A DNA stretch of 64,000 nucleotides from Thermodesulfobacteriota bacterium. Its GTDB lineage: Bacteria > Desulfobacterota_D > UBA1144 > Nemesobacterales > CSP1-2. Under the pieces are notes generated by a model. That model did not search any database. It was not told the DNA's origin and saw nothing but the letters and a program-made list of their open reading frames with translations. Shown in pieces: positions 1-64,000 of this stretch. The stretch covers positions 62,001 to 126,000 of the forward strand of contig DATMAT010000020.1 of the NCBI GenBank assembly GCA_035559815.1, written 5' to 3'. Numbering within the stretch: the first letter of the stretch is position 1; each line of letters starts with the position of its first letter. The translations under genes and the position numbers were made by a program.

Positions 1-1
1 C

Positions 2-3000
2 CGTCGGGTCACTACCGAGAGCTCCAACCCGGATGAAACCTTGGACTGCTTTAAAAAAGCTAAAGAAATTTACGAGAGGATGCTGGAATTTGAATGGTCT
101 ACATTATTAAATGGTCATCTGCAGAAAAAACTCGGAGATGTTTATTTAAATCTTTCTGAATACGAGGATATAGAAGGGTACTGTAGGAAGGCGGTAAGAA
201 GCTATCATGAAGCCCTTAAATTCTACACGGTTGAGCTCTTCCCCATCGACTATGCCGACATCCAGAACAACCTGGGTGTCTCCTACGACAGGCTGGCGGA
301 GATAGAGGATAAATCCGAGAACTGTAAAAAGGCTATCGAGGCCTATCAGGAGGCTCTCAGATTCAGAACCCGGGCAATCTCGCCCATGGATTACGCTCTG
401 ACCCAGGATAACTTGGGGATGTCCTACCTTATCCTGGCGGAAGAGGAGGACAAGGCGGAGAACTGCAGGAAAGCCATAGTGGCGCATGAGGAGGCGCTTA
501 AGGTTTATACCTACCAAGAGTTTCCTCTCCAATATTCCGGGGCTATGAGGAATCTGGGCAACGCCTACAGGATACTGTCCGAGTCGGAAAACGAGGCAGA
601 AAACTGCAAGGGAGCTATCGAGATGTACAAAAAAGCTCTCACCTTTTATACGCTGGCCGGCTTTCCCACGGTTTATGCCGACATCCAGAACAACCTGGGT
701 GTCTCGTACGACAGGCTGGCGGAGATAGAGGATAAATCCGAGAACTGTAAGAAGGCAATCGAGGCCTATCAAGAGGCCCTCAGGGTAAGAACCCTGGAAA
801 CATCACCTCTAGATTATGCGGTGACCCAGAATAACCTGGGAATTGTCTACGGTGTCCTGGCGGAAGAAGAGGACAAGGCGGAGAACTGCAGGAAAGCCAT
901 AGTGGCGCATGAGGAGGCGCTTAGAGTTTATACGTATGAAGAATTTCCGGTTGAGTACGCGGATATACAGAGGAACCTGGGCAATGCCTACAGGACGTTT
1001 GCAGAAGAAGAGGATAAGGCAGAAAACTGTATAAGGGCAATCGAGGCCTATGAAAAGGCTTTGACCGTTTATAGCGCGGACAGATTTCCCAGAGAGTATG
1101 CAACGACTCAGAATAATCTTGGAGCGGCATATGACATGCTTGCTCAGGAGCCCGAGCAGTGCATAAAAGCAATCGAAGCTTATCAAGAAGCACTAAAAAT
1201 TTATACGTTTGAAGATTTCCCGGCCCAATATGCTACCACTCAGAATAACCTGGGCAATGCATACGGTACTTTAGCTGAATTAGAGGAGAAAGCCGACAAT
1301 TGCAAGAAGGCAATCGAAGCCTATGAGAAAGCACTAAGGGTGAGAACCATAGATAGCTCTCCGGTTGATTATGGGATGACCCAGAATAACCTGGGGGTGG
1401 CCTTTGCTACCCTAGCCGCACTGGAGAACAAAGCCGATAACTATAAGAAGGCAATAGAAGCATATGGGGAAGCATCCAGGGTCTACACGTTTAAAGACTT
1501 TCCCATGAATTACGGAATGATCCAGAACAATCTTGGTAGTGCCCTTATCGCTATTGCCGAGATAGAGAATAGGGCTCAAAACCTTGAGCAGTCGGTTGAG
1601 GCCTTTAAAGAGGCTCTAAAGGTCTACACTATAGAAGCCTTTCCCATGGACTACGGGATAATCCACAGCAATCTTGGGTCTGCTTACACCGCACTCTCCA
1701 GGTTGGAGAATAGGGCGGAGAATGCGAAAAAAGCAATTGAGTCTTACCAGAAATCCCTTGAGGTCTATAGGCGAGGGGAATTCCCGCTGGATTATGCAGG
1801 CATCGAGAAGAATCTGGGAATTGCTTATGCCATCCTTGCAGGTGTGGAGAATAAAGGTGAGAACTCAAAGAGGGCAATCCAAGCATACCAGGAATCACTC
1901 GATGTGTACGGGGAGGAGGAGTTTCCCCAGGATTACGGAACAGTCAATAGCCGCTTGGGAGAGGCCTACTTAAATCTCTATGAGACGGAAAAGAGCAGCG
2001 ATATTTTGAAAAGCGCAATTACCTCTTTGGAGCTGGCTCTTCGGGTTATAACGCTAGAGGGTTTCCCTCAAGATTATGGGATCATCGTGAACAATCTAGG
2101 CAATGCTCATAGGAGTCTCGCCGAAACTGAAGATAAGATATTTAATTGTGTCAAGGCTTTAGATTACTATGAGCAGGCTTTAAAGATATACACAGAGGAA
2201 AAGTCTCCGCTTCAGTTTGCACGGATAAATAACAACCTGAGCGCAGCCTACTCCAGCTTGGCCTGTGTTAAAGACAAAATTGAAAACTGTAAACGGGCAA
2301 TAACAGCCGCTCAGGTGGCGATTAAGCTTATTAACCCGGAGATAAATCCGTCCGATTATGCAAGTGCTCAAAACAATCTAGGAGTGGCTCATTGCATTCT
2401 GGCCGAGTCGGAAGAGAGGGTCGATAACTGCAAGAGGGCAATCGATGCATTCGAACGTGCCCTAAGGGTTAGAACCTACGAAGGCCTACCTCTAGATTAT
2501 GCCGTAACTCAAAACAACCTGGGGAACGCATACAAAACCCTGGCCGAGCAGGAAGAGACAACGGTTAACTCTTTGAGAGCGATTGCCGCTTACGAAGAGG
2601 CGCTCAGGGTATTCACCGTCGAGGAGTATCCGTACGATTATGCCATGGTGCAAAACAACCTGGGTAATTCCTACGGGCTACTGGCGGAGGCGGAAAACAG
2701 ATTGGAGAACTGTAAGAAGGCCATAGAATCATATGAAAATGCACTTCTTGTGTATAAATCGGAGAGGTTTTCGGAGCAATACGCCGCTATACAAAATAAT
2801 CTCGGCGTTGCCTATTTTACTCTTTCCCAGTCAGTGGACAAAGCAGAGAATTGTAAGAGAGCAATCGAGGCCTATACGGAAGCCCTTTCCGTAAGGACAC
2901 TTGAGCATTTCCCAGAGCAGTATGCCAGAACACGGAGAAACCTGGCAGATGCCTACCTAATGGGTTCTGACTCTGAAGATAAAGCGCTTTACTGTAAGAA

Positions 3001-6000
3001 GGCTATAGAAGTATACGAGGATTTACTGAGCGTTTATACCCAGAAGAATTTTCCATTGGAATATGCTTCCATCAGCAGAAATCTCGGACTTGCCTATACC
3101 ACCCTGGCCGGGTTTGAGAATAAAGTAGTCAATTTGAGTAAAGCAATCGAGGCTTTTGACGATGCTTTACACATTTATAGCTACGATATGTCGCCCGAGC
3201 ATTATGGAACGATAAATATGAATCTGGGAATAATCTATAGTGCTCTGGCCGACGAAGAGGATGAAGACCGGAACTACAAGAAAGCGATTGGGTCGTATGT
3301 TGAGGCTCTACGGTTTTATAACTTCGATAATTCCCCGGCCGATTACGGCGTAATCCGGAAGAATATGGGAATTGCCTACGGAGCGATTGCCGACGTCGAA
3401 GACAGAGTAGGCAACTGCCACCGGGCGATAGAGTCTTATAAAGAAGCCCTCAGGTTTTATAAGATTGAATATTCACCCATAGACTATGGGATGATCCATG
3501 AAAACTTGGGTGTTACTTATATGGCTCTTGCTGACCGGGAAGAAAAGGATAAGAACTACCGAAGGGCGATAGGTGCATATGAGGAAGCGCTGAGGGGCTA
3601 TACGGAAGGGGGTTCTTTGATAGATCATGCGATTATAGAGAAGAGTCTGGGTGATATATACGTAAAACTGGCGGAGCTGGAGGACGAAGTTGCCAACTAC
3701 ACCAGGGCGGTGGCCAGCTACGAGGGTGCACTAAGATATTACACATTTGATAATACGCCGGAAGACTACGGGCAGATACAGTTGAATCTGGGCATGGCGT
3801 ATGAAGCAATGGCCGGGCACGAAGGGGTCGATAACTATAAGAAGGCTATCCGGGTGTACCAAGAGGCGCTTAGGTTCTATAACTTTGAGAAAACACCCAT
3901 GGTTTATGCGGCAATCCACAAGAGCATTGGAGATGCGTACAGGATACTATCGGATGTAGAGAGTAGGCCGGAGAACTGTAAGAGGGCGGTAAAGTCGTAT
4001 GTGGAGGCGCTCAGGGTATACACACTTCAAGAGACACCGATACAGTACGGGTCGGTGCAGAACAGCCTGGGGTCGGTATATTCCGTCCTGGCGGAGGAAG
4101 AGGGTAAATTAGAGAACTTCAGGGATGCGATCAGGGCATATGAGGAAGCGCTCAAGGTGAGGACGTTCGATAGATTTCCGCTTGAGTATGCATTCACGCA
4201 GGGCAATCTTGGAGATGCGTACATGAATTTAAACGGTGAGGCGGAGAGTTGTAAGAAGGGGATAGAGGCATATGAAGGAGCCTTGAAGGTTTATACATCG
4301 GAGAGGTTTCCGGGGGAGAGCGCGGTAATACAGAGCAAGTTGGGGAAGGCTTACAGTATGCTGGCCACTTATGAGGATAGAGTAGAGAATAGCAAGAGAG
4401 CGATAAAGGCGAGTGAGAAGGCGATTAAATTGTACGATGCGAATACTCAATCGAAGGAATACGGCATGAGTCAGAGGGTTTTAGGGGACGGGTTCAAGGT
4501 GCTGGCCGAGTCGGAGAATAGAGTAAGCAACGGGAAGAAGGCAATAAAGGCGTATGAAGAAGCGCTCAAGGTGTATACGTATGATCAATACCCTATGGAT
4601 TATGCGAGGATAGAATGGAATCTCGGGGATGTATATAGGATACTGGCAGAAGAGGATGATAGTGGGAGGAATTTCAAGAAGGCGATAAAGGCGTATGAGG
4701 AAGTACTGAGGGTATATGGGAAGGATGAGTATCCGAAGGAGTATGGAAGCTTAGAGGTAAGAATAGGGGATATGTACCGGGAGTTAGGGAAGGAGAGGGA
4801 GGATAGAGATGCGTACCGTAGTGCTAAAGGCGCTTATGAGAGGGCGCTTAGCATTTACACAGTGGATCAGTATCCGGCTGAATATGCGGGGATTCATAAG
4901 AATCTAGGTGCAATTTATGCCCTTCTCGCCGATGGAGAGGATAAGGCTGGTCACTCCATCCGGGCAATGGAATCTTTCGTGGAGGCTTTAAAGATTTATA
5001 GTCCGGAGGCATACCCAAAAGAATACGAGGAGATTCAAGCAAGCCTCAGGAGCCTATACCGGGTCCTCCCGGTCATCGAGGATCAGGGGATAAAAGAGGC
5101 CGAAGCAGAAGTTAGAGTAGAGAGATATAAAAAGATGATCGAGTCTTATGGCGAAACCCTGAAGGTTTATTCCCGGGAAAGGTTTCCTCAAGAGTACGCC
5201 GATATCCAGAAGAGGCTCGGAGATACATACAGGGCTCTTGCCGATGAAGAATCCAGGGTGGGTAACTTCGATAAGGCGATAGAGGCCTATAACCAAGCTC
5301 TCAATGTCTATACCTTGAAAGACGCTCCGGCGAATTACGGACTGGTTAGAAAGAGTCTGGCTTGTGTCTATAACCTCCTTGCTGACGAAGAGGGGACGGT
5401 TGCCGATTATGAGAGAGCAATAGAATCTTACGAAGAGGCACTCAAGTTCTATACACTTTCCAGTCATGAGAGTGAATTTGCATCTATCCAGAAGAGCATA
5501 GCTCTTGCGTATGAAATTCTGGCGGAGAAGGAAGAAGGCCCGGAATTTTACAAGAAGGCAATAGAGGCTTACGAGAAGAGCCTGTCAGTTTACGCTATTG
5601 AGGAATTTCCGGATGATTATGGTTTAGTGCAGAGAAACCTGGGTATTGCCTATGCCAGATTGGCCCAGTACGAGGACAGCGCTACTAACTACAAACGGTC
5701 TATTCCGGCCCTGGAAGAATCGCTTAATATCTATACCTATGAAAATTACCCCGTAGAATATGGCTTCATACAAAAAAGCCTGGCCATTGCTTATGGAAAC
5801 ATCGCCGAGGTGGAGAACAGAGCTGCAAATCTAAGAAAGGCCATTCAGTCCTGTGAGCAGGCGCTCCGGGTTTACAGTTTCGATCGCTACCCGGAAGAAT
5901 TCGGCTTCATGGAGAAGAACCTGGGAATATTTCATACCCTACTCGCGGAGGAAGAGGGCCAGGTTGAAAGCCACAGGGGTGCGATAGAGGCTTACCAGGG

Positions 6001-7948
6001 GGCCCTTGGGTATTACACGTTCGACGCATTTCCCGAGGATTATGGGTTGATACAAAAAAATCTGGGTATGGCGTATGAAGCGCTAGCCCAAGCGGAGAAT
6101 AAGGTCGAAAACTATAAGGGCGCGGTGAAGGCGTATGAAGAGGCCCTCAAGTTCTATACCCCCGATATTTCCTCCCGGGATTATGAACTTATCAAGAAGA
6201 ATCTGGGCATAGCCTATGCCTTTCTTGCCGAGACCGAGGATGCCAAGATTGAAAACAAGGCAGAGACCTACCGGAAAGCAATAGAATCCTATGAAGAAAC
6301 CCTTAAGGCTTTCAACCCCCATGAATCTCCTATTCAATACGCCGGGACTCAATTAAAACTCGGCGATGCTTATAGGTCGATTGCCGAGGTGGATGACCAG
6401 GCTAATAACAATAGAAGGGCGATCGAATCCTACCAAGAGGCTCTCAAGGTTTATACACTCAAGGGTAACCCTATCGATTACGCAACCGTACAGAAAAATC
6501 TGGGGATGGCTCATTTAGCGCTGGGCAACGTTGAAGGTGGAGTAGAAAACTATAATAACGCAGTCCGGGCTTTTCGGGAGGCCCTAAAGGTTTATATACT
6601 CGGGGATTATCCCAAAGACTACGCCATGATACAGAAGAATTTGGGAATAGCATATAGGAATCTTAGTCAGGAAAAGGATAAATCGAGCAATTGCCGTCGG
6701 GCGATAGAGGCGTTTGGAGAGGCGCTTAAAGTTTATACGGATGATGCGTCCTTGAGGGATTATGCGGAAGTAGAGAAGAATCTGGGTATGGTATATAGCA
6801 CCCTGGCCGAGGTAAAGGACAGGATTGAGAATTATGAGAAATCTATATCCGCTTATACGGAGTCCCTCAAGTTCTACTCCCTGGAAAACGACCCTGGAGA
6901 GTGTGCGGTGATAAACAAAAACCTGGGAGTTCTATATGGGACCTTGGCTATTGAGGGAGATGATCTTGAAAAACAGAAGAGAGCAATACTGGCCTATGAA
7001 GAGGCCCTTAAATTTTATAATCCCAAGGACCACCCGTCGGATTACGGGACTATAAAAAGAAACATCGGTATTGCTTACGGGATGCTAGCCGAGTCTGAAG
7101 ACAAGATCGATAACAACAAGAGGGCGATAAAAGCCTACCAAGAAGCACTCCAGGTTTTTAACTCTGAGGTCTTGACCGTTGATTATGCCAGCATACAGAA
7201 CAACCTAGGTACTGCCTACAGAACCATTGCCGAGGCGGAAGACCATGCCCAGAACTGTAGTAAGGCAATCAAGGCTTATGAAGAGGTGCTCAAGGTTTAC
7301 AGCATTGCCGGATATCCGATGGAGTACGCCGCTACGCAGAATAACCTAGGGGTTGCTTACAGGACCCTTGCCGACTGGGAGGACAAAGCAGAGAATTGTA
7401 AGAAAGCGATCAAGGCTTACAAGGAGACCCTAAGGGTGTATACCCTGGAAGGATTTCCACTTCAATACGCTTCTACACAGAACAACCTAGGAGCAGCCTA
7501 TAGGACTTTGGCCGAGGTCGAGGATAAGGCGGAGAACTGTAAGAAAGCGATCAAAGCCTATGAGGAAGCGCTTAAGGTCAGGAGCTTCGAGAGGTCTCCG
7601 CTACAATATGCGGCAACCCAGAATAATATCGGCGTGGCGTATAGAGCGCTTGCCGAGGTAGAGGATAAGGCCAGGAATAGTAAGAAGGCGATTGAAGCCT
7701 ACGAACGGGCCCTAATCGTCTACACTATCGAGAAGTTCCCCATGCAATATGCCACTACTCAGAACAATCTCGGGGCTGCTTATACAACCTTGGCCGAGAT
7801 AGAAAAGAAGTCCGAAAACTGTAAGCAGGCCATAAAGTCCTACAAGGAGGCGCTCCGGGTATTCACCAAGGAAAGATTTCCCAGTATTTATGAGCTGGTG
7901 GAACGGAACCTTAAGCTGCTCTACGATTTTTCCGGGGAGAAAAGTTAG
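2..7948 (+). CDS. Giant tetratricopeptide-like repeat protein, 5' end missing
   Basis: The reading frame is open to the left edge (codons from base 2), so the TTG at 41 is probably internal and the N-terminus lies outside the window. About 55 consecutive units of mostly 47 residues can be read, with consensus NNLGxAYxxLAE, then ExKAENCKKAIEAYEEAL, then VYTxExFPxDYAxTQ. This is the helix-turn-helix pattern of long-loop TPRs (TPR_12-like), so a superhelical protein-binding scaffold is expected. Units 8 and 30 are three residues short, and units 36 and 44 carry insertions of about 10 and 5 residues; all changes keep frame. The protein ends with a short cap shortly after the last unit. No catalytic domain, signal peptide or membrane segment is visible in the part seen. 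An effector domain could sit in the missing N-terminus. Partner and function are unknown. Confidence 0.85.
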   Translation, partial: RRVTTESSNPDETLDCFKKAKEIYERMLEFEWSTLLNGHLQKKLGDVYLNLSEYEDIEGYCRKAVRSYHEALKFYTVELFPIDYADIQNNLGVSYDRLAEIEDKSENCKKAIEAYQEALRFRTRAISPMDYALTQDNLGMSYLILAEEEDKAENCRKAIVAHEEALKVYTYQEFPLQYSGAMRNLGNAYRILSESENEAENCKGAIEMYKKALTFYTLAGFPTVYADIQNNLGVSYDRLAEIEDKSENCKKAIEAYQEALRVRTLETSPLDYAVTQNNLGIVYGVLAEEEDKAENCRKAIVAHEEALRVYTYEEFPVEYADIQRNLGNAYRTFAEEEDKAENCIRAIEAYEKALTVYSADRFPREYATTQNNLGAAYDMLAQEPEQCIKAIEAYQEALKIYTFEDFPAQYATTQNNLGNAYGTLAELEEKADNCKKAIEAYEKALRVRTIDSSPVDYGMTQNNLGVAFATLAALENKADNYKKAIEAYGEASRVYTFKDFPMNYGMIQNNLGSALIAIAEIENRAQNLEQSVEAFKEALKVYTIEAFPMDYGIIHSNLGSAYTALSRLENRAENAKKAIESYQKSLEVYRRGEFPLDYAGIEKNLGIAYAILAGVENKGENSKRAIQAYQESLDVYGEEEFPQDYGTVNSRLGEAYLNLYETEKSSDILKSAITSLELALRVITLEGFPQDYGIIVNNLGNAHRSLAETEDKIFNCVKALDYYEQALKIYTEEKSPLQFARINNNLSAAYSSLACVKDKIENCKRAITAAQVAIKLINPEINPSDYASAQNNLGVAHCILAESEERVDNCKRAIDAFERALRVRTYEGLPLDYAVTQNNLGNAYKTLAEQEETTVNSLRAIAAYEEALRVFTVEEYPYDYAMVQNNLGNSYGLLAEAENRLENCKKAIESYENALLVYKSERFSEQYAAIQNNLGVAYFTLSQSVDKAENCKRAIEAYTEALSVRTLEHFPEQYARTRRNLADAYLMGSDSEDKALYCKKAIEVYEDLLSVYTQKNFPLEYASISRNLGLAYTTLAGFENKVVNLSKAIEAFDDALHIYSYDMSPEHYGTINMNLGIIYSALADEEDEDRNYKKAIGSYVEALRFYNFDNSPADYGVIRKNMGIAYGAIADVEDRVGNCHRAIESYKEALRFYKIEYSPIDYGMIHENLGVTYMALADREEKDKNYRRAIGAYEEALRGYTEGGSLIDHAIIEKSLGDIYVKLAELEDEVANYTRAVASYEGALRYYTFDNTPEDYGQIQLNLGMAYEAMAGHEGVDNYKKAIRVYQEALRFYNFEKTPMVYAAIHKSIGDAYRILSDVESRPENCKRAVKSYVEALRVYTLQETPIQYGSVQNSLGSVYSVLAEEEGKLENFRDAIRAYEEALKVRTFDRFPLEYAFTQGNLGDAYMNLNGEAESCKKGIEAYEGALKVYTSERFPGESAVIQSKLGKAYSMLATYEDRVENSKRAIKASEKAIKLYDANTQSKEYGMSQRVLGDGFKVLAESENRVSNGKKAIKAYEEALKVYTYDQYPMDYARIEWNLGDVYRILAEEDDSGRNFKKAIKAYEEVLRVYGKDEYPKEYGSLEVRIGDMYRELGKEREDRDAYRSAKGAYERALSIYTVDQYPAEYAGIHKNLGAIYALLADGEDKAGHSIRAMESFVEALKIYSPEAYPKEYEEIQASLRSLYRVLPVIEDQGIKEAEAEVRVERYKKMIESYGETLKVYSRERFPQEYADIQKRLGDTYRALADEESRVGNFDKAIEAYNQALNVYTLKDAPANYGLVRKSLACVYNLLADEEGTVADYERAIESYEEALKFYTLSSHESEFASIQKSIALAYEILAEKEEGPEFYKKAIEAYEKSLSVYAIEEFPDDYGLVQRNLGIAYARLAQYEDSATNYKRSIPALEESLNIYTYENYPVEYGFIQKSLAIAYGNIAEVENRAANLRKAIQSCEQALRVYSFDRYPEEFGFMEKNLGIFHTLLAEEEGQVESHRGAIEAYQGALGYYTFDAFPEDYGLIQKNLGMAYEALAQAENKVENYKGAVKAYEEALKFYTPDISSRDYELIKKNLGIAYAFLAETEDAKIENKAETYRKAIESYEETLKAFNPHESPIQYAGTQLKLGDAYRSIAEVDDQANNNRRAIESYQEALKVYTLKGNPIDYATVQKNLGMAHLALGNVEGGVENYNNAVRAFREALKVYILGDYPKDYAMIQKNLGIAYRNLSQEKDKSSNCRRAIEAFGEALKVYTDDASLRDYAEVEKNLGMVYSTLAEVKDRIENYEKSISAYTESLKFYSLENDPGECAVINKNLGVLYGTLAIEGDDLEKQKRAILAYEEALKFYNPKDHPSDYGTIKRNIGIAYGMLAESEDKIDNNKRAIKAYQEALQVFNSEVLTVDYASIQNNLGTAYRTIAEAEDHAQNCSKAIKAYEEVLKVYSIAGYPMEYAATQNNLGVAYRTLADWEDKAENCKKAIKAYKETLRVYTLEGFPLQYASTQNNLGAAYRTLAEVEDKAENCKKAIKAYEEALKVRSFERSPLQYAATQNNIGVAYRALAEVEDKARNSKKAIEAYERALIVYTIEKFPMQYATTQNNLGAAYTTLAEIEKKSENCKQAIKSYKEALRVFTKERFPSIYELVERNLKLLYDFSGEKS
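255..900 (+). repeat. Internal 423-bp duplication inside the TPR gene
   Basis: Units 2-3 (about 255-490) and units 5-6 (about 678-913) are nearly identical at nucleotide level, offset by 423 bp, which is exactly three 141-bp units. The 31-residue block beginning NNLGVSYDRLAEIEDK is the same in both copies. The following unit shares a long block around CRKAIVAHEEAL. Other units in the gene are far more diverged, so this looks like a recent three-unit duplication. Confidence 0.8.
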
Positions 7949-8108
7949 AGCTCTTAAGATAACACACCGCACCCTCGATCAATTTATTCATAATAAAAAT
8001 CATTTGCCGGACCAATCTTAAGGTAAAATAAACACCATAACTTTTGTTATTCAGGATGCCCAATACTCATATATACAGGTCAGTTTGGATATTTCTTGTT
8101 GCGTATCA

Positions 8109-8123
8109 ATACCAAAATGGTAT
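8109..8123. promoter_or_regulatory. Inverted repeat upstream of helicase gene (possible operator)
   Basis: ATACCA-AAA-TGGTAT is a perfect 6-bp inverted repeat with a 3-bp spacer, 30 bases before the helicase ATG. A TATAAC hexamer overlaps its right side and could be a -10 element. The rest of the gap between the TPR gene and the helicase (7949-8152) shows no gene. This is a candidate operator only, by position and symmetry. Confidence 0.3.
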
Positions 8124-8152
8124 AACATGAAATAATTTAGGGTAACCCGGTA

Positions 8153-11100
8153 ATGCCCCGTATATTCGATAATATTGACCAGCAATTACTGCCCGCCCTT
8201 CGAGAAACACTTGAGGTGGCCGATCATGCCGACTTCTGCGTGGGTTACTTGAATCTACGTGGTTGGAAACAGATTGATTCATATATTGATCACTGGTTCG
8301 GGGGCACGGGTAATTGTTGCCGTCTCCTGGTGGGAATGCAGCGACCACCACAGGAAGAACTGCGAGCAGCAATGAGCCTGGTGAGTCGGGATGGTGACAT
8401 TGACAACCAGACAGCACTGCGTCTGAAGAAGAAGCTGGCTGAGGAGTTCCGTGATCAGTTGACCTTGGGCGTCCCAAACAACGAGGATGAAGCGGGTCTT
8501 AGACAACTAGCAGCTCAAATTAAGGCTAGGAAGGTTGTGGTTAAACTATTTCTCCGCCATCCTTTGCACGCTAAGCTCTACCTACTTTTCAGACCGGACC
8601 CAATTAACCCGGTTATTGGCTATTTGGGAAGCAGCAACCTGACTTTTGCGGGTCTATCACAACAGGGTGAACTAAACGTAGACGTGCTCGACCATGACGC
8701 CTGCAATAAGCTAGCAAAGTGGTTTGAAGATCGATGGAACGACCGCTGGTGTGTGGACATCTCCGATGAATTGGTGAAGATTATCGAAGAGAGCTGGGCC
8801 CGGGAGGAAATAGTTCCACCCTACCATATCTATATAAAAATGGCATATCACCTGTCCCAGGAAGCACGAGCCGGTCTCTCCGAGTTCCGCATTCCTCGTG
8901 ACTTCGGGCATAGGCTTTTTGAATTCCAAACAGCAGCCGTAAAGATAGCCGCACACCATCTCAATAAGCGTAGTGGTGTTCTGATAGGTGATGTGGTGGG
9001 CTTGGGCAAAACACTCATGGGGACTGCTTTGGCACGCATATTTGAAGACGACCACGGACTAGAAACGCTGATCATCTGCCCCAAGAACTTGGTTAAAATG
9101 TGGGAAGACTACCGTGAGCAGTATCGGCTCCATGCCAAGGTTCTATCTATAAGTCAGGTCACAACCGAACTGCGAAATCTGAGGCGCTACCGCCTAGTCC
9201 TGATAGACGAGAGCCACAACCTTCGTAACCGTGAGGGTAAGCGCTATAAGGCCATTCAGGAATACATAAGGGAGAATGAAAGTAAAGTCATTATGCTAAC
9301 CGCTACACCTTACAACAAAACTTACCTTGATCTCTCTAATCAGCTTCGCCTTTTCATCCCGGAGGATAAAGACCTGGGAATTCGGCCCGAGCGATTGCTT
9401 CGTGATTTGGGTGAAACCGAGTTTATACGCCGCCATCAGTGTTCGGTTCGTTCTTTAGCCGCTTTTGAAAAAAGTGAATACGCTGATGATTGGCGTGAGC
9501 TTATGCGGCTCTATCTTGTGCGCCGCACCCGAAGCTTCATTCAAGACAACTACGCAGAAACTGATTCTACGAATGGGCGCAAATACCTTACCTTCGAAGA
9601 CGGCACGCGCTCTTACTTTCCAACACGCCTTCCCAGGACACTCAAGTTCGAGATTGACGATGACAACCCCGATGACCAATATGCTTGCTTATATGCACCA
9701 GATGTCGTTGATACTATTAACAGGCTCAACCTACCGCGGTACGGCCTTGGCAATTACGTTTCTGCCTCACCTCATGAGCCGCCAACCCAAACCGAGGCCA
9801 AAGTGCTTCAGGACCTATCCCGCGCGGGCAAGAGACTTATGGGCTTTTGCCGCACCAATTTATTCAAGCGGCTTGAAAGCAGTGGACAGGCATTCCTGCA
9901 GTCTGTTGAGCGCCATATATTACGTAACTACATATTCCTACACGCAATTAACCAGGGACAGACTCTTCCCATTGGCACACAAGATTCGGTTCTTCTTGAT
10001 GCCAGAGTTAATGACGGCGACGAAGAAATCGGCATCGCAGCCGAACTTTTTGATGAAGATGGTGATAACAATGTGATTGTAGGGGCGCACGGCCGTGTGC
10101 CCTTAAGAACCGAGGAGGACTTTAAGCGTCGTGCGGAGAAGGTTTACGCGGAGTATGCAACCCAATATAGACACAGGTTCAAGTGGCTACCCCCTTCTCT
10201 TTTCGTCAGGACGCTAGCAAAGGACTTACAAAGCGATGCATCCGCTCTGCTCAAAGTCCTCCAAAAATGTGGAGATTGGGATGCAAGCAGAGATGAAAAG
10301 CTTGACGCGCTCGTTAAGCTACTGGTGAAAACGCACCCGGACCCAAAGGTATTGGTATTTAGTCAGTTTGCCGATACGGTATATTACCTCGAATCTCAAC
10401 TGAAGAAGAGGGGTGTGACCCAACTAGCCGGTGTAACCGGAGACTCGCCCGACCCAACGGCTTTGGCATGGAGATTCAGTCCGGCTAGCAACAATAAGCG
10501 GAGCCAAATCAGGCCTGAGGATGAGTTGCGCGTTCTCATAGCTACCGATGTTCTCAGTGAAGGTCAGAACTTGCAGGACTGTTCTATCGTCCTAAACTAC
10601 GACCTACCTTGGGCTATTATCCGACTCATCCAGCGTGTCGGGCGTGTAGACCGAATCGGGCAACAGGCTGAAAACATACTCTGTTATTCATTCCTGCCTG
10701 CAGAGGGAGTAGAACGTATCATCCGCCTTCGTGATCGAGTGCGTCGACGGCTGCAGGAGAACGCTGAAGTCGTTGGTACGGACGAATTTTTCTTTGAAGA
10801 TGACCGGAATGATAACGCTGTTCTCGACCTTTACCACGAGAAGGCAGGAATACTGGATGGCGATGCGGATACGGAAGTGGACCTGGCCTCTTATGCCTAT
10901 CAGATCTGGAAGAATGCCGTTACTGCCGACCCAAATTTACAAAAAATCATTCCCGAATTGCCCTCGGTGGTTTATTCGACCAAAGCCGTTGTAGGGGCGC
11001 ACCACGGTACACCCGCAGAACCCGAGGGCGTGCTTGTTTACCTACGCACCGCCGAAGGGAACGACGCTCTGGCATGGATCGATAAGGACGGAAATAGTGT

Positions 11101-11596
11101 CACCGAATCCCAGTTTTTAATTCTAAAAGCAGCGGAATGCCGGCCCGAGACCCCTGGATTACAGCGCCATGAAAAACATCATGAACTGGTGGAAAAAGGA
11201 GTCAAACTGATTGTGGAGGAAGAAAAGTCTATCGGCGGACAACTAGGGCGGCCATCCGGAGCGCGTTTCCGCACTTATGAAAGGCTAAAACGCTATGCTG
11301 AAGAGGTTAAGGGCACGCTGTTTGAGTCGCAGGAACTGCTCAAGGCTATCGATGAAATCTACCGTTATCCCCTACGTTCTACCGCGGTTGATACCCTAAA
11401 CCGGCAGCTTCGCAGCGGCATTTCCGATATGGCTCTAGCCCAATTGGTTGTTACTCTTCGCGAAGAGGATCGTCTTTGTCTGGTTCATGAAGAGGAGCAA
11501 AGCCAGGAACCAAGGATCATCTGTTCTATGGGGTTATTTGAAAATAAGAATTATGAATTAAGAATTAAGAAGAAGGAAAACAAGGATGAAGCGTGA
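8153..11596 (+). CDS. PLD-nuclease / SNF2-type helicase fusion, defence-related
   Basis: This 1147-residue protein joins two modules. The N-terminal part (about 1-200) has a phospholipase-D-like nuclease half-site: HAKLYLL near residue 138, then GSSNLTFAGL near 160. The rest is a superfamily 2 SNF2-like helicase with Walker A GDVVGLGKT near 280, a DESH box near 352, LTATPYN near 382, and C-terminal motifs SQFADT and QRVGRVDRIGQ near 827. Such PLD-helicase proteins act as the restriction or translocation arm next to DNA methyltransferases, and an Eco57I-type methyltransferase follows here. The start is an ATG with a weak ribosome-binding site. Two oddities are in-frame palindromic elements near residues 642 and 946, and a C-terminal tail containing NYELRIKK that reads through an AT-rich repeat. 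It resembles DISARM DrmD in its helicase half, but no other DISARM gene is present. Confidence 0.88.
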   Translation: MPRIFDNIDQQLLPALRETLEVADHADFCVGYLNLRGWKQIDSYIDHWFGGTGNCCRLLVGMQRPPQEELRAAMSLVSRDGDIDNQTALRLKKKLAEEFRDQLTLGVPNNEDEAGLRQLAAQIKARKVVVKLFLRHPLHAKLYLLFRPDPINPVIGYLGSSNLTFAGLSQQGELNVDVLDHDACNKLAKWFEDRWNDRWCVDISDELVKIIEESWAREEIVPPYHIYIKMAYHLSQEARAGLSEFRIPRDFGHRLFEFQTAAVKIAAHHLNKRSGVLIGDVVGLGKTLMGTALARIFEDDHGLETLIICPKNLVKMWEDYREQYRLHAKVLSISQVTTELRNLRRYRLVLIDESHNLRNREGKRYKAIQEYIRENESKVIMLTATPYNKTYLDLSNQLRLFIPEDKDLGIRPERLLRDLGETEFIRRHQCSVRSLAAFEKSEYADDWRELMRLYLVRRTRSFIQDNYAETDSTNGRKYLTFEDGTRSYFPTRLPRTLKFEIDDDNPDDQYACLYAPDVVDTINRLNLPRYGLGNYVSASPHEPPTQTEAKVLQDLSRAGKRLMGFCRTNLFKRLESSGQAFLQSVERHILRNYIFLHAINQGQTLPIGTQDSVLLDARVNDGDEEIGIAAELFDEDGDNNVIVGAHGRVPLRTEEDFKRRAEKVYAEYATQYRHRFKWLPPSLFVRTLAKDLQSDASALLKVLQKCGDWDASRDEKLDALVKLLVKTHPDPKVLVFSQFADTVYYLESQLKKRGVTQLAGVTGDSPDPTALAWRFSPASNNKRSQIRPEDELRVLIATDVLSEGQNLQDCSIVLNYDLPWAIIRLIQRVGRVDRIGQQAENILCYSFLPAEGVERIIRLRDRVRRRLQENAEVVGTDEFFFEDDRNDNAVLDLYHEKAGILDGDADTEVDLASYAYQIWKNAVTADPNLQKIIPELPSVVYSTKAVVGAHHGTPAEPEGVLVYLRTAEGNDALAWIDKDGNSVTESQFLILKAAECRPETPGLQRHEKHHELVEKGVKLIVEEEKSIGGQLGRPSGARFRTYERLKRYAEEVKGTLFESQELLKAIDEIYRYPLRSTAVDTLNRQLRSGISDMALAQLVVTLREEDRLCLVHEEEQSQEPRIICSMGLFENKNYELRIKKKENKDEA
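10077..10107. repeat. GTAGGGGC-type palindrome inside helicase coding sequence (copy 1)
   Basis: The element GTAGGGGCGCACGG followed by CCGTGTGCCC forms a 10-bp stem with one G-T mismatch. It lies in frame and is translated as VGAHGRVP. It shares the 14-mer TTGTAGGGGCGCAC with copy 2, and the GTAGGGGC end with intergenic palindromes elsewhere in the window. It looks like a short palindromic element accommodated in the coding sequence. Confidence 0.6.
10989..11018. repeat. GTAGGGGC-type palindrome inside helicase coding sequence (copy 2)
   Basis: The same 14-mer, TTGTAGGGGCGCAC, recurs here and is read in the same frame as copy 1 (VGAH). The right arm (GGTACACCC) is degenerate and pairs at about seven of nine positions. 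It is probably an older insertion of the same element. Confidence 0.5.
11549..11569. repeat. Left AT-rich flank of the four-helix-bundle cassette
   Basis: This AT-rich stretch around ATGAATTAAGAATTAAG lies inside the 3' end of the helicase gene and is translated as NYELRIKK. An inverted, imperfect copy lies after the four-helix-bundle gene, about 430 bases away. The pair looks like the boundary of an inserted cassette. Confidence 0.5.
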
Positions 11597-11985
11597 AGGG
11601 TGAAAAAGAGGATCTAAGAAAGAGAACAAAGGACTTTGCATTAAGGATTATACGTTTATTTTGTGCCATGCCGAAATCAGTGGAGGCGCAAGTCATGGGG
11701 AGGCAGTTTTTGCGTTCCGGAACCTCCGTGGGGGCTAATTACCGAGAGGCATTTCGTGCTCGCTCTGATGCGGAATTTATTGCTAAAATGGGAGATTGTC
11801 TTAAGGAGTTGGAGGAAACCTCATACTGGCTTGAACTTATGGCTGAATCTGGTGTAGTGTCAGGTGAAAAACTTGCTCGTTTGCTCGAAGAAACGAATCA
11901 GCTTATTGCAATCTTTGTGACAATCATCAAGAAAAGTAAGAAGTCGGAATTAAGAAATAGGAGTAAATTCCTTAATATTTCATAA
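11593..11985 (+). CDS. Four-helix-bundle protein (23S rRNA intervening-sequence family)
   Basis: This 130-residue protein has the signature of the S23/avd-like four-helix-bundle family: an N-terminal helix with RIIRLF, the conserved GRQFLRSGTSVGANYREA near residues 35-55, then EFIAKMGDCLKELEETSYWLEL. The family was first seen in intervening sequences of 23S rRNA and is often found as a lone inserted gene. Its molecular role is not established. The GTG start overlaps the helicase stop by four bases (GTGA), so the two are translationally coupled. Inverted AT-rich repeats flank it, and it separates a helicase from its presumed methyltransferase partner. An inserted cassette is more likely than a component of the defence system. 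Confidence 0.85.
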   Translation: MKGEKEDLRKRTKDFALRIIRLFCAMPKSVEAQVMGRQFLRSGTSVGANYREAFRARSDAEFIAKMGDCLKELEETSYWLELMAESGVVSGEKLARLLEETNQLIAIFVTIIKKSKKSELRNRSKFLNIS

Positions 11986-12004
11986 TTCATAACTCTTAAT
12001 TCAT
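11981..12004. repeat. Right AT-rich flank of the four-helix-bundle cassette
   Basis: The reverse complement of this stretch begins ATGAATTAAGAGTTATG and matches the left flank at about 14 of 17 positions. It lies between the four-helix-bundle stop and the methyltransferase start, and takes up most of that gap. Confidence 0.5.
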
Positions 12005-12014
12005 ACTTTCAACC

Positions 12015-15000
12015 ATGAAACTGGACATTCCAAGAACCCGGAATCTTCTTCAACAATCTGACTTCAAAAGACTTTTTATAGAGGAACTGGGATGGGACCA
12101 ATACGCCTCAAAACTAGATATCACAGTAGATGGTCAGAATTTTACCCTCGGTGCTATCGCTGAGAAGCGCGGTATGGTGGCGTTTCAGTGTAACGCCTTG
12201 CCCGATTATAATGTGCGCCGGAAGATTGAAAGAGAGGTAGCGAAATCCGCCCATGAACATTTGATTATTTATACCGACCCTGCTCTAACTAACCAAATCT
12301 GGCAATGGGTCAAGCGCGAGGCCGGTAAGCCCAAAGCTTGCCGAGAACACCATTACCACCGTAACCAATCAGGGGACGCTCTTATCCAGAAACTTCGAGC
12401 GCTGGTCTTTACTCTTGAAGATGAGGAAAATCTTACTATCGTAGATGTTGCCGCGCGCGCCCGCTCTGCATTCGATGTGGAAAGGGTTACCAGACGTTTC
12501 TACGACCGATTCAAGACCGAGCATTCTGCATTTCTGAAATTCCTTAAGGGTATTCCCGATGAGGACATGCTGAAATGGTATGCCTCGGTGATGTTGAACC
12601 GTTTGATGTTTATTTACTTTATCCAGAAGAAAGGCTTCCTCAACAACGATACGAATTATCTCAGGAACAAACTCGCACGAATCAAGGATAGAGGAAAGGA
12701 CCTTTTCTATTCCGATTTTCTCTGTCCGCTTTTCTTTGAGGGATTTGCTAAGAAGGAAAGCGAACGTTCTGCGGAAGCCAGTCAACTTCTAGGCAAAGTG
12801 CCTTACCTAAACGGCGGCATATTTCAGAGGCATCAGATTGAAGAATTACACGGCAAAGCTATCCGGATAGCCGACGCCGCATTCGAAAAGCTCTTTGACT
12901 TCTTCGACGCATATCAGTGGCATTTGGACGAGCGCCCACTGCGAGCGGACAACGAAATCAACCCGGATGTGTTGGGTTACATATTCGAGAAATATATAAA
13001 CCAGAAGCAGATGGGCGCGTATTATACCAAAGAGGACATCACTGGGTATATAAGCAAAAACACGGTCATCCCGTTTCTCTTCGACGTAGCCAGGCAGAAA
13101 TGCAAAATCGCATTTGTAGGAGCGAATGGTGGTTCGACCCGGCTCACCACGGGCGATTCACCCGATACGACGGTCTGGAGATTGCTGCAATCTGATCCCG
13201 ACCGTTACATTTATGAGGCCGTCAGGCGAGGCGTGATTGATGAAGATGGAAATGTGTTTCCTGAATCCAGTTTGCCCGATTTTGTGCAGAAGGGAATGCA
13301 TGACCCCAATGCGCGTATGTTCGATAAGCGCTATAACCTCGGCCAAGCAGTTGTACCCGACTCAGAAGGAAATAACCTAGCGCTTCCTACAGAGACTTGG
13401 CGTGAATACGTTGAGCGCAGAAAACGCTGTCTTGAGCTAAGAGATAGGTTAGCAAAAGGTGAAATCAGGGACATCAACGACCTTATCACCTACAACCTGG
13501 ATATCCGTCAATTCGCACAGGACGTGATAGAGAACTGCGAAGGACCGGAATTGCTTCGTGCCTTCTATCATGCAATTGAAAAAGTTACGGTTCTCGACCC
13601 CACGTGCGGTTCGGGTGCTTTTCTCTTCGCTGCACTCAATATTCTGGAACCCCTTTACGAGGCCTGCCTTGATCGTATGGAAGCCTTCTTGTCTGACCTG
13701 GAGCGTTCGGGCGAGAAGCATCGGCCCGAAAAGTTCAGCGATTTTCGTAAGATTCTGGATCGAGTAGCGCAACATCCCAACCCGCGTTATTTCATCCTTA
13801 AATCTATAATCGTAAACAATCTCTTTGGCGTCGACATAATGGAAGAGGCCGTGGAAATATGTAAACTGCGCCTCTTTCTAAAACTCGTGGCGCAGATAGA
13901 ACGAGTCGAAGATATTGAGCCACTCCCTGATATTGACTTTAACATAAGGGCGGGAAATACGCTTGTCGGGTTCGCAAATTATGATGAGGTTAAACGGGCT
14001 GTCACCAGCAAGCTGGATTTCGACAACACGATGGCTCGGATTGAAGAGAAGGCACAGGACATCGACCGTCTGTTTGTACTCTTCCGTCAGCAGCAGACAG
14101 AACTGGAAGGAGAAGTAACACCAGAAGACAAGCAGGAACTACGCAACCGGCTGAAGGTACTTGAGGATGAACTCAACCGTTACCTGGCAGGGGAATACGG
14201 CATAGACGTAAATAAAAAAGTCGCCTATGAGAAATGGCTTTCTTCTCATAAGCCTTTCCACTGGTTCATTGAATTCTACGGCATAATCAAAAGCGGTGGT
14301 TTTGATGTGATTATAGGCAATCCGCCATATGTTGAATATAGTAAGGTCAAAGATGAGTACACTATAAAGGGGTATGAGACCGAGAGTTGTGGAAATCTTT
14401 ATGCTTTTGTGATGGAAAGATCATTAAGCATTTTAAATACAAGTGGTAGATTCGGTATGATAGCTCCAGTTTCTCTAGGCTCTACGCCTCGTATGTTACC
14501 TCTGCGAAGAATGCTCACCAATAATGCAAGCCATATTTACTATTCAAATTTTGCTGACCGACCGAGTTGCCTTTTCATTGGGGTTCACCAAATTCTTTCT
14601 ATATGTGTCATGGAAAAATCATCTAACGGAAATTCCTTTTTGATGTCATCTGGTTTCAATCACTGGTTAAATGATGAAAGGAACTTTCTATTTGAAAATC
14701 TAATTTACGTTCAGTCTGAGGAACATATAATCGATGGGGCATGGGGTAAGTTTTCTGATTTGATAGAATTGCGAATTTTCTCTAGGATTAAAGCACAGAA
14801 GAAAAATATTACATCCTATTACTCGCGTCAGGGAAAGTTATTAGCAGTTAGCGGAGGTACTGGTGGTTATTGGCTTCGCGCTTTTGACGTACCACAACAA
14901 TCAAACGAATACAGGCAGTATTTTGTAGCGGATAAAGATACCCGACTGGCTTTGTGTGCAATTTTAAATTCAAATGCGTTCTATTGGCTATGGAGAAAGT

Positions 15001-15311
15001 ATTCTGACTGTAGACATTTAACAAAATCTGACATGGCAAAATTCACTATAGATTTTGACACAGCAATTCCACGTTCTCTTGTCACTATTGGCGAAAAACA
15101 AATATTAGCACTAAAGGGTACTAAAGAAACGAGATACGGAAAGATGACCTATGAACAATATAGACCAAGTCGGACGAAGCTTTTTATAGACTCTATCGAC
15201 CGTGTGTTGGCACAACATTACGGCTTCACGGATGAGGAATTGGATTTCATCATAAATTACGACATTAAATACAGGATGGGTTTGGGGACGGAAGAAGAAA
15301 GCGGAGAATGA
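12015..15311 (+). CDS. Eco57I-type adenine-specific DNA methyltransferase
   Basis: This 1098-residue enzyme is built like type IIG or type-ISP methyltransferases. The N-terminal 500 residues are largely helical. SAM-binding motif I, DPTCGSGAFLF, is near residue 528, and catalytic motif IV, NPPY, is near 768. A C-terminal target-recognition region follows. It is expected to transfer a methyl group from SAM to adenine N6 in a specific DNA sequence and so protect self DNA. A degenerate nuclease domain may lie in the first 130 residues, but I could not confirm catalytic residues. The DNA becomes clearly AT-richer right after NPPY (about 14340-15100), which suggests the recognition domain was exchanged. 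The stop codon is immediately followed by the ATG of the OLD-like gene, so the two are co-translated. Confidence 0.88.
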   Translation: MKLDIPRTRNLLQQSDFKRLFIEELGWDQYASKLDITVDGQNFTLGAIAEKRGMVAFQCNALPDYNVRRKIEREVAKSAHEHLIIYTDPALTNQIWQWVKREAGKPKACREHHYHRNQSGDALIQKLRALVFTLEDEENLTIVDVAARARSAFDVERVTRRFYDRFKTEHSAFLKFLKGIPDEDMLKWYASVMLNRLMFIYFIQKKGFLNNDTNYLRNKLARIKDRGKDLFYSDFLCPLFFEGFAKKESERSAEASQLLGKVPYLNGGIFQRHQIEELHGKAIRIADAAFEKLFDFFDAYQWHLDERPLRADNEINPDVLGYIFEKYINQKQMGAYYTKEDITGYISKNTVIPFLFDVARQKCKIAFVGANGGSTRLTTGDSPDTTVWRLLQSDPDRYIYEAVRRGVIDEDGNVFPESSLPDFVQKGMHDPNARMFDKRYNLGQAVVPDSEGNNLALPTETWREYVERRKRCLELRDRLAKGEIRDINDLITYNLDIRQFAQDVIENCEGPELLRAFYHAIEKVTVLDPTCGSGAFLFAALNILEPLYEACLDRMEAFLSDLERSGEKHRPEKFSDFRKILDRVAQHPNPRYFILKSIIVNNLFGVDIMEEAVEICKLRLFLKLVAQIERVEDIEPLPDIDFNIRAGNTLVGFANYDEVKRAVTSKLDFDNTMARIEEKAQDIDRLFVLFRQQQTELEGEVTPEDKQELRNRLKVLEDELNRYLAGEYGIDVNKKVAYEKWLSSHKPFHWFIEFYGIIKSGGFDVIIGNPPYVEYSKVKDEYTIKGYETESCGNLYAFVMERSLSILNTSGRFGMIAPVSLGSTPRMLPLRRMLTNNASHIYYSNFADRPSCLFIGVHQILSICVMEKSSNGNSFLMSSGFNHWLNDERNFLFENLIYVQSEEHIIDGAWGKFSDLIELRIFSRIKAQKKNITSYYSRQGKLLAVSGGTGGYWLRAFDVPQQSNEYRQYFVADKDTRLALCAILNSNAFYWLWRKYSDCRHLTKSDMAKFTIDFDTAIPRSLVTIGEKQILALKGTKETRYGKMTYEQYRPSRTKLFIDSIDRVLAQHYGFTDEELDFIINYDIKYRMGLGTEEESGE

Positions 15312-17237
15312 ATGAAATTCAGAGAGGTCAAAATCAAAAACTTCCGTTGTCTAGTTGATGTGACCATCCCTATAGGGGATACGACCGTCTTGGTGGGTGA
15401 AAATAACTCTGGGAAAACGGCATTTCTTAATGCTTTAAGGATTGCTTTACCTAGAAGTCTGGCAGGTCGGGGTAGTCCTTTTGACGAGTACGACTATTAC
15501 ATGTCCAAAGTTGGAGATTCTCCCCAGACAAGTGAAGGTATTGTAATAGAATTATGATATCGGGAGGATAAATCTGGCGAATGGCCAGACTCTTTAATCC
15601 AAGCCCTTACCGATATTATTCAAACGGACCCTATAAAGGAGTTGGATTCGATAGGGCTAAGGCTATCTAGCAAATTTGATGAAATGGCAAAGGAGATTGT
15701 CACCAAATGGGAGTTCCTCAATTTGGATGGACAGCCGTTAGGTGGGAAGGGTGCAAATCCAAGTAATCTGTCAAGCTTTCTCTCTTACATACGTTTCTTT
15801 TATTTATCTGCACTACGGGATTCTGAGGATGAGTTTTCTCCACGGTCTCAGTTCTGGGGGCGAATACTACGCGACCTTAAAATTAGTGAGGAACAGAGAA
15901 GAAATCTAGGTGATGAACTATTAAAACTCAACAATGCTCTGCTTAAAGCTGATCCAAGACTTGAACAAGTAAGAGTCTCTTTAGAGAAAATCCAAAGGAT
16001 TATAGCACTAGGAGCTGCACAAACCACTTCAATACAGCCATTGCCACTTCAACCCTGGGAATTAATGTCGAAATCGGAGGTAGTTATCAGGGGGCGTGGA
16101 AGTGAGGTTGAATTTCCGCTCTCACGCCACGGACAGGGTATGCAGAGCTTGGCTGTTCTCTTTCTTTTCCAAGCCTACATTGATGTTCTTCTCAAACCAA
16201 CATTTCAGCCGGAAACAGAAGCCATATTAGCATTAGAAGAACCGGAAGCCCATCTCCATCCCCATGCGACTCGTGCCCTTGCAGCGAATTTGGGCGAGGT
16301 CAAAAGCCAGAAAATTATCTCAACGCACTCACCCTACTTCATTCAAGAGATCCCATTCACACAGATTCGGATGTTTCGTCGAGATAGCTTATCAAACAAA
16401 GTGCTTTATGTTAAACGTTCTTTTTCGGCCAAAGTACCAAATGCAACTGGTTTATTGGATTTTTGCACAAATAACGCATCAAAGTTTAACTATATTGAAG
16501 GCACTTCTACGCTTACTGTGAACGGCAGGATGGAAGAGAAGGAGTACCGCGACTTACTTGCCATGTATCCAGAACAAAGAGATGTTCACATTCAACTAAA
16601 ACGACTTCGTACAGCATCACAGTCGTACCTCAGTGATAAGGACCTTTCCGACCTTGACACTTATGCAAAACGCATTCGGGGAGAAGTGCTATTTGCGCGT
16701 GCATGGTTTTTCTGTGAAGGTCAGAGCGAGTATTTACTCCTTCGGTATTTTGCGGAATTGTTGGGGAGGCCATTAGATCAAGCAGGGGTCACATTAATTG
16801 ACTTTCAAAACAATGGATCTCCGGGAGCCTTCGTTGGTCTAGCACAGGCTTTTGAAATTCCATGGATTATGATATGTGACAATGATGATGAAGGAAAGAG
16901 ATTTGTTAAACAGGTTAAAGACCGTGGTCTGACAGATAAAGAAATTAAGGAACTTGTCCGAGCACTCCCAGAAGAAGGAGCGGATCTGGAAATTTTCCTT
17001 GTAAAGAATGGGTTTATTAAAGAATACATAGAAATTCTTTCTGAGCGAAAGGTGAGTTTAACTAAAAAACCGGATGAAACAGGATATGAAGAGGAAATTG
17101 CATCGAAAATAAGAACGGGTAAGACAGGTTATACTATTTTACTAATAGAAAAACTTCGAGCAGCAGGGTCAAATGCAGCACGTGTTCCCGAATTTTTTGC
17201 CAAAGCTATAAACGATATAATCGTAAAAGCAGGATAG
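15312..17237 (+). pseudogene. OLD/GajA-like ATP-dependent nuclease, interrupted by in-frame TGA
   Basis: The whole 641-codon frame reads as an OLD-family protein. It has an SMC/ABC-type Walker A GENNSGKT near residue 30, a signature and Walker B region ending LALEEPEAHLHP near 306, and STHSPYF near 336. A C-terminal TOPRIM domain follows, with EGQSE near 466 and DNDDEG near 523. The frame is broken only by one TGA at 15555-15557. Sequence on both sides (IVIEL, then YREDKSGEWPDSL) is continuous and in the same frame, so a TGG-to-TGA change at a tryptophan is the simplest reading. A reinitiated product from 15642 would lack the Walker A. This gene and the next resemble the Gabija pair GajA and GajB but are longer. 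It starts directly at the methyltransferase stop. A sequencing error or readthrough cannot be excluded. Confidence 0.85.
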
Positions 17238-17238
17238 A

Positions 17239-19190
17239 ATGGGCACTGAAAAATTTATCGAGGCTTGGGAAAGACTTAGCACCATTCAGCTAGAAGCAGT
17301 CAAGTGGGATGAGGGGTCTTTAGTGGTTCTAGCCGGTCCCGGCTCTGGTAAGACTAGAGTTCTTACATGCCGTATAGCTCGGATCCTTGAGTCTAGTAGC
17401 GACAAGAATTTCCGTATCTTAGGTCTAACTTTTACCAATAAGGCGGCGGACGAGATGCGGACTCGTGTTGTTGATTTTGTGCCTGGACAAGAAGGACGTC
17501 TTTTTCTAGGTACTTTCCATTCATTCTGTGCTGATATTTTACGACAGCATGGAACCCATATAGGTATCAATCCAAATTTTCGAATATATTCGCAAGACGT
17601 CGATTTGAAAGCAGTTTTAAACGATGCAGTAGAAGAAGCTAGGAAAGTAAGTGAGTTAGTGACCGATCTTGATAAGAAAACGTTACCAGTTATTCAGGGT
17701 CTAAAGTCTCATTTGATTTTACCTGAGGAATGTCGCGATGCGTTTAGAGATAAAAGACTCGGGGAAAGAATGGCGGTTGTTTATCCGCTCTATGAAGCGG
17801 AATTAGCTAAACGGAATGCGCTGGATTTTAACTCTCTTATCCTGAAAGCTTATCAGTTATTCACAAAGTTCCCCGCTTTTGCCAAGCGCTATAGGACGGT
17901 CTATCCATACATATGCATTGATGAGTTTCAGGATACTAATCAGGCTCAGTATAGCCTTATCCGTGCTCTTACCGGTGACAAGCATAGAAATCTATTTGTA
18001 GTTGCTGACGATGACAGATTATCTACCAGTGGAATGGAGCTAGTCACAAACGCCTTGAGGAGTTTATAAAAGATTATTCACCTAAGATTATACAATTGCC
18101 TATGAACTACAGATGTCCGTCTGAGATCGTAAAATTAGCTAATAATCTCATCCGTCACAACTTTCTGAGGTCGCCCGATAAAAAACCACTTGAGGCATTT
18201 CATTCTGCGTCTGATAAAAACGTTGTGCGTCTTCTTTCAGATTTTCCTGATTTCGATGCTGAGTCAGCAGGAATAGCCAAGGACATCAAAAACCTTCATT
18301 CTGGACATCTTGGTTCTGTAGTTGTTTTGGGGAGAAGCCGTAAACTTCTTGAAGGCGCTGAGAATGCATTGAGAAGCGAAAGGTTGTCCTGTGTAATCTC
18401 TCAGAGAAAAGATGAATTTGAGAGCACGCCGTTTGTGTGGCTTCACTCCATTCTACGTCTTGCTAATGATAGACAAAACCTTGATAGTCTAGAGGCAGTA
18501 TGCGGTACTTTTGCCCAACTTACTCAGGTGGAGGTTGACCCCGACGTAGTGACAACACAAGCCTTAGCGTCGAATGGTGATTTTTTGCGACATTGGATTA
18601 AGCTTGCTTGTCAAAAGCCTTCAGATCATTTAGTTAAGGAGATTCTGGATCAGACCTCACTCTACTTAGGTGAGGGCAGAGATTTTAAGAAGTTTAGTAG
18701 ACTTGCGCTTGATTGGTTTAACGAGTTGGTGCAGATTCAGCAGAAGGTCAATGGCAACCCGACGGTCGAAGTATTTGCTCGTTACGAAGAGGAGCGATCC
18801 GTATGGGAAGAGCTAATGAGAGACATAACAAGGTCTCTGGGTGATCAATTAACCTTGGAGGCGTTCCTACAGGAACTCCAGATGCATTCAAAGGAGCCGA
18901 GTCCAAAGCCAAACACAGTTGTTCTCATGACGATTCACGGGGCTAAGGGCAAGGAATTTGACCACGTTTATCTTATTGGGTTAGTTGAGGATGAAATGCC
19001 ATCTTTTCAAAGTAAACGGAAAGGTGACAATAGTCCTGAAATGGAGGAGGAACGACGCAACTGTTTCGTTGCGATCACCAGAACTATTAAAACGTTAACC
19101 CTTTCTTATGCAGAAAAATATTGGGGATGGCCAAAGGAACCTTCTAGATTTCTCTTTGAGATGGGATTGCTTCCAGGTGAAAAAGTATAA
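17239..19190 (+). pseudogene. UvrD/GajB-like superfamily 1 helicase, frameshifted
   Basis: The first 259 codons contain the UvrD motifs AGPGSGKT (near residue 31), TFTNKAADEM and DEFQDTN, ending at VVADDD. The frame then shifts at 18015/18016. Reading on from 18018 in another frame gives IIYQWNGA, the expected continuation of motif III, through MNYRCPSEIV, TIHGAKGKEFDHVYLIG and a motif VI region. Restoring one base (CAG for AG after GAC) gives a complete helicase of about 650 residues. The gene starts two bases after the OLD-like gene ends. In Gabija-type systems this helicase partners the OLD nuclease. As it stands, the product would end soon after motif III and be inactive. A sequencing error is the main alternative. 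Confidence 0.85.
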
Positions 19191-19245
19191 TATTTAAGGA
19201 AGCAGATTAAAAAATTTGTTCAAAGCACAAGGGAGGTGAATTACT

Positions 19246-19458
19246 GTGCTAGTAAAAATCGAAGCCTATCATGACGGTGAGCTCTGGTGTGCAAGAGGGA
19301 TAGGGGAGGATATCTTTACTCAGGGAGAAACCTTTGATCAACTCATTGAAAACATAAAAGAGGCCGTCGCTCTCCACTTTGAAGGTGCTGAATCACTACC
19401 GGATGTGTTGTTACTTTCGGAGGTGAAGCTAAGCAGTGTCGCGTCTGCCACAAGTTAG
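19246..19458 (+). CDS. hicB: HicB-family antitoxin
   Basis: This 70-residue protein has the short HicB-like fold: an N-terminal strand with a YHDGELWCARG core, then QGETFDQLIENIKEAV, followed by a short tail. It is predicted to bind and neutralise the HicA mRNA interferase encoded next. No DNA-binding domain is visible, as in other short HicB proteins. The GTG start is supported by a good ribosome-binding site (GGGAGGTG). The gene lies 55 bases after the broken UvrD gene, and its last 23 bases overlap hicA. Confidence 0.85.
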   Translation: MLVKIEAYHDGELWCARGIGEDIFTQGETFDQLIENIKEAVALHFEGAESLPDVLLLSEVKLSSVASATS

Positions 19459-19675
19459 CGGTGCCCAGGTTGCTCGCTTGCTTCAAAGTCTTGGCTACCA
19501 ATTTGTACGCCAACGCGGTAGCCATGCACGTTATTCGCTGACTACGCATTTGGGCACACACAATATCACCATTCCTATGCACAAAGTGATTGCAAAGGGT
19601 ACTTTGAATGACATATTAACTCAGGTAAGCATGTGGACAGGAATGCCTAAAGATGAATTGATTAAACGTTTGTGA
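19436..19675 (+). CDS. hicA: HicA-family toxin (mRNA interferase)
   Basis: This 79-residue HicA/YcfA protein has a double-stranded-RNA-binding-like fold. The SGAQVARLLQSLGY start, the FVRQRGSHARY segment with the catalytic histidine, and the ITIPMHKVIAKGTLNDIL ending are all typical. HicA cleaves mRNA when HicB is depleted. The GTG start lies inside hicB, giving a 23-base overlap and coupled translation. The order here (antitoxin first) is the less common HicBA order. Confidence 0.88.
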   Translation: MSRLPQVSGAQVARLLQSLGYQFVRQRGSHARYSLTTHLGTHNITIPMHKVIAKGTLNDILTQVSMWTGMPKDELIKRL

Positions 19676-19699
19676 TAACTCTCAATTAATTACCCTGAT

Positions 19700-19761
19700 A
19701 TGGACAGTTTATGAATCTTATTTGTCCATAAGTTGTCCATTAAATTGTCCGTTTTGTCCAT
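19700..19761. repeat. Cluster of TTGTCCAT repeats upstream of the DprA-like gene
   Basis: TTGTCCAT occurs at 19722, 19733 and 19754, with a TTGTCCG variant at 19745 and an inverted copy (ATGGACA) at 19700. Spacings of 11, 12 and 9 bases put the sites roughly on one face of the helix. The cluster lies 25 to 85 bases before the next start codon, so it could be a multi-site operator. It is too small to call a replication origin. Confidence 0.5.
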
Positions 19762-19785
19762 TTAATTCTATGTGGGTCTCGGAGA

Positions 19786-20409
19786 ATGAACATTAAGTAT
19801 ATAAGTAAGGATGACCTAATCTATCCTTCCGAGCTAAAAAGCTATATGGGCGGCCAAGCCCCTCAGTCAATCATTGCCCTGGGCAATCTCGATATTCTTA
19901 GGCAAAAAAAATTAGCTTTATTCTGCTCAGTCAAATGCCCGGGCAGCCTGATTCTTAAAACCTATGACCTTGCGCAGTCTTTAAGACAGGCCGGTATTTC
20001 GGTCATTGGTGGCTTCCATTCGCCAATCGAGCGCGAATGCCTGAGTATTCTCCTGCGGGGCACCGAGCCTATAGTCATCTGTCCGGCACGGGACATCGAG
20101 GGAATGCGAATGCCGAGGCAGTATAAACAACCACTTATGGAAGGACGGCTACTGTTTTTGTCTCCTTTTACTAAAAGTCAGCATCGTGCCACGGTGCAAA
20201 CGGCGACTTACCGTAATTTGTTCGTGGCCGCGTTAGCTAGTTCCATATTTATTGCCTACGCCGAACCGAATAGTAAAACGGAACAATTTTGCCGTGATGT
20301 TTTTACTTGGCAAAAACCGTTATATACATTAGATAATGAGGCAAATAGGAACCTCATCGAACTCGGTGCAAAACCAGTCAGTTTGAATGACATCCATAAT
20401 TGGATATGA
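19786..20409 (+). CDS. Short DprA-like (SLOG-fold) protein
   Basis: This 207-residue protein matches the Rossmann-like core of DprA/Smf: YPSELKSYMGGQAPQSIIALGN, then a CSVKCPGSL strand-loop and GISVIGGFHSPIE. It differs from true DprA (about 300-370 residues). The usual GSR and GxA(R)GID motifs are altered, and the C-terminal winged helix and the SAM domain are missing. DprA loads RecA on single-stranded DNA in transformation. Short SLOG-domain relatives occur in defence islands, where they may sense nucleotides. The location here, after a defence cluster and a toxin-antitoxin pair, fits the latter. The ATG follows CGGAG closely. Moderate confidence in the family, low in the role. Confidence 0.7.
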   Translation: MNIKYISKDDLIYPSELKSYMGGQAPQSIIALGNLDILRQKKLALFCSVKCPGSLILKTYDLAQSLRQAGISVIGGFHSPIERECLSILLRGTEPIVICPARDIEGMRMPRQYKQPLMEGRLLFLSPFTKSQHRATVQTATYRNLFVAALASSIFIAYAEPNSKTEQFCRDVFTWQKPLYTLDNEANRNLIELGAKPVSLNDIHNWI

Positions 20410-20415
20410 AATTGA

Positions 20416-20435
20416 GGGCGACCGGCTGGTCGCCC
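20416..20435. terminator. Palindrome between convergent DprA-like gene and hisS
   Basis: GGGCGACC-GGCT-GGTCGCCC is a perfect 8-bp stem with a 4-base loop, and its right arm extends to GCCCCTAC. It sits in the 48-bp gap between two convergent genes, where it could terminate both. It has no clear T-tract and belongs to the GTAGGGGC palindrome family seen elsewhere in the window. Confidence 0.55.
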
Positions 20436-20457
20436 CTACATAAAGATGTGATAGCAA

Positions 20458-21720
20458 TTATATCCTGAATTTGATCGCCAGCTTCTTCACATCCTCAAGG
20501 CTCGTTTCTTCCTCGGTGCTTTTCCTCATATCCCTTACTTTTACCTTACCCCGACGGAGTTCTTCTTCCCCGATGATTATGGCGTATTTAACCCCAAGCT
20601 TGTCGGCCCGTTTGAGCTGGCTCTTTAGGCTTTTATCTTCGTAATCCATTTCCGTGAACACACCGTTTTTCCTGAGTTCATAAGCCAGTATTGAGGATTC
20701 TTTTTTAGCCTGGTTTCCCAAGTAAGCTATGAAAACATCCGCCTCTTTCCGAAATCCTTCCGGGAACTTTTTTTCATGAAGGAGTATTATTCTCTCCATG
20801 CCCACGGCAAATCCTATGGCTGGGGTAGAGGGCCCTTCCAGTTCTTCGACCAGTCGGTCGTACCTTCCCCCTGCTCCTACCGCATTTTGAGCGCCGAGCT
20901 CATCGGTCGTCACCTCAAAGACGGTTCTGGTGTAATAATCAAGCCCTCGCACTATGCGCGGGTTCAAGACATAGGGAGTGCCTATGATAGAGAGCGTTTC
21001 TCTTACCGATTCGAAATGCTCTCGGCATTCACTGCATAAATTATCGAGCATGACCGGCGCATGTTGAGAAATCTCCTTGCAGTTTTCATTCTTGCAGTCG
21101 AGGATGCGGAGCGGATTCACGTGGAGCCTTCTCTGGCAGTCCGGGCAAAGCTCGTTTCTCCGGGGCATGAAGTATTCAACCAGCTTTTGTTTGTATGAAG
21201 GCCGGCAGTTTTCATCGCCAAGCGAGCTAATTTCAAGCCTAAGGAAATCGCTTATGCCGATGGATTCGAAGAACCGCCAGAGCATGGTTATTATCTCAGC
21301 GTCGGCAATAGGTTCTTTCGAGCCGAAAAGCTCGGCCCCAACCTGATAGAATCCTCTATATCGTCCCTTCTGCGGACGCTCATGCCTAAACATCATGCCG
21401 GTATAGTAAAGCTTGGTGATGGGGGATTGGGCATACATGGAATGTTCTATGAAGGCCCTTACCACTCCGGCCGTGCCTTCGGGACGAAGCGTGATCGAAG
21501 AGCCATCGCGGTCCTTAAACGTGTACATCTCCTTCTCCACTATGTCGCTCGTGGTTCCCAGGCTTCTGGCGAAGATTTCGGTGAATTCCACTACCGGCGT
21601 TCTTATCTCCGAAAAGCCGTATAGCTCGAATATGGTCCTGGCTCTTTCCTCGACATGGTGCCACCTTTTGACCTTATCTGGAAGAACATCATTAAAACCC
21701 CGGATTGAGTGTGTTTTCAT
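20458..21720 (-). CDS. hisS: Histidyl-tRNA synthetase
   Basis: This class II aminoacyl-tRNA synthetase (420 residues, normal length) attaches histidine to tRNA-His. Visible motifs are the N-terminal RGFNDVLPD, motif 1 around RTPVVEFTEIFARSLG, the TLRPEGTAGVVRA segment and motif 2 MFRHERPQKGRYR. The histidine-A motif is RGLDYYTRTVFE, and the C-terminal anticodon-binding domain includes EMDYEDKSLKSQLKRAD. The enzyme is cytoplasmic and essential. The ATG start follows a weak ribosome-binding site. It is divergent from the glycosyltransferase gene and convergent with the DprA-like gene. Confidence 0.97.
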   Translation of the reverse strand: MKTHSIRGFNDVLPDKVKRWHHVEERARTIFELYGFSEIRTPVVEFTEIFARSLGTTSDIVEKEMYTFKDRDGSSITLRPEGTAGVVRAFIEHSMYAQSPITKLYYTGMMFRHERPQKGRYRGFYQVGAELFGSKEPIADAEIITMLWRFFESIGISDFLRLEISSLGDENCRPSYKQKLVEYFMPRRNELCPDCQRRLHVNPLRILDCKNENCKEISQHAPVMLDNLCSECREHFESVRETLSIIGTPYVLNPRIVRGLDYYTRTVFEVTTDELGAQNAVGAGGRYDRLVEELEGPSTPAIGFAVGMERIILLHEKKFPEGFRKEADVFIAYLGNQAKKESSILAYELRKNGVFTEMDYEDKSLKSQLKRADKLGVKYAIIIGEEELRRGKVKVRDMRKSTEEETSLEDVKKLAIKFRI

Positions 21721-21879
21721 CGCTCGTTTAAATTTGTTCTGGTAACTTAGAAAGGTTAAATTATACTTTACAATTTGGTTATCTGTAAATTTAATTCGGT
21801 TCGGCTAGAGGTTATATGTCAGTTTTACACGTTCTCTGGAGACACAGAATTTATTGGTGTTCTGAAGAGGTGAAAGGTA

Positions 21880-23019
21880 TTGAAAGTGGTCTATGTAGGT
21901 AGCCCTCCGCTCTTTACCAGGGGTGCGAGTGCTATCCACGTGATGAAGATGTGCCAAGCGATGTCCAGGCTGGGCGTTGAAGTGGAGTTGGTGATTCCTT
22001 CTTTTAATAGTAATCAGAACCCCTTTGAGTACTACAACGTCGAACCAAATTTCAGGCTGACTACCCTTCCTTCCTTCAAATATAATACTACGGCCAGACA
22101 CATCGCCCACGGGGCGGTGAGTGCCGTATACACCAGGTTTAAGAGAAAGGAGCTCGACCTGGTTATCACCAGGAACATGTTTTACGCCTATCTTGCCGCC
22201 AATTCTTTTAATATCCCTACCATTTATGACGCTCATCATCCGCCTGTGGACAGAGTCGCTCACCTCGTTTTTAAATCCTTCAAGGACTCGGATAATCTGC
22301 TCCGATTTTCAACTAACTCCCAGGGGTTGGGAGATATTTATCTTTCTTTAGGGCTTAAGCAAGAAAAGCTGGTGGTTGCGCACAACGGCGTGGATTTAGA
22401 AGAATTCGAGCCTATCTTGTCAAAGGAGGAGGCAAGAAAACAAGTAGGACTTCCGATCGAGAAGAAGATCGTATGCTACTGCGGAAATACATACAGCGGT
22501 AGAGGGATTGAGCTTCTGATAGAAGCATCAGTAAAGCTTAAAGATGTGCTTTTTCTCGTAGTGGGAGGTCTTGAAAGCGATAACGATCGATATAGAAGCA
22601 TTGCTCAAAGCAAGAGGGCGGAGAACTTCTCATTGGTTGGTTTTGTCCCACACAAGAGTGTCAATTTATACCTTTCATCTGCCGACGTGCTGGTTATGCC
22701 TTACACATCCATTATGACCATCAGGGATGGGACTACTGCGATGCAGTTTACCTCACCCATAAAGCTATTTGAATACATGGCCTCGTGTCGTCCAATAGTG
22801 GCTACAGCGCTTCCTTCCGTAAAAGAGATACTGGTTGACGGAAGTAATGGCCTTCTCGCAGAGCCTGATAGCCTGGATTCACTGGTGGATTCTATTAAAA
22901 GGGTATTGGAGAACACAGTTCTTGCCGAAAAGCTGGCCATGCGGGCCCGGTTCGATGTAAAAAAGTACACCTGGGAAGAAAGGGTCAAAAAAATACTAAA
23001 CGGTTTATATGGTCTTTAA
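21880..23019 (+). CDS. Glycosyltransferase family 4 protein
   Basis: This 379-residue protein has the two Rossmann domains of GT-B glycosyltransferases. The N-terminal half begins KVVYVGSPPLFTRGASAIHV. The C-terminal half contains the GT4 donor-binding segment KLFEYMASCRPIVATALPS followed by GSNGLL, which gives the family's E-x7-E pattern. It should transfer a sugar from a nucleotide-sugar donor to a glycan or lipid at the cytoplasmic face of the membrane. Donor and acceptor cannot be told. The start is TTG with a ribosome-binding site (AGAGGTGAAAGG) just ahead. It stands alone, with no polysaccharide cluster around it. Confidence 0.85.
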   Translation: MKVVYVGSPPLFTRGASAIHVMKMCQAMSRLGVEVELVIPSFNSNQNPFEYYNVEPNFRLTTLPSFKYNTTARHIAHGAVSAVYTRFKRKELDLVITRNMFYAYLAANSFNIPTIYDAHHPPVDRVAHLVFKSFKDSDNLLRFSTNSQGLGDIYLSLGLKQEKLVVAHNGVDLEEFEPILSKEEARKQVGLPIEKKIVCYCGNTYSGRGIELLIEASVKLKDVLFLVVGGLESDNDRYRSIAQSKRAENFSLVGFVPHKSVNLYLSSADVLVMPYTSIMTIRDGTTAMQFTSPIKLFEYMASCRPIVATALPSVKEILVDGSNGLLAEPDSLDSLVDSIKRVLENTVLAEKLAMRARFDVKKYTWEERVKKILNGLYGL

Positions 23020-23205
23020 ATCATTTCACTTTTCGTGTATCTTTTCCTCTCTATTTTTCATCTATACCAGAAAATTCTGAACAATTGATCAAAAGCGCGT
23101 ATTTTAGCCACGGATATGCAAACTTGGGGGAGGAGCAGATAAATAAGCTAGAGTTCAATTACCGTAGTCTTTTCTCGGCTTGAGTTTACTTTAGATGATT
23201 GGAAA

Positions 23206-24726
23206 ATGAGAAATCGCTTTATGGACAAGCGTAGGAGGAATTTCTTTATCCCGGCTCTTTTCTGTCTGGTGTTTATCTGCGGCGATATTAGTAAAGCTGG
23301 GGATTTGGAAGGCTATTTGAAACCTTTCAATACCCCTAAATATGCACTTAGCGATGGATATGACCAGGCCAGGGATGACGAAGTTCTCTCGCCGAGAGAG
23401 ACTGAATTAAAAGGACTGGGAGTAAAAGAATTTTTAGTCGATATAGGACTGAGTTATACCATCTGGTGGGCAGGTAGGCTCTACTATGTGCGGTTTAAGA
23501 ATGACCGGATATTCGATACTTCCTTCTCGGAATGGATAGATAACATAACCCAATGGCCGGAAGTGGAAGACGGCGATGGCTTCGTGACCAATTACATATA
23601 TCATCCCTACTTTGGCGCCCTTTATTACCTCTTTTATAGACATAGGGGACATAGCATCTGGGCCTCTGCCCTCGGTTCGGCCATTATGAGTACACTTTGG
23701 GAATATACCGTGGAGGGCCTCGTAGAAACGCCGTCTTTGCCCGATTTAATTGCTACTCCTGGCATAGGAATTCCACTCGGAATTATGATGGAAAACTTAT
23801 CGGAATGGCTTCTAGAAAGGGATAATGTACCGGCAAAGATAGCGGGATATGTAATCGATCCCCTAGGAATGTTCATGAGAGGCAGGAAAATAGGTATATT
23901 GAATCCTTTGACCGGGACTTTCGAATTTCAAGGACCATTAACTATGACCGCAAATAAGGCCAAGGCATTTCAATTCTCCTATCCGTTTTATCTTGAGTCG
24001 CCCATGCCGCTGGGAAGGGTAGGTTTTGACTTCGAAGTTGTAGATTTGAAGGAACAATTGGGGGGTCAATATATATTTTATTCTATAAGACTTGATTTTA
24101 ATTCTTCTAACAATAGTTATGGTTTTTACATAAGGGGTCCATACGCTGGTGTGAATAATACAGAGGGAGCAGACGACGGGTTTGAGTTTTCGAATATGGT
24201 GTTTGGTGGCAAATTCGTGTTGATGGATTATCAAAATTTTATTTTATCCGGCGGGGTTGATTTAACAGCTCCGACAGCGTTCAAGGATAACGTAAATAGA
24301 CTAAAAACAATAAATAGCAATTATAGAAGAGACTTTCCACTATATTTGCAAAGTGCAACGACCATAACTCCATACATTTCAACAGGGATGAGAAAAAAGC
24401 GTTTAAGCCTTATTAGCAACCTGGGCATAGATTTAGTTTTAAATGCGGATAAACTAGAAGGCGATGATTTTGAGGCAAGGATAGAATACGGAACGGCAAT
24501 TGGAGTAACCATTCCCCTGCTTACCCATCCAACCTTGTTTTGTGAATTTACGGGATATACGTTTTTATCTCCATACAAGCTGGAAAAAACGGATATATTT
24601 GTGACGCCGGGTTTGAGGCTAGGGAAGCGGTTCAGTCCGGGTTTTGGAGTACAAATTCCATTAACTGGTTCCGATGCGGATGTCGCCAATGTCAGTTTTA
24701 TTGTTGACTTTCAGCTTAGATTCTAA
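23206..24726 (+). CDS. DUF3943 protein, predicted exported/outer-membrane
   Basis: This 506-residue protein has an N-terminal signal sequence (RRRNFFIPALFCLVFICG). A central region matches DUF3943: HPYFGALYYLFYR, then SALGSAIMSTLWEYTVEG, then DPLGMF. The last 250 residues alternate polar and hydrophobic positions and end in an aromatic-rich strand (VDFQLRF), as expected for an outer-membrane beta-barrel. Function is unknown for the family. The start could be at 23206 or at the second ATG (23221), which begins the better signal peptide. There are about 190 bases without a gene before it and no obvious operon partner. Confidence 0.75.
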   Translation: MRNRFMDKRRRNFFIPALFCLVFICGDISKAGDLEGYLKPFNTPKYALSDGYDQARDDEVLSPRETELKGLGVKEFLVDIGLSYTIWWAGRLYYVRFKNDRIFDTSFSEWIDNITQWPEVEDGDGFVTNYIYHPYFGALYYLFYRHRGHSIWASALGSAIMSTLWEYTVEGLVETPSLPDLIATPGIGIPLGIMMENLSEWLLERDNVPAKIAGYVIDPLGMFMRGRKIGILNPLTGTFEFQGPLTMTANKAKAFQFSYPFYLESPMPLGRVGFDFEVVDLKEQLGGQYIFYSIRLDFNSSNNSYGFYIRGPYAGVNNTEGADDGFEFSNMVFGGKFVLMDYQNFILSGGVDLTAPTAFKDNVNRLKTINSNYRRDFPLYLQSATTITPYISTGMRKKRLSLISNLGIDLVLNADKLEGDDFEARIEYGTAIGVTIPLLTHPTLFCEFTGYTFLSPYKLEKTDIFVTPGLRLGKRFSPGFGVQIPLTGSDADVANVSFIVDFQLRF

Positions 24727-24745
24727 ATTTCAACTGCCGGATGAG

Positions 24746-25036
24746 CTACTTACCCTGCAGTTTGTTGGTGAACCTCTCTATGGGGATTGCCGCCATGGTC
24801 ATAAGCTGAACCGTCCCTCTTGAGCCTAAGTCAATCGAAACCCTGGAGATGGTCTCGTTATCCGGGGCTTCTACGATGTTTACGAAGTCGTAAGGGCCCA
24901 GTACGGCATATTGGGCAATTACCTTAACCCCGCTTTTTTCCAACTCCTTGTTTACTTCTTTAATCCTCTCCGGCCTCATTTTTACCGTTTTTCTCCCCTC
25001 GTCGGTTAAGGTGCTGAGCATTATGTATCTGGCCAT
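24746..25036 (-). CDS. GYD domain protein
   Basis: This 96-residue protein is of the GYD family, a small ferredoxin-like fold found widely in bacteria and archaea. It begins ARYIMLSTLTDEGRKTV, and its family-defining segment is AQYAVLGPYDFVNIVEAPD. No biochemical role is established. A strong ribosome-binding site (AAGGAGGAG) precedes the ATG. It is convergent with the DUF3943 gene and divergent from speD. Confidence 0.85.
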   Translation of the reverse strand: MARYIMLSTLTDEGRKTVKMRPERIKEVNKELEKSGVKVIAQYAVLGPYDFVNIVEAPDNETISRVSIDLGSRGTVQLMTMAAIPIERFTNKLQGK

Positions 25037-25224
25037 AATATCTCCTCCTTTTAGACCTGAACTTAGCTAGAAATGATGATATTACTAGCCCTTGGCTTTT
25101 GCAAGGGATTTTTTTATCAAGTTGTTTAATGTTTGGATGGTCTTATAACAAACCAATTTGTTAATTCCCCGGCGGCTGAGAGACAGGATTGGGGGCCACT
25201 ATATTATTCAGTCTCTATCCCTTT

Positions 25225-25283
25225 AAAATGCTATGCGGCATGACTTCCGTGCTGCCTGGTGTAAACCGGACACGGAGCATTTT
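25225..25283 (+). promoter_or_regulatory. Possible structured RNA leader of speD (three-way junction)
   Basis: AAAATGCT (25225-25232) pairs perfectly with AGCATTTT (25276-25283). Between them, GCGGCA (25235) pairs with TGCTGC (25250), and GTGT (25259) with ACAC (25270). The result is a compact three-way junction 80 bases before the speD start. An additional 6-bp pairing, AGAGAC with GTCTCT, lies just upstream. It matches no riboswitch class I can recognise. Position ahead of a SAM-consuming enzyme makes a regulatory role plausible but unproven. Confidence 0.35.
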
Positions 25284-25362
25284 GGTTTGACTTTTTAACT
25301 CACAAGGGTATATTCTCACTTTTTAATGAGTAATTATCACAATATAGAGAAGGAGAGGGAGA

Positions 25363-25746
25363 TTGAAAGTCCTGGGGAGACATCTTTTGGTCGAATACCA
25401 TGGGTGTGACCCTGAAATATTGAATGACTTGGAGAGGGTTAAAAAGTTTATGCTCGAAGCGGCCTCGGAGAGCGGTGCTACCGTGTTAGATGCCTCCTTC
25501 CATTATTTTACGCCGCAAGGAGTGAGTGGTGTGGTGGTCATAGCAGAGTCTCATCTGGCAATTCATACCTGGCCGGAATACGGCTATGCGGCGGTAGACA
25601 TATTCACTTGCGGCAATGCTGTTGACCCGTGGAAGGCGTTTCATTATCTCAGGTCAACACTGGGTTCCAAAGAAACCAGCGTGAATGAGATAGTAAGGGG
25701 TGAGCTCTCTCATCTCCAGAGCCGGGCGAGTCGTGTCTCCATGTAG
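25363..25746 (+). CDS. speD: S-adenosylmethionine decarboxylase proenzyme
   Basis: This 127-residue protein is a short (SpeH-type) bacterial AdoMet decarboxylase. The sequence [13 protein letters not shown] contains Ser63, where the proenzyme cleaves itself to form the catalytic pyruvoyl group. VDIFTCG carries the conserved catalytic cysteine. It makes decarboxylated SAM, the aminopropyl donor for spermidine. No speE lies nearby, so the rest of the pathway must be elsewhere. The start is TTG behind AAGGAGAGGGA. The roughly 330-base gap upstream (to the divergent GYD gene) holds the possible leader RNA. Downstream, 25809-25823 forms a small hairpin (GCGGTT-AAA-AACCGC) without a T-tract. Confidence 0.95.
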
Positions 25747-26025
25747 CTATGGATGACTGGTTATTCCTAAAAATTATTCGTGCCGTACCAGAAGGGATGC
25801 TTTTCCTGGCGGTTAAAAACCGCAAGATGGTCTCCAAGATGGGTCTTCGGATGCACTAAGATTTAGTGTAAAACTACTGCTCCAGCTTATAACCATATCT
25901 GAATCCCCAAATTTGTATTAAGGGCTGAGGTTAAGCCAAGTATGTGAAAGCAGGTCCGGAAGGAGGTAAAATCTTACTCTTCGCTTCACTCTCTATTTAC
26001 GAGGGATAGGAATAGATGAAAAAGC

Positions 26026-26355
26026 CTAAAGGGCTTTCTTAATTACCCTTTCTATCTCGCTCTTGGGAACAGCTCCTATAATCTGTTCTAGTGCTTTTCC
26101 ATCCTTGAATAAAATAAGGGTAGGAATACTTCTGATCCCAAATTTCATGGTGATTTCTGGGTTGTCGTCGACGTTCAGTTTAGCCACCTTGAGCCGCCCG
26201 CTGTAGGAACTGGCAATTTCTTCAACAACGGGAGCAATCATTCTGCACGGGCCGCACCAAGGGGCCCAAAAATCAACCAAAACAGGCTTATCGCTTTTCA
26301 AAACTTCGTTCTCAAAGGTTGAGTCCTTTAATTCTACCGTGTCTGCACTGGCCAT
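26026..26355 (-). CDS. trxA: Thioredoxin
   Basis: This 109-residue thioredoxin has the active site WCGPC (Cys34, Cys37) and the cis-proline segment SIPTLILF. It reduces protein disulfides in the cytoplasm. I take the ATG at 26355, giving MASADTVEL, because AAGGAG lies nine bases ahead. An upstream in-frame start at 26385 would add ten residues, would overlap that ribosome-binding site, and would exceed the usual length. Confidence 0.95.
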   Translation of the reverse strand: MASADTVELKDSTFENEVLKSDKPVLVDFWAPWCGPCRMIAPVVEEIASSYSGRLKVAKLNVDDNPEITMKFGIRSIPTLILFKDGKALEQIIGAVPKSEIERVIKKAL

Positions 26356-26385
26356 TCCAAAGTCTCCTTGAAAAAGTTTGTACAT

Positions 26386-26770
26386 TATTATAGCTGAAAT
26401 TGAAACTGCCGTTCAAGGGACTGGCCGGTGTTAACTTATATAGTAGAATAGGAGCACCCTGCAGCTTGCCCCTAAGGTGCCAAATCCACTAGAATTATCA
26501 AGAGTTGTCAGGCTACTTGTAACTTTTGTTTTTTTAGCTATCATAACTTCCCCCAGGAGGGTAAAGGCTTAAAATTGTTTTTGCCCCAATCAAGACCAAC
26601 AAGCCGATTAAATACACGAGCTAAATTCTGGGTTTACTTTTCCCGGCAATGCTATCATCTTGCCATTTATTATATCCAACCCAAGAAGTAGTGTGTTCTT
26701 TCTTACTCTCTGACAATATGAAGTAATAAGATAAAATCGATAAAGACAGAAGAAAAAAGGAGGAAAAAAT
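26386..26770. other. Intergenic region between trxA and hppA, no gene seen
   Basis: No credible reading frame lies here on either strand. It should hold the promoters of two divergent genes. A GCACC/GGTGC stem near 26453-26481 is the only structure noticed. The right end carries the strong ribosome-binding site AAAAGGAGG of hppA. Confidence 0.5.
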
Positions 26771-28891
26771 ATGGAGTTCGGTCACATACTACTCGTGCTT
26801 GTTCTGGCTATAAGCGTGATTTCACTGGCTTATGCTGGATATCTGGCGAAGTTTGTCCTCGGTAATGACATGGGGACATCAGCAATGCAGGAAATAAGTA
26901 ACGCTATCAAAGAGGGGGCCGAGGCTTTTCTCAAGAGACAGTACTCCACGATCATAATGCTGAGCATTGCCCTTGCCGTTCTCATTTTCGTGCTCTACTG
27001 GTTTGCCAAGGGCGACCATGACCTGGCTTGGCGAACCACGGTTGCCTTTCTTTTCGGAGCCGGATGCTCTGCACTTGCCGGTTATATCGGGATGTGGATC
27101 TCAATAAGGTCGAATATCCGCACGGCCAGCGCCGTGAGGTCGAGCCTGGACCGGGCCCTCAAAATATCGTTACGGGGCGGAGCAGTCTCCGGAATTACCA
27201 TAGTAGCGATGAGTCTTCTGGGGGTAGGAATTCTGTTTGTCCTATACGGGGGTTCGGCAGATGACCCGGAGGTGGTGAAGAGGGTTCCATTTCTAATAGT
27301 CGGTTACGGGTTTGGAGCGAGTTTTGTTGCACTTTTCGCCCAGCTTGGCGGCGGAATTTACACCAAGGCCGCCGACGTCGGGGCAGACCTAGTGGGAAAG
27401 GTAGAAGCGGGAATCCCCGAAGACGACCCCAGGAATCCGGCAGTAATTGCCGACTTGGTGGGTGATAACGTCGGTGACTGTGCCGGCCGTGGCGCTGATT
27501 TATTTGAGTCAACGGCGGCAGAAAACATCGGAGCGATGATCCTTGGGGTGGCCCTTTTTCCTCACTTCGGCATCAAAGGAATCCTTTTCCCTTTAGTGGC
27601 TCGTGCATTTGGCCTAATCGCCAGCATGGTGGGAATAAGCATGGTCGGGTTGAAAGATGACAAGGAGGACCCAATGTCTGCCCTCAATCGCGGATACTAT
27701 GTTGCTTGTATATTGGCAGCTATAGGGTTTTATGTAGCTACGTATTTACTCTTGAATAACAACCTCTGGTTGTTCGCTGCCGGGGTGATAGGAATTGTGA
27801 CCAGTATTGTCTTCGTCTATATCACTCAATACTACACCGAGTACAGGTATCGCCCGGTGAAGTTCATCGCTGAAGCGTCTCAAACCGGACCGGCCACGAA
27901 CATCATAGCCGGTCTGGCAGTAGGGCTTGAGTGTACTGCGCTTCCAGTGCTGGCTATCTCTGCCGCGTTGGTCGGAGCGTTTTACTGTGGCGTTTACGGC
28001 CTTAAGGAGTTTACCGATATTTCAACGACCGGAGCAGGGCTTTACGGCACTGCAATCGCCACCATGGGTATGCTGGGGACGGCGGCATACATCCTGGCCA
28101 TGGATACATTCGGGCCGATTACCGACAACGCCGGGGGCATAGTGGAAATGAGCAAGCAGCCCGAAGAGGTCAGGAACAAGACGGACAGACTTGATGCCGT
28201 GGGCAACACCACCAAGGCTCTTACCAAGGGATACGCAATAGGGTCTGCGGCGCTGGCGGCTTTTCTGCTCTTTTCTGCTTATCTGGATGAGGTGACGCAT
28301 CTAACCGGAAAAGCCTTTCACACCGTAGATATAGCTAAGGTCGAGGTATTCGTGGGTGGTTTACTGGGGGCGATGCTCGTATTTTTATTCAGCGCCCTGG
28401 CCATAAGGGCGGTGGCTCGGGCGGCGTATTACGTGATAAGCGACGTGCGGGCCCAATTTGAGGAGAATCCGGGTATCCTTCAGGGAACTTCAAAACCAAA
28501 CTATGCCCGGTGTGTGGACATAGTTACAAAAGGCGCGCTAAAAGAGATGGTTCCGCCGGGAATTCTGGCCGTCGGTATGCCTATCGTGGTGGGAATCATA
28601 TTCAAGCAATTTGGTCTAGGTGCAGAGAGCGTAGCAGCGCTTCTCATGGTGGGAACAATCGGGGGCATCCTGGTTGCAACTATGATGAATAATGGCGGCG
28701 GTGCTTGGGATAACGCCAAGAAATATATAGAGACAGGCATGTACGGGGGTAAGAGGTCAGAAACTCATAAGGCCGCCGTGGTGGGCGACACGGTGGGCGA
28801 CCCATTCAAGGACACCGCCGGCCCGTCAATCCACGTCCTTATAAAGCTTCTCTCCACAATTACTTTAGTACTTGCGCCGCTGTTTATTTAG
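26771..28891 (+). CDS. hppA: Membrane-bound proton-translocating pyrophosphatase
   Basis: This 706-residue polytopic membrane protein has about 16 hydrophobic segments. The substrate site is visible as DVGADLVGKVEAGIPEDDPRN followed by DLVGDNVGDCAGRGADLFES, with further conserved acidic clusters at GPITDNAGGI and GDTVGDPFKDTAGPS. It hydrolyses pyrophosphate and pumps ions out of the cytoplasm. The segment GNTTKA places lysine near residue 481, where potassium-dependent enzymes have alanine, so I infer the potassium-independent, proton-pumping class. It is a single-gene unit ending at a GC-rich palindrome. Confidence 0.96.
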   Translation: MEFGHILLVLVLAISVISLAYAGYLAKFVLGNDMGTSAMQEISNAIKEGAEAFLKRQYSTIIMLSIALAVLIFVLYWFAKGDHDLAWRTTVAFLFGAGCSALAGYIGMWISIRSNIRTASAVRSSLDRALKISLRGGAVSGITIVAMSLLGVGILFVLYGGSADDPEVVKRVPFLIVGYGFGASFVALFAQLGGGIYTKAADVGADLVGKVEAGIPEDDPRNPAVIADLVGDNVGDCAGRGADLFESTAAENIGAMILGVALFPHFGIKGILFPLVARAFGLIASMVGISMVGLKDDKEDPMSALNRGYYVACILAAIGFYVATYLLLNNNLWLFAAGVIGIVTSIVFVYITQYYTEYRYRPVKFIAEASQTGPATNIIAGLAVGLECTALPVLAISAALVGAFYCGVYGLKEFTDISTTGAGLYGTAIATMGMLGTAAYILAMDTFGPITDNAGGIVEMSKQPEEVRNKTDRLDAVGNTTKALTKGYAIGSAALAAFLLFSAYLDEVTHLTGKAFHTVDIAKVEVFVGGLLGAMLVFLFSALAIRAVARAAYYVISDVRAQFEENPGILQGTSKPNYARCVDIVTKGALKEMVPPGILAVGMPIVVGIIFKQFGLGAESVAALLMVGTIGGILVATMMNNGGGAWDNAKKYIETGMYGGKRSETHKAAVVGDTVGDPFKDTAGPSIHVLIKLLSTITLVLAPLFI

Positions 28892-28900
28892 CAGAAATAG

Positions 28901-28927
28901 GTAGGGGCGGGTCTTGCCCCCGCCCTA
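28901..28927 (+). terminator. GC-rich palindrome after hppA, probable terminator
   Basis: GGGCGGG (28905-28911) pairs with CCCGCCC (28919-28925). The element begins GTAGGGGC like others in the window and is followed by ATTATTTTG, a weak T-rich stretch. Ten bases separate it from the hppA stop. Confidence 0.55.
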
Positions 28928-29005
28928 TTATTTTGTGTCCTTATTGTTTGGGTGTCCTTGCAATTGTCTGCTTGAGAACAGGCTATAAGGGAAAGCGTGT
29001 TTATC

Positions 29006-29030
29006 GTAGGGGTGAATCTTGTGTTCATTC
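29006..29030. repeat. Degenerate GTAGGGG-type palindrome
   Basis: GTAGGGGTGAATCTTGTGTTCATTC keeps the GTAGGGG end, the central CTTG and a GAA/TTC stem of the palindrome family. It is a decayed second copy in the hppA-tolC gap (28892-29095), which holds no gene. Confidence 0.4.
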
Positions 29031-29095
29031 ATCAATAAGGAATAAGGACTAGGACGAATACAATTGCGGACACGGTGTCGTAGATATGGCATGAA

Positions 29096-30607
29096 CTATT
29101 CTTTTATCTCCACTCCACTTGCCTCCATTATAGTCCCCCTGGCCCGCTCAAGCCGTGCCAGGGCAATGTTATAACTGGCGATAGCCCTTATCAGCTCTGT
29201 CCTAGCATTTACCAAGTCCCTTTGTGCTTCAATCACGTCCCTGGTTGTTCCAATTCCCACATTAAGCCTCTCTTCCTCGTTTCTAACCACCTCGTTGCGA
29301 AGCTCTACCGTCGTCCTGGCCGCCTCTATGCTTCTCAAGCTATTTTCGATTTCCCTTACGGCATTTCTCACATCCAGCGTGACGTCGTCGGTAACCTTCT
29401 TATAGCTTATAACGCTTTTATCTAAGTTGGCCGAGGCTTTGACGTAGTTGCCTTTGGCTGTCCAGTTAAAAATGGGGAGGCTAAAGACCCCTAGAATCTG
29501 CCAGGTCGGAAATTCGCCGTCAAACAAATTTCTGAACGCGTCCCCAGGCTGGTCAAATTGAGGCGGTATGGGCTCGGGCTCTTCCTCAAAACTCAGGCGG
29601 TTTGGGTTTTCATCTCCGCCTAATCCCTGGAGGTTTATCGTTCCTTGAACGGAGAGGCTTGGAAGTCTCTGGTTTGAGAAAAACCTCTTTTCCGTCTCCT
29701 TGTTTTCAATATCCAGTTTTGCCTGTTCTATCTCCGGTCTTTTTTCTAATGCTTCTTCCAGAACCTCAACCTCATTATAAGACCTGACTACATCGGTGGG
29801 CTCATCGGTAAGGGAAATTTGCTGGGTTAGTGGTATTACCAAGATATTTTTTAGTCTGTCCTCTACTGCTCTGAGTGTATTTTCGGCGCTGATGACGTCC
29901 ACTTCTCTATTCGCCACCTCAGATTTGGCTTCGGTAACCGCTACCGGCGGAAGAACACCCACTTCCACCTGGATCTCGTTTCTTCTTAGCAAATCCTTTG
30001 CCAATTCTAATGCAGTCCTCTGATTTTCCAGGTCCTGGCGTGCGGCTACGACTAACCAGTAAGCCTCTTCGACCCTGAGCAGGGTATCTGAGACGGTTAC
30101 CTCTAGCTGTTTTACCGATATTTCGTTCGATCTTCTAGCTACGGTTAAAGGGGCAAGGTTTACGTCGAGTCCAAAGTTTCGGAGGAGCTCCTGTCCGATG
30201 CTGAAGCTGAGACTGGTGAACCAGCTAGGGCTTAAGTCCTCGATCGGTGAGTCTGTTTTGGTCCTGCTTAGGGAAAAGTTGAGAATGTTGTAGAATGTCC
30301 CAGTCGGAAGAGTTCCTATGATTCCACTCTCCGCGACGAATTCGTTTTCGTTAATAACGCCGCTTTCAATAAAGGTGCTGGTTGTGGGTATCTTAGCATC
30401 TGTATAAGACGAACTAAGGTTCAGGACCGGGTCAAATGCACCTTTCTGTGTGGTTATTTCTCCGGCGGAAATCTCTACATTCTTTTTCTCAATCTGTATG
30501 TCACGGTTATTTTCTAAAGCCATTCTTTTAGCATCTTGAAGCGAGAGATTGAGTGCGTCCTGACTTCCTAACAACGAGAGAAGGATCAGAAATATGGTTT
30601 CGGTCAT
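29096..30607 (-). CDS. TolC-family outer-membrane efflux channel
   Basis: This 503-residue outer-membrane factor has a weak N-terminal signal sequence (TIFLILLSLLGS) and two OEP-type helical repeats of about 200 residues. Typical segments are LSLQDAKRMALENN at the start and RLNVGIGTTRDVIEAQRDLVNARTELIRAIASYNIALARLERA near the end. It should trimerise to form the exit duct for the RND pumps encoded across the divergent promoter. The ATG has a strong ribosome-binding site (GGAGGAAAA). It shares its promoter region with the TetR gene, so the same repressor probably controls it. Confidence 0.9.
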   Translation of the reverse strand: MTETIFLILLSLLGSQDALNLSLQDAKRMALENNRDIQIEKKNVEISAGEITTQKGAFDPVLNLSSSYTDAKIPTTSTFIESGVINENEFVAESGIIGTLPTGTFYNILNFSLSRTKTDSPIEDLSPSWFTSLSFSIGQELLRNFGLDVNLAPLTVARRSNEISVKQLEVTVSDTLLRVEEAYWLVVAARQDLENQRTALELAKDLLRRNEIQVEVGVLPPVAVTEAKSEVANREVDVISAENTLRAVEDRLKNILVIPLTQQISLTDEPTDVVRSYNEVEVLEEALEKRPEIEQAKLDIENKETEKRFFSNQRLPSLSVQGTINLQGLGGDENPNRLSFEEEPEPIPPQFDQPGDAFRNLFDGEFPTWQILGVFSLPIFNWTAKGNYVKASANLDKSVISYKKVTDDVTLDVRNAVREIENSLRSIEAARTTVELRNEVVRNEEERLNVGIGTTRDVIEAQRDLVNARTELIRAIASYNIALARLERARGTIMEASGVEIKE

Positions 30608-30734
30608 GTAGCTTTTCCTCCTTCCGGTGTGAGAATTGCTAAATTTATATCAAAGCGGAGCTTTTTCCTAGATTGAGTTTGATTATCAAAGGCTGATTTC
30701 CTTGACATTCTGCATGGCAGGTGGTAATTTCCTA

Positions 30735-30752
30735 AGTAAGTGATTACTTACT
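30735..30752. promoter_or_regulatory. Probable TetR/AcrR-type operator
   Basis: AGTAAGT-GATT-ACTTACT is a perfect 7-bp inverted repeat with a 4-bp spacer, midway between divergent tolC-like and tetR-like genes. Size, symmetry and sequence style match operators of AcrR-like repressors, which usually bind their own promoter. It would coordinate the channel, the repressor and both pumps. Confidence 0.75.
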
Positions 30753-30777
30753 ATATAAGATTACCGAGATAAAAAAA

Positions 30778-31386
30778 ATGTCAACAGAAAAGATAAAAAT
30801 AAGCACCAGGCACAAGATTCTGGAGACGGCGATCCGGCTTTTTTCGGAAAGGGGTTTTAACGGAACCACGACGAAAGAGATAGCGGAAGAGGCTGGCGTT
30901 AATGAGGCCCTCATATTTCGTTATTTTTCTACGAAGAGGGACCTTTATGGAGCAATAATCGAGAGAAAGATCGAGGAAGAACCGGGCATCGAGTTGCATA
31001 TCGAGGCTTACAGGGGTACAAAGGACGATTGGCTCATCTTCAAAACTATCGCCCTCAGGATGTTCGATTGTGTGGAAAAGGACCCCACTTTCATGCGCCT
31101 ACTTTACTTCAGTGCGCTGGAGGGCCATGAGTTGTCCGACATGTTTTTTGATACCTATGTGGAATATATAACAATGGTTCTTACCGACTACATCGAAGAG
31201 AGAATCTCTGAAGGAGCATTCAAGAAGTTAAATCCTCTTCTTGCTGCCCGGGCGTTTATGGGTATGGTTTCCAATTACATAGTGGGACAGGAACTCTTTG
31301 GGGAAAAGAGACGAAGACAGCCGGAGAAAGAGGAAGTGGCTGAAACTTTCGTGAAAATCTTTCTCGACGGAATAAAAAGCGTTTGA
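30778..31386 (+). CDS. TetR/AcrR-family transcriptional repressor
   Basis: This 202-residue protein has the TetR N-terminal DNA-binding domain (residues 8-55): KILETAIRLFSERGFNGTT, then IAEEAGVNEALIFRYFSTKRDLY. The C-terminal ligand-binding domain is all-helical. It presumably represses the efflux locus and releases DNA on binding a pumped compound. It is divergent from the channel gene, with a perfect palindromic operator between, and the adaptor gene follows 71 bases downstream in the same direction. Confidence 0.93.
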   Translation: MSTEKIKISTRHKILETAIRLFSERGFNGTTTKEIAEEAGVNEALIFRYFSTKRDLYGAIIERKIEEEPGIELHIEAYRGTKDDWLIFKTIALRMFDCVEKDPTFMRLLYFSALEGHELSDMFFDTYVEYITMVLTDYIEERISEGAFKKLNPLLAARAFMGMVSNYIVGQELFGEKRRRQPEKEEVAETFVKIFLDGIKSV

Positions 31387-31457
31387 GGGTGAGGTTAAAT
31401 TTATGCCGGGCGAGGATGACTTTGTCGGGATTGTAACCGGCCAGAAAGGGCTGTGAA

Positions 31458-32654
31458 ATGACAAGGAACGAGATGTTTTGTTCTCCAGCGACGTTATTTT
31501 TATCGATATTTTGGTGCTCAGTTTTGTTATGGGCGTGTTCAAACGGGCAAACTCGCCCCCCTGAAAATTCAGACCAGTCGGGAAATAGGGGAAATGCGGT
31601 ACCAGTTACTATAGCCACCGCCGCTCAAAAAGATATTCCCTTAAAACTGCGAATAATTGGCAATGTAGAAGCTTACTCCACCGTGGAAATCAAACCGCAG
31701 GTGGAAGGAAAGTTGGCACGTGCTTATTTCAAAGAGGGTAACGATGTCAAAGAAGGAGATCTTCTCTTCACGATTGACCCTCGCCCCTTTGAAGCGGAGC
31801 TAAGGCAGGCACAGGCCAACCTGGCAAGGGACATAGCCCAGATGAAAGAAGCGGAATCGGATGTAAATCGTTACAGGGAGTTATTCAAAAAAGGGATAGT
31901 CTCGGAGCGGGAATACGAACAGAGCCGCACCAACCTTGAGACCCTACGGTCAACAGTCAAGGCCAGCCAGGCCACCGTAGAAAATGCGAAGCTCCGACTG
32001 GAGTATTCCTATATTCGTTCACCTATTAGCGGACGCTTGGGAAGGCTCATGGTCAACCCGGGTAATATTGTCGAAGCCAACCAGACAACTCTGGTGGTAA
32101 TAAACCAAATTAAGCCTGTATACGTAACCTTTTCCGTCCCGGAACAGAAGTTGTTAGAAATCAGAAAACACATGGCGTCGGGTGGGAAATTGAGGGTCGA
32201 GGCGGCGATTCCCACAGACCTGAATAATCCGGTTAGTGGCGAACTCACATTTTTGAACAACGAGGTAGATTCTACGACCGGGACTATAATGCTGAAGGCG
32301 TTATTCCCCAACGAAAGTGAGCTTCTTTGGCCGGGCAAATTCGTCAACGTGGCGTTGACAATCACCACTTTAAAAGATGCAGTCGTGATTCCATCACGGG
32401 CAGTGCAAACGGGCCAAGATGGCGAATTTGTTTTTGTAGTCAAGCCGGACCTAACTGTGGAATCTAGGCCAGTTGTCGTAGGTAGCAGATTGGATCAGGA
32501 TGTGGTGATTTCGGAGGGGCTTGAGCCTGAGGAGAAAGTGGTTACGACCGGACAGCTTGAGCTCGTTCCCGGTGTCAAAGTTGAGATTAAGAACAGTGTT
32601 GAGGGCAGCAATCAAGACAATTCTGGATTAACCAATCGAAAGGGCAGTATTTGA
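31458..32654 (+). CDS. RND efflux periplasmic adaptor, lipoprotein
   Basis: This 398-residue AcrA/MexA-type membrane fusion protein has a lipoprotein signal with the lipobox LLWACS, so it is anchored to the inner membrane by a lipidated cysteine. A barrel-sandwich lipoyl domain follows (VEIKPQVEGKLARAYFKEGNDVKEGDLLFTIDP), then a helical hairpin with FKKGIVSEREYEQ, a beta-barrel and a membrane-proximal domain. It links the pump encoded 16 bases downstream to the TolC-type channel. The ATG lacks a clear ribosome-binding site; a downstream ATG at codon 6 would also preserve the signal. Confidence 0.92.
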   Translation: MTRNEMFCSPATLFLSIFWCSVLLWACSNGQTRPPENSDQSGNRGNAVPVTIATAAQKDIPLKLRIIGNVEAYSTVEIKPQVEGKLARAYFKEGNDVKEGDLLFTIDPRPFEAELRQAQANLARDIAQMKEAESDVNRYRELFKKGIVSEREYEQSRTNLETLRSTVKASQATVENAKLRLEYSYIRSPISGRLGRLMVNPGNIVEANQTTLVVINQIKPVYVTFSVPEQKLLEIRKHMASGGKLRVEAAIPTDLNNPVSGELTFLNNEVDSTTGTIMLKALFPNESELLWPGKFVNVALTITTLKDAVVIPSRAVQTGQDGEFVFVVKPDLTVESRPVVVGSRLDQDVVISEGLEPEEKVVTTGQLELVPGVKVEIKNSVEGSNQDNSGLTNRKGSI

Positions 32655-32670
32655 AAATTAAGCGGGAAAT

Positions 32671-35600
32671 ATGCCCATGAATATTTCTGGCCCCTTTATT
32701 CGCCGACCAGTTATGACGACGCTCGTCATGATGGGAATATTGCTTTTCGGCATTGCTGGGTACAGGCTACTTCCTATAAATGACCTCCCAAATGTTGACT
32801 TCCCGACCATTGTAGTATCCGCCAACCTATCAGGTGCCAGTCCCGAAACAATGGCTTCCTCTGTTGCTACCCCGCTAGAGCGGCAGTTTTCTGCCATCGA
32901 GGGTATAGATAACATGACCTCTGTAAATTCCCTAGGGTCCACTCAGATTACGCTGCAATTCGACCTGGACCGGGATATTGATGCGGCTGCTCAAGATGTT
33001 CAGACGGCGATATCCCGCGCCGTTCGCCTTCTTCCCCCTGGTATGCCGGAACCTCCTAGCTATAGAAAGGTAAATCCTGCCGACCAGCCTATTCTCTACC
33101 TCGCGCTGACCTCTAGGACACTTCCTATCTGGGAGCTCAACGAGTATGCGGATACCATCGTGGGCCAGCGTATTTCTACGGTCAGAGGAGTGGCGCAGGT
33201 CCGGATTTTCGGGGCGCAGAAATACGCCGTGCGTATACAGCTAAATCCCGATGCCCTGGCCAGCAGGGGCATTGCAATCGATGAAGTGGGGGAGGCACTA
33301 CGGGAGGCGAATGTGAACCTCCCTACAGGCACGCTGTCCGGGCCTAACAAGGCATTCACCATTTTGACTACTGGTCAACTGTATAGAGCCGATGCTTACC
33401 GTGATATTATCGTAGCTTACCGCAACGGTTCACCTGTGCGACTGGAGGAGCTGGGAAAGGTTATTGACAGTGTCGAGGATGACGAGACCATTGCCACCTA
33501 CATAGATAAGGACGGTAGTAGACGGGCGGTGCTTCTGGCTGTACAGCGTCAGCCGGGAACCAACACCGTTGCCGTGGCAGACGCTGTTAAAGAACTCCTG
33601 CCCACACTCAAATCGTACCTGCCTTCCTCTGTTGAGTTGCATATGCGATATGACCGCTCCCAGTCGATACGCGAGTCAATTGGCGAGGTCAAATTCACCA
33701 TGATGTTAACCCTCGGCCTGGTAGTCATGGTCATATTTCTTTTTGTACGTAATCTCTCCGCTACCGTTATTCCCAGCTTAGCGCTTCCTATGTCCATAAT
33801 AGGCACCTTTGCAGTTATGTATACACTCGGCTACAGTCTCAACAATCTCTCCATGATGGCGTTGATTCTGGCTATCGGGTTTGTGGTGGACGACGCTATC
33901 GTGATGCTCGAGAATATAGTTCGTCACATGGAGATGGGAAAGAAACCCCTCCAGGCAGCGCTAGCTGGTTCCAGGGAGATCGGCTTTACCATAGTTTCTA
34001 TGGCTATTTCACTTGCGGCGGTGTTTATTCCTGTTCTTTTCATGGACGGGGTAGTTGGCCGGCTCTTCAATGAATTCGCCGTGACCATCTGCGTGGCTAT
34101 TTTGATCTCCGGTTTTGTCTCCCTGACTCTGACGCCGATGCTTTGCAGTCGTTTCATACGCCCACCGGCCGAGGAGAGACACGGACGCTTTTATGGGATT
34201 ACCGAGCGCTTTTTTGACGGTATGTTCAGTGCCTATAAGTGGAGCTTAAGCCGGGTTCTCGAGCACCGCTTGGCCACAATGGCAATAAACGGTGTCATCT
34301 TAATTGTTACAGTGTACTTTTTTATCGTCGTACCGAAAGGATTCATTCCTAACGAGGACCAAGGCTCCATCTTGACAATTACCGAATCCCCGCCTGGAAC
34401 CTCTTATGAACAGATGGCGAAGCTACAACAAGCGGCGGTTGACGTTGTTAGAGAAAACCCGCACATCAGGAATTTCTTCTCGACCGTGGGCGGCTCTAGC
34501 GGTAATGCCAATCAGGGTCGCATGTTTTTGTACTTGAACCCACTTTCAGAGCGTCCGAGTTCAGAGGAGGTAATCGGGCAGTTACGGCCTAGACTGGCCG
34601 AGATTCCCGGAATAAAGGTCTTTATGCAGGACCCTCCTGAGATTCGAATAGGAGGGCAACTGACAAAAAGCTCTTATCAGTTCACGCTTCAAAGCTTGAA
34701 TATCGAGGAGCTCTATAAATTTGCTCCGGTCCTAGAAGCCAGGCTACGCGACCTCCCGGAGTTAGACGACGTAACAAGCGACCTCCAGAACCGGAATCCA
34801 CAGATAAACGTGGTGATCCAGCGGGATAAGGCCTCTGCACACGGAGTGACTGCGGAACAGGTGGCCACGGCACTCAATAACGCCTATGGGAATCAATGGG
34901 TATCGACCATTTACGCTCCTGAAGACCAGTACCGTGTAATCATGGAGTTGGAGCCGGAGTACCAGATGGACCCGGAGGCGTTATCTCGGCTTTATGTAAG
35001 CTCATCCAATGAGCACCTTGTTCCATTGGATGCGGTGGCGACGATAACCGAGAACCTCGGCCCGCAGACAATAAACCACTACGGGCAGTTTCCGGCGGTT
35101 ACCATTTCTTTTAATATAAAAAAGGGGGTATCTCTGGGAGAGGCGGTGCAAAAGGTCAATGACGTTGCTCGCCAGGTATTGCCGGCCACTATAAGCACTT
35201 CATTCCAAGGTGTGGCCAAGGAATTTCAAGCGTCTTTTCAGGGGCTCTGGCTTCTCCTCATTTTCTCCATACTGGTTATTTATATGATTCTGGGCATCCT
35301 GTACGAGAGCTTCGTTCATCCGCTTACCATCCTCTCCGGTCTTCCCTCTGCCGGTTTTGGCGCTTTGCTTACCCTCCTCTTGTTTGGCATCGATTTGGAT
35401 GTTTATTCCTTTGTAGGCCTGATCATGCTCATAGGGATAGTGAAGAAAAACGCCATAATGCAGATTGATTTTGCACTGGAAACCCAGAGGAAGGAAGGAA
35501 AAAGCCCAATGGAAGCGATATACCAGGGATGTCTGGTAAGGTTTCGTCCCATTATGATGACCACGATGGCTGCTCTATTCGGTGCTTTGCCGCTTGCATT

Positions 35601-35811
35601 AAGCCACGGAGCCGGAGCAGAATCCCGCCGTTCATTGGGTATAGCTGTGGTGGGGGGGTTGGTCTTTTCACAGCTTGTCACTCTTTACCTTACCCCAGTG
35701 TTTTATACATACATGGATTCAATTCAGGGGAGAATGGGTAAGTTCTCTCTGTCTCGATTAATATCGCGGATTCGGGGAAAAACTACTGGAGAAACTTTGG
35801 TTCCACGTTAG
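32671..35811 (+). CDS. RND multidrug efflux permease (pump 1)
   Basis: This 1046-residue inner-membrane pump of the HAE1 family (AcrB/MdtB-like) has twelve predicted membrane segments and two large periplasmic loops. Key signatures are FIRRPVMTTLVMMGILLFG at the N-terminus and GFVVDDAIVMLENI in TM4, with both proton-relay aspartates. GIVKKNAIMQIDF in TM10 contains the relay lysine. It exports drugs or lipophilic compounds using the proton gradient. It overlaps no gene but is tightly linked to its adaptor. Confidence 0.95.
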   Translation: MPMNISGPFIRRPVMTTLVMMGILLFGIAGYRLLPINDLPNVDFPTIVVSANLSGASPETMASSVATPLERQFSAIEGIDNMTSVNSLGSTQITLQFDLDRDIDAAAQDVQTAISRAVRLLPPGMPEPPSYRKVNPADQPILYLALTSRTLPIWELNEYADTIVGQRISTVRGVAQVRIFGAQKYAVRIQLNPDALASRGIAIDEVGEALREANVNLPTGTLSGPNKAFTILTTGQLYRADAYRDIIVAYRNGSPVRLEELGKVIDSVEDDETIATYIDKDGSRRAVLLAVQRQPGTNTVAVADAVKELLPTLKSYLPSSVELHMRYDRSQSIRESIGEVKFTMMLTLGLVVMVIFLFVRNLSATVIPSLALPMSIIGTFAVMYTLGYSLNNLSMMALILAIGFVVDDAIVMLENIVRHMEMGKKPLQAALAGSREIGFTIVSMAISLAAVFIPVLFMDGVVGRLFNEFAVTICVAILISGFVSLTLTPMLCSRFIRPPAEERHGRFYGITERFFDGMFSAYKWSLSRVLEHRLATMAINGVILIVTVYFFIVVPKGFIPNEDQGSILTITESPPGTSYEQMAKLQQAAVDVVRENPHIRNFFSTVGGSSGNANQGRMFLYLNPLSERPSSEEVIGQLRPRLAEIPGIKVFMQDPPEIRIGGQLTKSSYQFTLQSLNIEELYKFAPVLEARLRDLPELDDVTSDLQNRNPQINVVIQRDKASAHGVTAEQVATALNNAYGNQWVSTIYAPEDQYRVIMELEPEYQMDPEALSRLYVSSSNEHLVPLDAVATITENLGPQTINHYGQFPAVTISFNIKKGVSLGEAVQKVNDVARQVLPATISTSFQGVAKEFQASFQGLWLLLIFSILVIYMILGILYESFVHPLTILSGLPSAGFGALLTLLLFGIDLDVYSFVGLIMLIGIVKKNAIMQIDFALETQRKEGKSPMEAIYQGCLVRFRPIMMTTMAALFGALPLALSHGAGAESRRSLGIAVVGGLVFSQLVTLYLTPVFYTYMDSIQGRMGKFSLSRLISRIRGKTTGETLVPR

Positions 35812-35950
35812 CTTAATTTCGTAATAGGGTGAGAACGCATAGAAATCAAAAGTGTTATTCAAAAAGTTAAATGATGTGGAATTATTATGAAGCTCTTCGG
35901 TCGAATCTTTTGGTTATTCTCCAGCCGTATCTAATTTTTTAGGGGTAGAA

Positions 35951-37045
35951 ATGCGGTTTAAAAGAATTGCTTTCCTTCTCTCATTAGCCTTTAGCGTATT
36001 CGGACTGCTTTCAGATGATAAGCTTTGGACCCAGGAGCCGCCGGCGCCAGTAGTGGTATCAAAAGTAGTAGAGCAAAGACTCCAAAAGCCGGTTAGACTG
36101 GTGGGGGCGGTCGAACCGAGCAAGAGAAGCTTAGTGGCTAGCGAGATAGCTGGGCTTGTAGAAAGCTTTCCGGTGAAAGAGGGTGACTATGTTAAAAAGG
36201 GTGATGTACTTGCAGAGTTCGAGACTGAGCCTCTTATGATCAGGCTACGCGAGGCCAAAGCGGCAAAAAACGAGGCCTTGGCCCGTTTTGAACTCGCTCG
36301 TAAAAATTATGCCCGTTTCAAAGAACTTCGCCAAAAAGGCGTAGCTTCAGAGCAACAACTTCAGGATATGGAATCGGAGAGAAATGCCTGGTCAGCGCAG
36401 GTGGCTCAACTAGAGGCTCAGATAGACCGGTACGAGTACGACCTTTCCAAGTCTAGGATTGTGGCACCTTTTAACGGATATGTGATTAGGGAATACACCG
36501 AGATAGGGCAATGGATTGCCGAGGGTGGACCGGTAGTCGAACTAATTGATATGGACACGGTTGAGATTAAAGTCGATGTTCCGGAGCGCTATGTTAGCCA
36601 GATCAAGTTAAAAGACGGCGTGAAGGTGAACTTCGATGCCCTTCCCCAGTTGGAGGTAGAAGGACAGGTGACTTCGATTGTTCCACAGGCGGCTCAGGGA
36701 GCCCGTACTTTTCCGGTTAAAGTGGTCGTGGATAACAAAAACCATGTTATAAAGAGCGGAATGGTTGCCCGGGTTTCCTTTCTGATTGGGGAACCGTCAC
36801 TGGTGAAGCTTGTTCCCAAGGACGCTATCGTGGAGAATGGCAACGATAGACTTCTTTATGTCGTGAATAACGGAACAGCAGAACCAATGCCCGTAACTAC
36901 CGGTATGGCATATAAAAACCTGATAGAGGTCATAGGCCCGGTTCAAACCGGTCAACTTGTGGTAATTCGCGGGAATGAGAGACTGAGACCCGGCCAGCCG
37001 GTAAATATAATTAACCAAGACAGCGTGCCGGAGAAAAAGGGATGA
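35951..37045 (+). CDS. RND efflux periplasmic adaptor (second)
   Basis: This 364-residue membrane fusion protein has a cleavable signal (RIAFLLSLAFSVFGLL) rather than a lipobox. It has a lipoyl domain split around a helical hairpin (VESFPVKEGDYVKKGDVLAEFE, and GYVIREYTEIGQWIAEGG), then the beta-barrel segment. It is only distantly similar to the first adaptor. It lies 139 bases after pump 1 and 109 bases before pump 2, its likely partner. Confidence 0.9.
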   Translation: MRFKRIAFLLSLAFSVFGLLSDDKLWTQEPPAPVVVSKVVEQRLQKPVRLVGAVEPSKRSLVASEIAGLVESFPVKEGDYVKKGDVLAEFETEPLMIRLREAKAAKNEALARFELARKNYARFKELRQKGVASEQQLQDMESERNAWSAQVAQLEAQIDRYEYDLSKSRIVAPFNGYVIREYTEIGQWIAEGGPVVELIDMDTVEIKVDVPERYVSQIKLKDGVKVNFDALPQLEVEGQVTSIVPQAAQGARTFPVKVVVDNKNHVIKSGMVARVSFLIGEPSLVKLVPKDAIVENGNDRLLYVVNNGTAEPMPVTTGMAYKNLIEVIGPVQTGQLVVIRGNERLRPGQPVNIINQDSVPEKKG

Positions 37046-37154
37046 AAGCACATGATCAAGGATGAAAGATGCAAGTTAAATCGTGATCATGCATCGTATT
37101 GATCCTGCTAATTTGAATTAATCGTTAGTCATGTAAGGTCGAGGGCCAAGGGCA

Positions 37155-40100
37155 ATGAAGCTAGTCGACACATCAATCAAAAAACCGGTAAGCGTAGCGG
37201 TTGGTGTGATATTTGTGGTCATGTTTGGGGTCATCTCCCTTTACAAAATACCCGTCCAGCTCACGCCCGATGTCGAAAAACCTACTATCACTGTTGACAC
37301 CACCTGGGAGGGAGGCAGCCCGCAGGAGGTGGAAACCGAGGTCGTACGGAAGCAGGAAGACGAGTTAAAGACGGTCGAGGGCCTGGTCCAGATGACCAGT
37401 GAAAGCCAGGATGGGAGAGGGACTATCGTCCTAGAATTCCTGGTGGGAACTGACCTCGATGCTGCACTGGTGAATGTATCGAATAAATTAAACCAGGTGA
37501 GGGAATATCCGGCAGAGGCCGACCGGCCGGTAATAAGCAGTACGGATGTACGGGGAAGCGCTATGGCCTGGTTCATTCTTAAGCCGCTACCCAGCAATAA
37601 CGTTGACATCAACCATTTTCACGACTTTGCAGAGGATTATATAAAACCTAGGTTTGAGCGGGTTCCCGGGGTCGGCTCCTCAAACGTATTCGGCGGACGG
37701 GAACGAGAGATGCAGGTAATTGTCGACCCTGATGCCCTTGCCGCACGGAATATCACCATGCTAGAGATGGCCAGGGCAATTGACCAGGAAAATGATAACT
37801 ATAGCGGCGGGGATTTCGATGAAGGAAAACGCAGATACGTCGTCCGGACCATAGGAGAATACAAATCTCCGGAGGATATCGAGGACGTGGTCATCACCCG
37901 AAAAAACGGAGCGCCTGTTTACATAAGGGACGTGGCCAGGGTCAGATTGGGATACAAAGACGAGGAGTACGCTGTCCGTCAAAACGGTGAGCCGGCTATT
38001 GCCATTAATGCGATTAAGGAAAGCGGGGCTAATTCTATAGAGGTCATGGCCGGGCTCAAAGAAGCTATGGATGAGCTTAACCGGGGAATCTTGAAAGACC
38101 GCGGTATTACCTTGTACAACGTATACAATGAAACGGGATACATTATAAGTGCAATAGACCTGGTAAAGCATAACCTGGTAATAGGAGGATGCTTGGCTAT
38201 TGCGGTCCTTTTACTCTTCCTGCGAAGCGGAAGCAGCACTCTGATCATCGCCACCGCCATCCCGATCAGTGTCATCGGAACCTTTGTGATGATGGCGCTC
38301 CTGGGCAGGACCATAAACGTTATAAGCCTGGCCGGAATGAGCTTCGCCGTAGGAATGGTCGTGGATAACTCCATAGTCGTCTTGGAGAATATTTACCGCC
38401 ACATGCAGATGGGAAAATCACGTCTCAGGGCGGCGTATGATGGAACAGTAGAGGTTTGGGGCGCAGTTCTGGCAAGCACTCTCACCACTGCAGCGGTGTT
38501 TCTTCCGGTCATATTCATCGAGGAACAGGCCGGTCAGCTCTTTCGAGATATTGCCATTGCCATAAGCGTTTCCGTAATATTAAGCCTTATCGTTTCTATC
38601 ACGGTAATTCCGGCCATTTCTGCCAAGATATTGAAGATTGCCCGGGGGAAAGAGGGTAAATCGTTATCAAACCTTTGGGGTTATGTCGACTTCGCCCAAG
38701 TATTTGCAGACAGAGTGACGAACCTGGTTCGCCGCATCATGGCCGACCCAAAGCTTCGTATGGGGGTAGTTTGTGGGTTTACGTTTGGCGCTTTTCTTCT
38801 TAGCTGGGTTATGATGCCCAAGACCGAATACCTGCCCGAGGGAAATCGTAATCTTATCTTCGGCATACTTCTTCCTCCTCCCGGATATAACATCCAGGAA
38901 TTCACTGATATAGGTGAGCAAATTGAGAAGGACTTGAGACCTTATTGGGAAGCAAAAGCAGGTTCTCCCGAGGCGGCAAAACTAGATGCTCCTCCTATAG
39001 AGAACTTTTTCTACGTGGCCCGGGGACGTCAGGTATTCATGGGTGCCGTCGCCCAGGAGCCGGACAAGGTTCGTGAGCTGATTCCGTTGATGCAGCGAAC
39101 TCTCAGCAAAATTCCGGGCATGATTGCGGTCGTCACTCAGTCCAGTCTTTTCCAGAGGGGATTGGGCGAGGGACGCTCCATCAACATCCAGATCACCGGT
39201 CCCGAGCTGGAAAAACTCGTGGACATCGGGCAAAAGGCCTTTTTTGGCGTAATGCAAAAAATACCCGGCAGTCAAGCCAGGCCCATTCCCAGCCTTGACC
39301 TGGGGAGCCCAGAGGTGCAGGTTGTGACCGATAGAGTAAGGGCATCGGATGTAGGCTTAACCAACGAGGAGCTGGGATTCACGGTTAACGCCCTGGTAGA
39401 CGGTGCACAGGTGAGCGATTATCTGGTCGAAGGGGATGAGATTGACCTAGTGCTTCGTGGAGAGGATATATATTCGAGCCGAACCCAAGATATCGAAGAC
39501 CTTATGATTAATACACCTAGCGGTGAGATGGTAACCGTCGGCTCGGTGGCGGATGTTGTGGTAACCACTGGTCCTGAGCAGATAAATCACTACGAACGCC
39601 AGAGGACGATTGCTATTCAGGTAATACCTCCCGACGAAATGCCGCTCGAATCGGCGATTGAAACAATCGAGAGAGAGATCATAACACCGCTTCGCCAGGC
39701 TGGTGAGCTGGGCGGGTCTTATAACGTCATCCTCACCGGGACGGCAGACGACCTGACCGTTACCCGGCAAGCACTCCAGTGGAATTTCCTCCTGGCTGCG
39801 GCAATTTGTTTTCTCCTGATGTCTTCTCTCTTTGAGAGTTTCCTTTATCCTTTTGTCATTATGTTCAGTGTTCCGCTCGCCGCGCTGGGCGGCTTTCTCG
39901 GGCTGGCTATCTTGAACCTCTTTATTTATCAGGCGCTCGATGTTCTTACCATGCTCGGGTTTGTGATATTGATTGGAGTTGTGGTGAACAACGCAATCTT
40001 GATCGTACATCAGGCCCTCAACAACATACGTGAGGAGGGAATGGAATTAAAAGATGCCGTGGCTGAGTCGGTAAAAACCCGTGTCCGGCCGATTTTTATG

Positions 40101-40346
40101 ACCACGACCACAAGCGTCTTTGGTATGCTTCCTCTGGTTTTGTTCCCCGGCTCCGGTTCGGAGTTGTATAGAGGATTGGGAAGCGTCGTAGTCGGAGGGC
40201 TCGTGGTTTCTACCCTCTTCACCCTCTTTCTGGTACCGGCGGTGTTTGGGATTGTTTGGGATGCCAAGGAAAATGCCGCCAACAACTGGACGAGGCTTCG
40301 CCACACCCTCGGTCAATTGCCGTCAAAGCTGATGTCGCTCTTTTAG
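37155..40346 (+). CDS. RND efflux permease (pump 2)
   Basis: This 1063-residue RND transporter has the usual two-fold arrangement of twelve membrane segments. It differs from pump 1 at the proton relay: TM4 reads GMVVDNSIVVLENI (second aspartate replaced by asparagine) and TM10 reads GVVVNNAILIVHQ (relay lysine replaced by asparagine). Many RND proteins of bacterial efflux loci share this variant, so it is probably active but with a different coupling arrangement. Substrate is unknown. It ends the efflux locus and is convergent with radA. Confidence 0.92.
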   Translation: MKLVDTSIKKPVSVAVGVIFVVMFGVISLYKIPVQLTPDVEKPTITVDTTWEGGSPQEVETEVVRKQEDELKTVEGLVQMTSESQDGRGTIVLEFLVGTDLDAALVNVSNKLNQVREYPAEADRPVISSTDVRGSAMAWFILKPLPSNNVDINHFHDFAEDYIKPRFERVPGVGSSNVFGGREREMQVIVDPDALAARNITMLEMARAIDQENDNYSGGDFDEGKRRYVVRTIGEYKSPEDIEDVVITRKNGAPVYIRDVARVRLGYKDEEYAVRQNGEPAIAINAIKESGANSIEVMAGLKEAMDELNRGILKDRGITLYNVYNETGYIISAIDLVKHNLVIGGCLAIAVLLLFLRSGSSTLIIATAIPISVIGTFVMMALLGRTINVISLAGMSFAVGMVVDNSIVVLENIYRHMQMGKSRLRAAYDGTVEVWGAVLASTLTTAAVFLPVIFIEEQAGQLFRDIAIAISVSVILSLIVSITVIPAISAKILKIARGKEGKSLSNLWGYVDFAQVFADRVTNLVRRIMADPKLRMGVVCGFTFGAFLLSWVMMPKTEYLPEGNRNLIFGILLPPPGYNIQEFTDIGEQIEKDLRPYWEAKAGSPEAAKLDAPPIENFFYVARGRQVFMGAVAQEPDKVRELIPLMQRTLSKIPGMIAVVTQSSLFQRGLGEGRSINIQITGPELEKLVDIGQKAFFGVMQKIPGSQARPIPSLDLGSPEVQVVTDRVRASDVGLTNEELGFTVNALVDGAQVSDYLVEGDEIDLVLRGEDIYSSRTQDIEDLMINTPSGEMVTVGSVADVVVTTGPEQINHYERQRTIAIQVIPPDEMPLESAIETIEREIITPLRQAGELGGSYNVILTGTADDLTVTRQALQWNFLLAAAICFLLMSSLFESFLYPFVIMFSVPLAALGGFLGLAILNLFIYQALDVLTMLGFVILIGVVVNNAILIVHQALNNIREEGMELKDAVAESVKTRVRPIFMTTTTSVFGMLPLVLFPGSGSELYRGLGSVVVGGLVVSTLFTLFLVPAVFGIVWDAKENAANNWTRLRHTLGQLPSKLMSLF

Positions 40347-40435
40347 GTTTCTCGGGCGGATACGCATCCGTTCGTCCTGTCGTAGCTATATCTAAATCAT
40401 TGCCCTGTCTGATACAGAAGGGGTTCCCTCTTTTG

Positions 40436-41800
40436 TCAGAAAAGGGCTTCGATGGCCTTTTCGATGGAACCCACACCGACCAAGGAAATGTTGTTATCCT
40501 GCGGTTTAAATCTCTCAAAATTTATTGTGGGAAGAATACACTTCTTGAATCCCAATTTTTCGGCTTCCTTTATTCTCAACTCAGCTTGAGAAACACAGCG
40601 GATTTCCCCGGAAAGACCGACTTCCCCAAAAACAACCACGTCTGATTGAACCGGCTTGTTGAGAAAGCTCGACGTAACCGCCATGCTGATACCCAGGTCT
40701 ATTGCCGGCTCTTCAACCCTGACCCCACCGGCAACGTTCATGAAGATATCCTGGCTGAGAATATGAAGCCCTGCTCTTTTTTCGAGCACCGCCACCAGAA
40801 GGGAGACTCGGTTATAGTCGAGCCCGATGGTGGTCCTCCTGGGCACGCCGAAGTTACACGGGGAGACCAGGGCCTGAATCTCTACCAGTATCGGCCTTGT
40901 ACCCTCGAGGCTGGGAGTAACGACGGAGCCGGAGGCCCCCAAGGGCCGTTCGGAGAGAAAGATCTCCGAGGGGTTTTTTACCTCCTGGAGTCCGCTCTCA
41001 TTCATCTCAAAGACGCCTATTTCGTTCGTTGAGCCGAACCTGTTCTTCACCGCTCTTAGAATTCTGTAAGGATGCTCCCGTCCGCCCTCGAAGTAAAGAA
41101 CGGTATCTACCAGGTGTTCAAGAACCTTGGGACCGGCTATGGTTCCTTCCTTGGTGACATGGCCTACCAGAAAAACTGCGGTGCCGTTTGCTTTTGAGTA
41201 TTGCATGAGCTTGGCCGTGCACTCCCTAATCTGTCCAACGCTTCCCGGAGCAGAGGGGAAATCCCCCGTATAGGTCGTCTGTATGGAATCGACCACCACT
41301 ACGACTGGAGAAAGTTTTTCTAATTGTTCTATGATATTCTCGACCAAGGTTTCCGAGAATACAAAGAGCTTGTCTGAGCCTATTCCAATTCGCTCTGCTC
41401 TCATTTTTACCTGGTCTGGAGATTCTTCTCCGGTAACGTAGAGGACATTCATGTTGGATATGCCTATGTTATTCAACATCTGAAGGGCCAGGGTCGATTT
41501 TCCAATTCCGGGGTCGCCACCCACCAAGACGACTGAGCCAGGAACGAATCCGCCGCCCAGAACCCTATCCAGCTCGCCAATCTTTGTTTTGATTCTTTCC
41601 TCTTTTCCGCTTTCTATACGAGTGATGGAGAGTGGCGAAGAACCCCGAAGTTCTTTCATCCGGGGGGTTCTTTGCTTTTCTATCTTTTCTTCCACGTAAG
41701 AATTCCATTCGTCACAGGCGGGACACTTTCCCAGCCATCTGGGAGACGAGTTCCCGCAGTTCTGACAGACGAATTGATATTGTGACTTGGATTTTTTCAT
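40436..41800 (-). CDS. radA: DNA repair protein RadA
   Basis: This 454-residue RadA/Sms has an N-terminal C4 zinc finger (Cys12, 15, 26, 29) and a RecA-like ATPase core with Walker A GGDPGIGKST near residue 94. It also has the RadA-specific KNRFG motif and a C-terminal Lon-protease-like domain (GVRVEEPAIDLGISMAV, GEVGLSGEIR). It is a branch-migration helicase acting with RecA in recombination and repair. Length and all motifs are complete. Confidence 0.96.
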   Translation of the reverse strand: MKKSKSQYQFVCQNCGNSSPRWLGKCPACDEWNSYVEEKIEKQRTPRMKELRGSSPLSITRIESGKEERIKTKIGELDRVLGGGFVPGSVVLVGGDPGIGKSTLALQMLNNIGISNMNVLYVTGEESPDQVKMRAERIGIGSDKLFVFSETLVENIIEQLEKLSPVVVVVDSIQTTYTGDFPSAPGSVGQIRECTAKLMQYSKANGTAVFLVGHVTKEGTIAGPKVLEHLVDTVLYFEGGREHPYRILRAVKNRFGSTNEIGVFEMNESGLQEVKNPSEIFLSERPLGASGSVVTPSLEGTRPILVEIQALVSPCNFGVPRRTTIGLDYNRVSLLVAVLEKRAGLHILSQDIFMNVAGGVRVEEPAIDLGISMAVTSSFLNKPVQSDVVVFGEVGLSGEIRCVSQAELRIKEAEKLGFKKCILPTINFERFKPQDNNISLVGVGSIEKAIEALF

Positions 41801-42035
41801 TGGGAATTAGATCATCTTAGGAAAAAAGTTATACATTCAAATCCTCTTCTTTTTTACCTAAATTTCCTCTGCCATCGCAGGTAAATCCATTAGTTAAGTT
41901 GTTTAGAGCTATATTATCCGCTCATACTGAGCCAGTCGGAGTATGAACCTGTAATCATGTGAATAGGAAACCAGGCGCGTCCTTGGACCGGGCTCAGGAC
42001 GATCGGTTTGGTTTAAGTTGATAACACAGTAATTA

Positions 42036-44480
42036 CTACTCCTCTCCCTCCTCATTGTTCTCCTTCCCCTTTCCGGCTCTTTGCCTGGCAAGCTTTTTGA
42101 ATTCCTCCGTAAACTCCTTGAGGCGCTTGTTGACAAGATAGTTCACCGTACCCTTCTTGAATTCTCCGTTAGGGCCCTTTTCCCCGGCCTCCATACCGGT
42201 CAGGGCCTCTATGGCCTGGTCCACAGTTTCTACCGGGTAAATATGAAACCGGCCTCCTCTTATTGCCTCGACAACCTCGCCCTTTAACATCAGGTCATTT
42301 ACGTTTTGGTGGGGGATTATTACTCCCTGCTCCCCGGTCAGGCCCTTGGCCTTGCAAGCATAGTAAAACCCCTCCACTTTTTCGTTTACGCCTCCAATAG
42401 GTTGTATCTGTCCCTTCTGGTTTACCGACCCGGTAACTGCGAAATTTTGTTTGATCGGGACGCTGGATAGGCTTGATAGAATTGCTACAAGCTCGGCGAC
42501 GGATGCGCTGTCGCCGTCGATCATCTCGTAACTCTGCTCGAAACCGAGGCTCGCCGAAAGGCTTAAGGGTTTATTCTGGGCGTACTTAGCTCCCAAATAT
42601 CCACTCAGTATGAGAACACCTTTGTCGTGGATATTGCCGCTCAACCGGGCCTTCCTTTCGATATTGACAACCCCTTCACTCCCTAGGAACGTCTCGCAGG
42701 TGATTCGGGAAGGCTTCCCAAACACGTAATCTCCTAAGTTGTAAACGGCGAGTCCGTTAATTTGCCCCACGGTCTCACCCTTGGTGTCTACCAGTATCAT
42801 TCCCTTTTCGATCATCTCTCTTATCTTTTCCTCGACCATGTTTGATCGATAGATTTTTTCCTCGATTGCTTTCTCTATGTGCTCCCGAGTCACGTATCCA
42901 GCGTTTCCATCCATGCCTGCCCAGTAATCGGCTTCCCTGGCGATCTTGGCTATGGCCCCAAATTGAACCGATAACTTGTTTTGATTGCCGGCCATCCTGG
43001 AGCAGTGCTCTATTAAGGCTTCGACGCCGCTCCGGTCAAAGTGCCTTATACCCTCGTTATCGCAGAAGGACTTGATATAGCAGGCGTACTTGTAAAGGAG
43101 TTCATCCGACCTCTCCACCACCGTATCGAAATCGGCTTTTACCTTGAATAGCTTTCGGAAGTCCTCGTCGTAGGCGTAAAGTATCTGGTAAATATAGGGG
43201 TTGCCGGTGACTATGACCTTGAGGTTTAATTTTATGGGTTCCGGTCTGATGCCGACCGTAGTCATGAGGCCATATTGTTGGTAGACGTCTTCTATTCTCA
43301 GCTCCTCGTTCTCCAATACTTTTTTGAGAGAGTCCCAGACAAATGGATATTTAAGAATATCTATTGCCTCGACTACCAGATAACCGCCGTTCGCCTTGGC
43401 CAGCGAACCCGGTTGAATCATGGTAAAATCGGTTACCAGTACACCAAACCTTACCTCTCTTTCTATGGAGCCGAACAGGTTGGTATAGGTGGGATGGGTC
43501 TCGAAAATTACGGGAGCCCCCTCAGAGCCGGAATTGTCTATGAAAACGTTGACTTGATACTCGGTAAAAGTGGGTTTGGGCTGAGGAGGGGTTGGAAAGG
43601 GAAGGGTGGGCCCTCCTTCGGCGACCTTATCCGGCAAAAAGTTATCGATGTGCTCGAGTATGTGCCTCTGCATCATGTCCAGGTAATCGATTACCGAGGG
43701 ATAGTTGTTGTATTTTTCCCTGACGCTCTCTAGTAGGTCCCTCACCGCAAAAAGGGCTACCTTTTTCTCCAGTTCCTTCAGTTTTTCCATGGCATCCTTC
43801 TCTAGCTTTCTGATTCTCTTGAAAACCTCGGCTACCTCTTCATCTATCTTCTCTTTTCTCTTTCTTATCTCCTCCTTGTGAAATTCGTCAAGGTTGGCGT
43901 AATTTTCTTGGGTAATTGGTTTCCCGTGGAAAAGGGGAATGGTTATTATCCCGGTCGGCGTGTACTGTATCTGCATCTCTTCTTCGGTGGCTTTTTTTTG
44001 AAGCTCTTCAAACAACATACCCTTTTGCTTCTGTGACTCGTTCATAATCCGCTGCTTCTCTTCTTCATACTCCTTGCTCTCGAAGGCCTTCGGTATATCC
44101 ACCTTGAGCATCTCTAGAAGGCCTTCCATATCCTTCTTGAATACCCTTCCCATACCGGTGGGAAAGCTGACGGCCTTGGGTTCGTTAGGATTATTAAAGT
44201 TATAGACGAAACACCAATCGGGAGGGGCGGGCTTGGTCTTGGCGACCTTGGATAATATAGTTCTTATAGCGCTAGTCTTGCCGACGCCTAGGGGACCGGC
44301 AAGATAAAGATTATATCCTCTATGCTCCATCCCCAGGCCGAAATGTATAGCCTTGACCGCTCTTTCCTGGCCGATAAATTCCTCGCAGACCCCGAGTTCC
44401 TCTGTCGTCTTGAATCCGTAAGCACTTAGGTCGCAGCGCCGGTAAACCTCATTAGCGGAAAGCTCTCTGACTTTTTTCAT
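42036..44480 (-). CDS. Lon-like ATP-dependent protease (AAA_32 type)
   Basis: This protein of about 814 residues is the LonC/YcbZ-like class rather than canonical Lon. An N-terminal AAA domain has Walker A AGPLGVGKT, a long charged coiled-coil insertion (about 150-260) follows, then a second ATPase part with GGYLVVEAIDIL. The C-terminal Lon protease domain has catalytic serine in DGDSASVAE and lysine in GGVNEKVEGF. The protease should degrade misfolded or regulatory proteins. I prefer the ATG at 44480 because GAGGGG lies seven bases ahead. A TTG and an ATG a few codons upstream are alternatives. The C-terminus is rich in glutamate and lysine. Confidence 0.9.
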   Translation of the reverse strand: MKKVRELSANEVYRRCDLSAYGFKTTEELGVCEEFIGQERAVKAIHFGLGMEHRGYNLYLAGPLGVGKTSAIRTILSKVAKTKPAPPDWCFVYNFNNPNEPKAVSFPTGMGRVFKKDMEGLLEMLKVDIPKAFESKEYEEEKQRIMNESQKQKGMLFEELQKKATEEEMQIQYTPTGIITIPLFHGKPITQENYANLDEFHKEEIRKRKEKIDEEVAEVFKRIRKLEKDAMEKLKELEKKVALFAVRDLLESVREKYNNYPSVIDYLDMMQRHILEHIDNFLPDKVAEGGPTLPFPTPPQPKPTFTEYQVNVFIDNSGSEGAPVIFETHPTYTNLFGSIEREVRFGVLVTDFTMIQPGSLAKANGGYLVVEAIDILKYPFVWDSLKKVLENEELRIEDVYQQYGLMTTVGIRPEPIKLNLKVIVTGNPYIYQILYAYDEDFRKLFKVKADFDTVVERSDELLYKYACYIKSFCDNEGIRHFDRSGVEALIEHCSRMAGNQNKLSVQFGAIAKIAREADYWAGMDGNAGYVTREHIEKAIEEKIYRSNMVEEKIREMIEKGMILVDTKGETVGQINGLAVYNLGDYVFGKPSRITCETFLGSEGVVNIERKARLSGNIHDKGVLILSGYLGAKYAQNKPLSLSASLGFEQSYEMIDGDSASVAELVAILSSLSSVPIKQNFAVTGSVNQKGQIQPIGGVNEKVEGFYYACKAKGLTGEQGVIIPHQNVNDLMLKGEVVEAIRGGRFHIYPVETVDQAIEALTGMEAGEKGPNGEFKKGTVNYLVNKRLKEFTEEFKKLARQRAGKGKENNEEGEE

Positions 44481-44683
44481 GCGCATACCCCTCAAAATTT
44501 ATATCTTCATTTTTGCACACGACTCTGGCTTTTGCAAGCTGAACCGCTGGTCGAATTTCCTCGAGGAGAAATTAAATCCGAGATTCCTTGTGGTTAGTAT
44601 GTTTTGGTATATATTGACACGGCAAATTTTTTACACAATAGTAGTAACTAACACAAGACCCACACCAGGAGGAGGAAAACACA

Positions 44684-45490
44684 ATGAAGGTAATAAAGCT
44701 TAGTAGTAGAGCTGTTTCAGTTGTATTGCTGGCTACTTTTATCGGTCTGGGAGGACTTAAAGCGGCCTATTCTGAGGACCTGCCTGCACCTCAGCTTGTG
44801 ACCGATGCTTGGATGCTAATTATTGGGTTCGAGGCGGATCCGGAAGCGCTCAAGGCCATTCTTCCGCCAGGGCTCGAACTCAATCCCAGCAACATGGTGG
44901 TTATGAACATGTACACGGTTCCGGATGCGTCCCAAACCTCCGGGTTTGGGGCATACACGCTCACCTATCTTACGGTGCAGTTGAAGGACCAAGACTCATA
45001 TATCATGGGTTCTGAGACAGGAGAGCCGGGCAGGTATTTTGCCTTCTATTTCAACAGCTCCCAGTTGATGCGGGATTTCACTACTAAAGTGGGAATCCCT
45101 GCCCAGGAGGGGATGACCAAGCAAACAAAGGAAGATGGGAAGCTGACATCGGTGCTGGAGGTGGGAGGAAAACCGTTTATAGTAGCGACGGCGGATGTGG
45201 GCGAAGACTTCCAGCCCGCAGCAGGAGGGCATCTCAATTACTTCGGGTTGAAGAAGTCAGAAATGGACGGCAAAGAGATGACTCGAATCATGAAATACCC
45301 GATTCCTTTTGTTGTGAGAACCGTGAAGACCGAGAATACCAAGGTTGAATTTACGAAGAATATACCCGCGGACCATCCACTCAACAAAATTAAACCCAAG
45401 AAGATTGTATGGGGATCTTACATGAAAGGCAGTTTTGTGTATCCCCAGGCAGTAGTTCTCAAGGAATGGGAAACTACTGCCAAGAAGTAA
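44684..45490 (+). CDS. Exported acetoacetate-decarboxylase-like protein
   Basis: This 268-residue protein begins with a clear signal peptide (residues 1-30, cleavage near AAYSED). The remainder follows the acetoacetate decarboxylase fold: ALKAILPPGLEL near the start, TYLTVQLKDQ, and RYFAFYFNSS. The Schiff-base lysine context (EPK-type motif) of true acetoacetate decarboxylases is not visible, so activity is doubtful. Export is also unusual for that enzyme. It may bind or modify a small ketone or lipid in the periplasm. It has a strong ribosome-binding site (AGGAGGAGG), and a TTGACA at 44614 may be its -35 element. Confidence 0.7.
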   Translation: MKVIKLSSRAVSVVLLATFIGLGGLKAAYSEDLPAPQLVTDAWMLIIGFEADPEALKAILPPGLELNPSNMVVMNMYTVPDASQTSGFGAYTLTYLTVQLKDQDSYIMGSETGEPGRYFAFYFNSSQLMRDFTTKVGIPAQEGMTKQTKEDGKLTSVLEVGGKPFIVATADVGEDFQPAAGGHLNYFGLKKSEMDGKEMTRIMKYPIPFVVRTVKTENTKVEFTKNIPADHPLNKIKPKKIVWGSYMKGSFVYPQAVVLKEWETTAKK

Positions 45491-45515
45491 AAATCGAGTC
45501 AATTCAAATTGGTTT

Positions 45516-45549
45516 GTAGGGGCAATTAGTTTCGCTGAATTGCCCCTAC
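45516..45549. terminator. Perfect 12-bp GTAGGGGC palindrome
   Basis: GTAGGGGCAATT (45516-45527) pairs perfectly with AATTGCCCCTAC (45538-45549) around a 10-base loop, followed by TTTTG. It fills the gap between two co-directional genes and could be a terminator. It is the best-preserved member of the window's palindrome family. Confidence 0.65.
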
Positions 45550-45562
45550 TTTTGCGTAAGCT

Positions 45563-46186
45563 ATGCTAAAGATCAGCGACGACATCATCTTAACCTGGCT
45601 TGGACATGCCAGCTTTAAGCTCGAAGCAGGCGATAAGACGATCTATATAGACCCGTGGAAGGTCAAAAAGGGCCAAGCCGACCTAATTTTTATAACCCAC
45701 TCCCATTTCGACCACCTATCTCCAGACGATGTGAGAAGGATTCAGAAAAAGGATACCGTTATCATTGCCACCAAGGATTCCGCATCGAAGTTAAAGGGGA
45801 ATATAAGAACAGTAAAGCCGGGTGATAATGTGGAGATTGACGACATACAAATTCAAGCGGTACCAGCTTACAATATAGGGAAAAATTATCATCCAAAGAC
45901 CAATGACTGGGTTGGCTTTGTAGTCACTTTAGGCGGGAGGAAAATCTATCATGCCGGCGACACTGATGCCATCCCGGAGATGAAAAAGATTAGTGTTGAT
46001 ATAGCCCTTCTTCCCATTGGAGGGACGTATACCATGACCGCGGAGGAAGCCGCTCAAATTGCCAATGAATTTAGCCCTAGATTAGTAGTTCCCATGCACT
46101 GGGGCACAATTGTCGGTTCGGAGGCGGATGCGGAAAGGTTCAAAGGGCTTTTTAAAGGGGAAACGAGCATCCTTAAACCAGGATGA
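45563..46186 (+). CDS. Metal-dependent hydrolase, UPF0173 (metallo-beta-lactamase fold)
   Basis: This 207-residue protein has the metallo-beta-lactamase-like signature HSHFDHLS (HxHxDH) near residue 52. It begins LTWLGHASFKLE, has YHAGDTD in the middle and PMHWGT near the end, all typical of the UPF0173/YtkL-like group. It should bind two metal ions and hydrolyse an ester or phosphodiester. The substrate is unknown. The start codon ATG follows GCTATG without a strong ribosome-binding site. Confidence 0.9.
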   Translation: MLKISDDIILTWLGHASFKLEAGDKTIYIDPWKVKKGQADLIFITHSHFDHLSPDDVRRIQKKDTVIIATKDSASKLKGNIRTVKPGDNVEIDDIQIQAVPAYNIGKNYHPKTNDWVGFVVTLGGRKIYHAGDTDAIPEMKKISVDIALLPIGGTYTMTAEEAAQIANEFSPRLVVPMHWGTIVGSEADAERFKGLFKGETSILKPG

Positions 46187-46278
46187 AGGATTTATAGGCC
46201 GACCACGAGAACACCGAGCATATGGGGTTTGTTACGATTCGTTTTAAGTTTGCTTTCTCTGGAAATTCTGTACCCTCT

Positions 46279-46309
46279 CTTGCAAATAAATTTCTCATTT
46301 ATTTGCAAG
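46279..46309. repeat. Perfect 13-bp inverted repeat just before the tRNA remnant
   Basis: CTTGCAAATAAAT and ATTTATTTGCAAG flank a 5-base loop (TTCTC). The stem is perfect and AT-rich with no T-tract after it. It lies 33 bases before the tRNA-Pro fragment, at the boundary between core genome and island. It may act as a terminator or as a recombination site. Confidence 0.5.
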
Positions 46310-46341
46310 ATGATAAATCTATTGTAGATTTAAATAGCTCT

Positions 46342-46381
46342 CGGGGTGTAGCTCAGTTGGCTAGAGCGTTGCGTTCGGGAC
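46342..46381 (+). tRNA. 5' half of tRNA-Pro(CGG), truncated at the anticodon loop
   Basis: CGGGGTG (acceptor strand), TA, GCTC-loop-GAGC (D arm), G, TTGCG (anticodon stem) and the loop TTCGGGA with anticodon CGG are all present, followed by one matching C. From 46382 on, the sequence no longer supplies the anticodon-stem complement, T arm or acceptor 3' strand. An integrase gene starts 156 bases further on. The break in the anticodon loop is a known tyrosine-integrase crossover position, so this is probably one edge of the island. Confidence 0.75.
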
Positions 46382-46537
46382 TTTTGAAGAGCTACGCACG
46401 ATGCAAGGTAATTTGTCAAAAGTTTCAGGTAGTTACACACTCCTTATTAACTCCCCAAACATCACTTTCTAACCTATTTCTAACCACTTCCCAGAAATTC
46501 GCTGTCATCTCTAGCTTTCATGGCTGGAGGTTCAGCG

Positions 46538-47596
46538 ATGGCTTCTCTCCAATTTAAGTGCAATACCTACTACGGGGTATTTAGTGTTAATGGAAGGAAG
46601 AAATGGGTTAAAATCGGTTCTGTAACTAAACAGGAAGCCCAGAAGATACTGAGACAGCTTGAATTAGAGTTCATAAGGGATAAGTTCAATCTCACTCCAC
46701 CAAAAACTATTACTTTATATGAGTTCATTGATAAATACATGGATTATTGCAAAGCAAACAAATCTGAGCTAACTGTGTCCAGAGAAGAGTGGACTATGAC
46801 TCTCTTTAAGAAATTTTTTAGGAATATAGAAATCAGCCAAATAAGCACGGAATCGGTAGAAGCTTATAAGCTTACGAGGGTTCGCAAAAAATTGAAACCT
46901 AAGACAATAAATAGGGAATTAGAGATAGTTAGGTTTATGCTAAATAAAGCCCATGAATGGGGTTACATCCAAACTCCACCGAAGATACGGTTGTTAAAAG
47001 TACAAAAACGTCCTCCAAAACTTCTTACTATTGAAGACATAAATAAGTTATTAGAACATGCCAATCCCTGGTTGAAACCAATGATTATCGTGATACTTAA
47101 TTCAGGGGTTAGGGTAGGGGAGCTATTAAGTCTAAAATTTTCAGATATTGATTTTAACAACCGAACTCTAACAGTAATAGCGAGCAAAACAGGTAACTTC
47201 AGGGTACTTCCCATTAATGAAGAATTGTATCAAATCTTTCTTTATTTGAAGGACAACTATATTGACCCCAATACGCTAGAAGTATCTGTCAGGAAACCAG
47301 AGCAACTAGTTTATATCTTTTGTAAACCGGATGGAAGTAAGCTAAAAAGCATTAGAACCAGTTTTAATAAATGTTGTCGGGGAGTGGGAGTCAAAGCTAC
47401 TCCTTATCATCTAAGACATCAATTTGCTAGCTATTTGATAATGAATGGGGCTGACCTTGTCTCCGTAAAGGAATTGATGGGTCATACCGAAATATCCACT
47501 ACCATGATTTATGCCCATCTTTTACCCTCCTATAAATCTGGAATGGTGGAAAAATTGCCTTGGATTAAAAATCCAAACAGTTTTAAACGGGAATGA
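46538..47596 (+). CDS. Tyrosine recombinase/integrase
   Basis: This protein of about 352 residues is a phage-type integrase. An N-terminal SAM-like core-binding domain (TLYEFIDKYMDYCKANKSE) is followed by the catalytic domain, with SGVRVGELLSLKF (first arginine), HLRHQFASYLI (HxxR), LMGHTEISTTMIYAH (histidine) and the tyrosine nucleophile in that segment. It should integrate and excise the island at the adjoining tRNA-Pro gene. I choose the ATG at 46538, which has GGAGG just ahead. The ATG at 46520 overlaps that site. Confidence 0.93.
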   Translation: MASLQFKCNTYYGVFSVNGRKKWVKIGSVTKQEAQKILRQLELEFIRDKFNLTPPKTITLYEFIDKYMDYCKANKSELTVSREEWTMTLFKKFFRNIEISQISTESVEAYKLTRVRKKLKPKTINRELEIVRFMLNKAHEWGYIQTPPKIRLLKVQKRPPKLLTIEDINKLLEHANPWLKPMIIVILNSGVRVGELLSLKFSDIDFNNRTLTVIASKTGNFRVLPINEELYQIFLYLKDNYIDPNTLEVSVRKPEQLVYIFCKPDGSKLKSIRTSFNKCCRGVGVKATPYHLRHQFASYLIMNGADLVSVKELMGHTEISTTMIYAHLLPSYKSGMVEKLPWIKNPNSFKRE

Positions 47597-47647
47597 ACGG
47601 GTAAGATGCTTTCTAATTTAACATGGGAAAGAATCTTTTGTCCTTAT

Positions 47648-48019
47648 CTAATCTTCGTTATGTTCTGAGAAAACCTTTTTTAACTGATCAGCCCAAAATA
47701 GTGTATCGTCGGAAATATCGTATCCAAGTTCATCTGCGAGTTCAAAAAATCCGTTACCTGGCATATTATCGTCTCTCCTCACAACTATAGCTGATAAAAG
47801 AGGTCTTCCAGCGTTATGTTCTGTTGTTGAAATCTCTCCTAGCATCCAGTAGAGAGGGTGATAAGGAGGTTCAATGGTGACATGGGTTAACTTCTCTGCT
47901 AATTCGCTATAGGTTATTAGCTGTCTTTTCCTTGCTCTATCCCTTAGAATATTTCTTATTTCTAGAACGGTCTGGTTCCATGTTTCTCTATCTATACCAA
48001 AAGGCTCATGATTACTCAT
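47648..48019 (-). CDS. Hypothetical protein, small cytoplasmic
   Basis: This protein of about 123 residues is not assigned to a named family. Visible features are ITYSELAEKL, then HPLYWMLGEIS, then RPLLSAIVVRRDDNMPGNGFFELADELGY. The second half suggests a small alpha/beta domain. The ATG at 48019 has AGGGTGAG seven bases ahead; an upstream in-frame GTG is less likely. It is convergent with the integrase and may be island cargo. Confidence 0.6.
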   Translation of the reverse strand: MSNHEPFGIDRETWNQTVLEIRNILRDRARKRQLITYSELAEKLTHVTIEPPYHPLYWMLGEISTTEHNAGRPLLSAIVVRRDDNMPGNGFFELADELGYDISDDTLFWADQLKKVFSEHNED

Positions 48020-48028
48020 TTGTCTCAC

Positions 48029-48332
48029 CCTATTATATTTAGCATTTCATATAGAAAATTTTAAAACAAAATTTAATGTGTGATAAGGGGGGGAATATGA
48101 CGTAGCTATCTACTCAGAGTAGAGAGTAATAATTAGTCTAAAATAAGAGGTCAGTTCTTACATTTTTCAATACGGTCGCCTATATCATCTCGAAGTTTCA
48201 GTACCCAAAAAATTCGGTGTAAGTTCCTTGTATGCAAATAACACCTGAAGAATTACCATGAATCAATGATGGGTTTTCCCCTAAGCCTGAATTACAACTT
48301 TATGGTTACTTCCATAATGCCCATTCCTTGAA
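48029..48332. other. Intergenic region, no gene seen
   Basis: There is no credible gene on either strand. A short perfect inverted repeat, CTACTC-A-GAGTAG, lies at 48110-48122 and could be an operator for the hypothetical gene to the left. Otherwise the region is AT-rich without recognisable structure. Confidence 0.4.
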
Positions 48333-49604
48333 TCAGCTTTTAACTACCAATATTTCATCCCAGTTTGTAGTGTATCTGGGGGAGAGCTTTGCCCTCCTCA
48401 TTCGCCATTCTTGCTCTATCCCTGATGAGCCATATCTGATTGTATTAGAACCCCATTTGTCATTAAGCCTATCAACTGCTCTCATTAAGGACTTGTCCCT
48501 CTCTACATCTCTGGGATGCTCATATAAATTAAGCTGTATCTGGTCTTCTGGGACTATATCTGTCACCATGACCCCTGCTCGACTATACTTATATCCTTCC
48601 CTAAATATCCTATCCAAGCATTGTAGGGCATATTTAATCAATAAAGGTGTGTAAGCTGATGGTTCGGGTAGGGAACATCCTGCCAGATTCCCATAATAAG
48701 GTTCATCAGTTTTAAATCTATTGGTTTCAATAAACACACTTATATGAAATGCTACAGACCTCTGTTCCCTTAACTTCTCAGTAGCTCTTGTTGTATGAGT
48801 ACTAATAGACTCTCTTAACTCATTTAAGCTAGTTACCGGTCTGCCAAAACCCCTAGACCGGATAATCTGTTTCTTAGGCTCATTTAAATCATCCAGTTCA
48901 ATACATGATATACCTCGGAGTTCTAATTGAGTCCTGTGTCCCACAATGGTCATATACTTTTTAACCCAATTCTCAGGGGCATTCTTTAAGTCTAATGCTG
49001 TGAATACCCCATTCCTATTAAGCAATTTGGCATATTGTCTTCCTACACCCCAGATATCTTCTACATTGACACTGGCCAGGAAATCATCTGTTCTGGGGTG
49101 ATTGGTAATATCAAAAACGCCAGAGCACATAGGGTTTTTCTTAGCCAGTTTGTTAGCGATTTTGGAAAGGGTTTTTGTGGGGCCTATACCAATACTTATA
49201 GGTATACCAGTCCATCTATAGACTGTTGATTTTATTTCCTTTGCATATTCTGTAAGATTTAGATTAGAGAAACCAGAGAGGTTTAAAAAGGCTTCATCAA
49301 TGCTATAGAATTGTATATCTGGTGTGAACTGAGAAAGTATACTCATTACCCTCTGGGACATGTCCCCATAGAGGGAGTAATTACTGGATAAAACAGCTAC
49401 ATTATTATTTTTGAAAGTTTGTTCCCATAAAAATGCTGGTGCTCCCATCGGTATTCCAAGAGTCTTCGCTTCCTCACTTCTAGCAACCACACAACCATCG
49501 TTGTTTGATAATACAACTACTGGGCGTTTCCTCAGCTTCGGGTTGAAAACCCTCTCAACACTGCAATAGAAATTATTACAATCTACTAAAGCAAATATCA
49601 TCAT
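48333..49604 (-). CDS. umuC: UmuC-type DNA polymerase V catalytic subunit
   Basis: This 423-residue Y-family polymerase begins FALVDCNNFYCSVERVFNP, which includes the first catalytic aspartate, and has YSIDEAFLNLSG with the catalytic DE pair. A helix-hairpin-helix region (VEDIWGVGRQYAKLLNRNG) and a little-finger domain follow. It copies damaged templates with low fidelity when activated by UmuD' and RecA. It lies six bases after umuD in one operon. Confidence 0.95.
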   Translation of the reverse strand: MMIFALVDCNNFYCSVERVFNPKLRKRPVVVLSNNDGCVVARSEEAKTLGIPMGAPAFLWEQTFKNNNVAVLSSNYSLYGDMSQRVMSILSQFTPDIQFYSIDEAFLNLSGFSNLNLTEYAKEIKSTVYRWTGIPISIGIGPTKTLSKIANKLAKKNPMCSGVFDITNHPRTDDFLASVNVEDIWGVGRQYAKLLNRNGVFTALDLKNAPENWVKKYMTIVGHRTQLELRGISCIELDDLNEPKKQIIRSRGFGRPVTSLNELRESISTHTTRATEKLREQRSVAFHISVFIETNRFKTDEPYYGNLAGCSLPEPSAYTPLLIKYALQCLDRIFREGYKYSRAGVMVTDIVPEDQIQLNLYEHPRDVERDKSLMRAVDRLNDKWGSNTIRYGSSGIEQEWRMRRAKLSPRYTTNWDEILVVKS

Positions 49605-49610
49605 GGCATT

Positions 49611-50039
49611 TCACAAGGCAGGATGGAAAATATAAGTAACCTTGCCCCAAATCTCGAAATCTGCTTCACTGGATATTTCTATTGGTAAGTACTTTGGATT
49701 AGCTGATACCAGATACCACCTGTCAGCTTTCTTGACCAATCTCTTTACGGTAAAATCCCCGTTTAAAACAGCAAGGATGATATCATTAGTCTTGGCTTCA
49801 ATTGCTCTATCTACTAATAGGAAGTCCCCATCATCAATTCTGGCCTCAACCATAGAATTACCCATTACCCGAACAAGGTAAGTTGCCTCTGGGTGTTTGA
49901 CCAGCTTCTTATTCAGGTCAATACGTTCCTCGATATAATCATCAGCAGGTGAGGGGAACCCTGCTGGAGGACGTACTAAGAATAAGGGGAGATTTAGCTT
50001 GACCTCAGATTTTAGCCTATACATTTCTGTTACAGTCAT
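49611..50039 (-). CDS. umuD: UmuD-type S24 peptidase, polymerase V subunit
   Basis: This 142-residue protein has the UmuD layout. The self-cleavage bond is Ala26-Gly27 within PPAGFPSPADDY, the nucleophile is Ser62 in MGNSM, and the general base is Lys99 in TVKRL. RecA-stimulated self-cleavage yields UmuD', which activates UmuC. It is the middle gene of an SRAP-umuD-umuC operon, 13 bases after the SRAP gene. Confidence 0.94.
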   Translation of the reverse strand: MTVTEMYRLKSEVKLNLPLFLVRPPAGFPSPADDYIEERIDLNKKLVKHPEATYLVRVMGNSMVEARIDDGDFLLVDRAIEAKTNDIILAVLNGDFTVKRLVKKADRWYLVSANPKYLPIEISSEADFEIWGKVTYIFHPAL

Positions 50040-50052
50040 ATTGTTACCCTCC

Positions 50053-50721
50053 TCATACTGGTTTTATACACTCCTCTGAATCATTCTTGGGTGAGTTAAC
50101 CAATGTAGAAACCTGATAGGCTTCCATTAAGTCAGATGGAAAAGGGGCCAGATATTCAGTCAGTGTATCGGTATCCTTAAACTTGGGGTCTAGCCACACA
50201 TCTTCATCCTTCTTGTGCAAGATAACTGGCATTCTATTGTGGATAGGTTCCATTAACTCATTTGCCCTTGTGGTGATTATGGTGAAAGAAAGGATTTCTT
50301 CTCCCTCAGGACTTTTCCACTTTTCCCATAGACCAGCAAAAACGAATGGTTCCCTTGTTTTAAGTACAAACCGATATGGAATTCTATTCTTTTTGTCACC
50401 AGTCCACTCGTAAAAACCATCAGCCAGAACCAGACAGCGCCTATCCCTAAATGGTCTCTTAAAGGTGTTTTTTTCAGCAAGTGTTTCTGCTCTGGCATTA
50501 GTCATTTTATACCCAATCTTTATATCCTTGGCCCAGACGGGTATCAGTCCCCACCTCATCATTACCAGTTCCCTCTGGCCTTGATTTGATACTATGATAG
50601 GTGAATTCTGGGACGGTGCTATGTTGTATCTGGGTTGTAACAGAATATCATTAGGAAATATGAAACCATACCTGGATTGAAGGTCATCCTTATCTGTGCT
50701 GAGCGTAAATCGGTTACACAA
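50053..50721 (-). CDS. SRAP-domain protein (YedK/HMCES family)
   Basis: This 222-residue SOS-response-associated protein starts MCNRFTL, and Cys2 becomes the N-terminal residue that crosslinks to abasic sites in single-stranded DNA. Other conserved pieces are NARAETL, DGFYEW with the catalytic glutamate, and PIHNRMPVIL with the active-site histidine. It shields abasic sites from error-prone cleavage. The start is TTG, set by the need for cysteine at position 2, and is supported by GAGGAG ten bases ahead. No LexA box that I could recognise lies upstream. Confidence 0.93.
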   Translation of the reverse strand: MCNRFTLSTDKDDLQSRYGFIFPNDILLQPRYNIAPSQNSPIIVSNQGQRELVMMRWGLIPVWAKDIKIGYKMTNARAETLAEKNTFKRPFRDRRCLVLADGFYEWTGDKKNRIPYRFVLKTREPFVFAGLWEKWKSPEGEEILSFTIITTRANELMEPIHNRMPVILHKKDEDVWLDPKFKDTDTLTEYLAPFPSDLMEAYQVSTLVNSPKNDSEECIKPV

Positions 50722-50912
50722 GGTAGAGTCTCCTCATAATATGGGCAATAGCTCTAAACTCAATGGTTATTAGAAAAGTACTTTAATACCCCACGTATTC
50801 AAAGTCTAGCTAAATTTGGGGAGTTTAACAATATCATGTATTAGGTAGATCATTGAGGAATATAAGAGAATTGGCATCCCCAAAGTTGCTTCTTCTGGCC
50901 TGTATATGAGCC

Positions 50913-50966
50913 ATTATTAGTATTTTCTACACTAATCTCTGTCCGATAAATTAGGGGGCTAATACA
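50913..50966. mobile_element. Remnant of an IS right end related to the IS3-type element
   Basis: About 54 bases ending TTAGGGGGCTAATACA match the right end of the IS at 63135-63188 with only a handful of differences, including the shared ATTATTAGTATTTT start and the CTGTCC core. No transposase sequence is attached. It is a decayed solo end of the same or a close IS, in the same orientation. Confidence 0.7.
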
Positions 50967-50979
50967 CTACAGGATCGAG

Positions 50980-51204
50980 ATGTGTCATGTGGTTGAAAAA
51001 GTAAATAAAAACTGGTTTTATTGTCTTATGGGAAATATAGAAAGGCAATTAGATTCAATCGAGAAGAGACTCAATAATATTCTAGTAATACTTGATAAAA
51101 CAGCTACGGGTTCCGCACTTATAAACAAATTAATGATAGGAACCCTACTAACCCTCATTATTGGGTGGATTGCGATTATAACAACAATCTTTCTCGTGGA
51201 TTAG
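50980..51204 (+). CDS. Small predicted membrane protein
   Basis: This 74-residue frame has a charged coiled-coil-like middle (IERQLDSIEKRLNNILVILD) and one hydrophobic segment near the C-terminus (LMIGTLLTLIIGWIAIITTIF). That layout suits a single-pass membrane protein. The ribosome-binding site is weak, and no family is recognised. It lies just right of the IS remnant and faces the TOPRIM gene. Confidence 0.4.
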   Translation: MCHVVEKVNKNWFYCLMGNIERQLDSIEKRLNNILVILDKTATGSALINKLMIGTLLTLIIGWIAIITTIFLVD

Positions 51205-51273
51205 GTTAAAACTTGCATATCCTATCACATCAAGCCTTAATGATCTGACGAACATAATTGGTGGTTGAAACCA

Positions 51274-52932
51274 CTACCCCAATAAGCCAGTCCCTATGTT
51301 CATCTTTTGATGGTCTTTTCCTGTTGGTTGATGATTTAGGAGTATTAAATCTCCACTCTTTAGAACAAAATTCTCTATGGGTCTTTTGTGTTTCGAATTT
51401 GGCTTAGATTGTCTTTTTTTGATAACCAAATCTACTAAATCTACAACCAATTTTGGCTTATTTATTTTGATTTGATATTTTACTTCTACCGCTCTTATTA
51501 GACCTTTTTTTCTAGTCGCATCGTAACGAATGTTCTTAATGTCTTTGGCTTTAATAAATGTTTTAGTCTGCATATTTATAGCTCTGGCTATCTCTGAATC
51601 AGTAAAATTGGCTTCTTCAAATGAAGAATTGTGTTTTTTTACTCCCCATATTTTGATTCTGTCTCTACTTGGTATCACTTTTATTAATCCTTTGAAATCA
51701 AATTTTCTCTTTGCCTTTAGTAACCTTCTAGCTTGTTTTGCATTTTCTCCTTCATTATCAACAATAAAATAAATTAAAACTTGTTTTTCATGCATATACT
51801 CAATAAAACATTGCCAATTTGCAAGAGTAAATTCTCCATCTCCCTTAATTGACCTAAACTCGATTCCCAATAGGTTAGAATTATATTGATAATATTCAAA
51901 CAGGTTTCTTATGGCTTTCCATTCTTCACCTTCCGTAAATATAATAGCTCTTGGTTTTGGATTTATACCCCATTCGTTGCATAGAAATTCCAACATTTGG
52001 TACGGATGGTTCTCTAGTATATCCTTTCCATATTTTCTTTCTTTCCATTTAGGTAATTTGGATATTTCATCTCTTGACGAGGTATCAAAGACATCATGAA
52101 TATCCGAAATGCCCTTCATTGATAGGTTTTCTCCTATATCTTTCAAATACAGATAAAGTATTTGTGCCATTTCATAGAAATCCTGTGCAAGTAAAGCATT
52201 TCCTCTTAGTTGTTGTCTTTTATTATAGTTGATAAATGATAGGAGTAAGTACCATCTCTCTAGAGGATCAATATGTCTTAAAATGAGAGAAAATTCCGTT
52301 ATCCATTTTTTGATTTCATCTGACTTAAAATTTAAGTCTTCTAATACCTGGAGAGGATTGAATTTCTTCTCTACAATAAACTGTTCTCTCCAATTTCTGA
52401 TTGAAGATAACAAAATAGTTTCTTTTTTTACAAAGTAAGTACCGTGAATTGCCACGAATCCATGATAGTCTCGGCTTTCTCCCCAACGATTATCGCTTCT
52501 TACCTCCGGCAAATAGAAATCCTGGATTTTACAGAGAAGTACTAAGAGTCTATTAAATGTTTCAATTTGCCTTTTCAAAGTACCGGTATTTGAATCTATT
52601 AGTTGTTCCCAGTTTGTTATAAGATAGCTTCTTTGCTTTCCCTTCATTCTATATGCACTGAGTTTTACTGAGTCTGCTCTACATCTCTCAAGTATATATA
52701 GACTATAAACTTGGAATGAGGAATAGAAATCAATATTATTTTCGCTGTAGGTAGGTAGTAACAATCTTTTTTTCTTATAATAACTAAGTAACCAAAGAAA
52801 ACTCTCTTCAGTGATTCCTATATGTTCAAATCTTTCTTTGCAATATTTAAAGAAATCTCCTGCACTAAGTAAGGGATTCTGAGAACTTTCAGGCAATTCA
52901 TTTAATAATTGTAATTTTTCTATTTTTGTCAT
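51274..52932 (-). CDS. Uncharacterised protein with TOPRIM-like C-terminal domain
   Basis: This 552-residue protein is not assigned to a named family. The first 330 residues are mostly helical and unlike known domains. From about residue 340, AIIFTEGEEWKAI supplies a TOPRIM-like glutamate. LIYFIVDNEGENAKQARRLL then matches the DNDxxG-type metal-binding motif of OLD nucleases, followed by a FEEANFTDSEIARAIN segment resembling their downstream region. No ATPase domain is fused, unlike OLD proteins. It may be a nuclease that depends on its neighbour. It follows the TPR-membrane gene by 54 bases on the same strand, so the two are probably co-transcribed. The DNA is very AT-rich. Confidence 0.65.
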   Translation of the reverse strand: MTKIEKLQLLNELPESSQNPLLSAGDFFKYCKERFEHIGITEESFLWLLSYYKKKRLLLPTYSENNIDFYSSFQVYSLYILERCRADSVKLSAYRMKGKQRSYLITNWEQLIDSNTGTLKRQIETFNRLLVLLCKIQDFYLPEVRSDNRWGESRDYHGFVAIHGTYFVKKETILLSSIRNWREQFIVEKKFNPLQVLEDLNFKSDEIKKWITEFSLILRHIDPLERWYLLLSFINYNKRQQLRGNALLAQDFYEMAQILYLYLKDIGENLSMKGISDIHDVFDTSSRDEISKLPKWKERKYGKDILENHPYQMLEFLCNEWGINPKPRAIIFTEGEEWKAIRNLFEYYQYNSNLLGIEFRSIKGDGEFTLANWQCFIEYMHEKQVLIYFIVDNEGENAKQARRLLKAKRKFDFKGLIKVIPSRDRIKIWGVKKHNSSFEEANFTDSEIARAINMQTKTFIKAKDIKNIRYDATRKKGLIRAVEVKYQIKINKPKLVVDLVDLVIKKRQSKPNSKHKRPIENFVLKSGDLILLNHQPTGKDHQKMNIGTGLLG

Positions 52933-52986
52933 CTTTATATTATCATTGAAGTTAAAGTCTTATCTGATCCTGTTTTAATATCTCGA

Positions 52987-55311
52987 TTATATATTTTGTA
53001 CCCAAGGCAGATTAGGCTTCTTGTCTGGAATGACGTCCTTTATTCTTTCTAATTCCACTAACTTGTTTTCAATGGTTGGATGAGATAGAACAAATTCGGA
53101 GGGTGGAGATTGTAACTCTACTTCGAAATCATGTGACTTAATCCTTTCTATGCTTGGAAAGAAAAGGATAAGTATTAAAAATAAGATAAAGAATATATAG
53201 ACTGTCCAATTTAATTCTGTGTTTAACTCTATATAAATCCATTTAGCTATAAGTGGATGAAGTAAAAACAATAAAATGACAACAACCAATAGAACCATAA
53301 ACATAAGTCTTTTGTAGCCCTGATATAAAGGAGAGTACAACCACCAATGCCACCAAGGTGGTTTGATTTGGTAGTTCCAGATGTTACTGAGTAATTCTAT
53401 TGCTGATTGTTTTACCGAAGATTCTATTTTAATGCATTCCTCTAGCTTGTGTTTAGCAGTAAAATAATCTTTACTCTTATTATAAAAATAACCCAAGAAA
53501 TAAAGAACATGTGCTCTTAGGTCTTCCTTCATAAGTTTATTAGATAGCTTTTCAGCTTTTTCGAGTGTTCTAATAGCTGAACCAATGCTTTCTTGGTACT
53601 TATTATCTTCCTTTCCTAAATTAAACTCGGCCTTTAAATAATTGGCGTAAGCATTCCATATAAGATAAAAGGGATTACCCTCATCTAGTAAAATAGCCTT
53701 TTTAAGGGATTGGATGGCTAAATCATAATCACATTCCTCAATTTTTATTCTGCCCTGGATGTACCATGCTGGGGCATGGGATTGATTTAATTTTAGGGCT
53801 TCTTGAACTTTTTTAGTAGCATCATCTACATTTCCGATGTTGAAGAAGAGTTCAGCTAGGTTACTGTGAGCCCAAATAAAGTTTGGATTTAGTTGTATAG
53901 ACTTCTGATAGGCTTTTTGTGCTTCTTTGTATCTTTCTAACCTATGATGAATAACCCCACAATTATTCCAGGCATCAGCATAACTTGGATTTATCGCTAA
54001 GGCTCTTTCAAAAGCTTCTAGTGCGTCTTGATATCTTTCGAGCCTTTCTAGTGCAACGCCTTTGTAATTCCAAGAGTTTGCATAGTTAGGATCAATCTCA
54101 ATAGCTCTTTCGTGTGCATTTAATGAATTCTTATATTTGCCAAGATTGACGAAAACTAAGCCAAGACTATTCCAGGCTCCTGCAAATTTCGGATCCAAAT
54201 GTAGGGCTTTTTCAATGGCATTTATGGCCTCATCATAATTCTCTAGCTTGGCAAGCACAATCCCTTTGCTATTCCAGGCATCGGAGTAATTCGGATTTAT
54301 CTTTATGGCTTTATCAAAAGACTCTATGGCCTCCTCGTATCTTTCCAGCTTCTCAAGTGTAATCCCCTTGTTATTCCAGGCTTCGTAATGATCAGAGACT
54401 AACTCAATAGCTTTTTCATATGCCTCTTTTGCATCTTCGTATCTTTCAAGTCTAAAAAGAACATTACCTTTGTTATACCAGGCATTAGCATTCTCAGGGT
54501 CTATGTCTATAGTTTTGTTATATGATTTAAGTTCCTCATCATATTTTTCTAACACTGAAAGCGTAAAACCCTTATTGTTCCAAGCACTCACGAAGTCTGG
54601 TTTTAAATCTATGGCTTTGTCAAAAGCCTCATTAGCCTCTGGGTATTTTTTAAGATTTATAAGAGCCTGACCTTTGTTATAATAAACATCGGCTTCGTTT
54701 GGGTTTATTCGAATAGCTTCATCAAAAGCTTCTAAAGCCTCTTCGAATTTTTTAAGCTTATAAAGAGCAAATGCTTTGTTATTCCATGCTTTATGATTGT
54801 TAGGGTTTATCTCTAAGACTTTGTTGTATACTTCTAAAGCTTCTTCATATTTTTCAAGGTTAACGAGAATACCACCTTTGTTGTACAAAGCATTAGATTG
54901 CTTAGGATCAATCTCTAGTGCCTTTTTATATGATTTTAGTGCCTCCTCGTATTTCTCAAGTTTTTCAAAAGCAACGCCCTTATTAACCCAAGCATCAGCA
55001 AAATTTGGATTTATCTCTATTACTTTGTTAAAAGCCTCTATACTTTCCTCATATTTCTCAAGAAAAATAAGTGAACAGCCCTTGTTATACCAAGAGTCTA
55101 GAGATTGTGGATTAATCTTAATAGCTTTGTCAAAAGCCTCTATAGCATCTTGATATTGTCCGAGGTGTGCAAGGACAAGACCTTTATTATACAAGGCTTC
55201 AATGAAACCCGGATTTAATTCCGTAGCCTTTCCGAAGGCTTCCAGAGCTTTATCGTAATGTTTTTCATCAAAGAACTTTATGCCCTTATCAAGCCATTCT
55301 TCCGAGGTCAT
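52987..55311 (-). CDS. TPR protein with two C-terminal membrane segments
   Basis: This 774-residue protein has at least 16 canonical 34-residue tetratricopeptide repeats (about residues 1-545, consensus AWNNKGxxLxxLxxYEEAIEAFDKAIxINPN). A less regular helical region follows, then two hydrophobic segments near the C-terminus (MFMVLLVVVILLFLLHPLIA and VYIFFILFLILILFF). It should be an inner-membrane protein presenting a long TPR superhelix, probably to the cytoplasm. It lies between hsdR (92 bases upstream) and the TOPRIM-like gene (54 bases downstream), all on one strand. The role is unknown; a sensor or scaffold for the TOPRIM protein is an inference. Confidence 0.85.
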   Translation of the reverse strand: MTSEEWLDKGIKFFDEKHYDKALEAFGKATELNPGFIEALYNKGLVLAHLGQYQDAIEAFDKAIKINPQSLDSWYNKGCSLIFLEKYEESIEAFNKVIEINPNFADAWVNKGVAFEKLEKYEEALKSYKKALEIDPKQSNALYNKGGILVNLEKYEEALEVYNKVLEINPNNHKAWNNKAFALYKLKKFEEALEAFDEAIRINPNEADVYYNKGQALINLKKYPEANEAFDKAIDLKPDFVSAWNNKGFTLSVLEKYDEELKSYNKTIDIDPENANAWYNKGNVLFRLERYEDAKEAYEKAIELVSDHYEAWNNKGITLEKLERYEEAIESFDKAIKINPNYSDAWNSKGIVLAKLENYDEAINAIEKALHLDPKFAGAWNSLGLVFVNLGKYKNSLNAHERAIEIDPNYANSWNYKGVALERLERYQDALEAFERALAINPSYADAWNNCGVIHHRLERYKEAQKAYQKSIQLNPNFIWAHSNLAELFFNIGNVDDATKKVQEALKLNQSHAPAWYIQGRIKIEECDYDLAIQSLKKAILLDEGNPFYLIWNAYANYLKAEFNLGKEDNKYQESIGSAIRTLEKAEKLSNKLMKEDLRAHVLYFLGYFYNKSKDYFTAKHKLEECIKIESSVKQSAIELLSNIWNYQIKPPWWHWWLYSPLYQGYKRLMFMVLLVVVILLFLLHPLIAKWIYIELNTELNWTVYIFFILFLILILFFPSIERIKSHDFEVELQSPPSEFVLSHPTIENKLVELERIKDVIPDKKPNLPWVQNI

Positions 55312-55403
55312 ACTGATTCCTATCTTGCAAATTTCTGGCTTACTAACAATAAAATTAGAGTCTAGAATTACGGATTAAATTATCCGAATACCAGGAACCT
55401 CTC

Positions 55404-58367
55404 CTATACCTCTCCTCCCATCTGTTGTTTATAATACTCCTCGAACCATCTTCTCTTCACCATTTCATTCATCCTGGGTTCTGAGAGCTTTTTGTAGAGG
55501 TCTATTTTAGTATTAACGTACTCCAATAACAATGAGTCAAACACCTGCTCAAACTTGTACCTCATACCGTCCATAGTGTTCCTATCGTTCATGACTGATT
55601 TTAGCTCCTCGTTCTCCTCCATTTTTGTCCAGAGCCTTTCCATATCTACCTTGTCATCATCGGTTAGATTCGAGCCATGCACCTCATTAAGCTCTCTGAT
55701 AATATTAGACAGGATATCTTTTGGTTCCTCCTTGTGGTGAGGTACTGTGCTAGTAATGCCTGGGATGAAAGCATTTTTCTTCTCAAGTAAAAGCTTCCCT
55801 GTATATGTCCTTTGAATTCGTAATGAGTCTAGGGCTACAGCATATTGAATTTCGGAAGGTAAACGTCCATCACGCTTCGGAAGCTTCCTGTTTAAAAGCT
55901 TGGCAAAATCATATAATTTCTGGAGTTCTACATCTTCAAAGCTGATTAACTGGGAGACAAAACTGTATAAACGGATATAGCTCTGTAAAGTTGCCCTGAA
56001 ATCCTCCCTCTCATTTTCTTCCTTTTCGATGAATCTGGAGACAACCCTATCCAGAATTGGTTGCATCTTCTCCTTCGATTCATTCTCATCATAAAGCACC
56101 CTAGCCAAATCCTCTATATCATTTCCGGTATAGATATTGAACTGTTCAAGTTCGGACTGTTTATCATATAGCTTATTAGGGTCTGTTTCTTCTGCCAGGA
56201 TAGTTGTTTCATAATAGGGTTGAAAGGCATTTTGGATGTCATCTGCCTCATTTACGAAGTCCAAAACAACAGTTTCCGTCTTTCCTTTCATGGTTCTGTT
56301 TAATCTACTTAAGGTCTGGACTGCATGTAGCCCAACTAGCTTTTTATCCACATACATGGTGTGAAGAAGTGGTTCGTCAAATCCGGTCTGGAATTTCTCA
56401 GCAACGATAAGAATTCTGTAGTCCGGTGTTTTGAATGCATCTGGAATACTTACCTTGGGTGGGAGCCTATTTAAGCTATTTTCCGTATATTTTTCAAGCG
56501 TATCAGGGTCTCTCACTTCTCCAGAAAACGCTACTAGAGGTTTATACGGGAGATTTTTCTCTTCCATTATCTTTTTGAACATGAGATAGTACCTAACTGC
56601 ATGTAGCCTAGAACGGGTTACAACCATTGCTCGACCACGTCCCTGGATGGCGTTTTCAGTCACATCCATAAAATGATCCAGCATTATCCTCGTCTTCATT
56701 TCAATCGCATGTGGTTGCAAATCCACGTAGGAAGTGAGCAGTCTAACTGCTTTTTTCTTCGGGTATTCTTTATCCTCCTCAATCCTTTTGGCCAGTTTGA
56801 AGTATCGTTTAAAGGTGGTGTAATTCTCTAAAACGTCCAGTATAAATTCCTCTTCGATGGCCTGTCTCATCGAATACAAGTGGAAAGCTTCATATCTCCC
56901 ATCTCGGTTCTTCCATCCAAAAAGCTCAAGGGTTTTGTTCTTGGGGGTAGCTGTAAAAGCAAAGTAAGAAATATGGGGTTGTCTCCCTCTAAGTCGTATC
57001 TCCTTTACAATTTCATCCTCGATATCGAATTCATCCTTATCCTCTTCCTCTGCCTGTTCCAGGTTAACCGATAGTACTTTCTTTAAATGTTTTGAACTCT
57101 CACCGGACTGACTGGAGTGTGCTTCATCTAAAATAACAGCGAAGCGTTTTCCTTTTAATTCGGTTATGGTGTCGGAGATGACGGGGAACTTCTGTAGAGT
57201 CGTAACGATAATGTCTTTACCGTGTTCTAGTGCTTCTCGTAACTGAGTGGAGTCTATGTCAATTTTTTTGACAACTCCCTCCACCTGTTCAAATTGTTTA
57301 ATGGTGTTCTGTAACTGCCTATCGAGAACCCTTCTATCAGTAACCACAACTATGGAGTCAAATAACCTCTCTTTATCGGTATCCCTTTGGTAAAAACTTG
57401 CCAATTGGTGCGCTAACCAGGCAATGGTATTTGACTTTCCTGATCCAGCAGAATGCTGAATGAGATAACTCTCCCCAACACCCTCGTCCTTTAAAGCATC
57501 GAGTATTTTCCTCACTGCATCTAACTGGTGGAATCTTGGAAAAACAAATACTTCATATTCCCTTTCTATAAGACCTTTGTTTTTATCATAGTACTTCTCG
57601 CTATTTTTCTGGATATGGAGGTAATTATGGATCAGGTTCAGGAGCGTATCCGGTTGAAGTATATCCTCCCATAGATATGCAGTCTTATGGCCCCTGGGAT
57701 TAACTGGGTTCTCGGTATCCAAATTAAAGGGTAGGAAATGGGTATTATCTCCCTCCAGCTTGGTTGTCATATAGACCTTCTCATTTCCCACAGCAAAGTG
57801 TACGAGACATCTTTTGAACTGGAAAAGTGGTTCTTTAGGGTCACGGTCTTTCCGATACTGTTTAATTGCCTCTTCAACAAATTGACCGGTGAGGGAATTT
57901 TTTAGTTCTGCAGTAATAATGGGAATGCCATTAAGAAATATGGTTAAATCGAGAGAGTCATTTGTTTTCTTGCTGTAGTTTAGTTGTCTTACGATAGAAA
58001 ACCTGTTCCTAGAGTAAAGGATTTGATGTTCGGGGTTCATGCCACTAGAAGGTTTGAAGTATGCTAGATGGAATTTTGAACCCCTGTCCTTTATACCTTC
58101 CCTTAAGACCTGGAGTGTCCCTTTGCGATTGATTTCTTGAGACAAACGGTAACAGAGCTTTTTAGGGGTGTCTAAGCCATATTGGTTTTCCAGTTTTTCG
58201 TATTCTTTGGGTTGGGTGGTCTGGATAAATTGGATTACTTCATCTGGTATTAAGCAAAGCTCTTTATCATAATTTTCTGGAGACAGTTTAATATAGCCAG
58301 AGTTTAGAAGGTGGTCTTCAATATGTGCTTCAAAGTCTTTTTCCCTATAGGACTGGGATGTCATCAC
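55404..58367 (-). CDS. hsdR: Type I restriction enzyme, R subunit
   Basis: This 987-residue HsdR has an N-terminal PD-(D/E)XK nuclease (LDLTIFLNGIPIITAELKN) and two RecA-like helicase domains: Walker A SAGSGKSNT near residue 306, LDEAHSSQ, and FAFTATPKNKTLELFG. GFDEPLLHTMYVDKKL and the following ALSRLNRT-type motif VI lie further on, with a helical C-terminus for binding the methylase core. It translocates and cuts unmodified DNA. It is complete, with no frameshift, and last of the classical hsd genes in the operon. Confidence 0.95.
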   Translation of the reverse strand: MMTSQSYREKDFEAHIEDHLLNSGYIKLSPENYDKELCLIPDEVIQFIQTTQPKEYEKLENQYGLDTPKKLCYRLSQEINRKGTLQVLREGIKDRGSKFHLAYFKPSSGMNPEHQILYSRNRFSIVRQLNYSKKTNDSLDLTIFLNGIPIITAELKNSLTGQFVEEAIKQYRKDRDPKEPLFQFKRCLVHFAVGNEKVYMTTKLEGDNTHFLPFNLDTENPVNPRGHKTAYLWEDILQPDTLLNLIHNYLHIQKNSEKYYDKNKGLIEREYEVFVFPRFHQLDAVRKILDALKDEGVGESYLIQHSAGSGKSNTIAWLAHQLASFYQRDTDKERLFDSIVVVTDRRVLDRQLQNTIKQFEQVEGVVKKIDIDSTQLREALEHGKDIIVTTLQKFPVISDTITELKGKRFAVILDEAHSSQSGESSKHLKKVLSVNLEQAEEEDKDEFDIEDEIVKEIRLRGRQPHISYFAFTATPKNKTLELFGWKNRDGRYEAFHLYSMRQAIEEEFILDVLENYTTFKRYFKLAKRIEEDKEYPKKKAVRLLTSYVDLQPHAIEMKTRIMLDHFMDVTENAIQGRGRAMVVTRSRLHAVRYYLMFKKIMEEKNLPYKPLVAFSGEVRDPDTLEKYTENSLNRLPPKVSIPDAFKTPDYRILIVAEKFQTGFDEPLLHTMYVDKKLVGLHAVQTLSRLNRTMKGKTETVVLDFVNEADDIQNAFQPYYETTILAEETDPNKLYDKQSELEQFNIYTGNDIEDLARVLYDENESKEKMQPILDRVVSRFIEKEENEREDFRATLQSYIRLYSFVSQLISFEDVELQKLYDFAKLLNRKLPKRDGRLPSEIQYAVALDSLRIQRTYTGKLLLEKKNAFIPGITSTVPHHKEEPKDILSNIIRELNEVHGSNLTDDDKVDMERLWTKMEENEELKSVMNDRNTMDGMRYKFEQVFDSLLLEYVNTKIDLYKKLSEPRMNEMVKRRWFEEYYKQQMGGEV

Positions 58368-58443
58368 ATTACCTCATTTTTGATTCCCTTTCCTATCCTC
58401 CAGACCTTGAAACTAAATGTTTGTTACAATTTTATGGCTTTCA

Positions 58444-58830
58444 TTAGAAATAATCAATAATCTCAACTTTCGCATAAGGATAACGTTCTAGCAAAGGTCT
58501 TAAGACCGAGTCATCACATGTACATAAAGCTACTGACAAAATACTCCTGGGTTTAAAATATTTTTGTAATAAAAAATATGAGAAAAGGGTCTGCCCCATC
58601 AGATACATCCCAAGCCTTTTTGTTTTTGCCTGGACACAAATTATGTCCTTTCCTTTTATAACTACCTCCCTCTGCTTTGCTATTCTATGTTCTCCATCTG
58701 GAATAATGATTCCATCAATGTATCTTGGACTATTGGTATTTGTTTTTTTTACTACAAGAAATTCTTCTACCAGTGTTCCACCGACTTTATTCCAGTACGC
58801 CCTAATTAACGGAGTCTCTTTTTTGCTCAT
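58444..58830 (-). CDS. Small PD-(D/E)XK-like protein within the type I RM operon
   Basis: This 128-residue protein has YIDGIIIPD followed by KDIICVQAKTKRLGMYLMGQ. An aspartate, then (E/Q)xK on a strand and a downstream helix is the order of a PD-(D/E)XK nuclease core, with glutamine in place of the usual glutamate. The family is not one I can name. It overlaps the 3' end of hsdS by 29 bases and precedes hsdR by 76, so it is an embedded part of the operon rather than a stray insertion. It could be an accessory nuclease or a regulator of restriction. Confidence 0.6.
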   Translation of the reverse strand: MSKKETPLIRAYWNKVGGTLVEEFLVVKKTNTNSPRYIDGIIIPDGEHRIAKQREVVIKGKDIICVQAKTKRLGMYLMGQTLFSYFLLQKYFKPRSILSVALCTCDDSVLRPLLERYPYAKVEIIDYF

Positions 58831-60073
58831 CGCTACTTTTTCTTACATCAATTTTCCCCGTCACAACCTGGGAGATAAGGGAGGTTCGGTATTCGTTTAG
58901 GAATTCAATGGATTTATTATGCTTTTCAATCAAACTGTCAATTTCTTGGGTCTTTTGTTGAAGGTATTCCGCAATTTCGTCTTGTTCAGATGAAGGTGGT
59001 GATAAGAACTTTATATCTTTTAATTTTTCTCTTGTTAGATGTCCAATGCTCACTCTATTTACTATTGCTTCAAAGAATCCTGTTTTCCCATATGCTTGAA
59101 AGTGATATAAATAGTAATATGGATTATATTCAGGGTGCATTGTGACTTTATGAACCGAATTTTGAATATAACACTCTGGGAGTTCATTCCTCCAGAGTGC
59201 AGTTCTTCCAACCTCACCTCCCTCACTCACTAATAAATCATTTTTTTTCAATCTGTATTGATTTAATTCATTCTGGGAAAACCACATTTCTTTAATATCA
59301 TCTGTATCAACTTTTTCCCAGGTTATGTTCTGTGCCCGTAAATAGGGTTTTCTAAGGTACTCACCCCTATCATCATTCGTAAGCATTTTCCCTAACACTA
59401 TTTCACAAAGAAATTTAAGAGGTTGAACTTCCCAATGTTCCGGTATCTTCCCTAACCACTCAATCCCAGAGTCTTTCATCTTCACATTGGGATTCAGTCC
59501 TTTAGTCACTGCATGGTTGATAATTGCTGTTCGATATTCCTTGAGGAGTTCAATGAGCTTCTGTTTCTTTTCAACGAGAATGTCTATCTGATTTGTTTTG
59601 TGGTCGAGGTAACACGCTATAGTATTTTGTTCGAGGGGTGGTGGCAATGGCACTATTCTTTCATATACCTCTTCTCTGTTCAAACCTGGTACAGCGGAAT
59701 CTTTTGAGAAAGAATCAAGTTTTAAGGAAAGTAAAAGATAATACAACCAACGAATATCATTACTGGTTGCAGTAGTATCAATATAAAATGTGGTATCAAT
59801 AGGAAAGCATTTACCCTCTGAATAGTTCACTTTTCCGAAGGAACCCTTTCTTCCGATAACTATGCAAGGGTAGGTTGTTATTGCCTTGTCATGATAACCA
59901 GTAATTCCATTTGAACCATAGACTGGAACACTCCCATCTGTTCTATTCTCGTTTGAAAGCGATTCACCATAAAGGAGTAGAGTTACTCTTTTTAACCGAG
60001 TAATTTCCCAGTGCTCAGGTATTTCTCTAATTAAATCGATACCAGTATCTTTATATTTTGAGTACTGATTCAT
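58802..60073 (-). CDS. hsdS: Type I restriction enzyme, specificity subunit
   Basis: This 423-residue HsdS has two target-recognition domains, each opened by the same motif (EIPEHWEITRLKRV near 20, KIPEHWEVQPLKFL near 215). Each is followed by a conserved helix (IACYLDHKTNQIDILVEKK and IAEYLQQKTQEIDSLIEKH) that sets the spacing of the two half-sites. It defines the recognised DNA sequence. It overlaps hsdM by four bases (ATGA). Confidence 0.95.
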   Translation of the reverse strand: MNQYSKYKDTGIDLIREIPEHWEITRLKRVTLLLYGESLSNENRTDGSVPVYGSNGITGYHDKAITTYPCIVIGRKGSFGKVNYSEGKCFPIDTTFYIDTTATSNDIRWLYYLLLSLKLDSFSKDSAVPGLNREEVYERIVPLPPPLEQNTIACYLDHKTNQIDILVEKKQKLIELLKEYRTAIINHAVTKGLNPNVKMKDSGIEWLGKIPEHWEVQPLKFLCEIVLGKMLTNDDRGEYLRKPYLRAQNITWEKVDTDDIKEMWFSQNELNQYRLKKNDLLVSEGGEVGRTALWRNELPECYIQNSVHKVTMHPEYNPYYYLYHFQAYGKTGFFEAIVNRVSIGHLTREKLKDIKFLSPPSSEQDEIAEYLQQKTQEIDSLIEKHNKSIEFLNEYRTSLISQVVTGKIDVRKSSDEQKRDSVN

Positions 60074-61794
60074 AAACCTAAGATGTCCTTTAATAGACCT
60101 TCTGTCTCTTTCTCTAGCGTAAGAATATCAGCTTTAATCTTATCGAGAGACCGTAATGGTTGATATTTGTAAAAGTATTTGGTGAAGTTGATTTCATAAC
60201 CTACCTTATCCTTGCTTCTATCCATCCAGGTATCTGGAAGATGGGGCTTTACTTCTCTCTCAAAGTATTCGTCGATATCTTCTTTCAACGGTACTTTCTC
60301 ATAATCCCTTAAAGACGGGTCAGGCTTGGGCTTTTTGTAGGGGTCTTTTACGATTTTTCCATTCTCAAGGAGAGGTCTCTCTACCGTGACTTTTGTGTAT
60401 CCAAAATCTTCATTATCAAAAATTTTGCAATTCTCACATTCCTTGAATCTGGTGTAAATCTGGGTTATCTCCTTTATTTGGTCATTCTCAATGTAGTTTC
60501 TTTTGTTTCCCAGGCTCTTTCTCATTTTTTTATAGTAATCCACTGCATTGATAAGTTGGACTTTTCCCTTACGCCTGGAAGGTTTGTTATTTGTTACAAT
60601 CCAGATATAGGTAGCAATACCCGTGTTATAAAAGAGTTCGGTAGGAAGGGCTATAATTGCTTCCAACCAATCGTTTTCGATTATCCATTTGCGAATATTG
60701 CTTTCGCCCGATCCAGCATCCCCCGTGAAAAGGGGAGACCCATTAAAGATAATCGCAATACGGGACCCACTTGGTTCCATTTTTGAAATCATATGCTGGA
60801 GGAAAAGTAGCGCACCATCACTTACTCTAGGGAGTCCAGCGTGAAAACGACCATTGGGGTTTTCACTTTCTTTTCTAATAAAATCTTCTTCTTTCTTCCA
60901 ACTAACACCGAATGGGGGATTAGAGAGCATAAAATTAAATCTGAATCCTTTAAACTTATCTTCCCTAAAACTGGAACCATCACGAATGTTATCAGCATCT
61001 TCTCCCATTATCAGGACATCAGCTTTAGCTATAGCATAAGTCTGGGGATTAAGCTCCTGGCCATAAATAACAATCTCTATATCGGGATTAATGTTCTGGG
61101 TGATATATTCCTTGGCGATAGTAAGCATTCCACCGGTTCCACATGCTGGATCAAAGACTGTCCTTACGATGCCTTTACCTTTGAGTTCTTCATGGTGTTC
61201 AGCAAATAATAGGTTAACCATCAACCGGATGACCTCTCTGGGAGTATAATGCTCTCCAGCAGTCTCGTTGGACATTTCTGAAAATCGTCTTAAAAGCTCC
61301 TCAAAAATGTATCCCATCTCATGATTAGAGACCTTATCAGGATGTAGGTCTATTTCAGTGAATTTGTCCACGAGCATGAACAGAAGGTCATTTTTGGCCA
61401 GTTTAGAGATAATCTTATCAATCTGAAAATTCTCTAGAATCTCAGAGACATTAGGACTAAAACCACTTATATAGTTATTGAAATTAATCTCTATATTCTT
61501 TGCGTCCTGGGAGAGCTTCTGGAGGTCAAAATGAGAGGTATTATAGAACTTTAATCCACCGGTTGACTGGAGAATTACAGGTGAGGGGTCTTCCAATACA
61601 GCTTTAAATTTATTATAACTTTCAATGACTTTATCCTTAACAGGTTCCAGGACACAGTCTAATCTCCTTAAAACCACGAAAGGTAAAGTCACATCACCAT
61701 ACTCGTGGGCCTTAAAACTCCCCCTCAAAATATCATCTGCCACCTGCCATATAAAATTAGCTTTATCCTGAAAACTATTCATAAAATATGACAA
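60070..61794 (-). CDS. hsdM: Type I restriction enzyme, methylation subunit
   Basis: This 574-residue N6-adenine methyltransferase has an N-terminal helical domain and GEHYTPREVIRLMV. SAM-binding motif I is FDPACGTGGML and catalytic motif IV is NPPFG. It methylates host DNA together with HsdS and completes the R2M2S complex with HsdR. It is the first gene of the operon, and an IS3-type element sits about 100 bases upstream, inside or next to the promoter region. Confidence 0.95.
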   Translation of the reverse strand: MSYFMNSFQDKANFIWQVADDILRGSFKAHEYGDVTLPFVVLRRLDCVLEPVKDKVIESYNKFKAVLEDPSPVILQSTGGLKFYNTSHFDLQKLSQDAKNIEINFNNYISGFSPNVSEILENFQIDKIISKLAKNDLLFMLVDKFTEIDLHPDKVSNHEMGYIFEELLRRFSEMSNETAGEHYTPREVIRLMVNLLFAEHHEELKGKGIVRTVFDPACGTGGMLTIAKEYITQNINPDIEIVIYGQELNPQTYAIAKADVLIMGEDADNIRDGSSFREDKFKGFRFNFMLSNPPFGVSWKKEEDFIRKESENPNGRFHAGLPRVSDGALLFLQHMISKMEPSGSRIAIIFNGSPLFTGDAGSGESNIRKWIIENDWLEAIIALPTELFYNTGIATYIWIVTNNKPSRRKGKVQLINAVDYYKKMRKSLGNKRNYIENDQIKEITQIYTRFKECENCKIFDNEDFGYTKVTVERPLLENGKIVKDPYKKPKPDPSLRDYEKVPLKEDIDEYFEREVKPHLPDTWMDRSKDKVGYEINFTKYFYKYQPLRSLDKIKADILTLEKETEGLLKDILGL

Positions 61795-61924
61795 ATATAA
61801 TATAACTACATTAAGAGAACAATATTAATAAATACAATCAGCAAATTTATATCTCCCCATCCCCTTTAAAATCTTCAAAAATCAATCACTCTATGGTTTA
61901 ACCCCCTAAAAACTGGACAATAGA

Positions 61925-62815
61925 TTAACCGTATTCAGCTAACTTTTCTTCTCCATTTTGATACTCCCTGAGAAATCTATCCGGTGACTTGTACCCGATC
62001 CCGGAATGGATTCTCTCCCCATTGTAGAACCGGAAATATCTGTCCAGTATACACCTCAGGTGTTCTAAACTCTCAAACTCAAACTTCTCTATTACCTCCT
62101 CCTCCAATATACTATGCAACGACTCTATATACCCATTCTCCCGAGGCGATGATACGTGAGTAAACTCCTGCTCTATATTTATCCCCTTAAGATAATCCCT
62201 CACCTTGTGCGCTATAAACTGGCTCCCATTGTCTGTCCTGATCGTTACTTCCTTAGGAAAAGCGGTCTTTAAAATAACCTCGTCCATAAGTCCTATAACT
62301 GCCCCTTGCCTCATGCTCCCTGACACCCTGTACCCCAGCACCTTCCTGCTGAATATGTCCATAACACTTAGCAGATATACATTCTTCCTCTCCCCTTGAA
62401 CATATACATACTTTATGTCCATCTGTAGTTTCTCATATGGCCTCTCTGCACTCATCCTTATTTCCTTCACAAACTCCCTCTTCCCCAAGGACCTTATTCT
62501 CATCTTGAGTAAAAGCCTGTTCTCCTTCATTATCCGGTATACTCGCTTCTTGTTGATGATATACCCCAGGTCCTTCAAGTATCTGCTAACCTTGATGTAC
62601 CCATAGTTAACAAACTCCTTAGAGAGAAGATCCTTTATCTCCTCTATCACCCTTTGCTCCGGGAACAGTCCCCCGCTACTATGCATCACATACCTATCCG
62701 GTTTCCTCCCCTTTCTCCCCTCATTAGCTCTGTAGTAATAGGTGCTCCTGCTCATATCCACCGCCGACAGTACCTTTGACACCTTATTCCCCTCTCCTAT
62801 GTATTCCCTTGCCAC
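61925..62815 (-). CDS. IS3-type transposase, OrfB (DDE catalytic part)
   Basis: This 296-residue integrase-core transposase has a DDE triad: MDIKYVYV (D), TIRTDNGSQF (D) and SPRENGYIES (E, with the usual N-G context). An HTH_21-like N-terminal segment precedes it (YGYIKVSRYLKDLGYIINKKRVYRIMKEN). It starts at GTG sharing one base with the orfA stop (TAGTG) and is probably made mainly as an OrfAB fusion by -1 frameshifting. Confidence 0.93.
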   Translation of the reverse strand: MAREYIGEGNKVSKVLSAVDMSRSTYYYRANEGRKGRKPDRYVMHSSGGLFPEQRVIEEIKDLLSKEFVNYGYIKVSRYLKDLGYIINKKRVYRIMKENRLLLKMRIRSLGKREFVKEIRMSAERPYEKLQMDIKYVYVQGERKNVYLLSVMDIFSRKVLGYRVSGSMRQGAVIGLMDEVILKTAFPKEVTIRTDNGSQFIAHKVRDYLKGINIEQEFTHVSSPRENGYIESLHSILEEEVIEKFEFESLEHLRCILDRYFRFYNGERIHSGIGYKSPDRFLREYQNGEEKLAEYG

Positions 62816-63120
62816 TATCCTTCTCTCTTTTTTCTCTGGAGTGTTTTTTTAAGCAGCGATTCCTTGATGCTTAACTCCAGCTCCTTATCCGCTAATAGCT
62901 GCTTTAACCTCTGATTCTCTCTCATCAACCTCTCAAACTCTGGATCCCTGCTCTTCCTACTGCTTAACCCCTCTATCCCCATCGCATCATATCTCCTCTT
63001 CCACTGATAATAAGCCGATGCGTATATCCCGTACCTCCTGCAGGTTGCTACTACTCCCTCGCTTTCCGCTTCCTGAATAAAAGCCAATTTCTCTTCTGCT
63101 GTCCATCTCTTTCTCTTCAT
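62815..63120 (-). CDS. IS3-type transposase, OrfA (helix-turn-helix)
   Basis: This 101-residue protein has an N-terminal helix-turn-helix (KRKRWTAEEKLAFIQEAESEG, then YGIYASAYYQWKRRYD) and a leucine-zipper-like helix (RENQRLKQLLADKELELSIKE). It binds the IS ends and regulates OrfAB. Its last codons contain the frameshift site. Confidence 0.92.
   Translation of the reverse strand: MKRKRWTAEEKLAFIQEAESEGVVATCRRYGIYASAYYQWKRRYDAMGIEGLSSRKSRDPEFERLMRENQRLKQLLADKELELSIKESLLKKTLQRKKREG
62827..62833 (-). promoter_or_regulatory. Probable -1 frameshift site (A AAA AAG)
   Basis: Read on the minus strand, A AAA AAG lies in the orfA zero frame, four codons before the stop. A -1 slip there gives KKERRIVAREYIGEG, joining orfA directly to orfB in frame. 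This is the standard IS3 arrangement for producing the OrfAB transposase. Confidence 0.75.
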
Positions 63121-63232
63121 CTCCTAACCCCCTAATTATTAGTATTTTGTATACTAATTCCTGTCCAATCAATTAGGGGGCTAAGACATCTACTTAAATA
63201 ACAATCTAAATACAAAAACATTAATAACCAAT

Positions 63233-63260
63233 TTTATTTATTTATTTATTTATTTATTTA
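63233..63260. repeat. Tetranucleotide repeat (TTTA)7
   Basis: Seven uninterrupted TTTA units sit in the AT-rich 300-base gap (63185-63481) between the IS and the gene at the right edge. The gap shows no gene. The tract could vary in length by slippage, but no promoter or reading frame is clearly attached to it. Confidence 0.7.
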
Positions 63261-63481
63261 AATAATCGGATTACTATATGTGTGGATTTTGCGATATGCA
63301 TCGCCAAAAACAAATATTGGGTCAAAATTAGAATAGGTTGACATGTATATCATTGTAATCACTTGATTATTTTCTATTTCCTAACTCAATTGGTATATGT
63401 TAATTCACTATTCTCTGTCGATTTAATTCAAAGGTTGACAAACCTATACATTCGGTGTCCAAGAAGGTATGACGAGTTCTT

Positions 63482-64000
63482 TTAAGCTAATTTCGCCCCA
63501 TTCTTCAGGACATCTTGTTCAGTCTCTGTCCTAGACATATATGTTTTTATGACCTTATGTACATATTGCCTTGTGTATTTTAATTCCCTCGCAATATCGG
63601 ATTGGTTTTTCCCTTTCGAATAAAGTTCAATTATTTCAAGAACCCTTTCTGAAGGTGGTTTCAGGTATTTTCGTTTTTTCATTCTCCTCGGTTTGGACAG
63701 GTGGTATTTCTTTCTAGGTTTTTTTCTAAGTTTATTGTCAACTGTTTCTTCCCAAGATAAAGGTTTTGTCCAGGTTCCACTTCTGAAAGGGTTATCAATA
63801 CGGTTTTCTGGATTTCTTTTACCATCATATTTTAGTTTATATTGTGTTCTATATTCATATGGACTATTCCAGGGTTTATGCCTGGCAAAGGAGTCTTTTA
63901 GGTTAAGTCTTCGAGTTTTTGTGTAGCTTGTTTCGGGGATAGCTTTGGTCTTAAAACCCTCTCTTATGAATCGAAGAAATTGATCTTCACTAGCATGGAT
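63482..64000 (-). CDS. Unidentified basic protein with C-terminal helix-turn-helix, truncated by window edge
   Basis: The minus-strand frame is open from the right edge to the stop at 63482, giving at least 172 residues; the start lies outside the window. The visible part is rich in lysine and arginine (DNKLRKKPRKKYHLSKPRRMKKRK) and in tryptophan- and tyrosine-containing segments (RHKPWNSPYEYRTQYKLKYDG). It ends in a helix-turn-helix, IIELYSKGKNQSDIARELKYTRQYVHKVI, like those of sigma-70 region 4 and resolvases. I do not recognise the family. An internal ATG at 63682 would give only the HTH part and is less likely to be the true start. Confidence 0.6.
   Translation of the reverse strand: MHASEDQFLRFIREGFKTKAIPETSYTKTRRLNLKDSFARHKPWNSPYEYRTQYKLKYDGKRNPENRIDNPFRSGTWTKPLSWEETVDNKLRKKPRKKYHLSKPRRMKKRKYLKPPSERVLEIIELYSKGKNQSDIARELKYTRQYVHKVIKTYMSRTETEQDVLKNGAKLA

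Follow-up and report, generated by a model that had tools for sequence, protein, structure and literature searches.

The window analysed here, 64,000 nt in length, corresponds to positions 62001-126000 of contig C20 in a 3.97 Mb assembly of 79 contigs. At positions 46342-46381 it carries nucleotides 1-40 of the genome's intact tRNA-Pro(CGG), identical at 40/40 positions, with a tyrosine integrase gene on its downstream side (Table 1). The tRNA sequence breaks off 1 nt past its 7-nt anticodon loop, TTCGGGA (46374-46380). ARAGORN called no complete tRNA gene anywhere in the window, and the runner-up ungapped 40-nt match to the 5' half within the window was just 22/40, so that a chance resemblance can be dismissed. 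The 37-nt 3' half found nothing better than 24/37 in the whole window, and the DNA following the break (46382-46422) has no tRNA likeness. These results confirm what the original prediction had read from the sequence, namely a tRNA-Pro(CGG) cut at its anticodon loop beside an integrase, with unrelated DNA and no adjoining 3' half after the cut. A decayed 3' half was considered for 46382-46422 and rejected, as shuffled sequence averaged 15.8 nt and the best near-register match came to 15 nt. A 111-aa open reading frame (46222-46557) crosses the fragment; its peptide RGVAQLARALRSG is translated tRNA gene, and the frame is likely spurious.

Table 1. Features at the tRNA-Pro(CGG) locus, in the island and at related loci. 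Positions are those of the window unless a contig or locus is named.
Feature	Position	Strand	Basis
MBL-fold hydrolase gene of the native left flank; six family members have it upstream of tRNA-Pro(CGG)	45563-46186	+	Pfam; synteny
Leader copy at attL: TTGCAA-N16-TAGATT promoter-like sequence and palindrome AAATCTATTGTAGATTT	46303-46341	+	repeated at C20:131505-131543, right island end
Displaced native 5' half of tRNA-Pro(CGG), nt 1-40, at attL	46342-46381	+	40/40 against the intact gene; ARAGORN
Anticodon loop TTCGGGA; predicted 7-bp overlap (crossover) region	46374-46380	+	identity block ends 1 nt later; 51-nt arm-motif spacing as in relatives
In-window part of the 23,202-bp island	46382-64000	.	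att alignment and rebuilt empty site
41 nt occupying the relatives' tRNA 3'-half position	46382-46422	+	no recognisable decayed 3' half
Putative int-side arm: TTTCAGGTAGTTACA motif, with two repeats of TTCTAAC at 46467 and 46478	46423-46486	+	
Tyrosine integrase, 358 aa	46520-47596	+	Pfam Phage_integrase E=9e-29; PHROG integrase E=2e-67
UmuC-like polymerase	48333-49604	-	Pfam
S24 UmuD-like protein	49611-50039	-	Pfam
SRAP protein	50053-50721	-	Pfam
552-aa protein without family match	51274-52932	-	
TPR protein	52987-55311	-	
Type I restriction-modification operon: hsdR, small ORF, hsdS, hsdM	55404-61794	-	
IS3-type transposase pair within the island	61925-63120	-	Pfam
Family B DNA polymerase, in-window part	63482-64000; whole gene C20:125482-127758 (L004:5483-7759)	-	PF03175 E=2e-23
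Clamp-loader-like AAA+ gene after the polymerase	C20:128205-129248 (L004:8206-9249)		
Putative distal arm: seven TTCTAAC repeats, spaced 9-11 nt	window-equivalent 69384-69450, past the window		
tRNA-Met 5' halves with leader, genome G003	L071:4258-5471, L074:913-1977, L099:1501-1566		

A genome search with window positions 46200-46700 as the query returned a second strong place on the same contig, C20:131505-131583, with 94% identity over 79 nt. Here ARAGORN called an intact tRNA-Pro(CGG) with an encoded CCA at C20:131544-131620 on the plus strand (window-equivalent 69544-69620), scoring 66.9 bits. It lies in the same orientation as the fragment, 23.2 kb downstream of it and 5.5 kb past the window end, which is why the 3' half was missed from the window. 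Thus the check that had been proposed, a search for an intact gene and for the missing 3' half at the other island end, found both. Rfam lists 43 tRNA genes in the genome; the further proline tRNAs among those read for anticodon carry TGG and GGG. With the whole tRNA-Pro(CGG) region as the query, the genome contained neither another intact copy nor a 3' fragment.

The two island ends share a direct repeat, matching at 74/79 nt, that consists of a promoter-like leader and the tRNA 5' half and stops at the anticodon loop. Aligned at the cut, both copies read TTGCAA, then TAAATCTATTGTAGATTTAAATAGCT(C/T)T and then 40 nt of tRNA. Past the cut, the left copy continues into island DNA and the right copy into the tRNA 3' half. 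Joining position 46381 to the base after C20:131583 rebuilds an empty site in which ARAGORN reads one ordinary tRNA-Pro(CGG); of the junctions, attR gave a tRNA-Pro(CGG) call, and attL and the reconstructed attP gave none. Bounded in this way, the island spans 23,202 bp from 46382 to C20:131583 (window-equivalent 69583), and its G+C content is 37.1%, compared with 48.9% in the left flank and 44.4% in the right.

The upstream flank identifies the native copy. Six relatives from the same family have ADC-domain and MBL-fold genes in front of their intact tRNA-Pro(CGG), and five of these six, whose contigs extend far enough, also have Lon-like and RadA genes, in the same order as in window positions 40436-46186. 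Because these upstream genes match, we take the left fragment to be the native 5' half, and the island to have delivered the 5' half now present in the intact gene. On the right flank, a gene at C20:138981-140387 is shared with one relative (G004), at a similar distance and orientation from tRNA-Pro and with 64% identity; synteny there is otherwise weak. A thioesterase gene was discarded as further support after its orthologs were located elsewhere in the relatives, and the right flank therefore counts one supporting gene. Among named genomes, the nearest matches to the Lon-like gene of the flank come from MAGs that bear the labels Deltaproteobacteria, Bacterium HR37, Candidatus Dadabacteria CSP1-2 and nzgw197, and Desulfobacterota AH_259, and on account of these matches the host is termed Dadabacteria-like. 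The same tRNA-Pro(CGG) has distant integrases (~30% identical) in relatives (L023, L029, L030, L032, L034), placed on its 3' side and pointing at the gene, which makes the gene a hot spot used from both sides.

Both ends of the island carry TTCTAAC repeats, two at the integrase end and seven at the far end, where ~0.02-0.03 would be expected per stretch. The left pair, TTTCTAACCTATTTCTAACCAC, also adjoins the integrase of a tRNA-Met element (L070, genome G009). The repeats are likely arm-type integrase sites. As for the leader, tRNA-Pro(CGG) is preceded in genomes of another family by leaders with a TTGTARATTTA-like stretch, and in two of them TTGCAA stands in the same place. These similar leaders make ours look like a conserved promoter that the island would have copied. 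A generic sigma-70 scan of both leaders called nothing on the tRNA strand, the promoter-like sequence falling below threshold, so it is on the conserved leader that the promoter reading draws. The tRNA-Pro(CGG) is presumably now transcribed from island-borne DNA.

Taken together, we consider it highly probable that the 23,202-bp island integrated at the anticodon loop of tRNA-Pro(CGG), replacing its leader and 5' half, and that the intact gene now stands at the island's far end. What can be seen in the sequence itself is the fragment, the 79-nt repeat, the intact gene, the rebuilt empty site, the upstream synteny in relatives and the repeats at both ends; the exact crossover point, the integrase-binding arms, promoter activity and present mobility are predictions. 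In a 79-contig draft assembly, a 79-nt repeat could in principle connect the wrong paths, though unique sequence flanks both copies here. A tyrosine integrase would have recombined the island into the tRNA-Pro(CGG) of a Dadabacteria-like bacterium. In the circular form of the island, attP would run from the distal arm with seven TTCTAAC repeats through a promoter-like leader, the tRNA 5' half and the anticodon loop to the int-side arm. With the crossover within the anticodon loop, the left end would retain the native leader and 5' half as a dead fragment, and the island's own leader and 5' half would be joined to the native tRNA 3' half at the right end.

The alternative that survives best, though we regard it as very unlikely, is that two successive insertions or a partial duplication left a rearranged remnant of an older, conventional 3'-type element that did not restore a 5' half. 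Integrases on the 3' side of the same tRNA in relatives, the weak right-flank synteny and the IS3 element within the island would agree with such a history, but it leaves the arm-like repeats at both ends and the exactness of the empty site to be explained, and the genome search revealed no tRNA-Pro(CGG) 3' fragment elsewhere. Still harder to maintain is one of the two explanations originally offered, in which the 5' fragment is island-borne and the true attachment site lies elsewhere or is very short. Island DNA does directly follow the fragment; against this, the fragment sits in its native position behind the genes that precede tRNA-Pro(CGG) in relatives, the G+C content of the left flank is unlike that of the island, and the identity common to both ends extends over 74/79 nt, including 40/40 of the tRNA part. 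The other explanation, that the host lost tRNA-Pro(CGG) at integration and reads CCG with tRNA-Pro(TGG), fits a window without a complete tRNA gene and a genome in which tRNA-Pro(TGG) exists, but has practically no probability left in view of the intact, CCA-encoding 66.9-bit gene on the same contig at the other island end (C20:131544). Of the original prediction, the cut tRNA at an integrase-bearing island thus stands and both explanations fall; restoration of a 5' half was the option that it had not included.

With the preferred reading, integration with restoration of the 5' half, an apparently lost tRNA becomes an exactly bounded mobile island, and the tRNA gene one whose leader and 5' half now derive from mobile DNA. 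It also serves as a warning that 5'-restoring islands mimic gene loss when one end alone is visible.

The cargo comprises the genes listed in Table 1 from the UmuC-like polymerase to the clamp-loader-like AAA+ gene. The 552-aa protein had no match in Pfam, PHROGs, NCBIfam or PADLOC; the TPR protein beside it has hydrophobic stretches near its C-terminus. The family B DNA polymerase has a C-terminal HTH, and a phrog_168 match (E=9e-41) was recorded for the polymerase/AAA+ region. Known matches to the polymerase are weak, that to a Staphylococcus plasmid polymerase being ~22% identical over 41% of the length, and a search of 57 other genomes of the class and of viral contigs returned no relatives. 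The island is possibly a pipolin-like self-replicating element, as it would be if the polymerase were a piPolB.

Relatives of the integrase, 40-56% identical where the match is full-length, occur in genomes of the same class. Within the searches made, relatives above 40% identity were confined to this class of Dadabacteria-like genomes, and no close relative was found in named genomes or viral contigs. Most of the relatives have the conventional layout that restores the 3' half, lying just 3' of an intact tRNA and pointing the same way; their targets are Glu (L069), Met (L070), Arg (L073, L076, L077) and Thr (L079). At L072 and L078 there are tRNA 3' portions only. The shared arm motif, which is degenerate in L072 and L079, lies 50-51 nt past the anticodon loop in the window element, L072, L076, L077 and L079 (51 nt in the window element, L072, L076 and L079) and 61-62 nt past it in L069, L070, L073 and L078. 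As the 41-nt replacement in the window shows no tRNA likeness, the int-side arm has kept its place while the tRNA half is absent there.

A second arrangement of the 5' type was found in genome G003, where on two contigs (C244, C107) a tRNA-Met 5' half with its leader faces a related integrase in the opposite direction, that is, with the target flipped. The C244 copy is intact and the C107 copy has been cut at its anticodon loop, and a third tRNA-Met 5' fragment of this genome, on C122, has no recognisable integrase of this clade. Beyond the cut, the copies on C107 and C122 show arm-like repeats, as in tandem islands or a circular form. In the flipped elements, the loop-to-motif distance, measured by hand, is ~40 nt; distances of ~40, 50-51 and 61-62 nt are steps of one DNA turn. 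G003 is unusually integrase-rich, with 17 integrase-like matches in 710 contigs.

On the integrase tree, which has 11 labelled sequences, some of them partial, and modest branch support around the window sequence, the repaired tRNA half changes at least twice. We therefore offer, as a tentative proposal that we would not yet call probable, that within one integrase clade the half that is repaired may have changed between 3' and 5' on two or more occasions and by two routes, in the window element by a transfer of the identity to the far arm and at tRNA-Met in G003 by a flip of the target. With the loop-to-arm distance keeping to one-turn steps, the conserved unit would be the integrase geometry and not the tRNA half. 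If this is true, which half is captured would decide whether the tRNA promoter is replaced. The related integrases, among which both modes of repair occur, open the question of how an island comes to change the half of its target that it rebuilds.

The tRNA-Pro island is real, in principle ordinary and in kind uncommon; we assign it to a known but uncommon class on the basis of the Islander counts and of archaeal pTN3-like precedents. The conventional islands L069, L070, L073, L076, L077 and L079 share with it a related integrase, the anticodon-loop geometry and similar arm motifs, but rebuild the 3' half, beside the integrase, whereas the window element restores the 5' half at its far end. 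Neither an island-carried 3' half nor a 3' fragment at the far end, as in conventional 3'-restoring islands, was found. Pipolins (PMC9710591) resemble it in having a tyrosine recombinase, att direct repeats overlapping a tRNA gene, restriction-modification genes and a family B DNA polymerase; they encode a primer-independent PolB (piPolB), and the polymerase of the island has a PF03175 match and weak plasmid PolB matches. Islander lists 3919 islands, of which 3760 have a 3' fragment and 159 a 5' fragment (PMC4383910). As in the latter class, an integrase-bearing island separates an intact tRNA gene from a 5' fragment that lies upstream in the same orientation, with the crossover placed at the anticodon region: gene and fragment are on one replicon, the fragment reaches the true gene end, the integrase gene is inside and the 23,202 bp fall within 2-200 kb. 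The island was matched to no specific described member of the class. Use of the tRNA 5' half is seldom met in bacteria (PMC8371274). For pTN3-like (suicidal) archaeal integrases, attB is the tRNA 5' half and a new promoter drives the rebuilt gene (PMC8371274, PMC5495485); likewise, the attB of the tRNA-Pro island would be the tRNA 5' half, and the rebuilt tRNA is parted from its original promoter. In contrast to pTN3, which has an archaeal host and an integrase gene disrupted by integration, the tRNA-Pro island resides in a bacterium, keeps its integrase reading frame intact and supplies a leader that resembles the native one.
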